DNA of 64,000 nucleotides from Hydractinia symbiolongicarpus (lineage: Eukaryota > Cnidaria > Hydrozoa > Anthoathecata > Hydractiniidae), in the NCBI RefSeq assembly GCF_029227915.1, contig NC_079880.1:21392501-21456500 (forward strand), read 5' to 3'. A program made the translations under genes and the position numbers. The number at the start of each line of letters is the position of its first letter. Positions within the stretch are counted from its first letter, which is position 1. Shown here one piece after another: positions 1 through 64,000 of the stretch. The notes beneath the pieces were generated by a model. That model searched no databases. It was not told the DNA's origin and was given only the letters and a program-made list of their open reading frames with translations.

Positions 1-190
1 AGGTGAATGCAAAAAGAACTTTAAATATACTGGCATTTTTGTGCTTCTGCATAATTATGGTGCAAACAAAGTGGTATACATCTTTGATAATTACTTGTGA
101 CCATCCTTTACTATACTTAGCATTTCATCCACCTGTACTTAAACACTCACACATGAGTATTCATCAGTATGTAGTTAACAGGAATTCCTG

Positions 191-605
191 CTACATCTTG
201 TTTGCTTCATCATCAGTAATTTTCTCTAATTTTGTGATGGGTCTTTCTGGATATGAACAACCTTCTTTATGAACATAGTCATGATTCCATGACAATAGCA
301 CAAAATCACCTGCTTTTAATGAATCTAAAACCTGTTTTCTTTCCGGTGTTAACCCAGTTGTTTCTACTTCATGTGAAATACGCACATAATACTTATCACT
401 TTTCTTGTCACCATATTGGCCAGGCTTTTCATAATGTAAATACTTCTTAATAGAAAAAACAGCATTAACTCCTCCATGTCCACATTCGTTTGGACACAAA
501 CTCGTCATAAAGAAACACTGTTGGGTTTCCAACCCATCAAACTTTGAAAGTGTTTCGTGCAGAGAGAGCAAATCTCGAGTCGTCATTTCTGTTTTTTTCA
601 CTTGT
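191..605 (-). CDS. Uncharacterised protein, single or last exon
   Basis: Open frame of about 136 codons ending in TAG at 191-193. The translation has protein-like composition, a Cys/His/Gly-rich patch (CPNECGHGG) near residues 36-44, a charged middle (EKPGQYGDKKSDKYYVRIS) and a C-terminal WNHDYVHKEGCSYPERP segment. No signal peptide or membrane segment is seen. A good acceptor (TTTAG before position 605) precedes the frame, so this may be a last coding exon; otherwise the first ATG is at about 586 (MTTRDLL). I do not recognise the family. The Cys/His patch could bind a metal, but that is a guess. The opposite strand also has open frames but with poor composition, so I treat those as shadows. 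Confidence 0.6.
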
Positions 606-1678
606 CTAAATAAGCATAAAGATTATACAAAACATATATTATAGTTAGCAAAAATAGGGGATTGTTCTTCTCTCCACTTATAGACATGGTTTGCTTTTTT
701 GCCATCATACATTCTTGCAGTGTTTATCACTTTTTTATAAGAACAAGGAAATTTAAATTTAGATTCAGATATATACTTTCATTTTTTCACTTGTTTAGCT
801 TTAAATTTGCTCTTATTTTGTTTTTAAAATTTAAAACATATAAAGTTTTTGCTTTTATTTTTAATTCTTTTTACAATATATCACAAACTTGCCACTTGTG
901 TCATTCTAATGCATACGATCGCACTTGATCTCCTCCATACATGCCTAAACAGAAGTGGGCATGCCGTTTTTAGGTCTTAATCCCATGCGTTCTTAAAATC
1001 CACTATCGCTTGTGCAGGATTTTGTCTTCTTTGCGTCCGCCATTCCAATAATTCAAATAGATTTTAGGTTTAAGTTCACATGAGGGGAACAGAGTCCCTC
1101 TGAGTTTGCCCACTCTCAAAGAAAAGGCTGGGGATGCAGCAAATTGCACATGCAAAATTGTTTTCATGGTGTACAGGTGTGAATTTTATTTTCGAGTCGG
1201 TTTGTCTAAAAAAATATGTGCAGTGGAGACATGCAAATGTGCATGGCACACACCACACTAAACATATATCAGAGTTTCTTATTCACGGCAACTTTATGTT
1301 TGAAAGTTAATTATATATCTCCAAAGTTTTTATTATACATTTGTGTAAAACTTTTATCTATGATAAGCCCCATTTCTCTATATATATACTTTATTACAAA
1401 AACATTTTCCTGCTTGCAGAATGATCTCACTTCGCAAAATGCATTTGCACTGTGTTAATATAATAAATGAACCGGCATGAACTAAGTAGCGTACTGATAT
1501 TAAAAAATTTTTTCCTGGATGGGGTTCTACAATAAAGCATTGATGCCTAACTACAACTAAAAATATATATATTTAATTTTTTTGCCATTTTACAACAAGT
1601 ATGGGTAGCTAGCTACCTCATATACGAGGATCGAAAAAATGTGATGTAATTTCCATTATCCTAAAAAACTTCTTTCTT

Positions 1679-1680
<2 letters not shown>
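606..1680. other. AT-rich non-coding sequence
   Basis: No frame with convincing protein composition, no repeat array and no RNA gene recognised. It would contain upstream exons or the promoter of the minus-strand gene at 191-605 if that gene has more exons, but I could not place any. Confidence 0.4.
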
Positions 1681-1755
<75 letters not shown>

Positions 1756-2096
1756 GTGCATATTTTACATGGCTAGCCTCACAAATATCGAGGGATATAG
1801 CTACCCTGTCTATTATTTCCAGGAGGGGCCATGGCTTAGATGGAGAGTCCTAGAGTATTTAATGCTCATTTTGAGCGACGCAGACCCAATTAGGGCCCGC
1901 GCTCTACCAGACAACTTCCGGCAACATCCAACGGCCGACACAGTGTGCCATCTTCCCAATTTCCCTCACATGGCTTGGGTTAACCCGGGGCTATGGTAAC
2001 ATTCACTCGCCCATGTTGAATCGCCGTCAAGAGGAATCGAACCCCGGTCTCCCGCACAGAGTACGAGAGCTATAACCACTAATCTACACGGCGCCA
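1681..2096 (-). mobile_element. tRNA-derived SINE, copy 1, with (GATA)n tail
   Basis: Read on the minus strand, the element begins near 2096 with a tRNA-like head. It has an A box (TAGATTAGTGGTTATAG) and an exact pol III B box (GGTTCGATTCC, plus 2032-2042). A GC-rich body follows and it ends in a long (TATC)n run, seen on plus as (GATA)n at 1681-1755. A second copy at 33459-33823 matches almost throughout, which fixes the boundaries. Both copies share orientation and the tetranucleotide tail, as expected for a SINE mobilised by a LINE. The tail is about 18 units here against about 6 in copy 2. Confidence 0.88.
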
Positions 2097-3249
2097 TTTA
2101 TAAAAACTTTATCAAAAAGAAGCTCCAGGACATTTTAAGTAAGACATATAATCTGGTATGTTTACTAGTACAAGTTAGTCACCATGTCACCATAACATAT
2201 ATACAACTTATTATAATATAAGTTGTAATCTGCCCCTGGCCTTCTTTTTAAACCCTCGAAATAAAAACGGATTAGCTAGCTCATACAAGCCACTACAGTG
2301 ACCAAAATCTTTTCATGTTAACTAGTTTAGCTTTTTAAATGTTACACAGATAAAAAAGCTTTGTATTGCTCGCTGCAATGTATTTAAATCAAAACACAGT
2401 TTCGAGTAACTGTGATCAACACAAAGCAGCAGAATCAAGACGCCATTTTGATTTTTTATCCCGACACCTCACCTGAACTCAAAGGTTTTCTTCAAAAGCT
2501 AAAGCATTTTAGCGAAATGAACACCTTGTACAATATGCGTCCATCCTGTGCAAGTTTAGGTTAACTGTGCAGTTAAAGGCAATGGAGATACAACTAGGTC
2601 GTACAATGTAGGTTACGTTACTCCTTAACTTATACTATTACACGGTTTTTCATTTTCCGGGACATAAAAATCGGGATAAGAAAAATCAGGAAAAAATAAC
2701 ACTGACCGGAAAAAGATAGCGCACTCCCTGAATCTGACATACATTGTTGGCTGACATATAAAAACATGTTTTATGTTACTTCAGATGTGAAAGGAAGCCA
2801 ACTGCCTAGGACGCCAGAACGATTGCAAGCGTACAATCACATCTATCTCACGCGAGATTCAAACTTAAGTGATGAACGATCGAGTAAACATAGCGTGCTT
2901 ATTAAACTCGATTATACTGCGCATAATCGTCCTTTACCTGTAGCCATCTGTTGGTTGAAGAAAAAAAATGGTCTAACGCCTTCCAGATTTTATTTCCAAA
3001 ACAAGTACAAGTAGAAAAGACAACAAGCAACCCACTCTAGTTTAATAACATGTTGATGCGGTGCATACTCAAATATCGTGTATTCTTCTCCGCCTCTTTT
3101 TCATGTCACTTACATTCATTTTTTAATAAACGCAAAAAACAAACAAACAAACAAAAACATTCCAATAAACACCGCACTTGAAGGATGTATTTTTTTGAGG
3201 ATGGAATTCACGCTTCTTTGAAGCATACTTCCAGCATTTATTAGAAAGT
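2097..3249. other. Non-coding sequence
   Basis: No supported gene. An 82-codon open frame at 2766-3014 has no recognisable feature and lacks splice context. The only local structure is a short poly(AAAC)-like run near 3135-3160. Confidence 0.4.
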
Positions 3250-3460
3250 GGCGAATTAATAACTGCGTTTCACTGGAAGGTTATGACGTTTATTAGACGA
3301 GGTGTATTAGAGGATAAAACTTATAAGTGCGTTTCACTGTATGGTTGTCCCATTTATTAAGCAACGAGGTGTGTTATAGGGTGACCTTATAACTGTGCTT
3401 CACTGGATGTTCACATTTATAAGACGACCAGATGTATTAATACGGGAGAACTTAATCAAA
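3250..3460. repeat. Degenerate tandem repeat, unit ~66 bp, 3 copies
   Basis: Three successive units share the pattern 'ataa-tgcgtttcactgga', then 'cattta-taagacga', then 'ggtgtatta'. The starts fall near 3258, 3324 and 3390. The units are diverged by substitutions and small indels, so the array looks old. Confidence 0.7.
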
Positions 3461-6400
3461 CGGTTTTCATCACCGCAAAGTAGATGTCACACATTGACAA
3501 TTTTTAATCTAAATAAATTTAAAATCAAAACCACTTTTTAGATTGCAAACCAAAATGTACAGGTAAAGATAAACGTGTGAAAATTTTATCAATTAAAATT
3601 TGTGCTTTTTACCAATCTGTTAGGTGTTGTAGTAGGTAGATAGCTGGCTAGTCTACTGCTTGTGTACCCTTGAACTGCTGCTCGATGTGAATACCATGGG
3701 CTGAGTCCTAAACTAAACTCTTCCTTCCAGAGGAATGTGAACGCTGGAGCAGTGCATTTACCTATACATTTGCTTAGAACATTAGTTACGGCTTTTTATT
3801 TATCATTTAAGAGAGTGATTAAAACCGAAGAGTTTAATTTCAATTTGGGCACTAACCTAACTAAACAAAGAAACGCGCGAATTTGATCATACACTGGATA
3901 TAGTGAATAAACTGAAGCAGCATTGGGCCTAAAAATTTGTGTTGTTTCTAAGACACAAAAGTCTAAATATGAGGATTTCAAATTAACCCTTCTGTGAAAT
4001 TGATATCCGCTTGATAGGAGATAGGTCCGAGCCTGACATCATTTTATGTTACAAACGTGTAGGGTTGGTGATCCATTTAAGGAACCAATAGGAATGATTC
4101 TTTTTTTTTTTACTTTTAACTAATAGAAATACAGTATTAAAATGGTCTCTGCACGGCCCGCTACAGATAAATCCCCTTCTCGTTAATATTTTTTACAACT
4201 ACTACGGTAACATTTTAGATTAACCCTCTCCAAGCAAAACATCTTTTTAACGAATACAAAAAATTCACTGTAATGTTTACAAATTTTATTTCTTTTATTA
4301 AACGTGATAATTTCTTTTAACCTCGCTGATAGCGGTTTCCTGTTGAACAAATAAACAAGGAAGAGTGACTAAGCGGCTGAATATTTTCCTGTCTTTATTC
4401 ATCGTTCTTTCCTGCCTTAAAGAAACAACCGCATGTGATCAAAACAAACCCCACCTCCAAATACGCGGAAAATTAGCATGTTTGCTCTATTAAGTGCTCG
4501 CGCAAGTGATTCGCGCAAGTATTAAATGCGCGCGAACATTTCATGACCTTGCTATATAAGATAATACTCATCGTATTGTTGATCTTTATTCCATCGATTT
4601 AATTGGGACCTTAAAAGTAGCGCGTGTTATAAAACCAAGATATATGGAGCAGAATGGTCACATTTGTTGTTTAAAACTTTATTTCTTAAGCTCCTATATA
4701 TCCCAACTACATTTTTTAAGCGGGTTCCCAGGCCAACTATGTTGATTTTGGGTTATTTCGGGCAGATTATATGAAAAATACTTCCCCAGTTTTGTCACTC
4801 TAAATTCTGGATCTAATCGAATCTTTAAACAAAATCATAGCTGTATTTATGTTCATGAACTCGTAGTGTAATTTTTTCTGTGTAAATGATGTGTAAATTC
4901 TTCTGTGCTAAACTGATAACGTGGCCCACTTCACAGTTGAGCATTTTTTTAGTTAATGAGCACAAGGGCGATTTCTGCCAAAGTCACTTTTAAGGTCATT
5001 CAGACAAAACCTTAGAAAGGAAGCATGCAGCATCATGCTGATGAAAAAACTTGCAATGTCTTTACAGGGATAGATTGTTATTTGCTATAATGGAACAAAT
5101 ATGATATTTTTGGCATTTGTGAAAAAAATGATCAAACCAAGCAAAATTTTTACCATCCAACGTCATACTGTGTAGCATATTTTTTTCTCCAATGTTTAAT
5201 TAACATCAGTTATGTCACAAGCAAATTCTGGTGGTCCGAGTTTGTTTACAATTATTGGACCGTAACAATCAAGATTTTTGATAACAGAATACGATGTCAG
5301 ATTGGTATGGTCGGACATAAGACAAGTGAACATTTTTTAACCACTGTAATTTATGCTGTACAACCACCAATTGAGTTGGAGATGTAGGCAAGTGTAGTCG
5401 TTATGAGACAGGGAACATCAAAAAATATGATTAGCAGCTATCTTGACTTATGCTTTCTGCTTTACAAAACACCATTTTCTATGTTTCCATTTACATTTGA
5501 GCATCCTGCAAAAATTGCAATTTGATTTAGTACAATTAGCCGTTGAAGCAGTTACCTTTCGGTCAGTTATTTTCCAGAATATTAACATATTAGTGAAATA
5601 AAATTTGCGCACCTAAAGTGGCACATGTGACTATGCTGTATGACTAATAGTTTAACCAAGAAAACCAGAGCAGGAGTAGGAAATGCTTAATTAATTCTTC
5701 GGTGAAATAATTTATAGGAATGTGACCAAAGTCGTCCATAACCAATTAATTTTCTAGTAAGCACATCTCACCAAAATTCCGTACAGACACTTAATTAACA
5801 TAATAAGTAACTTTCAGGAACAAATAAATAGCTGTTTTGCGAAACACTTCAATGAATTGATGGTTAAACATATATGCTGGATAATTTTAGTTTTTATAGA
5901 CCCTCAACTTTCAAAATTTCGGTATTTTTGTTGTTGCGTATTGATCATTGAAAACATAAAGGTGATAAATCAACAGCCAGGACCAAACTGAATATTTTGA
6001 TCATTGTTTTTATTTGCTTTTCGATCGGTTAGATATTTTGCTCAAGCAAATACAATATCGTTTACGCATTCCTCCATTGTTGCAAACTGAAACGGTTGAT
6101 GACAATTCACCAGTGAAAAGCTCAATTTTGCTGTGTTATCGCTTTTGGAAAAAACAACAAATTTCTTTTCTTGGCGCTTGGCCAGTAAGGACTTAAACAG
6201 GTATAGCCATCGGTCTTCACGGAACAAGCAGAGAAGCAGCAGCGAACCAGCATTATGGTGACCGAACGAGTCTCAGTGGCATTTTGACTATAGGGTTAAG
6301 AATTATGACGATGGCGATTCCTAGTTCAGCAACCGTGGGACATATATGCCAGACAAGTTTCATGACGAATTGAAACACTAGTATGCTTTTCTTTTAAAAA

Positions 6401-7170
6401 AGTCCATCGTCTTTTCAAATTAATAAATACTTATCCAAAAGAATAACCTCCGTCTTACTACAATGTATACTTGAGTTTGTTACATCAAGAAAGTCGCCCT
6501 CTTCCTGTTTCGTCGCATTCGAAATAAAGAAAAAAAGAAAAAGTATATTTAGCATTGGGAATATTTAAAAGCTAGTATTTGCGCTCTCCGCACAGAGTTC
6601 CGAGTTCAGACGCTGTGGATTTTTCTCTTCGTTCGCTGCTGGTCTTTTAGTATTCTGTAACGACTGGTAGTTAGCTGTTTTAGCTCTTATGTGTGGGAAA
6701 TCATCAACTGTCTAGAAAGTTCGATTCCAAATTTCCAGAAGGTTATCGGTGTTTTATTGATCTGATGCTATAATTTTTCTTTGCGTCTACTCTAACGGTA
6801 TCAAACAAGTAAGAAAATGCTACTGTAAATTACTTGTAGTCTACGGGCCTATTTTTTAATGGGTAATATCGATTTTTCATTGGTAATTCATACTACTTAA
6901 ATGGCGCAGGTTTCTTTTTTTTCATAATCAAATGTTTTTCTTGTAATAGTTTCGTATTTTACTCACATACTTATGGCGTAATTCTTCAAGCCATCGGGCT
7001 TCTTGTGTGTAATTGACATTAACATGCGGGTTAGCTTATGCAGCCCCTGTATCTTGTTTTGTATAAGGTATGCAAATAAAACTACTGCGGTTACGTGGGC
7101 TGGCTCTGAACAACGAAAAAGTTAAATAATGCGGAACAGAAGAATTAATTTTTATAACAAAAGAATTTAA
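3461..7170. other. Non-coding sequence
   Basis: Long AT-rich stretch. The open frames at 3796-3981 and at 6014-6227 (both strands) are short, without protein-like composition or convincing splice borders. I see no RNA gene or transposon signature. Confidence 0.4.
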
Positions 7171-7221
7171 TTACGTGAGCCTAATAAACCATTTCGGCGA
7201 GGCAGCCCAGCCCGCTTGTTA

Positions 7222-7317
7222 CTGTTTATATGGAGTACCATCCAGCCCGCTTGGCGAGGTCTCGTGTGAAATAGACGAGATCTCGGCAAGCGGCCAAGCT
7301 CGCCTCCATATAAACAG
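7222..7317. repeat. GC-rich imperfect palindrome (MITE-like)
   Basis: The left arm 7222-7264 begins CTGTTTATATGGAG. The right arm 7276-7317 ends CTCCATATAAACAG and is its imperfect reverse complement, leaving a loop of about 11 nt. The block is much more GC-rich than its flanks. It could be the core of a foldback element. No target duplication was identified. Confidence 0.65.
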
Positions 7318-7550
7318 CCCCTTAGAGCAGCAAGGTTTGGTCCCAAAACAAACAAAAATAAAGAAGCCGGGAGAGATGAAATCATTTCTTTTCACCACAG
7401 CGTTTGGACACAAAGTAACCCAGGGGAGTGACGCACACCCACCTTTTGTGCGGCAAAAAATGACGAGGAAAACATAGTAATTCTGAGTTCGGTTTCTAAC
7501 TAACTTAAAACTTTCTGTTGTTTGTTTTCTTCTTGTTCCCTGCAATAAAG

Positions 7551-7670
7551 ATATACATATGCTATACAACATATATAAACATATACATATGCTATACAAC
7601 ATATATAAACATATTCATATGCTATACAACAGATATAAACAAATACATATGCTATATATCGACATATACA
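7551..7670. repeat. Tandem repeat, unit 30 bp, ~4 copies
   Basis: The motif GCTATACAAC recurs at 7561, 7591 and 7621 with a diverged copy at 7651, embedded in ATATACATAT/ATATATAAAC. The exact 30-bp period means all frames stay open through it, which explains the repetitive tyrosine/cysteine-rich open frames here. Confidence 0.9.
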
Positions 7671-7848
7671 TATTACATACAAACATATTCTTTCTAAACA
7701 TTTGAATGTTAAATGGATGAGAAATGCTTGATGAGCCTTGCCTGCTCTCTTTGCTTTTTAAAAATGCTGTCAAAACAAAATTTGCTGTTATATCATGAAA
7801 AATAATCTGAAAGCTGTAAAAATCCTCAAAACTGCTGCAGAACTCTTT

Positions 7849-9551
7849 TTACAATTCATCGTGTTTTGGATCAAACTGTTTCCACCATTTAAAAAGGCGA
7901 TCAACTTTTTTCCAATCTACGACTTTCCACCAGTTCTCAACATATTTTTTTCTGTAAAAAGTACAAGAAAATTATAACGCAACGAAACAATCCGATGAAC
8001 CTTAAATTTGTTGCGGTAGTTGTACATTTTTCTCAAAAGAAACTTATGCCCAAAAGATATAATGATGGCAGTGAGACGAGCAGGGGAAGGTAACAAAGTA
8101 CATGGTACATAGCAGTGTAAACACAAACTTATGATAATATGATTTTCTCGAAAAAAGATTGAATTCCTTCGCTTACCGGTTGTTTAATGTTAGAAACTCA
8201 CATACCTATTGTTTTGATGTTTGATGAAATATGCATGCTCCCACAAGTCAAGTGCAAAAAGAGGTTGATACTCATTATTCAAAGGCGTTACTTCTTCCAC
8301 TGTTGCATATATTGTCAAATAGTTACCACGAGGTACCCGAATCAGCCATATGTGCCCAGCTCCAAAATGCTTGCACGCATCTCTTTCCACCCAATCTTTG
8401 AATTGTGTAAAGTTATGAAATGATCGTTTAAAGATTTTTTTTAAAGAATCTGGCAGTTCCTTCTCTTCTCCAGATGGGTTGCTATTTAATACAGCGAAGT
8501 AAAAAATATGGCTCAGGTATCTAAAATGAAAAGGAACCAAATATATATATATAAGAAGGCAAAAAATCATGGGGACGAGGCTGAGCGCCCAGATTTCAAT
8601 TTTCTTTTAAGCGGCGCCAACGCGCATGTCAAGAAGCGAAAAAAGCTCTGGGGATGAGATTGCCCAGATCTAACAAGCGGTTAACTCACCCTCCTCCGTA
8701 ATTCTCTAAGTTTGTTCTCCACTTTTCTGGAACACTCTCGATATTGGCAAAAATGTTAAGCAGAGAAGTTTTCGAAAGTTTTTCTTCTTCTTTCTAAAAA
8801 AAAAAAAAACGTTTCAAACCTAGTTATGTTATATTTTTTAGGTAAGCAATTTTTACGTTATACGTCTACAGTATCAGTCTTAAAATTTGCATAAAAACGT
8901 GAATACTTTAGTTGGACTTCGTTTCCATAACACGCCGATAGTCCCACATAATACTGCCCCCACGACGGCCTTGTACTCAGACCATTCTGTTTTTATGCAT
9001 TGCGGCTATCCTGCGATAACAGGTTAGGGGAAAAACCCTGAGAAAAGAGAGTTCAACCATTGACATTTTTAAAACATATACATTTGGAAAAACTCACGCG
9101 GTTGTCCGTCCCTTATGTATCGCATCTTGTGTTTCTGTAGCTCTACTTATTTTACGCACACAAACAGTCAGACGGAATACGACAATTATTTAATTTAGAC
9201 TTAGACTATTTTTAATCTCTTTTATTGTTATGATTTTACGATGCGATGATCATTTCTTATCTCGAAAGACAAAATTGGGCTAACAATGGGGAGTTAATAT
9301 TATCTCCTTACCGATTCTCTCCATTCTTTCAAAACTTCGTTTAATTTATTCGCATATCGCGCCATGATCACACTGTGATGTGTTTTTACAGTCAGTGCAT
9401 CAATCCAAGGTTCCAAAGCATCATATTTGTACGGCAATTTAGGTAGATCGTAATTTTCCTGGTATTTGTCTAATCCAATGTACATGTCATCTTCGGCATT
9501 CTTTGATACCACAACGCATACGACGTAAAACAACGCAAATACACGTAACAT
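7849..9551 (-). CDS. Secretory-pathway Mn/Fe superoxide dismutase-like protein with C-terminal HDEL (4 exons)
   Basis: Four coding exons with matching phases: 9312-9551, 8690-8793, 8206-8520 and 7849-7951 (donors GTAAGG, GTGAGT, GTATGT; acceptors TTTTTTAG, CATTTTAG, TTTTACAG). They give 253 aa. Residues 1-19 form a signal peptide (MLRVFALFYVVCVVVSKNA). The N-terminal SOD hairpin follows (LPYKYDALEPWIDALTV), then the C-terminal alpha/beta domain (FGAGHIWL, LDLWEHAYF, YVENWWKVVDW). The four metal ligands are present: H58, H119, D206 and H210. The bacterial/human second-sphere His30 and Gln143/146 positions are Ile62 and Glu191. The sequon NFT at 151-153 fits secretion. The protein ends KHDEL, an ER-retrieval signal. 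Family function is 2 O2- + 2H+ to H2O2 + O2. Activity is uncertain given the two changes. Confidence 0.93.
9105..9195 (+). repeat. Dispersed repeat, single copy (family also at 38.2 and 39.4-39.9 kb)
   Basis: The pattern 'GTCCGTCCCTTATGTATCGC ... GTGTTTCTGTA ... CACAAACAGTCAGACGGAATACG' matches the units of the array at 39420-39950. It lies in intron 1 of the SOD-like gene. Confidence 0.7.
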
Positions 9552-10475
9552 ATTTTCTATAAAAAATTATAGTGTTTCAACAGAAATCCTACAAGTTGAG
9601 TTTTTTCACCCAGGGGCTTTTTGAGGAGGAGATAATATAACGTTTTTAATTAAAACATATATGCATCTTCGTTCCCATGGCATTTTGCAAATTACCCAGG
9701 GAACGAGTTTGACATATATGTACCATTAATTTGCAAATTCAATTTACACTTTCTACCTAACAAATTTGATTCGTGGATATAAATCGTAATTAACAGCGAT
9801 GGTAAAACGAAGTGGCAGAGTTTGTTGTTAGGTTTTTATGCGCTGTCGCCTAAATAGAGACCGAAATTGTAGCAATAGAAGCAAAGAACGATATCCGTAG
9901 AGATATAGGGAATGCTGTTTTCACGAATGAATTCAACATACCTGCTTGTGTAATCTCTATAAACAAAGCCTAATGTCCTCGTTTAAATATAAGAAACAGT
10001 ACTGTAAGAGTTCCGAATGTGCGTGTATTTATTTACTCTCTTTTTATATCTAACGTTGAATAAACAACCAACACCCGCTATTTCCGCTATTTCTTCTCAA
10101 ATTTCAGATTTTAATAGATCTGTTCCATTCTTGCAAACACGGTTGCTTTAAGATCACAAACCAAATTGCCACGTGGAAAAATATAGACCACATCTATTCT
10201 TTAATTTCCGCTTTCTAGAAAAATCTCTACTTCTTTCAGTAGGCTGACTTATCAAGGCGAACTGAGTGTCACTGTTTCTTTATTGACTTGTTTAAATAGA
10301 ATAACAAAGAAGTGATATGTAATTTGATAGTTATATCATGGTTTTATTGACTTACGTTATTTTAATCATTAAGTGGCTAATTCTATTCTCCAAAGGTTTA
10401 AAAGACAGGAAACGCTCGTACTGTCACAACAAATTCCCCGTCCACAAGGCTGACTCTTTCTTTGTTTCAACTCTA
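9552..10475. other. 5' flank of the SOD-like gene, non-coding
   Basis: AT-rich sequence upstream of the SOD-like start codon (gene on minus strand). No TATA box or clear promoter motif can be singled out with confidence, and no other gene is seen. Confidence 0.35.
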
Positions 10476-11642
10476 CCGTATTCTCTCTATTTGACTCCCT
10501 AGACGTTTAATTTATTTTCGAGATTTTAGGGTGGGCGTTAATTAGAGAGTGGGCGTTTATAAAAAACAAATGAAAGGTTCTTAAGAAAATCATTTAAATA
10601 ATCGTAGCTTTTAACAAATCTTCCTATCGTCGTCTTGATTTATTATGTTAAATTCAGTGTTTGCTTCTTCGATATCGGAGTCCGTTGCTGCAAATGGGTC
10701 CTCATCGAGGCTCTTGTCGTTTACACACTTTGTCCATATTTTCTCTTTATTTGATTTAGGTGTAAAATTTTAATAAACGCTCCTTAACATTAATATGGAT
10801 GGGCGTTAATTAGGGAGGGGCGTTAAATAGAGAGTACGGTTTTTGTTGTTTTAGGGTGGGCGTTTATTGGAGAGTGGCCTTAACCCTATTCGGTCCGGGG
10901 TTTTTCGAACATACTATGACCGGAGGGGGCGGATTCCGCCCCCCCTCAATAACTTTTCATAGGGTTGTTCAAATTGAATCAAACTTGGCACACTTATAAT
11001 ACGTCATAGAAGGAACAAAATGGCGCCAAAAGAAATTTGCTTGCGTCAGCACATTTTCTGTGACGTCATCAAAAGCTTGAAAATTGTTAAAAATGCCACT
11101 ATCTGCTTAAAATATAATTACTTTTGTTCTAGAGCGAATTTTTACATTCTGTTTGAAGTTTCTGAAAGCTAAACAAAAGTTATTTAACATATTTTCCGGT
11201 TTTTACATGGATCAAATGAAAAATTGCCAAAATTTGCCCGAAAATCCGTTTTTTTCCGATTTTCGGGTAAAATCCGACAAAATCAAGAAATCGGATTAGT
11301 CACGTGTTCAAATTATTCAAAATGATTCTTCTTGATAAAACAAAGTTGTGTTGCAAGTTTCAAGTTCTAAGAATAATCCTAACAGGAGTTATTATATTTT
11401 CCCCATTATAAGGATTTCATAGAGATTTTTAGGGGTAGTTTCGAGTAGTGGCCAATATCAAAGCCTCTGAAAGGTATGGGACCTAAAAAATTAGCATGCA
11501 GGTGTCTAATAGATAAATGTTGAAACTCAGTAAGTATCATAGCCATATAACAAAGCAATCAGGAGTTATTAAAAAAAAACCGTCAGGGGGGGGCGGAATC
11601 CGCCCCCCCCGGACCGAATAGGGTTAAATAGAAAGAATACGG
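10476..11642. mobile_element. Outer MITE (ACCGTATTCTCTCTATTT ends), interrupted
   Basis: The left end at 10476 reads ACCGTATTCTCTCTATTT. The right end at 11625-11642 reads AAATAGAAAGAATACGGT, its reverse complement with one change. Internal sequence carries repeated GGGCGTTTATTAGAGAGTGG-like motifs. The right end is separated from the body by the piggyBac-type MITE at 10884-11623, so this older element was about 0.42 kb before the insertion. Confidence 0.75.
10884..11623. mobile_element. piggyBac-type MITE with TTAA target duplication
   Basis: 740-bp element beginning CCCTATTCGGTCCGGGG and ending CCCCGGACCGAATAGGG, flanked on both sides by TTAA (10880-10883 and 11624-11627). CCC...GGG termini with a TTAA duplication are the signature of piggyBac-superfamily elements. 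GC-rich subterminal blocks (GGCGGATTCCGCC and GGCGGAATCCGCC) also mirror each other. There is no transposase frame, so it is non-autonomous. Diverged relatives occur at 21110-21370 and, inverted, at 54054-54560. Confidence 0.9.
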
Positions 11643-13397
11643 TACTTGATAAAAAACATGAGAAAAAAGCCACTTTTAACTTAGATGTCTGTCCTGCTTT
11701 TGTAATCCTGTTTTTAAACTTATTTGTCAGTTTGAATGTTAATTGTCAAGGTAAGTTATTCTAAACTCTCTTTTTTCCCTTCTCTATCAAAAATATCAAA
11801 AGGGGAAAAATGATGAGTTTAGTTTGCTAGACTACTTTTAACTTTGTGAAATTAAGGTTCAAATCAAATAAATACAGAGTGATTTAATCAATTCATTCTA
11901 GCATCGTTCAAATTTTGTTGAACTGCATAAGGCTAGCTTGCTATTTTTGTTCAAAGCAGGGTTTACGTTGTGATATAAAGAGTGCTAACATTTTTTTTTT
12001 GGATTTGAGAGCATTGATTATAAGTAAGAGTAGTGATGCACGCTTTGCTAAGCATGTTTTAAATTTTTAATCGCAAACAAAAATTTACCTAATCGGACAA
12101 AAGTAATTTTCTGTTGTTACTGTTTTCAATACTACAGAGTGTGGTGATTCACTGTTCTTGTCGTTATTATAAACAAAAAAATGTAAACAAACTTAAATTG
12201 ATGTTTACATCTGTTACGTCATGATCGTTTGAAATATAACTCGATTCTTGAAATTTAAAAACACTGCATTGTTATCATACACGGCACGTTTGCGCTATTT
12301 TCTTGACACATAAAATCAAAAATAATTGATTTTCTTGATTATGAGTTTAGCTCTTTTGGATTAAAATATTGCGGTAGTAATGTGAATTGTTAACTATTAA
12401 TTTTTTTATATTTTATGTAAAACTTTGATAGAGTTGCTGTGTGCAATAGACTGAATAGCTGATTTTGTATGATGCATTACAAACTATACATTGTGGAAAT
12501 TTTGTGATAACCTTTCTTGTATGACTTAACGAAATAATGTTGGATATTTTGAAATGTTTGGTATACTTTTTGTGTACTTTGGCATGGCAAAACAAATATA
12601 CAGTATTAGCAGATTTAGCTTTTTACGCAGCGGTTGTTGGACACTTTTGATTTTGTTTGACAGTTTGCATTTTCATTTTATTTCTTTTTTATTTTGTTGT
12701 TGTTGTACCTGCTTATATTTTTTAGTGTTTTGTTTCCCACATTATGTATATAGTTTACTAGCATTGGGGTAGTTTTTTTTTGAGGTCGTATTAACTTATG
12801 CATATAAGTAGGATTTGTTATGTCGCTTTTTCATATAGGAATTTTCACATTTGGCCTATTTACTAAAACTTTCTTAAAGACTTACCAGCATTATAATATT
12901 TTTCAAACATAGTTGACAGGAACATGCGAAGGTAAATAATATACAGACATGTTAAATGTTTTGATGTGATTTAGCTGGTTTCTAACTTTCCTCTGTCTTC
13001 TCCAATCTGTTTTAAAAATGTTTGGATTAAAAATCCTTTACGTCTTTTTTTTGCTCAATGTCCACTTCAGAAAAAAAGATGAAAGTCCTCATTTATTACA
13101 ATCATAACGCCAAAGTTCGAAACCATTTCACTCAAATCCCTCCACCAATCCTTTTACCGAAAGTCAGTAATTTAGGGAGGTTATTGCTAAACTCATGTTG
13201 GTACGAATAAGTGACGCAACTGTTGAAATACAAACAAACTGGTGCCGTTATAAGTCAACGAAATGTTATTTTCGAAACTGTTTAACCTTTGCAACGTTCG
13301 TTTAAAGCGTTGATTGTTACCACAAAGAAAGCTGCCTAATTCGTCTTAATTTTTGAGGATGAAAAAGGAGCCGAAGTTAATTTCATCCTCTACCTTC
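11643..13397. other. Non-coding sequence
   Basis: AT-rich, with poly-T stretches and short hydrophobic open frames from T-richness (for example 12554-12772). No gene supported. Confidence 0.4.
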
Positions 13398-13476
13398 TCG
13401 GACAAATCTTTGTCGGACAAAAGTGACGAAATCTTTCTCTGGTGACGAAAATTATGTCCGACAAAGTTTTGTCCGA
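13398..13476. repeat. Palindromic repeat (TCGGACAAA... arms)
   Basis: The left arm TCGGACAAATCTTTGTCGGA (from 13398) and the right arm ending TCCGACAAAGTTTTGTCCGA (to 13476) are imperfect reverse complements of about 30 nt, with GTGACGAAA spacers also mirrored. It looks like a small foldback element or the core of a MITE. Confidence 0.7.
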
Positions 13477-14149
13477 TAAGGTATTTAGCAAGGGGAGGGG
13501 GGCATAAAGAACTCGCACAAAATTCCAATTTTAATACCTTAAGTGAAATATTTTATCAATTATTATGAACCTTTGTGAGTCTTTATGTTTATAATTATGT
13601 GACTAAAAACTATAACAGTGAGACCGCTTTAGTGATAAACGCGTCATTTATGCGTAACTAGTAATTTCAAATCTCAAATCGACCTATACAAATTTGAATA
13701 GACCGGATTGTAAATGACCGGTTATATTTCACTTTATGATTTGTTTTGTTTTTATCACAAGAAAACCCTGCGATTTTTGAATGGTATATGGTTGACTATT
13801 ATTTACAACATAACTAATACACCGATCCAACCAGGCCATGCGCCAATACAGATATTGCGCGGACGGGACTGGGTTCTAGTTTGCCATGGACGGCGATGGC
13901 TAATCAGTTCATTTATAAAGAAAAGCGAAACCGTTAGCATAAATATAACTGTTATTTTTATTATTATACAAACTGTTTTTTTAAAAACACACCATACTAT
14001 ATGGATCCTATTAACTGTGCTGTCTGCGAATGCAAAAATACCTCAAGAAAGTTGAATACGTGGAAGACATCGTTTTATGAAGTTCATAAGGGAGTATTGC
14101 AGAAGGATTGTCAACTAACCCTGAAAACAATTATCGCTCTGGTGGTCTT
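13477..14149. other. Non-coding sequence
   Basis: No supported gene. A 113-codon open frame at 13714-14055 has no recognisable motif and crosses low-complexity T-rich sequence. Confidence 0.35.
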
Positions 14150-14464
14150 AATGGTAAGACACCTACTGTTGTAGGAGATCCAGGTTCCAGATCCAGATCC
14201 AATAGCTGTGCAAATCAACAGATGAATTTCCGTAGATTCTTCACATGGTAAATTCCCATGTATTTTCCACGGACTAACGACTAGTACTAGATTATCACAG
14301 AAAGCATCGCTGCTGCTCGTAGTTTTGACGGCCGTTTATTGAATCCAGTTCACAGTAGTGTAACACACAAAGTAGCTCTGCTTCATGTTATTTTTTTGTT
14401 TTTAAACTAAAGTACAAGTAATCATAAATTGAGCGTATAAAGCACTTTCAATTCGATTCCAAAT
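14150..14464. repeat. Repeat block shared with 20.1 and 61.1 kb
   Basis: Shared words with 61050-61290 in the same plus-strand order include GTAGATTCTT, ACTAACGACT-GTACTAGATTAT, ATCCAGTTCAC, CTTCATGTTA and AAAGTACAAG. The block directly abuts the integrase-like end of the BEL/Pao-like remnant, so it is probably the 3' part of that retroelement. Shorter matches lie at 20090-20200. Confidence 0.65.
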
Positions 14465-16490
14465 TCCGCCTAAATGTAATGAGGCTGGTGGCTTGAAGCC
14501 CCAATTGATCCCATGTTTCAAGGTTTTTTCATTTATTTCGCTCGATCTAAACCTTTGAGTGCTTTTCTGAGCTTTTTGAACGTCCTTGAAGTTGAAACCT
14601 CAATCTGCTATGATTACGTCCGGTTTTTCCTGTCCTATTAAGAAAGCTTTTGAGTGAAATTATGAACCTGTCTGTTTCTATGTTCAATATCGGGGAAATA
14701 GGTTAAATAAGAACACGTGTTTACAATTTATCTTTTCTTCTCTATTCACTGTCATAACTAGCATGTAATCAAAATCGTCCCTATTCTTCTGCCCAAGTCC
14801 TGTCCATCTTCGTCGATGTCTTTACGACATTACACTATGGATTCCAGTGTTTGTGAATAACAGTTGTTAAAACCAACTCGAATAGATGGAATTTTTGCCA
14901 CGATTGAAACGTTTGGTTTCGTTGTTGTCTTTTGGCAGTAAAAACAGTCAGTAATTAATTTCTTTACAGCTGTTTGACTATGTACAATCCATTAAACACT
15001 GATTTGTTTCTGCTAATAGGTATCTCTGACGCATCCTCAATGACGTGTAGTTGTAAGTTAGCAATATCTCCTCCGAATAAGCTCCTTAAACGTATTTAAG
15101 GAGCTTTTTTCATTTGATCATTTTTCCATACAATTTTAAGAAGGAGTTCACTGCGTTGCCTTTTTGTGACATTGGGTCATCTTTTATGCGAGATGAGAAA
15201 GTGATTTTCTCTTCTTTTACATTTCAGTTAATTCCAAGCGTTCTTTTAATGTGCTCAGCATCTAAATTTAGCATAGCTTTTGGCAATTTTTCATTTTCAA
15301 TTATGGACTTCAGAATCAACTTAGAGTTGTTGAAAAATTTCGTTATGTGAAAGCGTCACGTCTTACCCTTTCAATTAGCTTTAGTGCTACTTGTGAGTCA
15401 TCATTTTCTGTAGGCACAGATATAAATAGGTGGTCGACGTAGAATGCCATCAATATACTGTTATAGGTTAGTGTCTCAAAGGCGTTGTAATTCTTTTTTT
15501 CATATTCCTTCAATGCGAAACTTCGTTATCTTCAGCTATAGCAAACTAATGAGAACAGAAGCGTAGTGAGACTCAGATCAAACTTTTTATGAAGTCGCGT
15601 TTTGATAGCAACGCATCGCTCAATCTGTAACCTTTGCATTTTTCGTTAGCATCAAACACTACTGTCACTTTCCCACGCTTCTTTACGGTTAAATACTGGA
15701 TGGTGAGGTAGATAATATGATCGACTGGTTTCTTAATTCAACTAATCTACGGTCAATCTCCGTACGTAGTCCTTCGATATGTAGGTGTTTAAGATCACTA
15801 TGTCCCTCTCCAGCAACATTTCGTCCTTCTCACTGGTATTACTAATTGCTTTTCTGCTGCAGGTATGTTCATAAACTTACATTGAACTTCACATTTTCTA
15901 TCAACAAGTCTCGTGTACCATTAGAGCACCTCTAAACAACTTTCCTCTTCTCTAGATAAAGCTGATTCGTGTTGGTATAACTCTGACAAAGTTTCAATTT
16001 CCAAAAAAATTTCAACAAATTTGTTTAATTTTTTATCAGATTTGCTATGCACAGTGTTGATTGATATGTCTTCTGTTAGGCTGCTTGAACCTAACAACGT
16101 CTACCCGTAAAGTGTCTTTATTGCCAACGACCGATTCGTGGCCTCTTTTCTCGTCTAAAGAGCTATCAAAGTTTCTGAAACATTGACCCATAAAAGAAGA
16201 CTATTACCGTTTCACTAAACATCTGTCAACGTTACACCATTCAGATAGGAGAATCTTTTTTCTTTTGCGGCAAGCACTGAGAAGCTCACTATCTCTTTCA
16301 GATAATGACTTTCAGAAAAAATAGTGTAGAGTGGTGTATGATTGAGCTTCTTCTGTTGTATGCCTACTCCTGAATTAACAGTGAGCTTTGAGCATTCTTC
16401 CATCAACTGCAAATCAAATTTGACATTCTTTAAAGAAATTTTTTGCCTTTGTCCTTCCATAGCAAGTGGCACTCTATGCACAAAACGCAG
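14430..16490 (-). mobile_element. Decayed BEL/Pao-like LTR retrotransposon pol remnant
   Basis: Fragments of a pol polyprotein read on the minus strand in the expected order (high to low coordinate). A charged pre-RT segment lies at about 16090-15930. A reverse transcriptase block with VVFDANEK and LSDALLSKRDF is at about 15670-15590, and the catalytic-loop relic FYVDHLFISVP is at about 15455-15425, where the second acidic residue of the usual pair is His. RT/RNase H sequence follows at 15350-15110. An integrase relic ends with INWGFKPPASLHLGGIW at about 14530-14470. Stops and frameshifts break the frame throughout, so it is inactive. LTRs were not delimited. Assignment to BEL/Pao rather than another LTR clade rests on motif resemblance. 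Confidence 0.75.
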
Positions 16491-17439
16491 TTTGATCCCT
16501 TTTTCTTGTTTCAGGTCCAGGAGTCCTGTACTGCGCCTATGTTTTTAAGTTCTGAACATCTTTTTCGGAACACTTTTTCCCGCATACCATCCCATACCAC
16601 AGGGAAAAGAAACCCGTTGGGGTCCCACTGTTGCAGAGTTAAGTTCCCGTAATTTTAGATAAATAACCAATCAGAAACTAAAGCTCTTTAGATTCCTACA
16701 CAACGTTTTTTTGCAGTTACACGAAAGCAGTCCGATATGTGGCAAGAAGAAGAGAGCAACTTTTAAAGTTGGAGAAAGGAATGTTTCTTAACTGTTTTAT
16801 TTATTTTTTAGCTTTCGACACTTCTAAGAACACTATTTGTGTTCTAACAAAATTGCAGTCTTTTTCTAAACTACTTTTCAATAATTTTTCTGTTTGTTTA
16901 CATTTTTGTTTACCTAACAGACAAGCTATAGTTGGCTACCCAGCCACCTAAAGCTTTGCATTATATTTTTTTGTTAATATAAATATATTATCACATTGCC
17001 TGCTCTTTTATATAGGGGAGCATCAAAGCTAGCGGCTATCCGGCTAGCCTTATGAATTTCCATTGTTGCAAAGGTTTCATGGGGTTTAAGATATCATTTC
17101 ATGTTAGCCAAATTTTGTTGTGTTTTCTTTACCAATCTAATGTTGCCTACCTCTAATACAGTTGGCTGCAAAGAATTTCTAAATAATCATTTTGATACTT
17201 AATGTGGTTAAACAGTTAGCTACCCCTTAAAAAGTTATTTTTTGAAAAGAATGTCACCTAAAACCCCATAATGTTGTGTGCGCTTCACTCGATTTATAAC
17301 ACACTGCATACTTGTACTAAAGCGCGTCACCTGTGGCACAGTTTTCGGTTCTTATTTATCGTTTCACCGGATGTTGAACGCCGGGTAACACACTTACTTG
17401 TGGCTTAACCAGGCTAGTTTAAAATATTAATAATCCGAG
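16491..17439. other. Non-coding sequence
   Basis: No gene supported. It may include the 5' part of the decayed retroelement, but I see no clear gag-like frame or LTR. Confidence 0.35.
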
Positions 17440-17819
17440 AGGAGGTATTAAAGAAAAATTAAAGAACAAAACTTGACGACTATTGAATGATAGCATTTGC
17501 ATTCCAGTTTTATTTTTATTTTTATTGTAATAAGAGATGTGGCCTATTCATCACACACCCGCCGCAAGCATGTCAGCGCACGTGTTCTAAAGCTGAACGT
17601 AAAAAAACAAGCTCTTCCCAAAACAAATTTAAAAAAGAAATAATTAATTATATTATTTCTGCCTGTTTCGTTTATTTTTTACTTAGAATCTCATAAAAGG
17701 TATTATACGAACTTTCGTTAACAACATCAGTTTGTGAGAATGTAAACATATTAAACAAACTACCATCAAATAATGCTTATAAGTTTGTATGACGTAGAAA
17801 CATGATGTTTTGGTGATAA

Positions 17820-18420
17820 GGTTTTAAACTTATAACTGATGTAAATATACTTGGTATATATCGCTATGGACAATAAAGTCACAACAGAAGTCTGTACTTT
17901 CACCCTATAATTGATGTAAATATACTGGGTACGTATTGGTATTGACAATAAAGTCACAACAGAAGTCTGTACTTTCACCCTATAATTGATGTAAATATAC
18001 TGGGTACGTATTGGTATTGACAATAAAGTTACAACAGATTTCTGTACTTTGAACCTATAACTAGTGTAAAATAACTGAGTAATATTTGTTGCTATAGACA
18101 ATAAGCTCATATGGGATATCTGTACTTACAAACAATAACTGATGTAAATTAACTGAGAATATATCGCTATGGAAAATACAGTGACAACAGATTTCTGTAA
18201 TTACAACCAATAACTGATGATGTAAAATTACTGCATATATGTTGCTATTGACAATAAATTCGTATGGGATATCTATACTTCCAACTTATAAATGATGTAA
18301 AATAACTGAGAATATATCGTTATGGAGAATAAAGTCACAACAGATGTCTGTACTTCCAACCCATAACTGATGTTAAATAACTGAGAATATATCGCTATGG
18401 ACAATAAAGTCATATGGGTG
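17820..18420 (+). repeat. Minisatellite, unit ~75-78 bp, ~8 copies, upstream of methyltransferase gene A
   Basis: GATGTAAAT-type anchors fall at 17838, 17913, 17988, 18063, 18141, 18217, 18294 and 18369. Each unit carries 'TCGCTATGGACAATAAAGTC', 'ACAACAG', 'TCTGTACTT' and 'CCTATAACT'. The array ends about 140 bp before the start codon at 18558. Paralogue B has a single related unit at about 59172-59235, so the expansion is specific to copy A. Confidence 0.92.
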
Positions 18421-18557
18421 TTGTTATTTCACAACAACTGTTTGTTTATACTGACAAGAACCTTCTGTGTTTCAAAAATAGTTTTCAAATGTTGGGTAAG
18501 TGGGTGGCGAACCATTAGTATTTTAGCGTATTCAGTTTTTGAACAATAACAACCAAC

Positions 18558-19462
18558 ATGGGGGACTATGCTGTAAGTGACGAGGACAAGAAATTAGTTT
18601 TGGATTATTATAAAAGTACGCACTTAAATCCAGAAAATTTATCAGGAGTTTATGATGACCTTTCACCCATGTATGATAAAATAATTTCTATTCTTAAATA
18701 TGAAGCATTCAAAAGACTCGCAAAAGATTTAGCCGTATTTCTAGAGTATGAAAACCTGCTGGAAAAAAGGATTTTAGATGTTGGATGTGGTAATGGAAAG
18801 GTTGGTAAATCTCTTGTTGAAGAAGGATTTCAAAATATCGATGGATTAGATATATCGGAGAAGTTGCTAGAGATTTGTAAAGAGACAAAATGTTACAATA
18901 AATTGTTTAACGGTATCTATTTTTATTTTCTGAATGCTCTTTCCTAACGTTAACAATACTTATTCCAGCAGTTGGAAAAATTTAGGACTAACCTAGCCAT
19001 ATTCTTCTGGACTAAAGTAACTAAAAATACTCGAGTATGTCTCGTGAATTGTAATCCATTACTCGTATAACCCTGTTTCTGGCTATTATTTTGTAACACT
19101 ATCAATTTTTCGTGCAGTGTATTACCTTGCATCATGGATTTTTAGTGCCACTGACAACCAATTCTACACCTGGTATTGAAGAGAATACTTACGATATTGC
19201 TGTTTCAAGTGGAAGCTACATCGCCGGTCACATTCCAATGGATACGTTATTTGAACTGACACGTATAGTGAAGCCTGGTGGTTATATATTCTACACACTT
19301 CATGATCCTAACTACACTATGGATTACATGAATTGGCATGGTAAGATAATGGAAAAAAAGAAAGCTGAGTTGATCTCTATGAAACTGGCACCATACAGAT
19401 TGGAACCGAAGAATGATTTTAAACCAACATACTGTTATGATGTAATGTTTAAAGTGTTATAA
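18558..19462 (+). CDS. METTL27/WBSCR27-like methyltransferase, paralogue A (2 exons)
   Basis: Exon 1 is 18558-18912 and exon 2 is 19146-19462, joined in phase 1 (donor G|GTATCT, acceptor TTTTTAG|TG), giving 223 aa. The N-terminus reads MGDYAVSDEDKKLVLDYY. SAM-binding motif I is ILDVGCGNGKVG (about residues 74-85), followed by IDGLDISEKLL with the acidic ribose-binding region. The second exon carries YDIAVSSGSYIAGHIP and VKPGGYIFYTLHD (motifs IV-VI). Length and layout match the single-domain class I Rossmann methyltransferases resembling human METTL27, whose substrate is unknown. The start ATG is the first in frame and is shared in position with paralogue B. A minisatellite lies immediately upstream. 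Confidence 0.92.
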
Positions 19463-20089
19463 GACACAAATTACGTTCACATTTTTCATTAAATTTTATT
19501 TTACCTGTACCATAATACTTGGTGTTTATCTGTAAGTCGATTTAGAAACAAAGAATTTTGTAAAAAGAAGCGCCATTATGAACGCACTTATACTATAACC
19601 ATAGTTACAACTCCCCTCCAAGAAAAGTTCATTACTTCATGCAAACAGGCGGGCAGGGTTACGCGAAATGACGATGCAGATATTATGCATGACAGGCTAT
19701 ACACAGTCAATTTTTTCACGGAATGGTGGCTAGTCTATTATAATAATACGCAAATTTTCTTTTGTTTATAACGCGCAAAGTGGGTGTTATTACCACCTCT
19801 CCTTTGCCACACCGCAAACATTAGCTTTACTATGCTAATTTTACGGCTGATTTTTTTTCATTTGTTTTCTATTTCATTCTCGTCAGTCAACAAACCGAAT
19901 AATGTAAACAAAGTTTAAACATTTTCTAAACATTATGGACACTTTATGAAATCATTTAATGAATAATATTTGTCTACCCAAAATATATTTTCTTGTTTTG
20001 AGTTAAAGACTGTGGTTAAGCGTATCAACTGTTGAATTCCCCAAATTCTCCAAAAAGAGTGAAACAGCACGCAACCCTGCTGTTTGAAG

Positions 20090-20200
20090 CCAGACAGTAT
20101 GTTGACAATGCACAAAGTAGCTCTTTTTAAGATAAATTTGTTTTGTAAAAACGAAGTACAAACATCATAAATTGAGTGTGTGAAACAATTTCTTTAGATT
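20090..20200. repeat. Shared repeat tail (retroelement-like) after gene A
   Basis: Short block with GCACAAAGTAGCTCT and AAGTACAAACATCATAAATTGAG, matching 14150-14464 and 61050-61290. It lies 630 bp after the stop codon of paralogue A, as the equivalent block does after paralogue B, so it predates the segmental duplication. Confidence 0.6.
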
Positions 20201-21109
20201 TAGATTCTTTAGATTTTTTCTTGATTTTTCTTTATATAGATTAAACCAAGTCCTGTTAATAATCAAGCTGCGAGTGTTTAAGTCTTCCCGCTTTGTTGCT
20301 GTGATTTTTTCTTAAAATTTCGAGTTAAAAAACTGAAGGCACGCTATATTAATTTAAACGTTTATAACGTGCAAAGCGTGTTTATTATTAGGAAGATTTT
20401 AAAATACCAAATTCTCAGGTTGAATTGGTATATTTACGTGGTATCCTTTTCATGCAGTTGAAGAAGAGTGAACTATGAAAGTCTGGATGATCCAATATTT
20501 ATTTTTAGATTTTATTCTTTTTTCATATTTAACTTCGTCACTTTTTGCTGTCAAATTTAAATTTGTCGTATTGTCACGATTACCCAATTAGTATTATAAA
20601 ATTATTTTTAAAGAATTATTGACGTTCTCGACCAGAGCATGTGAATTGTACATCCCGGTTTTTCACCCGGCGTTGCATATTCTCAAACTTTATGTTTTTA
20701 GGAGAGTTGAAGAAGTGTTAAATTTCACGGTAATGAAGTTGAAAGTCGTATTTGCTATCTTCTGTAAAGCTTATTTTTACATTTTTAACACGATACGCAT
20801 GAAAATGCGTTGAGTATACTACAACAATAGATCATACTCACCTCTATTAAAAATCTTCTATTCAAATTGAAGGGTATGGGGTTTTTCTTATCTGTTTTTG
20901 AGAATTCCTCGTTGGAAGAATTCTGATTAGTGTCTTGAAACACTGCGAAATGTTATCGAGGAAAACCTTGGGCCTAGGTGTTAACAAAACCGAGATTGAA
21001 AAATACTTTCTCCTAAAGAATATTTTTGCATGAGTTTGCGTCGGAAAGGCCTGGGAACGATAATAATTAAGATTTTTTAACTTTGTTTGGTCCGAAATAT
21101 TTCGCACAT
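20201..21109. other. Non-coding sequence
   Basis: AT-rich. Short open frames have no recognisable motifs. No gene supported. Confidence 0.4.
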
Positions 21110-21370
21110 ATTATGGCCCCTCTTCCAACAAATTTCGGGTAAAATTTGAAAAAATCGGGTAATCGGACTAATCACGTGACCAAATTCCTCAGGAAGATTC
21201 CTATCGACGTAATAAAAAGCTTCATGTCTTAAGGATATTTCTAACGAAAGTTATTATATTTTCCCGATTATAAAAATTCCATAGAGATTTTTAGGGGTAG
21301 TTTTAAATAAAAGCTCTGAGAGGTATGGGACCTAAATATTTGGCGTACAGGTGCCTAATAGATAATATGA
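21110..21370 (+). mobile_element. Relic of the piggyBac-type MITE family
   Basis: Shares an ordered series of words with the internal part of the element at 10884-11623: 'TCGGGTAAAAT', 'ATCGGA-TA-TCACGTG', 'CATAGAGATTTTTAGGGGTA', 'TATGGGACCTAAA' and 'CAGGTG-CTAATAGATAA'. Intact terminal repeats are not present, so this is a truncated and diverged copy. Confidence 0.75.
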
Positions 21371-21680
21371 AAACTCTTCTTCACTTCATAAACGTTCACA
21401 TAACTATACTTCTTCTTGAAATATTTAAGGTAAAGTAGGAAAAATCAATTAAAAAAATGTTACGTCAGCATTTTTTTTTTATGTCAAATCACTTCTATTT
21501 TGGTCAGTTGCTATGTAAACTTTTATAGTCATAGCATTTACCCTTGCTGGAATTCTATGGGGGTGGTTAAATTACCGCCATCGCTTCCTAAAAACGAAAA
21601 CTAAAACCCTCCGAATAACATAGGCTTAACTCTATCCCCTACTAGCGTCTTTGTAGATTTGCAAGTAGTGGGTGGAGGGC

Positions 21681-21756
21681 ATTCTCGACCCCAGAGCTCT
21701 TTCAGATAAACCTCGAAAGTCGAGGTTGTAATCTCAAAGAGCTCTCGGACGAGAAT
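21681..21756. repeat. Palindromic repeat (ATTCTCG... arms)
   Basis: The left arm starts ATTCTCGACCCCAGAGCTCT and the right arm ends AGAGCTCTCGGACGAGAAT. The arms are imperfect reverse complements of about 36 nt around CCTCGAAAGTCGAGG. MITE-like hairpin. Confidence 0.75.
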
Positions 21757-24639
21757 GGGTAGGGGACAGATTATCCAGAATCGTTTTCGCAATGGATTTT
21801 TACAATGCTTCTATATATGTACAATATGACGTCATCAATTTTAACACTTAATTAAACCGTTCTCTGGCACCAATTGAAGTCAGTCATTATTGACTGAATT
21901 AATCTTTAAGTACAATAAAAAGAATTTTTGTATCCTCCAAGCAATTTGCAATCCAACGATATGATAATAAATTTATAATTAGTTAAATTATATTGCTCCT
22001 ACCACCTGTTAAGAGTTCAGTCTCGGGACTAAATATTGATCTTATATTGAAAAAAAGTGTTTAGACAACTTTCAATAAATTATAAGAAATGTACCAACTC
22101 CAACGCGTAAATAACATTGACTCAATCTTTACTTCTCCTGATATTTCAAGTTATTAAGCACTTCAAACAAACTTTCCTTTACTTAAACAAGTAAGGCCTT
22201 CCGTTGGGAAGTTCGAGTTAAGTTGCGCCAACAACAGTAATAATAGAATTCGGTTAAAGACAATTAATTCTGATATATATAACAACCAAATCTCGGTATA
22301 GGTTACGGGAAATAGCAAAGCATGGTTTTCCTTTGTTATGTGGCGTCATTCGTAAAGAGTGAGCCAATGACATAAATTTTTAGGACTTACGTACAGGGCA
22401 CTTTGGTTACACTCATAAGCGCACGAAATGAACACATAAAATTTGGTACTTATTACAAAAATAACAATGGGTTTGTATACAAAAGAGAACAACCTCGATG
22501 TTGTTTGATGTTGTTCTTACAGGTAGCTTAGCTACTATAGTTACATTTAGGATTAAACTAGCATTTATTACTTAATACTCAGTAAAATAGGTCAAGTTTG
22601 ATTATTAAACTTTTTCGCTATAGCTAGCTAGACTAAGCATGAAAGGACAAGGCTGGGCTTTTTAGGTGGGTTAAAAGTCAAAACTTAAAGAAGAAAATTA
22701 CATCACATTTTTTAAGATTATACTAGCTACACATATTTTAGAACACCTGCAGGAAAATGCATTGTTCATCAAGTTACCCCATATGGCTAATATGGAAGAT
22801 TTCTTCATAAGAAGCATCAGAAACTTTTTTCATGTGGATTACTTTTACATTAACAAAAATTAAAAATTTGAAGATAAACTTTTACGATTTTGTCATTCAT
22901 TAGTTTTCAAATTTCTCGCTGGAAATTTTTAAGCTTTAAAACCGGTGTCTCACGGTAACTTTTTCGTTCTTATCCTAATGTTAATACATAAGCTATGCAA
23001 GAACTTTTGCAGGAAAATAAAAACACATCAAGAGAAAAAGTTTGTTATTAAAATATTATAAATAATTTCAAACGATTAGTCCCTGCAGTCATTTTGGTGT
23101 CAGCGGTATGAAAAACTATGCTAAAACTATACTAAGTAAAAGTCCTATTACTTCAGTAAAAATTGAAATAATGACTTGAAACTTAGTATTACATGTTTTT
23201 AGACCAGTTTGATGAAATGAACCCAAAAATTTTTTTTACTACTATTATAGTTTCTGAGTTCTTAATTTTGGCCATTTTTTGAGACGCCGATAAACTTTTT
23301 TTGACAGCATATCAGTTTTGACAAGCCATGTGTACAGATAACATTCTAAGTGATTCTCAGGATTAAAAATAATTCAAACAGATAAAATGTGTCCCAGGTT
23401 TAGGACCAAATGCCTTATCCAGCTCAGAGAAAGTGGAAATGTGCTTCTGAAGCACAGTGCTAAATACATAATCTAAATTTTATGCCGTATAAATACAAAG
23501 TGGTTAGAAAGTTATTTTTTTGTCCACCTGGATCTGCAACACGTTTACTTTGCACTAATCGCCCAGTCTGCTGCCACTCACAATTAATTTTTGAATATCC
23601 ACAGGAACTTTTTATGCAAAATGAAAAATGCTAAACAACTGTATTTGCTTTGCAGAAGTAACAATAGGCTTATCTTTATCATAAGTCCTGTGAATGTTGG
23701 TTTATGAAAAAGATATTCTTAATGCTACAAGTGCTCCACTGGATTTGTAACACATTACACTAAGTGTCCTCCTTGTGAAACAGTTTGCACTTTACAAGTC
23801 TTAACATGAAGACTTTAGGTCTTCCCACTTCAAGCGAATATTACTTCTGGCTATACTTTCCCAAATTTTGTTATTTCATAAAAGAAAACTGAAAATCTAA
23901 ATTTATTTATGAAATATAGGTTTCAGTTTGTCGTGGAAACATGTTTACCAACATGCAATGTCTTGCATACCTAACTAGCTATATACTCAAGTCTTGAATG
24001 TTCACTGCTATGGGAGGTCCAAATAACTACCTAGCTATTTTTATTTAAAATGACAGAATGCTTTGAAAAATCTTTTGTGCAGCTAGCTACATTAAAGTAA
24101 TATATTTAGCTCTTGAACTTTATCACTTATTTATTTAATAACAAATGTGCCCTGGAGTGCTGGCATGGTACTGGCTAGAGGTAGCTTAAAATCACAAAAT
24201 AAATATTATCCAGATGTGACCATCCCTCATCATCAGACATCGGAAAGGCGTTTCTGTTCTTTACTTCTCATTGTGGGGTACCTCGAATTCTGTAAATCCA
24301 ATGAAAAAAAATTACTTAAGAATTCCTCTTCTTTCCCTTGCACTACTCATGGCATTTCTTTGCATGCCTTCAGTTTCAAGCCACGATCCCTGAGCTTCCA
24401 ACCCCGTCTTAGTCACAAGTTTCAGCGCTAGCCAAAGTGACGGACAACGTTGAGGAACTCTGGGTAATTTTGAAAAAATGTGGTTCTGCCTTATGATTTT
24501 CAAATATTTGCTGCTGATATCAGCATATTTTGGCCCTCGGGTGCCACACCTCCGTACATATAGGAGTTAATTATCTTTAAAAAAATTCTTATAAAACATT
24601 GCACAAACACTTTGACGCGGGAGTTTGATATTGGAATTA
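21757..24639. other. Non-coding sequence with a dispersed-repeat block
   Basis: No supported gene. The stretch 23110-23290 (GACTTGAAACTTAG, TTAGACCAGTTTGATGAAAT, GTTTCTGAGT) is related to 63215-63570, so part of this region is an interspersed repeat. Many TAGCTAGC motifs occur. Confidence 0.5.
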
Positions 24640-24808
24640 TTTATTCATTGGTGGTTTTGTGATAATACTGCTGGTTCGCTTTCGTTCTCTGGTCATTCTA
24701 CAGAGACTGCTGGTTCTTATTACGACAAACAAAAAGGTTCAAAATAAGTTTAATGGTATCACAAAAGGTGTCTAACGTAGTTCATGAAGGGAAAGGCGAG
24801 CGTTGAAG

Positions 24809-26154
24809 ATGGCGGCAGAACGTGATCTGTCACAAGGGGAGATAGAAAATCGCATTCTAGAATCTATAAATGTTATACGAACGGCAAAGAAGAAAAAAGT
24901 AACACTACATAATATACTTAAGTTTATTAGTAAAGGTACGTGCTCTGTTTCTGAAGTAGGATAAAGGATGCTTTGGAAAACCTAGAGAAGTGCAAAATGA
25001 TTTATAAGAAGGGACTTGACGAAGATGCTTCGTATTTTTATACTGATACTACTACGTATATGGAATTATCTGTGACATCGCCAAACACTGGAAACGAAAT
25101 TGTTACAGGTACGAAAGAACAGAATACTACTCTCGATGAGTTTGGTAAATTTGACATGATGTTGGATGAGACGCTCACAAAAATGAAAAATAAATCTGTA
25201 GTGGATACGTTTTTCCCATGTACACCATCTCCAGGACGTTTTAAATTTAGTAAGGGCATTGGCAAAAACGCACTTCTGCCAGAGGACTACCTACATAGTG
25301 AGGTAATATTTTTACGTAAAGAGCTTGACAATAAACAAAAAGTTATTGACAGTTTGTTGTTACTTCTCGAGAAAATGTCCACCATTTTGAATTATCAAGG
25401 AAAAAATTCTACATTGGAATCGAATAAATCTGCTAATGTTGTTGTAAATGATTCGGCAATTAATTTAAAGAGAAGTATTTCCACAGGAACGGAACAAGTC
25501 GATTTAACTATACAAACATGTGAACAGCAATTAGCAAATTACAGAAAGAAATGTCATAGTAATTATTATTCAAACGTAAACGTGAAAAGTATCACAACAA
25601 CTGAGAAAAATAATGTTGTTTTAGAAGATAGTTTTGTTGTAAATAACGAAGACGAAAGTAAAGAAGATGAGTCGGTAATTCCATGGAAATTTGGTACAAC
25701 ACTCGTTGTCGGTGATTCAATGTTCTACGGACTTGATGAACAAAGAATGTCAGCACTTCGTAACGTTAAAGTTCGTTCATTCCCTGGAGCGAGGGTAGAA
25801 GACATGTTTCATTATGTAAAGCCTCTATTACAAAAGAAACCGGACAAAATAATTCTACATGTTGGAACCAACAATACTATTAATGAAACCTCGCGACAGA
25901 TTTTGGACAAACTATTGAGTTTGAAGACTTTTATTAACACCAAACTTCCTAGATGTAAAGTGATTTTTTCGTCCGTGATTAAAAGAACTGATAATGCAAA
26001 AGCCGCAGTAACGGTTAACCATTTGAATAGGCATTCAAAAGAACTGTCTCTGAATATAATTGATAATGACAATATTTCACCTGAATGTCTTGGGAAGAAA
26101 GGGTTACATTTGAGTGGGTTGGGGGACAGGGAAATTAGCTGTAAATTTTATTAG
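24809..26154 (+). CDS. LINE ORF1 protein with SGNH-hydrolase-like domain (frameshifted)
   Basis: Likely start ATG at 24809 (MAAERDLSQGEIENRILESI). A frame break near 24957 is followed by the 393-codon open stretch from 24961 to 26154. N-terminal part: a charged, possibly helical or winged-helix-like region (ALENLEKCKMIYKKGL). Middle: low-complexity and coiled-coil-like (LRKELDNKQKVIDSLLLLLE). C-terminal about 150 residues: SGNH-like hydrolase with LVVGDSMFYGL (Ser block), ILHVGTNN (GxxN-type block) and GLHLSGLG (His block). Such esterase-like ORF1 proteins are known from CR1-type LINEs. A further frame change near 26129 replaces the expected C-terminus. Confidence 0.85.
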
Positions 26155-26227
26155 AAAAATGAAATCTCGAGATTGATGTCAGGAATATTCTGCAAAAGAC
26201 AATGTTGAACTACCAGTAAACTGCAGT

Positions 26228-29174
26228 GTGAAAAATATCTTGGGTAAAAACAATTACGAGAATGCGAAAAAGATTCTTGACAATTTGAGATCACAAAACA
26301 TAAATAGACTAATTTTTGGGCATGTTAATATCAATTCACTACGAAATAAGTTTGAGCCTCTTATTGATCAAGTTAATAGAAACCTTGATCTCTTTTTAAT
26401 TTCAGAGACAAAATTAAATGAATCATTTCCTACTAATCAGTTTTTGATTCAAGGCTATAATGCATACCGTTTTGACAGAAATGGCAATGGGGGAGGAATG
26501 ATTCTATGTGTACGAAATGATATTCCCTCAAAACTTTTAAAACCCAAATGTGAAAGTAGTGAGCTTGAAATTTTTTATATTGAACTAAATTTAAGAAGCA
26601 AAAAATGGTTAGTTGTGTGTTTATATAACCCAAAAACTAATCTTATTGCTCAAAACTTAAACCACATAAGTAAAAACATTGATTCGTTTTCCTGCAAATA
26701 TGAGAACTATGTAATACTGGGTGATTTTAACGCTGAAATTAGCAATCTACATGTAAATGAATTTTTAACAACATATAAACTTAACTCTTTAATAAAAGAG
26801 CCTACATGCTTCAAAAGCATAGATAACCCTACAAACATAGATCTCATCTTAACAAACCACCCAAGATCTTTTTGTCACTCCAGGGCTATTGAAACAGGCT
26901 TGTCTGATTTTCATAAATTGACAATGACTGTTTTAAAAGCCAACTTTGCTAAACGAAAACCAAAAATTAAAAATTATAGAGCATATCGGAATTTCAATAA
27001 TGTAAATTTCCGCCATGATATAATGGGTGCTCTAAATGATGACAAAAATCTCGATGATTTTAAAATGTTTGAAAATTTCAAAAACAGTGTTTTAAGCATC
27101 TTAGATAATGCTCCTCGAAAGAAAAGGTATGTACGTCATAATCAGGCAGCTTTTATGAGTAAAGAAATAAACAAGGCAATTATGAAGAGATCAAAACCTT
27201 TAAATAAGCATAGGAAGGATAAAACTCCAGAGAGTAAATTAGCATACAATAAACAAAGGAATTTTTGTGTTTCACTAATAAGAAAAAGTAAATACAAATT
27301 CTTCAACAACCTTAATGTTAAAAATATAACTGACAATAGGTTATTCTGGAAAACAGTAAAACCATGTTTCTCTAACAAGACAGTTACAAGTGAAAATAAT
27401 ACCTTAGTTGAAAATGGGACTACAATATCTCATGATAAAGATATTACTGAAATATTCAACAATTATTTTGGCAGTGTTGTTGAAAATTTAGGCATAAAGT
27501 CATCAAATATACAACCTTCAAGTAATGAAAACAGACCCAAAGATCAAATAAATTCGATAATATATAAATATAAATCTCATCCTAGTGTAGAAAAGATAAG
27601 AAAAAACGCAAAAAGCAACACAAAATTTTCTTTTAAACAAACTGCATTTGAAGATGTTGAAAAATACATTCGAAAACTTGATCCAAAAAAGGCGCAGCAA
27701 AAAGATGATATTCCTACTAACATCATCAAAGAAAACAGTGATATTTTTAGCCAATTCATTACTGAAAATTTTAATCAATCGTTAAAAAGTTCTGAATTTG
27801 CAACATCTTTGAAAAACGCAGATATTACTCCTACACACAAGAAAGGACTGCGCACTGAAAAGGCGAACTATAGACCTGTAAGCGTCCTATCGAACATCTC
27901 AAAAATCTATGAAAGATGCATGTATGACCAAATATACACCTTCTTCGAGCCATTATTTTCGAAACTTCAATTTGGTTTTCGCAAGGGGCACAGTTCACAA
28001 CAATGCCTCATAAGTATGATTGAAAAATGGAAAAACAGTCTTGACAAAGGTGGCACATTTGGAGCGCTTTTAACTGATTTGTCTAAGGCATTTGACTGCA
28101 TACCACACGAGCTATTACTAGCAAAACTTCATGCATATGGCTTTGATATGAACTCTTTGCTGTTTATAGAATCGTACCTAATTGACAGGAAACAGCGAGT
28201 ACGTATAAATAACAATTATAGTACATGGAAAAAAATAAAATACGGCGTACCGCAAGGATCAATTTTGGGTCCTTTGCTTTTCAATATATTTTTATGCGAC
28301 CTTTTCCTTTTTGTCCCATATATGGACATTGTCAACTATGCTGATGATACAACCCCATTTTCAATAGGAAAGAATATCAACGAAGTTATTGAAAAGATTG
28401 AATATGCAGCAATTATAATATTTACTTGGTTTGAAAATAACGGTATGAAAGCCAACCCAGAAAAATCACATTTTTTACTAACAAAACTGATGTACGATTA
28501 AAAGTTTGTGATGAACTTCTAAACAATTCTCAAACTGAGCCGCTTGGTATAACCATAGACCACAAACTTTCTTTCGAGGAACATGTTAATCAGCTCTGTA
28601 ACAAGGCAAGCCAGAAAGTTAGTGCGCTTGCAAGGTTATCTTCCTTAATGACATTAGACCAGCGAAAGCTGATTATTAATGCTTTTGTCACTAGTCATTT
28701 TTCGTACTGTCCATTAGTATGGATGTTTCACAGTCGTAAATTAAACAATAGGATAAACCATATACATGAAAGAGCACTAAGAATTATCTATCAAGACTAT
28801 CAATCCTCATTTGAAGAGCTTTTATCAAAAAATGGGAGCGTTACAATTCACCAAACGAACTTACGCATCCTTGTTACTGAGCTGTATAAAGCTAAAACAA
28901 AAACAGGTCCAGAAATGTTGAATGAAATTTTTATTTTTCCTGAACCAGTGTATAATTTGAGGAAGGACAAACTCAAGAGTAAAAAAATTTTTTAGTGAGA
29001 TATGGGATCGAAACACTGTCTAATGTTGGGTTAAAGCTTTGGAACTCTTTGCCTAACGAGTATCGGAACGCAGGTACTTTAATTGAGCTTAGAAACAAAA
29101 TAAGAAACTGGATTCCAAACCATTGTCCTTGCAGATTATGCAAAACTTTTATACCTGAATTAGGTTTTCTTTAG
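26228..29174 (+). CDS. LINE ORF2: AP-endonuclease plus reverse transcriptase (frameshifted)
   Basis: The main open stretch is 26228-28501 (757 codons), continuing in another frame to 28995 and then a third to the TAG at 29172-29174. Endonuclease motifs: GHVNINSLRNK, LISETKLNES, YVILGDFNA, and the C-terminal SDFHKLTM. RT motifs: IPTNIIK, YRPVSVLSNISKIYERC, LQFGFRKGHSS, LTDLSKAFDCIPHELL, YGVPQGSILGPLLF, and the catalytic VNYADDTT. The thumb and C-terminal domain end with a Cys-containing NHCPCRLCKTF segment. It would nick target DNA and reverse transcribe the element RNA. The two breaks make this copy inactive unless they are sequencing errors. Confidence 0.92.
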
Positions 29175-29536
29175 TTTCCCTGTTGTCTTACTTTGCCAGT
29201 TGTGGAGCGGGAACTCAGTTAAACATGTCTTGCGGTGCGACGGTTTTGGTGGGGTGGTATCATATGAGAATATTCTAGCCTTATTATCTGGTTGTATATT
29301 ATTTTCTCTCGACCCCTGCCTGGGAAGTTTGACTGAGTTCCTGGAACCACCACTACATAGCCTTGACATATTTTTGACATATTATTTATATTATTTAAAA
29401 TACTTAAAAAAAAATGGTATACGGTATTCCTTATAGATTTTTTATATTCAGTTATTTATTGTTTTTAATGTTTTTAAAGTTGACTTTAATTAGCCTCAGA
29501 GCTACATTTTCTTGTAAATTTGTCAACTATAAATAA

Positions 29537-29701
<165 letters not shown>

Positions 29702-30815
29702 TATAGTTAATTGGTGGTGCATTTCAGACCAACATTTTTTATCTTTGTATTTCTTTTTTTTCTAGTGGTAACACAATAACATTGTTTGTATTTCTTTTAA
29801 TGTAAATAATCATTGTTTTGAAACACTTTTATTGGCCTTCCTTTGTTTTTCGTTGCTTGTATGGAACTTTGGTCTGAAAGATACCACCAAATAATACATG
29901 ATGTTTTTCTTGTTACAATGCGTCGTACAGCGTTGGTCATATTATTTTTTTGTGCATTCACTTGTGAATAAATAAACCCCAATTCACTTTTATTTAATAA
30001 ACATATAAAGTTTTGGAAAAATTTGTTTGTCCAGAAAATAAAGCGAACTTCTAACGATGCAACACGCGTTGCGGTTTTCATGAGAACGGAATCCAGTGTC
30101 GAAAATAACGCTTTCTACAGGACCGATATTTGTAGATATGGCTTTGCTTTTCGACCTTACCAGTTATTGGCCTGGAATTGTCAATGGTATGTGTCAATAA
30201 TGACATAAAACATGCATTCGTGTGCTCAAAAATGGCTTTTAAAATACAAAACCTAGAACAGTTAGTCGGAATTGCCCCACCATTTAAAACACAATTACAT
30301 CGGAAGTTGTCAATGAAACGAAAATCGTTATCGCCATCAAGAACAGTGTATATAGAAGTCAAATTTTATGTGCCCATTCGGGTTCACACCAAGTATCAAC
30401 AGTGGCGCAAAGTTTTTGTGACTGTTGGACCCTGTTGGTTTTTTCTTGTGAAAAAGAGTATCTGCTAGGTAAGATCTAATTATTTATTGAATTTCTGAGT
30501 AGTATATTGTTTACCAAGGTTTCCATTAGTTAAAATTTAGCTGGGTACCTAGTTATGGCTAGCCAGAAGCTAGCTAGGTATCTCTAGTTAGGTTCTGGCT
30601 AGGGCCAGGAGCTAAACAGTTCAAGAAGGAGCAACTGCCATTTAGGCTATTATATGTAGTATATTTAAGCTATGATAGTCTATGCAGGTGATATATCATA
30701 ATGATACCATTGTTTTCATTAAATAATTGCAAATGGTTGCTAAGCTGTGATATTCAACAACCCAAGGAAATAATCAAATATTATTTGGGACCCAACGTCA
30801 CCAGCTGAATGTAAC
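29702..30815. other. Non-coding or unrecognised sequence
   Basis: Overlapping open frames on both strands at 29797-30468 (about 90 codons each) have somewhat mixed composition. I see no domain, signal peptide or convincing splice pattern. No call made. Confidence 0.35.
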
Positions 30816-32321
30816 TGTTCTGCCCAATCTTAGGACGCTGCCCAATCTTTGGACATAAAATTGCCCAGTCTTAAGACTGGGGTGTCACAAGATTGGGCAA
30901 AAGACCAGGGTGTCACAAGATTGGGCAAAAGACCATGTTAGGCCCATCCTTGGTGCCTTTTAGATTTTAAAGAAGGGATGTATGTTCTGCCCAGATTGCG
31001 AAACGGCCTGTTCACAACCGGGACAGCCGGATTATGTATGCATGGTCCGATTATGTTTTTTCCCTGGTTATCAGCGTTCATAACCCGCTTGATTATGAAC
31101 GCTAATATAAATGGCTGGCATTTTCTTCAAACTTTGTAAATTAAACATTCTCTGGAAGATAGCACACCCCTAAAAACTAGACATGGTGAAAGAAAAAAGT
31201 GTGGACGTAATTCTTAGTATAAACTACTCTTGTAAATACATTTCAACATATATACTTTAAAGTAACTAAATTTCACGGAACCTAAATTATTCTTTTTGCA
31301 GAAATTATTTTGGTGAAAAGTTATTAAACTTGCGAATCCCAAAATTTAGTATTTGCCACGAAATTTTGTTTCATTTAAGAACAACAACAACTTTGCCACC
31401 AGGGCTATTTGCTTGTCAGAAGTGATGACAAATGATATAAAGCAGTCAGCCCCGATTGTATTTGTTTTATAAGTCTCGAATAATATTTAATTGTCATACA
31501 TAAGCCGGCCTTTCCCGATTATGTTCGTTCTATAATAAGTGAGAAATAATATTAGACTGTCGTATATAAAATGGCCTGCCCTGATTATGTTCCTTTTATA
31601 AGTGACAAATAATATTTTTTGAGTAATAAATCGGCCCATCCTGATTATGTTGCCCTAATTATGTATTTTCTGCCCTGTTCTTAACCAGGGCAAGCTGCAA
31701 GTCCCAACAAACATTCTCAGGCACATTAAAACATCATATTTTGGGTACTGTTGAATTGACCCAGCCAAATTTTGGACACAGTAGAGTGAAAATCATAGCT
31801 AGCTAGGTAGCTGGTAGAGAACGTGTTATACATTTAGCATTTATATACAGCTTGTAGTAGTGGCTAAATTTTAAAAATAAAATGTTTATATTTATGAAGA
31901 ATCAGAAAAATCGTATTCAACCATATTATTAGTTAGCTAGCTGTTAATTTCATTGGATGAGATGTTTAACTAGCTAGCGAGCTGTAGCCAGCTAGTTAAT
32001 ATCATAGTCTATAGAAGAAAAACCTTATTAGACTATGCTAATATGGTTGAGTAGTTTCAATTTTTTATACATAAAATACATGGTATATATAAATTGTCAG
32101 CCTTCTGATTTTCCAAGAAAAGTTTCAATTTAAAGTTCCTATTAAGAGGTAAATTCTAAAAAATTTATTGTTCTGTTTGTCTTCCACAATTGTTCTAAGA
32201 TTGGGCATGTACTTCCATAGATTGGGCAGTCCAGTCTTAAGACTGGCCACCCATTTGTCACTGTCAGAAGATTGGCCTGGCCAGTCTTAAGACGGGGTGT
32301 GTTCCAAGATTGGGCAGAACA
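30816..32321. mobile_element. Candidate TIR DNA element (TGTTCTGCCCAATCTT ends)
   Basis: The left end TGTTCTGCCCAATCTT (30816-30831) is matched by AAGATTGGGCAGAACA at 32306-32321. Subterminal CAGTCTTAAGACTGG palindromes and repeated AGATTGGGCA words lie near both ends (30870-30940 and 32195-32300). A second nested pair surrounds repeated 'CCTGATTATGTT' units (31010-31690). No transposase frame is seen. It could be a non-autonomous element with complex repeated ends. Confidence 0.65.
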
Positions 32322-32595
32322 TAACCCTACAGTGCCACTGATTTTTATGAGAGTAATAAAAGGTTGAATATTCCAGCACCGCACTGAAAATGTTTCTCGG
32401 GACTCAGCCCAAAAGCTATAGGACATGTTTTTTAGACCCGGGCTGACATTTTCAATCATGAGAATTGCTAATAATAGTTTTCGCACCTGTATTATTGTTG
32501 AATTGAGATGCTGTGAAAAATGGCTTTTCGATGTCCTGAGAAATGCATAAATTTTTGAACTCTGAAACTATGATAATAGGTCCAAAAACTTTTGG
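32322..32595. other. Non-coding spacer
   Basis: No gene or repeat recognised between the TIR element and the 220-bp tandem duplication. Confidence 0.35.
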
Positions 32596-33035
32596 CTCTA
32601 TTTCATTGGACTGGTTTAAAACCACAGCATACCAGGTTTTGAGATACTCTTTTGATTTTTTAAGAAGTTATGGGACTTTTAATTTTAACCACAAATACGA
32701 TTTTATACTGTTATTGAAATTGTTTTGTAAAATTACCACCTTTAGTAATGTTTAAATTCACAAATGATGTCATGGCAGTATAATAAGCTAATTAATAATT
32801 GCAAGCATTTGCATACTCTATTTCATTGGACTGGTTTAAAACCACAGCATACCAGGTTTTGAGATACTCTTTTGATTTTTTAAGAAGTTATGGGACTTTT
32901 AATTTTAACGACAAATACGATTTTATACTGTTATTGAAATTGTTTTGTAAAATTACCACCTTTAGTAATGTTTAAATTCACAAATGATGTCATGGCAGTA
33001 TAATAAGCTAATTAATAATTGCAAACATTTGCATA
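32596..33035 (+). repeat. Recent 220-bp tandem duplication
   Basis: Copy 1 at 32596-32815 and copy 2 at 32816-33035 are identical apart from about two substitutions (AACCAC/AACGAC and GCAAGC/GCAAAC). The near identity indicates a recent event or an assembly duplication. Confidence 0.95.
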
Positions 33036-33458
33036 CGTGCCATTAAAATTAGGGTTAAGTATCCCCTTTAACCTTTTCCATGAAAATCATAAATGCAGTA
33101 AATATCGTAAAAAAGCATAGTTAAAAATTTTTATTACGTTCTTTTAAATCAAATTGTTATGTAATTGTATATAATAACAAATTCCTCATGAAGACTCCCA
33201 GGAGCTAAATAATTTGGAAAAGCATTTTTTATATATAGTTTGTTTGATTTTACTGTTGGTATATTACTTCTGCAACTAAAATAAAACACAGGCTACAACA
33301 ACCTGTAAATATCAGATATTTACCTAACTAGTCTAAAATCTCCTAACTAGAATACTATCCTAATAGTATAGTAGCCTAATTTGTTTTCCCTAAATGATGA
33401 AGATTGGTTGCATATAGGTAATCTTTACTTATATCACTACATAAAGCTTTTTTGTTTT

Positions 33459-33823
33459 GATAGATAGATAGATAGATAGATAGATGTGCATATTTTACAT
33501 GGCTAGCCTCACAAATATCGAGGGATATACCCTGTCTATTATTTCCAGGAGGGGCCATGGCTTAGATGGAGAGTCCTAGAGTATTTAATGCTCATTTTGA
33601 GCTACGCAGACCCAATTAGTAGGGCCCACGCTCTACCAGACAACTCCCGGCAACATCCAACGGCCCACACAGTGTGCCATCTCCCCAATTTCCCTCACAT
33701 GACTTGGGTTAACCCGGGGCTATGGTAACATTCACTCGCCCATGTTGAATCGCCGTCAAGAGGAATTGAACCCCGGTCTCCCGCACAGAGTACGAAAGCT
33801 ATAACCACTAATCTACGGCGCCA
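33459..33823 (-). mobile_element. tRNA-derived SINE, copy 2, with (GATA)n tail
   Basis: Nearly identical to copy 1 (1681-2096) over the whole body, with small indels (loss of a TAGC near 33535 and a TAG insertion near 33620). The B box has one change (GGTTCAATTCC). The (GATA) tail at 33459-33484 is much shorter. Same orientation as copy 1. Confidence 0.88.
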
Positions 33824-35699
33824 CCCAAATGTAATTTATTAACTATGTTTCAGCTGTTCGACAGCCATTCTTAAGTACAAATCATTGGCATAAACAACTA
33901 TTGCAATATTTTTATACAAATAATTGTATATACGACCATATCCGATGATCATAACCTTGGCCTTAAATGGACTGTCCGGTGAAAAATGATTATAAAGTAT
34001 TATTTTAAATTATCACATAGAAAATACCTTTCTTTTTTGATATTATTCACTTAATCATACATAATCAAACTTTTTATCGTAGTTGTTGTTAATGCATGGC
34101 TTCATCTTGTTGCTGCAAATGTCGGAAAAGGTCCTGAGTTAAAAATTTAATATGCGTAATTATGCATGTTACGTAAGAACAGTGGTGAAAACATACTATA
34201 TGCAGTGAAAGTGTGTAGCGTATTCGGTAGAAAATATAACCCTCCCCCTAGAAGTTAGGTGTTTAGAAACTTATTTTATAAAAAATTTCAATTTTAACCT
34301 CTTCTCTGCAAATTATGAAATGCGATTATTACTATGCCTTCCTGGAACACAAAAATCATGGTATTAGGTTTTCGTTATGAACCGGAAGATTTATAAAATA
34401 CGGGTTGCTCCTGAAACACATTGTTTCAAACTCCGTATTGAATTAAAGTTGAAGTGTATATACCCTAAAAATTAATGCACAGCTATAAACCATCTCATTT
34501 TGATAACATAATTTTGTTAACATATTTTTAGACATTTATACTAACTTTGCGTTATATTTTTTTAGACTGAAGCTTTGAAGTTTTGTGCAGTTTCCTGGTT
34601 TGAAAGAATTGGTAATATTTTAGTAAAAGTTGTTTGTATACAATTTACTGCCTCATTTCAAGTTACCATGAAATACTGTAAAGAAGTAACTGTAGCTTAA
34701 AGTTCCTGCTGAGAATTTACAGGCAATCGGTAACCTAATTGTAGGGGAAAGGGTGGGGCAGAGGACAAGAAAATTTTACCACTTATTTCAATTTATTAAC
34801 ACCCCTCATTAATTTGCGTTCTTCAATAAAAACGTTGTGGAGAACAAAAATATTTATATAAATAACAAAAGCTATCCAATCCTGTAGAGGAAACATTAGC
34901 CAATGTTTACAGTGTCTGATACAAGCAGAATACCTGTTGCACTCTATACATTACCCTCCTAGCCCTCTTCCCCTTGATTTCGGCCCCCTACCCCAACTAT
35001 TGAGTTGAAGGAAATTACCATCCCTGCCCCCACTCCCACTCCTTAATAAGCCCCTCCCACTACAATTAGGGTTACCAAGTGTAGTCTTATTTCTTTCATA
35101 ATACAACGTTTTTTTCATAATACAAAGTCAGTAGTGCTGCTAATTAATCCATTGTTACTTTTGCTGCCAAAAATATTTTGTCAATTTTTAATCGGGGTAA
35201 AAAGATAATTCGTTACTTGGGATGTTTTTTGCTATTACCTTGTATCACTAAAGTAATATAATAATTTTTTATTTTTTAGACATTTTCAGCGTTACACGTT
35301 TTATAAAAGAACACTTGGTGTTCCAGTTTCTTATTTTGGGTACTTTATAAATTTAGTTTTAGTTAATCAAATCTACTAAAATTCCTTTAAAAAATTTCAA
35401 TACAAAACCGTGTTTATTCCAAAATTTCCTTACATAAATTTTGCCTGCAAAATTATTCTTGCTAAAAAAAATCAAACATTGATTCGAATAAAAGTGGATT
35501 TCGTTTCTGATGGCAGTATTCTTAACATAACATTTAGGTGATTTGAAAGGCAAGCCCTTTAAAACGAAAAGTAATTTCTCAATAAAAGACTTTTGATAAT
35601 AGAACGTACAATTTATGGTAACTTGAATTTCTATTACTTTTGTTATTGTAGAAAATGTATGTGTTTGTGCGGTACCTCGTATTCAGTTGATACGCCTGT
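33824..35699. other. Non-coding sequence
   Basis: AT-rich; short open frames only (35359-35553, 35579-35773). No gene, RNA or TIR element recognised. Confidence 0.4.
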
Positions 35700-36330
35700 A
35701 TTTTATGCATACACTCGTATTCAATGTAGGCAATTGTATTTGTAGGGAATGTAGGCGCTCGTTTATAATGCAAACACTCGTATTAGTTTTAATGCAAACA
35801 CTCGTATATAGCTAATGCAGACACTCGTATATAGCTAATGCAGACACCCGTGTATAATGCAAACACTTGTGTATAATGGAAACACTGTCGTATATGGCTA
35901 TTGCAAACACTCGTATATAGCTAATGCAGACACTCGTATATAGCTAATGCAGACACCCGTGTATAATGCAAACACTTGTGTATAATGGAAACACTGTCGT
36001 ATATGGCTAATGCAAACACTCGTATATAGCTCATGCAGACACTCGTATATAGCTAATGCAGACACCCGTGTATAATGCCAACACTTGTGTATAATGGAAA
36101 CACTGTCGTATATGGCTAATGCAGACACTCGTATATAGCTAATGCAGACACTCGTATATAGCTAATGCAGATACTCATTTATAATGCAAACACTCGTATA
36201 TAAGAAGACACTCGTATTTGCTACAGACACTCGTATTTGTTGCAGCCATTGATATTCGTTGCAGCCACTCGTGTTCGTTACAGGCACTCGTATTCGTTGC
36301 AGACACTCGTATGTAGAACCTCGTATTTCA
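35700..36330. repeat. Minisatellite with ~24-bp monomers and a 109-bp higher-order unit
   Basis: Monomers of the type ACTCGTATATAGCTAATGCAG repeat with variants. A composite of several monomers repeats every 109 bp: ACACTGTCGTATATGGCTA anchors at 35882, 35991 and 36100. Decayed monomers (CACTCGTATTCGTTGCAG, CACTCGTATTTTATGCAG) scatter on to about 37110, interrupted by the MITE at 36612-36891. Confidence 0.92.
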
Positions 36331-36611
36331 GTGATTCGATTGTATTTAATGTATCCACTTGTATTCAATACAGCCAAATGTATGTGGACAGTTGCAATTA
36401 GTATAGACACTTATCTCTTATTTGTTGCAGTCACTTGAATGCCGTAATTGTATTTGATGAATGAATTTTATTTAATGTTATACTTGTATTCAATGTGTAC
36501 TCTCGTTTTTTATGCAGACATGTACTTTATGTAAACACCTGTATTTTATGCAGGCATTTGTATGTAGTAACTCGTATTCCGTTATTACACCAGTAATTAA
36601 TGTATATACTT

Positions 36612-36891
36612 CAGTGCTTCGAATAAACGCCTGAGGCGGTTATTTAAGTTTTCGATTTTTAGAGGGGCGTTTATTTAAGAGATCTCTACATTTTCTATAT
36701 ACATATCTATATCATCCATATCGTCAATTATATAATGATGTAGTCCAGCGTTGACCTTATCTTCATATTTATTAAGTGAAACAAGCGTCCCTGTAAAGGA
36801 GAAGGCGTTTATTAAAAGGGGCAATTGATGAAAAAACCTTTAAAAGAGGGAAAGGGCGCGAAAAGGAACAGGGCGTTTAACCGAAGCATTG
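36612..36891. mobile_element. MITE with CAGTGCTTCGAATAAACGCC ends
   Basis: The left end CAGTGCTTCGAATAAACGCC and the right end GGCGTTTAACCGAAGCATTG are imperfect inverted repeats. Internal GGGGCGTTTATTTAAGAG motifs resemble the outer MITE at 10476-11642, suggesting a related family. It is inserted inside the decayed minisatellite. Confidence 0.7.
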
Positions 36892-37119
36892 CGGTACTCA
36901 TATTCAAGCAGACAATGTGTGTAAACACTTGTATTTATGTAGACACTTGTGTTATATGTAGATGCTGGTATTTATGTAGACACTCATATTTTATGCAGAA
37001 ACTTGTAACTGTGCGGAATATGTAAACACTCGTATTTTATGCAGGCACTCGTATGTAGGAACTCATATTCAGGGAGAAAACTGTATGTGGACACATGCAT
37101 TTAACACAGAAACTCGTAA

Positions 37120-37539
37120 AACTCTCGCAAAAGTTTGTGTTTTTAACCCTAAGCATATCGGATTTTATATCCTCCATAACTTCTGATAGCTAAAGCTTCC
37201 TAAATGAAATGGAAACACAAAGTAACAGTAGGAACTGGGAAAAACGACTAAGTTGCGGTCACAAACGTGACAAGGGCCTGACAGAGGGCGGTTAAAACTT
37301 CCTTTATACTTGGCTATGACTCGCATCAACTTTCGTCAACTCGCGTCAATATAAAAGCGTAAAAAAGTGCTTAATGTAAAGACAGCAGGTGAAAAAAAAT
37401 TGCCTTCAAATATGCTTCCAAATGTGAAAATCTTTATTTTGAGTACATATCTTAAAGTTTATAAAATAATTCGCAGAAAAAGACAACCGATAAATTCATA
37501 TTCTTGCAGAAAAAAACGAATTCGAGTATATCCATGTCT
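37120..37539. other. Non-coding sequence
   Basis: No gene recognised. Repeats such as TCGCATCAACTTTCGTCAACTCGCGTCAA near 37320 are local. Confidence 0.35.
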
Positions 37540-37890
37540 TTTTAGTAATCGGGGTGATAGCAAGTTCCGAGGTTGATGTAAAGAACGGGATGATATTAAG
37601 GGGTGAGGTTGATATAAAGAACGGGGTGATAATAAGTGCCGAGGTTAGTACAAGGACCGAAGGTGATAATAAATGCCGAGGTTGATGTAAGGATCGGGGT
37701 GATGATAAGTGCCGAGGTTGATATAAAGAACGGGGTGATAAGTGCCGAGGTTGATATAAGGATTGAAGATCACAATGAGAACCACGTGAAATAAAGATCG
37801 GGGTGATAAACACAGCCAAGGTTGATAGAAGGACCGAATATGATAATAAGTACCCCGTGTATTATAGGATCGTAGGTGAGAATAAATGTC
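37540..37890. repeat. Minisatellite, unit ~36 bp
   Basis: Repeated 'GATAATAAGTGCCGAGGTTGATATAAAGAACGGGGT'-type units with substitutions and indels, about ten copies. The period keeps minus-strand frames open, producing spurious repetitive proteins. Confidence 0.88.
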
Positions 37891-38189
37891 GAGATTCTGT
37901 AAATGCAAGTAGTTTGCTCAGATAGTTCCCTGTCGGGCAGGCGAAACAGGGAAGAAACAGTACCTGGTCCTGATGATAAACTGATCATTCTCGTTGTTTG
38001 ATAACCTACACCTATCGTTTTTCTATCGTACTGTTTAATAAAATATTCTTTCTTTAATTGCGTAACGTTAAGCCGCCCTAATTTTTATCGATTTTGCAAG
38101 CGTTGATAATTTGTTTTTTTTATACAAACGGGTTGCTGGAGGAAAAGAAACACAGTAACTCGTTTGCCCACAGGCACTATTTCCGCAAC

Positions 38190-38335
38190 TTTATGCTACT
38201 AGTCAGTAGCCCGTAGATAAATCCACGGGTTATCGTGTCCTTTATCTACCGCATTTCGTGTGTTTCACTACTGCAGTGACCATTTTGCGTGACAGACACA
38301 CTGACGTATACGGGTATTATAATATAGATAAATAA
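38190..38335 (+). repeat. Dispersed repeat copy upstream of the ZnF-YR-SET gene
   Basis: Shares 'GTAGCCCGTAGATAAATCCACGGGT', 'GTCCTTTATCTACCGCATTTCGTG' and 'GTATACGGGTATTATAATATAGA' with 39420-39545. Confidence 0.7.
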
Positions 38336-38959
38336 GTAACAAGAAAAACCCGTTCATTTTTGGGAGTATTCAAAAAATTTCCGCAGATACAATATTTCGA
38401 GAAAGTGACAGAAACTCGCACTTTGTGGAAATTATTTCACGTTGCAATTAAACCTTATCTAGTAAGATTAGCCGTATAAATAAAAATTGGATCCTGGTTG
38501 AGAAAAACAAAAACACAAAATACAGCCTGCAGTTACTATCGCGTAGGAAAATTCACCTGATACTTCCAGTTCACCGAAAACAAAGATGAAAGTTCCATTT
38601 AATTGCTAAGTACAGGTGGCTACGCCTTATGAATTAAATTTACGCATCATTTCCTTCCACCGGTGTTATTACAACTGCTTACTTCAGTAGAACTGTATTT
38701 GTATGAATATGTATTTTTATCTTTATTTTAGAATTTTCGACATGGAAGGTAGAAAGTCTCTCTGCAGAAATACAGTACGGCAATTAGTTTATGTAACAAG
38801 ACTATCAAAACAATAGTTGTTGTAGTTTTACATAGCCAGATGTTAGTAATGTGTATAAAACATAGCCTATTTACCTATTGCTATGTTAAAAAAGAGTTGT
38901 CCGAATTTTTTTTAAAGTTATGGACTTGACTTGATAACAACGGTTTTGTTTATTATTAG

Positions 38960-41900
38960 CCTACCATTCAGAAGTACAGTTCTCACGAGTTTGATAACTT
39001 GAAAGATGCAGTGAGAAAAAAGTCACCGTGCAATGTGTTAGTTGGCGTTATTGAAAAAATAATGGCTTTGAAAAATGTTTTGGTTATTAAAGTAGCTGAT
39101 GGCACTTGTGAAGCATTTGTTCGTGTCCAGGAGTACTGCGACAAATTATCCAAATATATCAGCTCTGGGGATATATTGTACCTAAAAAAAATAACTTTTG
39201 ATGAGGATAAAATGGGAGAATTTGCCAAAAAATCATTGATTTCGAAACATTCAAACATGGTGTTACCATATCCAGAGCATTGTAAGTAACTCTTAGTAAT
39301 TTTATTTTATTTTATTTATTTATCATTTATTCGGCAAAATTAGGTAGGTGCAAGTATTTCTTGTTTATTAACCATTTATAACGATTTTCAAATTTCTTAC
39401 GTTTCAAATTTTTAATTACTACTAGTCGGTAGCCCATGGAAATATCCCGGGTTCGCCCGTCCTTTTTATACAGCATTGCGTCTCGCTAATTGGGCAGCTA
39501 AAATACCATTTTGCGTGACAGACAAACGTATACGGGTATTATAATATAGACTAGTCGTTAAACCGTGGAAAAATCCACGGGGTCGCCCGTCCTTTATATA
39601 TCGCATTTCGTGTTTCCGTAACAAAAAGACAAACAGACGCACGAACACACAGACGGAATACGGCTATTATTAACGAGATAGCCGGTAGCTCGTGGAAAAT
39701 CCACAGGACCGCCCATCCTTTATATATAGCATATTTCGTGTTTCCGTAGCACAACGTTTTTCTCGTGCACAAACAGACAGACGGAATACGGCTATTATTA
39801 AAGAGACTAGTCGTTTACCTGTGGAAGAATCCACGGGGTCGCCCGTCCTTTATATATCGCATTTCGTGTTTCCGTAACAAAAAGACAAACAGACGCTCGA
39901 ACAGACAGACGGAATGCGGCTATTATTAAAGAGATGTGCGGGCATCGTGATCTTAAATTCAGTCGCACGGTAGCACACTTTTAAAAGTCACTTTGTTGGT
40001 GTTGCTAATAATATGATCGATAATTTTCTGGTCGGCGAGAATATGTGTTGATTTCGTCCAAACATTTGTAAGATATCTTTGTATTTCATTGTTACTGGGT
40101 TATCGGTGTCGTAAAGATCTATGTTAAAGTCATCAGTAAAAAAACGAGACTATTCCGTTTTTTAAAAATTTCTGACAGTTTTGGTGCTTAAATTTATTTA
40201 GCTATTCAATTTTTTCACTATCCACAAAGTTCAATTGATAAAATGTCCCTAATTACATGAATTTAAGATAATCTTCCGATGTTACTAGGTCAACGGTGCG
40301 GAGCATGTTTTTTTATGTATCATTATGTCAAAGTTCATATTGTTCAATATAATATAAAATCCATCGAACATTGAAGAAAGTGACTGAGCGTCCTGATGAG
40401 CTGTTTTGAGTTGTGTGATTTATTTTTTCTTTGTGTGTCCAGTAAATGTTTTGATGCGATTGATGAGAACCAGGCCACGGATTTTTCGCTATATCGCCTG
40501 ACAAAATTATGTTAAAAGTTGCTATTGAATTACTGTAATATAAAATGCGTCTGTTTGATCGCTTCAGTGGAGAAAACATGAACATAAAACTTGTCTGTAT
40601 AACCATAAAACTAGGATTAACTCCAAAATTATCACACCACCAAAACAGCATCCAATTGTTACCATACATATATCAAAACAGTCAATAATCCAATAAGCTA
40701 GTTAACACTTTAACAGGTACAACTCGTTTAACATATAATGTTTATGTATCCACTCCACATTTACACGTCTGTTACACATCCGATCATCTCTCGCTCAAAT
40801 TTTATAATGTTTTTAATGTTAACGTTCAAGCTTTTTAACGTATTGGAGACGTGTTTGAAAAATAACTCACAATATTGTCTTTCAACGTTGAAGCTATCCC
40901 ATGAATGTAATGCCTTCTTATTCGCATTATCCTTAACAATAATATGACAATATTTTTTAGGGAAAAAAATGTTTTATTTCGAACATTTGGAGGCACTTCA
41001 TTCGTTTATCTACTGCAATTATAATATTGTTAAAAATACATCTGATAACGACGAAAGCGAATGGAGCATCTTTTCCTTTAGCGAAAAAGGTTAGACTATT
41101 TCATCAAGGTGTAGTATTGTGTTAGTCTGAAATAGAAATTTTTTATCTTTTTTTTTTTAGATCCAGAGTTCATTATCACAATTGCAGTGAGTTAAATTAC
41201 TTTGTACTTTTAACCCTACTGAGCGAAGTTTAGGAAGAGTGGAGGGAGGGGACTTGGAATTCTTTCTGCACATAGCGCTTTATAAGATAGATAAAATGAA
41301 GAAAACTTTAAAGAAGATTTTCTTAACAAAATATTTCTGAGAGAGTCACCCAATTCCAACACTTTGATGCATACCGTAAATGCTCGATTAAGCGCCCCGG
41401 GCGTTTGTTTGAATGTTGGCTTTTAGGGTGGGCTCTAGATGGGCAGTAAGTCAAAAAGCGCTTATAACAAAATATCATTTTTCTGTTATGTTAAAGTCTG
41501 TTTTAAGGAAACTATATTGGTCGCAAAATAAAAAGAACAACGGATATAGATGAAGCAGGTATAAAATAACATGCTTCTGAGCGTAAAGGTTTATGGTTAA
41601 ATTTTCTCTGCGTCAATAAAATGAAAGCGGATTTTTTAAACAAAAAGGTAGACAAACATTTTGACAAATGTTTTATGATGCATTTTAAATTTTAAAAATA
41701 CTTGATTAAGTGCGCTTATTCGGGAGTGGGAGCTTAATTGAACATTTATGGATGCTTAGTAATAGTTATAATGGATAGTTATAATGCGTTTGCTATAAAC
41801 TTTGCAGTCCGATGAAGCGCCAGCGCACATGGAGGAAATGAATTCAATGCAGAAAGATAACCTGGTAAAAAGATTAACTTCTCCATAATATTTTACAGCG

Positions 41901-44900
41901 ATTTACATTTGTGTTCTTATTAATGAATTACTTGTTTTATCACTAGGTTCAAATTCAAGAAGAAGAAAGCACTTCGGAATACGAGCCCAGCTCATTGGAT
42001 AGTGAATCAGGTACAATTAAGCCTGTTAGCCTGTTATTATTATGGGCTAAGATTTTAAATTAAACAAAGTCTGTTAAGTTGTCGGCCGTCCAATGAGCTC
42101 TGACAGGTTTGCGTACTTGTTTTATAGATATTTGTTCTAATTGCGACGAACTTCGAACCTCGACCAACGTTTGCAATGTATTAAGTCCGAAATTGTATTT
42201 AATCTTTTAAACATTCTCTCTTTCCTTGGTTATTTTTCCTTTGCTTTTTTGCATTTAGAAAAAGAAAGAGAAGATCAACATCTTATAATGGTTAGACATT
42301 ATATCACCCTCTCTTTTAATCTATTTTCTGTTAAGCTTTTAGCCGGATTTTGTGTTTCACAAGGGAAATTTACAAATTACCCGGGCATATTATGATCAGA
42401 TACAAAGTTAAGCTAAAAAACTGATAGGGGACCATTTAGTCCATTGTTTTCTACATAGCTTGAACTATTCCTGTCTACACTTTTGTTTTATTGTCTACTG
42501 AAATGTGACTTACTTATTTAGTATCATAAAGCTAAGAAAAGAAAACAGTCTGATGTCAACAAAAACACTGCAACTAACAGAAAGGTACAAATGCAATTCT
42601 TTTCTTGTTATTGTATCTATTCACACAAACATGGTCACTAGTATTTCACATTTTAATCTTTTTTATTAGAATGGAAAAAAGGAGAGTGGGAAGATGGAAA
42701 CATCAGACTCCGAAGAGGACATCTTCTCTCAACGCAAGGTATTATAAAACCATAACGATGTATTATATATTAAATATATATTTTATATATAATAAATTCA
42801 GCTGTTGTGCTCAATATCTGTTGTACAATTTTTCGGATATATAGATTTACTGGTTTTTTAGACAAAGAAACTAAGACAAGCAGAGCAAGCTGCGGAGTAC
42901 CAGCCACAAGACATTATTTGTAAAAAGCGTGAATTTCAACACCGCTTAAAAAAAAGGAATGCCCCTCTTAGAAAAGTGAAAACCGAATTGCAATTGAAGA
43001 AGCAGAGAAAGAAAGTTGAAGAACTCGTTTCCCAACATTTGGGTTCTGCTGATGCTATAACACAGCACTATCATGGTTTACAAAAAAAGTACTATATCTA
43101 CAAGTGTTCTGTCTGTGGGGCGTTTGTGAGCGAAAAATTAAGAAGACACTTACAAGAAAAACATAAATACTCATGGTCGGATGCCAGGCTACAGGAAACA
43201 AAGATGCGTGTATTTTTTCTGTGGTGCAACGCGACAAAACATGAAACACATTTACCGTTGCCGTGTATGGAGTGCAGCGAATGGCATACGAGGTAGAGTT
43301 ATTTTCTAGCTATCGGAGCTCCTCTGGGCATCCTCACCCTTGTCAGGTTTATTAGTAACTCTCTTTTCCTATATTGTATGGCTACGATACTTTGTAGCCT
43401 TTATATTAATCTTCAATTTAATTTAATTTAAAGACGTTTAGTAGTAAAGTAGCAATGTGAAAAAGGCTGTTTTGAACGTTTATTTTTTATTTTTTAATAC
43501 AAATATTTTATTTTTTACCAAAAACTTTCCGTTACTTACTTACTGTTAATTCGTGTAGAGCGACCTAGACGCTGGATACAAATTGTTAACGCCCAATAAG
43601 GCGCATTGTGGCACTTTAGGCGGAGAGGGTGTAGTGGTAGCGCATTTGACTTGTAACCATAAGGTTTAAGGTTTGATTCCTCACTCTGCTCAATTTGAAT
43701 ATACTGTAGTCAGCCCATTTCAGCTTTTTAATGGCCGCTAATTGGCTTGTGTGGCAGGCAAACAAGTTAGAGCAATGCTATACTTATCTCTCGTACTTAG
43801 ATTTCGAAAAGCGAAAACATCTCATTGCTTATACTATATTTTAAGGCTAGATCATCATCTCAAACGTCATCCTTTTCATAAACAGATGTCTATGGAAGAA
43901 ATAAAAGAAACAGTAGAGCAAGCTAGGGCTGAACATTGGAGCAAAGGATTTGGCCAAAATGGCAGTAAAGTACCAAGTGAGGACAAAGTAACAGAAAAGT
44001 TTAAATCTAACCTAAATGTTGAGGCGGATGGCGACGATTTTGTGTCAAGATCACAGCCAGTGCCTTTGCAACATGATCATCCAAGTTTGGACTATATTCC
44101 GTCAGGATCTTGCCGTCTCACTTCGTCCAAACGAAAGGAATGGGGTGTAAAACCTGATGATTTTTTTAGTATTTATTTTTCCACTGCTGATGACTTGCTA
44201 GACAATTTTCAAGAAGAACTGCTACAGTCTGGCCATACAAAAGACAACTCAACTCAACATAGAAACCAAGTTGAATTAATATGGACATCGATAAGCAAAG
44301 ACCTCGTCATGTTTCCTATAAATCCCCTTTCGAACATGCATTTGTTAAGGGATTATTACCATCGGCCTACATTTAAAACTATTGGCAAAAAGGATGGAGT
44401 GCAGGCGAGCACCTTGCGTGCACGTTATGGATCTTTAGGAATGTTTTTACAGTACCTCCGACGTAACGAGATTTTTGCTGGAATGAGCAGATTGCAGCTT
44501 TCCTCTCTTTCACAATCTGCTAATGATTTCAACAAGCAGTTAAACCCGTTGGTGAAGCAGAGAAAGGTCGAAATTAGAAAGAACAAGTGCAAGCAGCTGC
44601 TTCGACCAACGCATTTTATCAAGTATGGTGAGAGCAAATTTGTGCAACATTTGATTTCACAAGTGCAGAAGGGAGTTACAAAGAGGAGCCAATTTACAAG
44701 ATCGTTTGCTATTCAATTTCGTGACTATTTGATCACCAATTTAGTTATTGGAAACGGATTGCGTGCCTCTAACATTATCGAGCTGACAACAAAGGATGTG
44801 GATAATGCTACAGTTGTGGAGGGCTATGAAGGACATAAAGTACTTTCCAACTACAAATACAAGACAAGTACAATTTATGGCGAAAAATTCATCGTCGTAA

Positions 44901-47900
44901 ATGACATGCTCTATTTGCAACTTCAATTTTTCCTTCGCAATTTGAGATCAATAATTTCAAAAAACCCTTCATTAAAAGTTTTTCTTCCTGCCTCTGGAGC
45001 GCCGAAGATGAGCCAAACAAATGTGTCGGCAAGCTTAACGGCAAGTTTTAAACTTGCAAAAGTTTTATTTCAAAATGAATACCAACGCATTTCATGTACA
45101 AGAGTGCGATGTGGTCTGGCAACGTTTGCTTGTAACGATGGCGGCTTTGAATCAGGTTTTTTTGCGAAGCATTTTATGAAAAACAAAGAACAGACGACGG
45201 ACATGCACTACAACTTACTGTCGAATCGCAGACATGCGTTGAATATAGCCATGAAGCTATATGCTTCTTTCAACGGCGTCGATGGAGAGAAAATTACGAT
45301 TGAACCAAAAGATGTCCATGAAATAGCCGATAAGCTTAAAAAATCTTCCGGGAATCTGAACAAAGAACAGATACTTCGCTGGTTAAAAAGTAACGATCCA
45401 CATGTCACCAAAAGCGAGTTGGCTGATTTCGAGGAAATGTTAGCTGAGTGTGATCAAAAACCAAGCGGAAATACTTCAAGTTTCTATGGTGCTTCGCAGC
45501 AGGTAAACAATTATTTTAAACGTTATGGTACCTAAAGCCACAAACAAAAACAATAAAAAACAATTATTTTGGCTACTTATTATTTTACTTTTTTTAACTT
45601 TTTTTTAAAGATTTATTTTAACCGACGCAATTGTTTTCAAACAAACTAAAAACTTTTGACTCATAGCTTATTCGCAAAAGTTAAAAAAGTGAAGTACAAT
45701 ACAGTTTAAATGAATTTCCTTAGGAGAAAGATATTGATTTTATTTCCGTTGCTAACTTGGATGGTACTACCACAGAAAACGAAAAGGTTTGTTTTTACTT
45801 AACATACAAGATAACTAGCTGATAAACAGTGGTAATAAAACTATCATGATCTTCATATAAACTTTAGCTAAGTAGCGAGCGCAGCTCTGAAGATGGCGAC
45901 AGTGATAGCGAGAATGAAAGTTTTGTTAATTCCCACGATGGCAGCTTAGAGGTATAGTCCGCAAACTACATTCTTTTAAAACAAGTTTATATGTTTTGGT
46001 TTTACACTTTTAGGCAGGTTAAATATTAGACACGTTTATAATTTACGCATGTACTTATTATAATCTACCCATAGGAGCAGTGGACAGATAAAAATGTTAA
46101 AAACATCAGCAAAAAAGTTTCTACTAGGACGAAGGTATATTTTGCAATATTTGAAAAATATGTTTAAAAGCAAGACTAAACTTCAGATCACGAAGCAAGC
46201 CTTTTGGTTCCAAAGAGGAGTTATTTGAGGCAAAAATATTTTGACGAGTATATAATCGACTTTTTTTCTATTTTAATGAGTAGACTTAGTAATTCGAAAA
46301 TATAGAAATATAAATTTATGAGATCGTTCATGTGAATATCGTAAGCATTCAATAAAAAGTGTTGTTGATTTTTAGGTCGAAATAACATCTGATTCCAGTG
46401 GCTCAGATATAGACTGCGATCATCTACAGGTAAAGTAATATCTTTAAGCAAAATGTCAATGGGTCTTACAGCTTTTTATAAATTTGATTTCGGTCATCAC
46501 TTGGTTGCACACTATCCCTACAAACCCTTGAAACAAACAACATGTATATGTAGTAACCTAGCTTGATAGCACACAAAAGACATATAGACAGCGACATGAT
46601 ATTTTCTTATACTTATCTATGTTATGTTATGTATCTGTCTATGTGTTTATCGTCTGGATTGTTTAGAGTGATATCCAGGACGTTCTGTTTCAATATGACC
46701 AAAGGCGACCAGGAGATCTCATATATGCACGACAAAGTGGTGGAAGGATTGCCTATTTGATGTGTGCTCACTTTTGTGAGCCATTGATTATCCGAAAGCC
46801 ATTTGATAATGAATTTAGTGTCGAAACATTTAAAGATGAAGAAGTGGCTTATTTTATAAGTAAAATTAAGAGCAGTATTTTGCGCAAACATCTGGAAATG
46901 TTTACCCCAACGAGTGTTAAATTTTTCGTACTGGCCCTAAGAAGAAAATATTGGTCTAATGTTAAGCTTAATTTCACAAAATGGAAGAGATTCAGAAAAG
47001 AAGGGTCTAGCATGATTCAAATGTGTAAAGATTAGTAAGTTTGCTGCTACTACTGTTTTTATATACGTTTTCACTCAAAAGCAGCACAGGATGTGCAAAA
47101 ACCTAATCTTGAACCCCTGATAAAGTATATACATATTGGCTTTGTTTGAAAATTCCTTTTTCTTTCTTTCTAGCAATGATTTTTCTGTTACCTCGGTGAG
47201 TGTTTTATATTTATGTTTTACTTTAGAATAAATGGAAAGCCATGTCATACTTTTTAAATTTTTCTGTTCCCGTACAAATTGTTATTGATATGAAGTTTCA
47301 AAGATATTTTAAAGGTCTATCTATATAGAGCTCTCTAGAGAACGAAAAATTATAGTGATAAATACGAGTCAGAAAAATACATAGTTTATGACGGTATGTA
47401 TCTCTTTACGTGTTTTTCTGACAATTCGATATTTAATAGCCTGAGCAAAGAAATAAAGATAATGACCTCCATCACACTAGTCAAACCAGCGATTACAAAG
47501 AAGAGGTAAAACAAATTAATGCTGTTTTGAAAACAGAGCCTGTATGCATTATTACCGACTATCATTATGTATATTTTAGTCAAGTAGCGCCAACCAAGAC
47601 TTATCGCAAAAAGACAATGCCAAATCTGTGGTCTGCGTCAAGCAAACGAAGGTAATTTAGATGCAATGAATTTTGAAAAAAAAATATCATTTAAATAAAA
47701 TCTTACCTAAAAAATCCAAATTATTTTGTGGTTGTAGAACTATGAATTAAGAAAGGCTACCGTCTATGTACCACCAACAGTATGCGACACTCCATCATTT
47801 ATGCATGACGTAAGTGATTTTTTTGTTTGTTTTTATTTGGTTTGGTCTGCGAGCATACTAGATTAAATAGTCAGAATGACTTTTTGAATTTAGCCAAACG

Positions 47901-49684
47901 AGGTGAAGCAACAGAATCCAAAAGCATCAGAGGTAATAATATGGTTCTAATCATCATTAAGTCATCGAACTACCTTTTTTTCACTAAACACATTCCATTT
48001 TGGAATGTTATAGGTTCTCCAATCTTGTAACGACCATTTTACGCGTCCAAAAGAAGTAAGTAACACGGAGCCGGCATTACACTGAATAATCATGCTGTTT
48101 ACTCTTTAAATGTTATGATTGTATCAAATAAAAGTATTACTATTTAGGAACAGGCTTTGGGGGATGAGCAATGTTGCTTGACAAATGTAGATCCCTCAAG
48201 CAATTTCATTTGCAAAAAGATCGACAGTTATATAGGTAGATCGCTAGTTCATGCAGTCCATAACAAACTCTTCCAAATATCTTCCAATGTGAGCACGCTG
48301 GTAATAAAACACTGATCAATTTTGTTGATATTCTAGGCCATGGTGTATTTGCTTTAAAAAAATTCATACCTGGCGACTTTCTTCTCCAGTATCCTGGAAG
48401 TTTAGTGACCGCGGAAAAGGGTGATAAACTGGAAAAATACTATGAAAAGAAAGGAAAAGGATGCTATCTTTACTTTTTTAATTACCATGGAAAAAAATTA
48501 TGGTAAGAATTTCGTTGGATTATCAAAAGTACGCTGATGCACCTTTCTACACATTTTTTAAATATATTTTTAGTGTGGATGCTACAAAAAACAATCGGTT
48601 GGGCAAATTTGTCAATGACAGCCAGAAGTCCTACGCCAACAGCGTAATGAAAGTAAAGACGTTTGGTGGGAAACCTTTTCTTTGCTTATACGCATTGAAA
48701 ACTATTGAGAAAGGTTCAGAGATCAGGTAACTATCTCTAACAAAGAAATGTAAACAATTAAATCCTGTCATCAATTATTACATTTTTTACAATTTCTATT
48801 TCTAGATATAGTTATGGCGAAACTTCTGGTCTGACTTGGCGAAAAATGGTAGGAGAAATAAAGTTAATTTAACTGTTAAATAAGGCTATCCTTTTCATAA
48901 AAACCGTGTTGTTGCTTTGGCCACCTAATACAACCACCACTTTATGTTGCGGAATAAATTTACAAAAATTAGCTAATTGAAAATATATAATTTGTCATTA
49001 AAATTAATATAAAGTCATTAAAATTTCAAAATATGTTAGTTTTTTTCAAAACACATAAGTGTAATTTCCAAAGTAAACAAAAAAGAGCCTGCCATAAATT
49101 TGACATCGCACATACCGGACGAACATGCCAGAATATGTGCTTCGGCCATCTAAGTCTGCAATGCAACAAAAACGTATTGTGCGCACACGAAAATTGCAGT
49201 GCGGCGCTTTGCTAACACATTTACCTAATATTTGATTCAGCCTCAGTCTTGAATACATTTTTATCACAAATATCAAGTGTAAAGGTACTACAGATACATT
49301 TGCGATCATTGTTAAGGACGATAGTTTTTCAGCATGATCAACAATAAAATGAAAAGTTACTTACTTTTTCTGTACATGTTATCTTGATGAAATTTATCTG
49401 ATTGTTTCTTCAAATTGTATCGTTTATAGGCAAACTACAAAAGGCCATTTTCCTTGACAACTCTGGTAAGTAACTCTCATTTGCAATTTGCAGTATGAAG
49501 CAACCGCCTTTTTAAACACTTTGTTCTACTTCTTAATTAGGGTAAGATGGATGAATCAGTAGACGCCAACTTAGAGGTAATCAAGATTTATACCACTATT
49601 ATTGTGGCAACTAATTCGTGTTATTTAAAAAACTTTCCATTTCCATTTTAGCTATCACCTGATCGAGAATTAGATTTAGGTTAA
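38960..49684 (+). CDS. Multidomain protein: OB-fold-like / C2H2 zinc fingers / tyrosine-recombinase-like / SET (28 exons)
   Basis: 28 exons with continuous phase give 1448 codons, then TAA at 49682. Exons: 38960-39281, 40961-41089, 41161-41186, 41808-41864, 41947-42010, 42259-42290, 42522-42584, 42670-42738, 42862-43292, 43846-45502, 45724-45786, 45868-45951, 46075-46134, 46376-46429, 46667-47034, 47174-47195, 47440-47505, 47580-47651, 47738-47809, 47894-47932, 48014-48055, 48148-48235, 48337-48502, 48574-48726, 48806-48848, 49430-49465, 49541-49576, 49652-49684. Order: OB-like residues 1-107, acidic/Lys-rich linkers, two C2H2 fingers (~335-410), YR-like domain (~560-880), acidic linkers, a ~120-residue unknown block (~1037-1160), SET (~1294-1410). 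It suggests a chromatin factor partly derived from a recombinase. The first exon is not placed; an ATG at 38742 is a candidate. Confidence 0.9.
39420..39950 (+). repeat. Tandem array of a ~128-bp dispersed repeat (intron 1 of the ZnF-YR-SET gene)
   Basis: Four units starting near 39422, 39547, 39677 and 39803. Each has 'GTGGAA-AATCCACGGGG', 'CGCCCGTCCTTTATATATCGCATTTCGTGTTTCCGTA' and 'CAGACGGAATACGGCTATTATTAA' segments. Single copies occur at 9105-9195 and 38190-38335. Confidence 0.88.
40328..40669 (-). mobile_element. Possible retrotransposon fragment with degenerate 2A-like peptide
   Basis: The minus-strand open frame contains IILSGDIAKNPWPGSH. LINE polyproteins of several invertebrates carry a similar SGDIxxNPGP motif near the N-terminus (a 2A-like ribosome-skipping sequence); here a Trp replaces the Gly of NPG. 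The rest of the frame is not recognisable. Lies in the first placed intron of the ZnF-YR-SET gene, antisense. Confidence 0.4.
41373..41752. mobile_element. MITE in intron (ACCGTAAATGCTCGATTAAG ends)
   Basis: The left end ACCGTAAATGCTCGATTAAGCGCCC and the right end GGGAGCTTAATTGAACATTTATGGA are imperfect inverted repeats about 380 bp apart. They lie between the exons at 41161-41186 and 41808-41864. GGGCG-TTT-like internal words link it to the other 'GGGCGTTTATT' elements in the window. Confidence 0.65.
42862..43292 (+). CDS. Exon with basic region and first C2H2 finger (part of ZnF-YR-SET gene)
   Basis: 143 codons, phase 0 in and phase 2 out. A Lys/Arg-rich helical stretch (KKREFQHRLKKRNAPLRKVK) is a possible nuclear localisation signal. 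Finger 1 is KCSVCGAFVSEKLRRHLQEKH, C-x2-C-x10-H-x4-H. Finger 2 begins here (LPCMECSEWHTR) and is completed across the 553-bp intron by RLDHHLKRHPFHK in the next exon (C-x2-C-x9-H-x3-H), so an intron interrupts a zinc finger. Confidence 0.85.
43619..43691 (+). repeat. tRNA-like sequence (probable tRNA-derived relic)
   Basis: Has an A-box-like TGTAGTGGTAGCGC and a B-box-like GGTTTGATTCC. A seven-pair acceptor stem can form (GGCGGAG with CTCTGCT, two G-U pairs) and the anticodon loop CTTGTAA would read TGT (Thr). The anticodon stem pairs poorly and the D stem is short, so it is more likely a tRNA pseudogene or SINE head than a working tRNA. Lies in the intron that splits zinc finger 2. Confidence 0.55.
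43846..45502 (+). CDS. Large exon encoding the tyrosine-recombinase-like domain (part of ZnF-YR-SET gene)
   Basis: 552 codons plus one base. An N-terminal SAM-like/core-binding region (TLRARYGSLGMFLQYLRR) precedes a catalytic-fold region. First Arg in GNGLRASNIIEL (R704), beta-hairpin Lys-rich YKYKTSTIYGEKF, second Arg in RVRCGLATFA (R819), Tyr in TDMHYNLLSNRR (Y853). The R-R spacing (115) and R-Y spacing (34) match tyrosine recombinases. The His of the HxxR box is Thr and the later His/Trp position is Asn, so strand-exchange activity is doubtful. The exon would run on to a stop at 45535 if the donor CAG|GTAAAC at 45503 were not used, giving a shorter isoform ending ...YFKRYGT. Confidence 0.85.
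48148..48848 (+). CDS. SET-domain exons (part of ZnF-YR-SET gene)
   Basis: Four exons (48148-48235, 48337-48502, 48574-48726, 48806-48848) in continuous phase. Motifs in order: GHGVFALKKFIPGDFLLQY, GCYLYFFNYHGKKLC, VDATKNNRLGKFVNDS, IRYSYGE. The layout is closest to KMT5A/SETD8-type SET domains (GKGV..., CVDAT..NRLGR.INHS, YDYG). The usual NHS box reads NDS (N1363, D1364, S1365), while the catalytic Tyr-type YxYG is kept (Y1401/Y1403). No pre-SET or post-SET cysteines are seen, also as in KMT5A. Predicted role: protein lysine methylation if active. Confidence 0.88.
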
Positions 49685-50289
49685 TGTTTCGTTTGTATTT
49701 AATGGAAGGTCCGTTTATGTAAATGTTAGATTTCACTCTATATGTTTAGATAACTACAGGGTCAGCGGACGTTAATTTTTTCTATCTCTTTAATTTTTAA
49801 ATATGCTACGCTAAAAGTATTGAACGATATTATTTTTAACTGCCATTTTGTATATTGCGTGTATATATGATTATACTCATTACTGCGTATCTAACTATTA
49901 ACTTTTAGTTGGTTCTTACAAACTAAGATTTGGATAGTTACAGTACTATTTTAACCTAATTTAGTGATAATTTCTGATCTTTGGCGAAACTATAGCGCTG
50001 TCCCTGTAAATGTATTTATTCAATCTGTAATCAGTGTTGATTTAAAGATAATTATAGTTACGAAATAATTAGCTTGTAATGGTTGCAATGGTTGTTTTGA
50101 TTATCCCAGTAATAATCCTTTGTAAACAATTATGCAAAACTGCACCATTACTTTTAGTTCATCTGTAGCCAATTATTGCTTAGTTCTTGTTACACGATAA
50201 ATTAAAAGACACACAAAATGTAGCATATTTTGGTATTCTTGTCAGCGTAATTGCTGGGAAACCTTTTCTTTGCTTATACGCTCTTGTTG
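49685..50289. other. 3' flank; holds a 27-bp fragment of SET exon sequence at 50255-50281
   Basis: AT-rich 3' region of the ZnF-YR-SET gene. The 27 nt at 50255-50281 (TGGGAAACCTTTTCTTTGCTTATACGC in two parts: TGGGAAACCTTTTC, TTTGCTTATACGC) equal 48667-48693 inside the SET domain exon. A CAGCGTAA word just upstream also matches, separated by a deletion. Confidence 0.7.
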
Positions 50290-50785
50290 TTAGTAATTTA
50301 AAAAGTGGCGGCTGATCATCACAATGATGGAATTGATCTGGTAGATCTGTGACAGAAAAAAAACCTAGAGGGTTTTGAGAAAATTAAAATTCTTTCTCTT
50401 CCAAGAAAAGAATTTAGAAGGAAACAACGCAACAAGTGAATAGTTGGATAAAGCATCAACAAAGAGTAGACTTCGACACATATTTTTAAACCTATTTAAA
50501 CCTGCAACAATGCTTTTTTTGCATTGATCGAGTCGGGTACTTTGATGGAGTTATCACTCTCCAAAGATAAGGCTGGGTGTAATTAAACCCCATTGCCGAT
50601 TTAACTATTTGGAAAAGATAGTTTACCTCATCTATTATAAAAAGAATAGGTACGATTTGCGGATTGTTTAATACTGGTGGATTCATTTGAGATTTCTGGT
50701 CAAACACTGGTATGATGGCAATCGCAATGCAAATCAATTGCAGACAGCACAGTGCGCGATACGGATTTGTGAAGTACTGCACCAC
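50290..50785 (-). CDS. Candidate small membrane protein, 71 aa, 2 exons
   Basis: Exon 1 is 50627-50785 (ATG at 50783-50785, donor GAG|GTAAAC). Exon 2 is 50290-50346 (acceptor TTTTTCTGTCACAG), joined in phase 0 with TAA at 50290-50292. The N-terminal half has a hydrophobic segment (ALCCLQLICIAIAIIPVF). A second hydrophobic segment (IVPILFIIDE then IYQINSIIVMI) is formed across the junction. Composition and good splice signals support a real gene, but I do not recognise the family, and the short length leaves room for chance. Its 3' UTR would run antisense through the SET-exon fragment at 50255-50281. Confidence 0.5.
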
Positions 50786-51498
50786 TTATTGCGACAAAGT
50801 AAAAAAACAATATATGTATATAAAATAAGAATAACAATAAAGTGAACTACACCTTCATAGTGTTTTTAGAACAAAAGGATATGTTTTTATCAAAGAAGTT
50901 ACTGACCATAAAAATGTACCTTCCCCAAATAAACTAATTAATGTTTCGCCCAGAAATGCATGTTGTTATGTATTTTAAGAGTTAGCACAAAATCTGAAAA
51001 ATAAACAGTTAACAACACTTTAAATATTGCATAGTTCTTCCAGCAAAAAAATGTAAAATGTAAAAAATATTCTTGCAAGGAATAAATTATTGCATGCAGT
51101 CCTTCCCCACCAAACTTTACACAAAATGTCAAAATGAACGGTTTGTGAGAAGTAGATCCGTATTAACAAAAACAGTTTTTTCAGCAACTTGAATACTGTC
51201 TTTAACCAAAAAATTTTTTTCACAAAATACAAATCTCATACAGTAGACTGCTACGAAATTTATATAAAATATTTACAGAAAGTAAAAGCATGGTGTAAAA
51301 TCTAATTAGAGGGTCCAAGGAGTCTCTATTTATATATATGTATATATAGATAACGAGACAGTCAAGTAATCGAGACAAATTTAGGATATGACCGTAGGCT
51401 GTCTGGTGCGTTTATCATTATTTCGCACTTTTTAAATTGGTTATTCTACTTTGTCTAAGGGCCGGAATATTTCCCATATGAGAAATAAGGCCCTTAAG
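50786..51498. other. Non-coding sequence
   Basis: No supported gene. Would contain the promoter of the candidate gene at 50290-50785. A short TATATATATG run lies at about 51335. Confidence 0.35.
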
Positions 51499-52055
51499 GC
51501 GGGCTTGCACGTACAGTTTTCTTGTTAAAGAAATCTTTCGAAACAAGTATTTCATAGTGTAAGGAGCATTTCGAAATATTTTAAAACATTTCTAAAGTTT
51601 TTACCACCTGCTTTCTTCTAAAAGTTTTTTCAAAGGATGCCGACATCCTGACTATATCACATGGCGTACTTTCATTCATCACTTTGAGTTTGACATTGTG
51701 TATCTTCTAAACAAACGAAGATACGTAATTTTACGAACAAAAAACACAAACTATAATTGAATTCGATGCAGCGCGTAGATTTCGCAACAGGCAGGCACCA
51801 TATACGCCAACAGCAGAGGAACAAGGATGGTAAAAAACGTTTTATTTGAAGTAATATTTCCAGTGAGTAATAAAATAAAGGTGCAGTTTTTTCACTTTTG
51901 AATTTTTTTTGTATCGGGTTGACCATGGCACCTGAATTACACCATGACTCAAGTGATTACAAACATTTCGCAATAAAGATTGATATAGTGTAAAAAGCTT
52001 GAAATTTTTCTTTCGAAAGTTTTCTTTAACAAGAAAACTGTACGTGTAAGCCCGC
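51499..52055. mobile_element. DNA element with ~45-bp TIRs (GCGGGCTTGCACGTACAG)
   Basis: The left TIR starts GCGGGCTTGCACGTACAG at 51499 and continues TTTTCTTGTTAAAGAAA. The right end at 52011-52055 is the near-perfect reverse complement, ending CTGTACGTGTAAGCCCGC. Length is 557 bp. The internal minus-strand frame (51672-51926) is too short and unlike a transposase, so it is non-autonomous. A target duplication was not settled. Confidence 0.88.
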
Positions 52056-52275
52056 ATTTACTATATTGTTCTTTTAAGATAAGCGGTTTTTTTAAAGATA
52101 ATGCTGAACTACACATTGAAGCATTCCCTCAAAATTTTAAAATAAAGCTTAAATATGGCAAATTTTCGTAAGATGCAGATAATAACGAAAACAAATTATT
52201 TCGGACTAAATTAAATAACGTACACGATTTATTTCAAGAAAATTTTTGGAAAATTTCCATAAAATATCAAAAAAT

Positions 52276-52402
52276 CGGCTAACGATGAGCTAGCGATGAG
52301 TTCAGCAGTGAGCTAAGCAGGTATTTTTACGTTGACACTATGGGCTAAGGTCTTAGCGCGTCATGCGCATTATGGTTAGCTCATCGTTAGCCCATAGTGA
52401 GA
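52276..52402. repeat. Nested palindromes (GGCTAACGATGAGCTA and CACTATGGGCTA)
   Basis: Outer arms GGCTAACGATGAGCTA / TTAGCTCATCGTTAGCC enclose other 'GATGAG' copies. Inner arms CACTATGGGCTA / TTAGCCCATAGTG overlap them. Looks like a small rearranged MITE. Confidence 0.6.
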
Positions 52403-52691
52403 ACCAAGGTTAAACGATTTGTTAAGCGGGTCATTGTTCCTCTTTGGTTTCCTTTTTTTTAAACTATACTTGAAAAATAATTAGATTAATATAAATAAAT
52501 TAGAATTAATGGACATTTTCAATTCTCCGACAAGTACTACAACATAATTTACCGTACACAAGGTTACAAAGATTTATTTTCTTTGTTTTTGAAAGGAGCA
52601 AAAAATTAACTTTTCTTTTAAGATGTTGCCTTAGGTAAAAAAAAAGAAAAAAAGATTAATGAGACATATCAAAAAACGAATATCAATAAAG

Positions 52692-52855
52692 GTCTGAAAT
52701 ATCCCACCTGTTATTATTACAAGTTTGTTAGACATAATAATGTCTGAATTATCCCACCGTCTGAATTATCCCACCATGTCTGAATTATCCCACCATTTGT
52801 CTGAATAATCCCACCATGTCTGAATATTCCCACCATTGTCTGAATAACCCCACCA
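52692..52855 (+). repeat. Tandem repeat TGTCTGAATTATCCCACCA, ~19-26 bp
   Basis: About seven copies of GTCTGAATTATCCCACC with variants, from 52692 to the beginning of the (TAA)n array. Confidence 0.88.
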
Positions 52856-53138
<283 letters not shown>

Positions 53139-54053
53139 TATATTTATTGAGTAGTACTATTCTATCATGAAATTTAAATTGCCATAATTTTCTTTCTATT
53201 TGATTAAAGGAGGTAACCTTTCATATATGGTGTACTTATAAGTTGTTTATTTCATATACCAAAAGGATTTTATCCAAAAATTATTTAAACGCTAAAAAAT
53301 TAATACCATGTTAGAATAGTACTACTACATTAAATTGGCAATAAATTCTTACCCATAATCTCTTTCACACCCAGATTATATTTTTTGGGGTAAGTTTTAA
53401 ATGCCCTTTAACACTACAATAAAGATTTGGAGTCTCTTTTGTTTTATTGTTATTATTTTTCAATTTGCCGAAAATTCAAGTAAAACATATCTCAGCTTAT
53501 TCGATGCTCTAAATCACGGAAGCAAGTTTCAACATTTCAGCGAAAATTCTTCCTACGTTAAAATATAGTGAAATAATTAAAAAATAATGTTGGAAATAGA
53601 AGTAACATGACTGCAGCTGTATAATGATAAACTTTTTTTTATATTATTTTTCCTAACAGGTACCTGCTGCGACGCATTTATCTCTAATGTTAGAATAATA
53701 CTACTCGAAAAATCGAAAGTTTGTACAGTGATATTTCTCTGTTGAGCTATGCAATGGAGGTGTAGCTTATTTTGCAGATGAGTTCAGAGACAGGAGAATA
53801 ATCGACAATCGAAGTTACAATGCCACGTGACCAGCTAGCGCTATTTTGCGGCTACGTTTTCTATCTCAGTTATATAAATTTTTACCCTTTTTTGTTACAG
53901 AACCCTGTTTGAAGACAACGTGATTTTGTTATTTAGAACTAACTATAAACGAATATTTCTTAAGAAAAAAAACTTCATTCAGTCAAGTAAGCATTCAGAA
54001 TAGTTTTTAAGTATTCGCATGGCTGTTTGTGTCATTTCAGTCAGTTTTGGGAT
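53139..54053. other. Non-coding sequence with TAGAATAGTACTACT motifs
   Basis: Contains AGTAGTACTATTCTA at 53149-53163, its reverse complement form near 53312, and a variant near 53691. The same motif is arrayed at 57046-57220. No gene supported. Confidence 0.5.
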
Positions 54054-54560
54054 TAACACTATTCGGTTCGCTCCCTGACTAACCCCGCCCCCCACCCTTT
54101 TCCCCTCTTCTTTTTGCTATGTAGCATAGCTATGATACTATTTGAGTTTTCGTATTTATCTATTAGACACCTGCCTACCAAATATTTAGGTTACATACCT
54201 CCCAGAGCCTTAGATATTGGCCATTTTTGGACACTAGCCCCTAAATTTCTTTGAGATCCTCAAGATCCGTAAAATAAAATAACTTTCGCTAGGATGATTC
54301 TTGAAACTTGTGACTAACAACATAACTTCATTTTATTAACAAAAATCATTCTAGAAAGTTTTCACACGTGGTTAACAGGATTTTTGCGGATTTTACCCAA
54401 AAATCAGGAAAAATTGCACTTTCGGGCAATAGGAAATATGAAAAAACGGAAGATATGTTGTTAAGCAACTTTTATTTGGCTATCAGAAACTTTAAACAGA
54501 ATGTTAAAATTTCGATCTAGTAATTCATTTCTAATCAGAAATGATATTACTTTAAAGAAA
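54054..54560 (-). mobile_element. Inverted relic of the piggyBac-type MITE family
   Basis: Begins TTAACACTATTCGGTTCG (compare TTAACCCTATTCGGTCCG). Then follow, reversed, the internal words of the 10884-11623 element: 'TCTATTAGACACCTGC', 'CCAAATATTTAGGTTACATACCTC', 'CCCCTAAATTTCTTTGAGATCC', 'CACACGTGGTTAACAG'. The far end is eroded. Confidence 0.75.
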
Positions 54561-54860
54561 AAAACTTTAGCGAAAGAAATTTCGCGATTTGTGGCCCCAA
54601 TCGCGAAAGTTTATTCTCGCAAAATATGTTGACACAGCCTATTCGCGAAAGTTAATTCTCACGAATTTTATTTTCTGTGTAGCTAATTTCTTTTGTAGAA
54701 ACATGTACTTCACTGAAAGACAAGAAACAAAAATAGGACAAATGCTGTCAACACCACCGCCCATTGCGAAAGGTAATTCTCGCAAAAAAAATTATAGAAA
54801 TGACAGATTGCGAAAGTTTTTCCCGTGAAAATAAATGAAGGGTGTCATTCGCTAAAGTTT
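54561..54860. repeat. GCGAAAGTTTATTCTCGC repeat cluster
   Basis: Repeated ATTCGCGAAAGTTAATTCTC / TCGCGAAAGTTTATTCTCGC-like words occur at least five times between 54567 and 54830. It looks like a decayed interspersed repeat with short palindromic units. Confidence 0.6.
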
Positions 54861-57045
54861 TTTCCCTTGATTTTGCGTTTTTTGACTCGCGCACTTAATA
54901 TAAATTATGTCTGTCATATGAAAATTAAAATCCATGCCTGATTGCTGTCAGCATTACTTCTTGCTAACGTCAGCATTTTTTTAAAAAGAAGATCTATTGT
55001 TCGACAGATATTTTTATCAATATTTGTTTAAAATTATTCAAATAAAGTATTATTTTGATACTTTAATGACATTCAACTATGTAACCACTATTTATCGATT
55101 TACTCAGTTACCAATTAGACAAAAAGTCCGCAAAGGTTGATTCACCTTTTCAATGAGATGTGGCTTATTTAGTGTATTTTTGGTTGTAAAGAATCCTTTT
55201 TTACTACTTTGAATCAAAATAAACAATTTCACTGGGCGCTAGAATAAAAAAAACCCTGATAAAAGACTAGGGCGTAAATGGCCGTGACTGCAGAAAAACA
55301 TTAACGCCACAGGGCATTTTTTTTCCTTAAATTTTAAATTGAAAAAAATTGAACTACTAAAAATTTCAGGGTCGTTGGTTTAGCTAATCCTTAAGTATGC
55401 TAGGTAGAGCTTGTATTGACGTAAGATAAATGGAAAAGTGATACGATATGTATGTTTCGTATGTTCAACGATTGTGATTAATATGCATTGAAAAATACAA
55501 AGTGATCTTCTTTACTAAAGTTGTAAAGTTCTTAGCACTCGGTTCCTTTCGCCTGAAATGCATGGCAAAATCAAATGTGTGTAAAAAAGTGTATCCAAAA
55601 AGACGTCGAAACATCGTATGAAGAATTTATTATAAATTGTCTGTGTAGGAAAGGTGTTTAAACACATTATATATTTCAGACACACTTTGATCTAAACACT
55701 GAAGCCGACGATAACGCCAACGATGTAAGTGATGTCGATTTTCACCATACCATACCATAACATAACATTCTGGTAGAGAAGTAATAGAAGTAGATCCCGA
55801 ACATCACGATAACTTCGACGACACCTTATCTGACAGCGAGGTTGAGGCGAAAAAATCCAATACATGAAGAAAGATGTTTTTAAGTAGTGACATTAAAGAG
55901 TTGCAAGCAAATGTGCTAAAATAATAAGATTTGGGCCAATTACAGAGTATAGAGTTTCAGAAAGCTTGAAAGGTTCCGAATTGCTGGGAAAATACTTATT
56001 TGCTCAACTGCGTACAAGACTTACTTACGAAAGGAAACAATAAGTTTTTTCCACATTTAGGTCCAGTTCAGTTTGCGTCACATACTATTCAAATAGTAAC
56101 GATCAAAGGACTAATACTTTTTATGTTTACCCCTGTTTGAAATATTTTGTTTTAGTGGCTTTGTGGTACAAATAAATTTTTGTTGCAACAACGCTTATTT
56201 ATTTCATTAACCGTTGAATCTCAATTATCTTTTCAATTGTAAACGAACTCCAATACTTTCCGTATGCTCTTAACGTACTTTATTAATATTATAGGGCTGG
56301 CATTAATTACGTGGTGTAGTTATTATTTTTATTTGTAAATAGACAAACCAATTCTCTCTTTCTAAAAAAAATTTTTCTTAGCAAAACAAGTTGGTTTATC
56401 AGACTAAAAGAAAGAGAAGATTGCACCGCTAGACCTTACTTCTATGCAATTCATTTGTCAGGTGCATTGTTTTTCCCCATTTTCCCACCAGATAACGAAA
56501 TTTATTCTTCATGAAAAAGTCCATAAATCCTGAAAAAATCGCAAACTATTCATCCAATAAATAGCCTGCTACAACTGCTATATTTAAAAACAAAATTTTC
56601 TTTTGAAACAGTGTTCCTGTGACCTCCTGAAAACTTATACCCGAATAAGTACATTGGTCTATTCGAACCACACATCACAATTTAAGATAGGTGGCATTTA
56701 TATAGGTCTGTTGTGTTTATGTTTCCTGCATAATTTGTGAAAAAAAGAAAAATGATTTTTAAACTTGCTGAAAGTGGTACTTAGGTCACAAAAAATTTTT
56801 AATGCCATCATCATGTTCGGGATACTTTTTTTTACTGTGCTAATCTTTGTCTAAAAAATAATTTTCAAATATTTCGACCAATTAGTGTTTAAAGCGATAC
56901 TTAGGTGAAAAAAAATTTTTTTTGTTATGTCGAAAGCAGACATTAAGTCAGGTCCAGAAACAATGCAGGGCACAGTTTTGTACTTCACAATCTGTCAAAG
57001 TTACCCTTTGTAAATGGATTACGGAGAGGTCTTATTATCACAACA
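54861..57045. other. Mostly non-coding; exon-like acidic fragments at 55680-55860
   Basis: 55680-55724 has an acceptor (TATTTCAG) and a donor (GTAAGT) around 15 acidic codons (THFDLNTEADDNAND). A second acidic stretch at about 55784-55867 (VDPEHHDNFDDTLSDSEVEA) follows but does not join in phase, then runs into a stop. This may be a gene relic or two exons of something I cannot complete. Nothing else is supported here. Confidence 0.35.
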
Positions 57046-57220
57046 GGTTAGAATAATACTACTTTATGTTAGAATAGTCCTGCTGATAGAATAATACTAC
57101 TCTGTTAGAATAGTCCTGCTGATAGAATAATACTACTCTGTTAGAATAGTACTACTAAAAGGTAGAATAGTACTACTAAAAGGTAGAATAGTACTACTAT
57201 GTTAGAATAGTACTACTAAT
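57046..57220 (+). repeat. TAGAATAGTACTACT tandem cluster
   Basis: About nine copies of TTAGAATA-TACTACT / TAGAATAGTCCTGCTGA in mixed spacing directly before the (TAA)n-type array at 57221. Confidence 0.85.
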
Positions 57221-58076
<856 letters not shown>

Positions 58077-58084
58077 TATCCCTG

Positions 58085-58530
58085 CGGGCACACGACGCTT
58101 ATTCAACGTTGAGTCAACGTTAAATTCTGAGCGCGACGTCCAGCCAAAATTCAATGTCATTATAACGTTATGTTCGCAACGTCGATGCGACCGACGTAAA
58201 CCCAACGTCTTTTCATCATTGATTTTACAAAGTCGATGCGCCGGACAATAATCCAACGTTTTTTGAACGTTGGATAGCAACGTCAATGCGCCTGACGTAA
58301 TTCAACAACTTTTCAACGTTATGTTTGCAGCGTCGATGCGACCGACGTAAATCCAACGTCTTTTAAACGCTGGGTTTGCAACGTCAATGCGCCTGACGTA
58401 ATTCAACGACTTTTGAACGTTATGTTTGCAGCGTCGATGCAACCGACGTAAATCCAACGTCTTTTAAACGCTGGGTTTGCAACGTCGATGCAACTGACGT
58501 AAATCCAACGTCTGTTCATCGTCACATGCA
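58085..58530 (+). repeat. Minisatellite, unit ~50-51 bp (GACGTAAATCCAACGTC...)
   Basis: Units of the type 'CGTCGATGCGACCGACGTAA' + 'ATCCAACGTCTTTTAAACG' + 'CTGGGTTTGCAA' start near 58183, 58231, 58282, 58332, 58383, 58433 and 58483. Neighbouring units alternate between two variants (CGACCGACG/ATCCAACG and CGCCTGACG/ATTCAACG), implying a ~101-bp dimeric step. It starts with TGCGGGCACACGACG, the kind of sequence found at DNA-element ends. Confidence 0.88.
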
Positions 58531-59388
58531 TTGATTCAACGTTAAAGTGTACACTAGGATACTTTACGGTAACATCCGTCAAAATGAAGTATTAAAGACG
58601 CAATAAAAACAAGAATATGACGCGTATTGAATAAAAGTATTTGCACTGGATTTTTTTATATCTATTGTATAAATAAACTGCAGCCTGTTTATCACATATC
58701 GAAAACAACCATGTCAGAGTACGTGTTTTAAAGCCAAACGTAAAGAAAAAAAGAAGTGATCCTGCCAAAAACAGATTTCATTCCGATACTAAAGCAAACT
58801 CAAGTAATTTAATTTTTTTTGCCTCTTTCATTTATTTTTTTAAGTATTTCTAACTCACTCAAAAGGCAGCTATGTCTATAGCACTTTAGTCAATAACAAC
58901 AGCTTGTGAGAGAGTTAAGATTTTAGGCCATCCCCCATTAAACAATGAGTGAGATTTTAAGCCATTCCCCAGTAAACCATCAGTGTAAAGATGTTAAACC
59001 AACCCCCCATCAAATGATGAATGTAAGGAGTGTAAAGATTTAAAAGATTGTAAAAACACTTTTTTTCATCAAAAGCCCTAACATAAACACAAGTACAATA
59101 TGTAATGTCACAAATGGCGTTTTTTCACCCACCCCCGTTTTCCCCTCCCCCCCATTCTACCCTCGTCACAATGTGAGTAATCAGTGGGTATATATTGGTA
59201 TTAATTATGAAGTCACATGAGACGTCTGCACTTAATAATGGATTTGTTACTTAAACAAAAATGTTTATAATAGGAAGTTGGTGTTGAAGACTTTAAGTTT
59301 TTTTAGCTCAAAATGTTATATATTTTAAACTCAATAAAAAAATATTTTTACAAAATTGTTTTGAAAAACTTCGTAGCAACACAAGATT

Positions 59389-59539
59389 GCAAATATTTGC
59401 TTTTAGAAGTAGCATTTGAGAGAAGTGGAATTTGAGAAATGTAGAACAAAACAACAACATTGTTTTGATAGTGGTGGGTGTTTCTACATTTCTCAAATTC
59501 CACTTCTCTCAAATGCTACTTCTAAAAGCAAATATTTGC
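59389..59539. repeat. Perfect 58-bp inverted repeat, 35-nt loop, in the 5' leader of gene B
   Basis: The left arm 59389-59446 and right arm 59482-59539 are exact reverse complements (GCAAATATTTGCTTTTAGAA... / ...TTCTAAAAGCAAATATTTGC). The arm ends are themselves palindromic. The right arm ends 47 bp before the start codon at 59587. If transcribed it forms a very stable hairpin in the 5' UTR; otherwise it is a foldback insertion. Confidence 0.95.
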
Positions 59540-59586
59540 TTTTAAACGTGTTTAGACACATTATATCCCTGAGCGATAAAGTCAAC

Positions 59587-60562
59587 ATGGAGGACTACGT
59601 TGTAAGTGACGAGGACAAGAAATTAGTCTTAGATTTTTATAAAAGTTTATATTCGAATACAGAAAATTTATCTGGAGTTTATGATGATGTTTCATCCATA
59701 TATGATAAAGTAAATTCTATTACCAAGTATGCACCATTCAAAAGACTTGCAAAAGATATAGCCGAATTTCTGGACCATAAACATTTGCAAGAAAAAAGAA
59801 TCTTAGATGTTGGATGTGGTAATGGAAATCTTGGAAAATCTCTTGTTGAAGAAGGATTTAAAAACATCGATGGATTAGATATATCGGAGAAGTTGTTGGA
59901 AATGTGTAAAGAGACGAAATGTTACAATAAATTGCTTAAAGGTATCTTTTATTAATTTTTGAATGCTTTTCCCTAACTTTAAAAAACACTTCTTCCGACG
60001 ACTGAGACAATTTTAAGACCAGCCTAACCGTATTTTTCTCAAAAAATGTAACCAAGACAGTTTCGCAATTTGTTTTCTTGTAAATAATCTTTTGCAGTCT
60101 GTGGAGGGTATTACCTTTTTCTTCATTCTTTACGCCATTAACTTTAAAATTGTTAAGCTCTTTTCCACATTAGTATGCTTTTATGGCGTCTGCAACGTCT
60201 CTAGGCAAGACATACCACATCCCCTTAATCGATAGTCTATTTTAGTGCCATTGACAAGCAATCCAACACCAGGTATTGAAGAGAATACTTACGACATTGC
60301 TGTTTCTAGTGGATGCTATGTCGCGAGTCACATTCCTCTGGATACGTTATTTGAACTGACACGTATAGTGAAGCCTGGTGGTTATATATTCTACACTCTT
60401 CATGACCCTAACTACACGATGGATTATATGAATTGGCATGGCAAGATAATGAAAGAAAAGAAAGCTGATTTGATCTCGATGACACGGGCACCGTACAGAT
60501 TGGAACCAAAGAATGATTTTAAACCAACCTACGGCTATTATGTGCTGTTTAAAGTGTTATAA
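59587..60562 (+). CDS. METTL27/WBSCR27-like methyltransferase, paralogue B (2 exons)
   Basis: Exon 1 is 59587-59941 (355 nt) and exon 2 is 60246-60562 (317 nt), exactly the exon lengths of paralogue A, joined G|TG in phase 1, giving 223 aa. It starts MEDYVVSDEDKKLVLDFY. SAM motif I is ILDVGCGNGNLG, then IDGLDISEKLL; exon 2 has YDIAVSSGCYVASHIP and VKPGGYIFYTLHD and ends FKVL. Most differences from A lie in the first 70 residues and the last 25, while the SAM-binding core is nearly unchanged, suggesting both copies are under selection. An upstream in-frame reading through the hairpin also exists, but the shared ATG is preferred. Confidence 0.92.
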
Positions 60563-61049
60563 AACATGAAGTAAATAAGTCAATTCACATTTTCATGAAA
60601 TTTTATTTTACCATCGTTTTTGCTGTCTGTGATTCTTGCTGACTGCGCGCCAATTTAAAAACCTGGAGATTTGCAGCAGAAAGTGCCATCATAAACTCAC
60701 CTTTTTTTATAGTAACACCCCTCCCCCACACCCCTCCATTCAAATAAATTTCATTATTTTCTCCGAGCAGGCGGGCTGGGATACTCGAGATAGCGATGCG
60801 GGTAATATGTACGACGGATAGTGACTAGTCTATTATTATAATAATGTGTAATACGGCAATGTGATCAGAATTTTAAGACTGGTTAATTCTTTTCGTTTGG
60901 TGCTTTATTTACTCCCGCTTGTCAACAAAAACAATCAAATCGAATAATGTGAAAAGAGAAAATTAAAAAAAAAATTCGTTTATCAACGGGTCCTTACCGG
61001 CATCTTTTAATTTTCCACTCAGGTTTTTCTTTTTTGTGTGAGCCAATGA

Positions 61050-61290
61050 TAGTAGTTGCGCAAATCAACTCATGGATTCCTGTAGATTCTTTTCCGCAGA
61101 CTAACGACTGGTACTAGATTATAACAAAACGCAGTTCTGCTCATGCGATTTTGATGGCCGTAGATGGAATCCAGTTCACTGCCAGACAGTAATACAATGT
61201 ACAAAATAGCTTCGCTTCATGTTAAATTTGTACTATAAAAGTACAAGCATCATAGATTAGGTGCATAAAACACTTTCCAGTATTTTTGGC
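61050..61290. repeat. Shared repeat tail (retroelement-like) after gene B
   Basis: Best match to 14150-14464 (GCAAATCAACT, CTAACGACTGGTACTAGATTAT, GGAATCCAGTTCAC, CTTCATGTTAAATTTG, AAAGTACAAGCATCATAGATTAGG). See the equivalent block after gene A. Confidence 0.65.
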
Positions 61291-61949
61291 TTGAGCTAAT
61301 TTATTTAAAAGAAAACAGCCAAAAACTTAAAGTGATTGACCATGTTAATTCTTATGACCTCACAATAAATGACTAATCCAAAAAAATGGTGAATGAACCA
61401 TTTTCATTAGAACTGATGTATGTACATCTGCGGTTAAAAACCCTCTGGTATATATTACAAACCCATTTAAGGAGCATCAATGACATACATGGTGAGCAAG
61501 GGTTTCGAGTTTCACTATAAGGTATTACAATTAGATCTCGAATCTCAGTCTGCGCGTGTGTATATCTAATGTTCCTACCTATCTATTAAACCTGTCATTT
61601 TGGTATGGTTTCGAAAAAAATATGTGTGATGGCAGCACTTCAAATATATTGGAGACGAATTGAATGAATCACAACAGATTTGTACAACAACAAAAGTCGA
61701 TACACCATCGATTAAATAGTATGAGCTTAGGTGTACTTTTGTGTACATTCAGTGACTTGTTTTTCAATTGGATTTTTTTCCTTTACTTCTTTCTTCTTCT
61801 TCGTCATTTTTCTGTTCATATATTTACATTTTTTTTGAAGGAAAGGGGAAGAAGCAGGACCCGTTGGAAAACAGAAAATGTATCCATTAGTATATTTTAT
61901 ACTTACTTTTAAATGTTATCCTATGAAAATATTTGTTTATAATAATAAT
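61291..61949. other. Non-coding sequence
   Basis: No gene supported; the open frame 61664-61912 is T-rich and lacks recognisable features. Confidence 0.35.
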
Positions 61950-62090
61950 AATTCGACGTAGAAAAGTATTAAAAGCGAATTAAAAACTATAACCTGACGA
62001 CTACTGAATGATAGTATTTGCATTGGCAATTTTTATTGTTATTGTGATAAGAAACTGCGGCCTGTTCAATCATTTTTCATCATAATGATT
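61950..62090 (+). repeat. Third copy of the segmental-duplication head, no gene
   Basis: GACGACTACTGAATGATAGTATTTGCATT followed by TTATTGTTATTGTGATAAGAAACTGCGGCCTGTTCAATC matches the head of copies A (17470-17560) and B, but no methyltransferase sequence follows. A truncated further duplicate. Confidence 0.7.
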
Positions 62091-64000
62091 AAACTACCAC
62101 CTTCAGTAAAGTTATTTTTAGCGCACCTACTTGGTGTTTTCTCTTTTAAAATTCTTACAATTTGTGGATACCACACAACTATAATTATTTATTGGTTTCG
62201 GGTCTCACATTAGCGTATCAGATCTTACCATAGGGTTTTGGGTGTCGGTTTGGTCATGCCAGGTGTATATGCATCTCTAATTTTCTTACCCGCCTACTAA
62301 ACCCAATATTTTGGTACGAGTTTAAAAATATTTCTGCAATCCCAATAAATTACTATACATTACCATGAGTTAGTATCTTCCTCAATATTCTCGCAAGAAG
62401 GCATTGGCCAATCAAGTAGATTACAAAGGAAAAGTTGCCTCTCTGATACTAAGGTATTTATTTAGGTATTTTGCAAAGTGCTGTTGCACAATTCGTTGTG
62501 CGACGATACTAATTAGATTGAAAATTTTCTTCGTTAATATAGTAGTAGCTAATCCATTTTTATATGCATTGTAAAAATAATCAAGCCGGTTAGATACTAA
62601 GGTATTCATGAAATTTTCTTGTTTTTTAATTTTTGCGTAAGGCCTTTGTGTGAATATTAAATTCCGCGAAATTGCAGAAAAAAAAAAATAAGATTTAAAG
62701 TTTCGTAGTGACAATTTCATCATATAATTAAAAATCATCAATAACCGCAATCTCGTTCCCAGGGCATCTTGTATCTCATCTGACCCCGGGACGGCGATAC
62801 GAACATGGCCCTGGAGGAGGCTGGTCCGATATGAAACCTGATTGGCGCGGATATGTCACATAATTATTGCGTGATACAAAACATTTTGGCGAGACGGTGA
62901 GTCTGTGACGAACAGGCGGAAGCTGTTCGTATCACAATGGCGGAGGAGCTGTATAAGTATCATGTTTTTTCAAAGTAAAAAATTTAATAAAAAACATTAC
63001 TAAGCAAATGAGAGTATAAAATAAGACATCATGAAGTAATACTGCTTACATGGAAAAATTTCAATAGCTGGTAAAGTTTAATAAAACTAGAAAAGTAGCT
63101 AGCTAGCACACTATACCTAGCAAACTACCAAGATAAGAACAAGAGAAAGAAACTCAACTTGTTTCCAAATGGCCAGGTTCAATTTGCAGCTTTATGCAAA
63201 GAATGACGTTACAAAAAAAAAATAAAGTTATTGACTTGAAACTTGTTATGAAGTACTTTCAGACCAATCCGATAAAAGATAATTTTACACAAGGCATAAA
63301 AAAATTACACAGCCACTTGGAGGAAGATAAAAGGTAGGAAGATTTTCTTAAACTGATTCTTGCCAGGCCTTCTTTAACACGCTATGAAGAAATTTCAGAA
63401 AGTCGAACTCAATTAAATTTTAAATGACACTTTGATTGAGAGCTTAATTGACTTGAGATTTGGTAAGATATGGTTTTAGATTGGTTTGATGAAATTGAGC
63501 CAAAAAATAGTTCTATTATCATCATACTTTCTGAGTATCAAGAATTTAGCCCTTTTCAGATACGCAGAAATAGGTCAGATAAGATTTAACCTAAAATTAT
63601 GCCAGTAAACGAAAAAATTAGTTGCAAAGAATATCTTTTTGCTGATATATTTTTTTGATTGGATGCTCTTATGGGAATACTGAAATAATCTTCACGGTTA
63701 GCTAGTTTGGCATTTTAAGTATTTTCCCAGAAGAATGAAAACAAAAAAATAGATGTATATAGCAATTAAAAATCGTTTTTTAAAAAGTAGCAGAATTTTC
63801 ATGAGCTCTAAAAAGTGCGACTTTATGGAATTAATTTTGGTCCAAATTCCCTAAAGTAATTTCCTCAAAAAATTATTCCCCAAACATTTTGTTCTTTTAA
63901 GGCGCATCAGCAATCTTTGCTGTTGGTAAAGTCAGACAAAGCAGACAAAACATGTGGACTTGTTGATTTCAATTTTCAAACCAGTTTGCTTTTGATAAAA
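62091..64000. other. Non-coding sequence with a GC-richer island and a dispersed repeat
   Basis: 62750-62960 is less AT-rich and ends in ATGGCGGAGGAGCTGTATAAG (ATG at 62938), which could be a promoter and first exon of a plus-strand gene leaving the window; no partner exon was found. 63215-63570 is related to 23110-23290. The 109-codon minus frame at 62421-62750 is not convincing. Confidence 0.35.

Follow-up and report, generated by a model that had tools for sequence, protein, structure and literature searches.

An intron-rich, recently mobile DNA transposon of Hydractinia symbiolongicarpus, which recombines into AAT microsatellites by means of a tyrosine recombinase (YR) fused to a SET domain, is in our judgement the probable explanation, held with good confidence, for the gene found in the 64,000-nucleotide stretch of DNA analysed here (contig NC_079880.1, positions 21,392,501 to 21,456,500; hereafter the window). 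If so, the histone-methyltransferase domain is part of the recombinase protein of a mobile element, insertion into AAT microsatellites has a natural recombinase, and some of a gene-family expansion in the literature consists of mobile DNA. The question of whether a transposon sets the chromatin at its own sites also becomes testable. The YR-SET gene is the only recognised gene in the unit and is positioned mid-element, and the unit lies in the window as follows:

29540..29701, unstranded: left (AAT)n tract, presumed target (end scan)
29702..52865, plus strand: mobile unit of 23,164 bp; three other copies align across this span and stop at the flanking (AAT)n tracts, with different outer flanks
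29713..29729, plus strand: left-end unit GGTGGTGCATTTCAGAC, inverted relative to the right array and present in 5/5 copies scanned
52742..52854, plus strand: right-end array of six tandem units of the GTCTGAATA..CCCACC type, with six matches in each of four copies
52866..53138, unstranded: right (AAT)n tract, presumed target (end scan)

The copies are near-identical and dispersed, share their ends and differ in their flanks, and this shows that the unit is mobile. A genome search with the recombinase exon gave at least 64 matching stretches at E ≤0.001 (79 of 119 candidates were scored, and in places several stretches belong to one locus). The count of copies that an earlier, sequence-only reading had proposed yielded four places at which this exon is 100% identical over 552 aa, one on C2, one on C4 and two on C6 (one of these being the window), together with a decayed fifth copy on C14 that has 97% identity and three stops. 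For each of the four non-window copies, the surrounding 40 kb were compared with the window. The C2 copy differs from window positions 29561-52259 by 14 mismatches in 22,699 bp, introns included, and a further 824 bp match to position 53080. The C4 copy and the second C6 copy (C6b) align with that span as separate pieces, with identities of 99.3-99.9% for long pieces and down to 95.9% for short, repeat-rich ones; a 4.3-kb insertion is present in the C4 copy near window position 35573, and about 430 bp of extra sequence near 52259 in both the C2 and the C4 copies. The C14 copy is fragmentary, and exons 14-29 of the gene were not found within its 40 kb.

The 29-exon coding sequence is open in all four good copies, with 1, 2 and 5 nucleotide changes in C2, C4 and C6b, respectively, and one amino acid change in each. 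Using sequence lengths corrected by hand, changes were rarer in coding than in non-coding sequence for C4 (2/4416 vs. 55/18,975, p 0.0007) and C6b (5/4416 vs. 70/19,025, p 0.0025), and the difference was not significant for C2 (1/4416 vs. 14/19,107, p 0.20). Since introns are kept in the copies, the unit did not pass through an RNA intermediate.

The sequence-only reading had left a choice between a domesticated Crypton-like recombinase acting as a chromatin regulator and an intron-bearing mobile element with its own SET domain. The second of these is supported by the near-identical dispersed copies, their shared ends and their different flanks, and the first finds no support at this locus. 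Domestication was the first working idea and was dropped once identical recombinase exons had been found at four genome places. A host gene that joins a recombinase-derived DNA-binding domain to a KMT5A paralogue as a chromatin regulator, with the copies arising as recent segmental duplications, is accordingly very improbable. Such a gene would suit the 29 exons, which are unusual for a transposon, the presence of the recombinase as one long exon among small ones and the absence of the usual YR histidine, and other domesticated recombinase genes are known (PMC3212892, in excerpt). However, copies on three chromosomes end at identical bases in (AAT)n and have different flanks, as do those of a related family, F6. 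Furthermore, domesticated DUF3504 genes are described as having lost the catalytic tyrosine (PMC3212892, in excerpt), which is invariant here in five families.

The ends of the transposon are sharply defined. All four good copies begin at one identical base (TATAGTTAATTGG...) after (AAT)n, the six-unit array precedes the right (AAT)n, and 8/8 ends abut such tracts with differing outer flanks. The 244 kb scanned contain ten (AAT)6+ tracts, of which nine belong to these ends (one interrupted end being counted twice) and the tenth is at window position 57693; the decayed C14 copy has no (AAT)6+ tract in the scan. Inverted, the left unit matches the right-array unit at 16/21 bases, a match that is weak on its own because 40/2000 shuffles reach it. 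Terminal inverted repeats, suggested earlier as a mark of mobility, did not emerge convincingly from a repeat search of 36500-51500, since this span stops short of the true ends; what those ends do carry is an inverted unit on the left and, on the right, an array of units of approximately 17 bp. Several other features were seen nearby. Window positions 57693-58076 hold a long (AAT)n tract beside an ATAAT-type array, away from the ends of this family, and open frames with the appearance of a non-LTR retrotransposon endonuclease and reverse transcriptase lie just outside the left end (24955-28995). Two similar open frames that flank the element (18543-18947 and 59413-59955) contain what we take to be a methyltransferase-like motif.

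Strand exchange by tyrosine recombinases needs a short matching core, and AAT microsatellites could serve as targets because AAT repeats supply one. In the mechanism proposed here, the recombinase, perhaps with the fingers, would bind the ~17-bp units of the right-end array and the inverted left unit, in the way that tyrosine recombinases in general occupy a pair of inverted 11-13-bp arms flanking a segment of 6-8 bp (PMC3212892, in excerpt). The element would then close into a circle with a junction formed by an AAT core between inverted arms, and this core would recombine with AAT microsatellites elsewhere. Such a circle would account at once for the ends, the choice of target and the presence of introns in the copies. 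Least certain is the step in which the SET half would methylate H4K20 or another lysine near the donor or target, opening or marking the site.

Movement by other means has to be weighed at this point, as the C4 copy has a neighbour with the same kind of ends:

3044-16811 of the fetched C4 stretch, reverse complement: C4 neighbour unit, with end units in (AAT)n

This 13.8-kb unit has similar end units in (AAT)n, shares one tract with the C4 copy and gave no YR or SET match by tblastn, so ends of this type may be served in trans. It holds an open reading frame that we take to be piggyBac-like. In the same stretch, positions 2-712 (+) form a 237-aa open frame with the appearance of another type of tyrosine recombinase. 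The neighbour, and the capacity of long AAT tracts to recombine by homology alone, would suit a YR-SET gene that is a passenger in an element moved by an enzyme encoded elsewhere, by recombination between AAT tracts or by break repair. This is nevertheless quite unlikely, given that the recombinase is conserved and under apparent selection across families and stays open in near-identical copies, that inverted unit arrays at the ends are unexpected from tract recombination, and that the retained introns speak against an RNA intermediate. Moreover, between 29.7 and 38.7 kb of the window, no open reading frame above 141 aa appears in a listing by length.

The gene of the transposon is predicted at 38742-49684 (+), with 29 exons that total 4416 nt, stop codon included, and encode 1471 aa; its introns are of the GT-AG type and the splice phases agree. 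The predicted protein runs from zinc-finger-like Cys/His pairs through the tyrosine recombinase to the KMT5A-type SET domain:

38742..38774, plus strand: exon 1, presumed start ATG (gene model)
38960..39281, plus strand: exon 2; match to family F2 over residues 25-141 (35%, E 1e-7)
40961..42738, plus strand: exons 3-9, linker with acidic and basic stretches (gene model)
42862..43292, plus strand: exon 10, zinc-finger-like Cys/His pairs (C347, C350, H361, H366; second pair C400, C403 completed in exon 11)
43846..45502, plus strand: exon 11, tyrosine recombinase by profile searches; four identical genome copies
45724..46429, plus strand: exons 12-15, acidic linker without Met (gene model)
46667..47034, plus strand: exon 16, unnamed conserved domain; matches to F2 (42%, E 2e-24) and F6 (27%, E 1e-5)
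47174..48055, plus strand: exons 17-22, linker (gene model)
48148..48848, plus strand: exons 23-26, KMT5A-type SET domain by Pfam and PDB sequence searches
49430..49684, plus strand: exons 27-29, C-terminus and stop (gene model, SET-half control)

This model began as 30 exons from a home-made exon-chaining program, for which the training of the codon table had included exons of this same gene. Hand edits dropped two tiny exons, moved three exon starts and added one exon, giving 29. In both runs of the program, exon 48148-48235 was absent and exon 48337-48502 too short; these two exons were set by hand and rest on KMT5A resemblance, because they were chosen for rebuilding the canonical KMT5A SET sequence. 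The rebuilt model and its domain matches bear out the sequence-only reading that one gene joins zinc fingers, a YR-like domain and a KMT5A-like SET domain. The 28 exons and 4347 nt given there covered the gene with agreeing phases and lacked the ATG exon, and its R704, R819 and Y853, noted for their tyrosine-recombinase spacing, correspond to R715, R830 and Y864 in the 1471-aa model (an offset of exactly 11). Exon 2 had no match in a Pfam search; it may resemble an OB fold. Part of SET exon 25 (48663-48693) recurs as a copy of 31 bp (97%) at window positions 50251-50281, in the 3' part of the same unit.

A single continuous transcript probably crosses the YR and SET halves. The first Met of the SET half is residue 1080, with none in exons 12-15, and an in-frame stop codon stands directly upstream of exon 12; the SET half therefore seems dependent on the recombinase half. 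Just after exon 11 there is an in-frame stop at 45533 and an AATAAA at 45552, and so a short form without SET is possible. The same two signals would also fit a pair of genes in one unit, the first a YR transposon gene that stops after exon 11 and the second an independent gene for SET. This arrangement is unlikely, as the SET half has no start codon before residue 1080 and its exon path scores far above shuffles. In a control on the SET half, using codon statistics from the YR exon alone and hand-entered splice matrices, the score was 56.3, compared with at most 11.7 for 60 dinucleotide shuffles and 18.9 for the reverse strand, and the path gave exactly 15/18 exons of the hand-edited model. 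The related families also speak against two genes, in that F6 has its SET on the other side of the recombinase and in three families the exon-16 domain comes after the YR.

Within the fused protein, the stretch 43846-45502 is assigned to the tyrosine recombinases by profile similarity over the catalytic domain, and would have strand-exchange activity. Its match to Pfam Phage_integrase, a comparison proposed by the sequence-only reading, is present (E 0.0031) with a score under the curated cut-off, and NCBIfam gave XerA at 7e-6 and XerD at 0.008. Against a profile of ten YRs the exon scored 48.0, with maxima of 20.6 for 60 shuffles and 14.5 for four other regions of the protein, and the score rises to 56.8 when five relatives from the same genome are added. 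In addition, 5/5 members of alignment A1 match Phage_integrase (best 1.4e-7), and XerD stands at the top of a PDB list (E 0.023); the exon alone gave no match at E ≤10 in a single-sequence PDB search. A single-sequence structure prediction of the exon was discarded, its mean pLDDT being 34. No match was found in PHROGs, and no window homologue was confirmed among the viral contigs scanned. By tblastn, the phage match was an integron integrase of a single Shewanella phage, present as two records (E 4); this integrase is one of the ten yardsticks of the YR profile.

R715, T827, R830 and Y864 are invariant across five families, so that of the R-H-R-Y tetrad the two arginines and the tyrosine are present and the histidine is threonine in 5/5 families; H851 is replaced by Asn in F5. 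Between families, the recombinase has pN of 0.27-0.42 against pS of 0.79-0.84 (saturated), which fits purifying selection.

For the SET domain, the comparison with Pfam SET gave E 3.1e-12, and the KMT5A class proposed earlier is upheld by the PDB matches, in which the best 14 sequences are all KMT5A/SETD8 (top E 9.4e-22) and the next family starts from 2.6e-14. The SAM-site NHS motif of KMT5A reads NDS in the SET domains of the window, F5 and F6, and the fact that three families keep NDS favours a specialised or non-catalytic function rather than plain decay. With the H-to-T change in the YR box and the NHS-to-NDS change in SET, recombinase and methyltransferase activity are possible, as predicted from the domain matches. 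The zinc fingers, also put forward from the sequence, are weak: the best C2H2 Pfam match is not significant (E 0.32), and the Cys/His pairs recur in F6.

SET was seen in 3/6 YR families inspected (the window family, F5 and F6), three of the six being represented by partial sequence. For F6, seven loci had near-equal scores in the genome search, and the two compared in full are 12,974-bp units with 99.8-99.98% identity. Their ends lie at (AAT)n in 4/4 cases, with a right-end array of ~17-bp units, and the left end has a perfect 17-bp inverted match that was reached by 0/2000 shuffles. The order in F6 is SET, fingers, recombinase and exon-16 domain, and its SET alignment holds stops where introns seem to be crossed. 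In F5, at about 4.15 Mb on C14, the recombinase precedes SET and the right-end array is followed by (AAT)27; a search of the 12 kb upstream did not reveal the left end. F5 also has a twin locus in the genome. The ends of F5 and of the C4 neighbour were identified from these same two features, tract and array, and give no independent confirmation. To the right of the F5 (AAT)27 (right of 24775 in the joined F5 stretch) a different tandem array starts, perhaps the end of another element. The parts seen in F2 (58% in the recombinase) are those of exon 2, the fingers, the recombinase and exon 16, with no SET in 10 kb, and no SET was seen in the 4-5 kb available of F3 and of F4. The two orders of SET and YR could be a circular permutation of the circle or plain domain shuffling.

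There are also likenesses to known mobile systems. Cryptons, like this element, are YR DNA transposons with a presumed circular intermediate, and occur in cnidarians and other animals (PMC3212892, in excerpt). However, animal Cryptons are described there as having neither a C-terminal domain nor terminal repeats, whereas the units found here are 13-23 kb long, with many introns, terminal arrays, (AAT)n sites and a fused SET. These 23-kb and 13-kb units with SET differ from the small, YR-only form without an accessory C-terminal domain that marks a Crypton, and the Crypton-derived DUF3504 gave no Pfam match at E ≤1 for the window protein or at ≤0.1 in a later search. Starships are likewise large YR-moved units with inverted terminal repeats and target-site preference, but they are fungal, ~20-700 kb long and carry dozens of cargo genes and a 5' captain (PMC12153272, in excerpt). 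The animal element has one recognised gene placed mid-element, not a 5' captain YR with many cargo genes. DIRS and Ngaro retrotransposons are marked by a reverse transcriptase next to the YR; in the present element, a listing of open frames by length shows none above 141 aa between 29.7 and 38.7 kb of the window, and the introns are retained. SETMAR/Metnase shares the fusion of SET to a DNA-transposon enzyme, but it contains a mariner transposase and has one intact primate copy (PMC9062482 and PMC8327481, in excerpt), whereas the present fusion has a YR, another SET class and several intact copies that are still or were recently moving. No description of a recombinase-SET transposon was found in the open-licence papers searched, as judged by titles and abstract openings.

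In Hydractinia symbiolongicarpus, 65 KMT5A-similar genes have been reported as an expansion and treated as host genes; 13 of the KMT5A-like genes are switched on early in embryogenesis and another nine by 7 h, and a similar expansion is reported in Hydra and sea urchin (PMC10368294, in excerpt). Most of these genes have an N-terminal SET in a longer gene, as in F6, and the words recombinase and integrase are absent from the main text of that paper (PMC10368294). Part of the published 65-gene set would belong to the elements described here. A wider reading, offered as a conjecture rather less probable than an even chance, is that an animal superfamily of microsatellite-targeting YR transposons writes its own histone mark via a captured and diverged KMT5A, that this mobile DNA would account for a large part of the KMT5A expansion described from hydrozoans and sea urchin, zygotic-genome-activation genes among them, and that the SET-YR and YR-SET orders would be circular permutations.

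Beyond the families inspected, the genome contains distant recombinase-like open frames with 21-26% identity, for example at C1:27490388, C5:23404533, C9:4987595 and C2:18257499. Some of them form near-equal pairs, and they perhaps represent another group of YR transposons.
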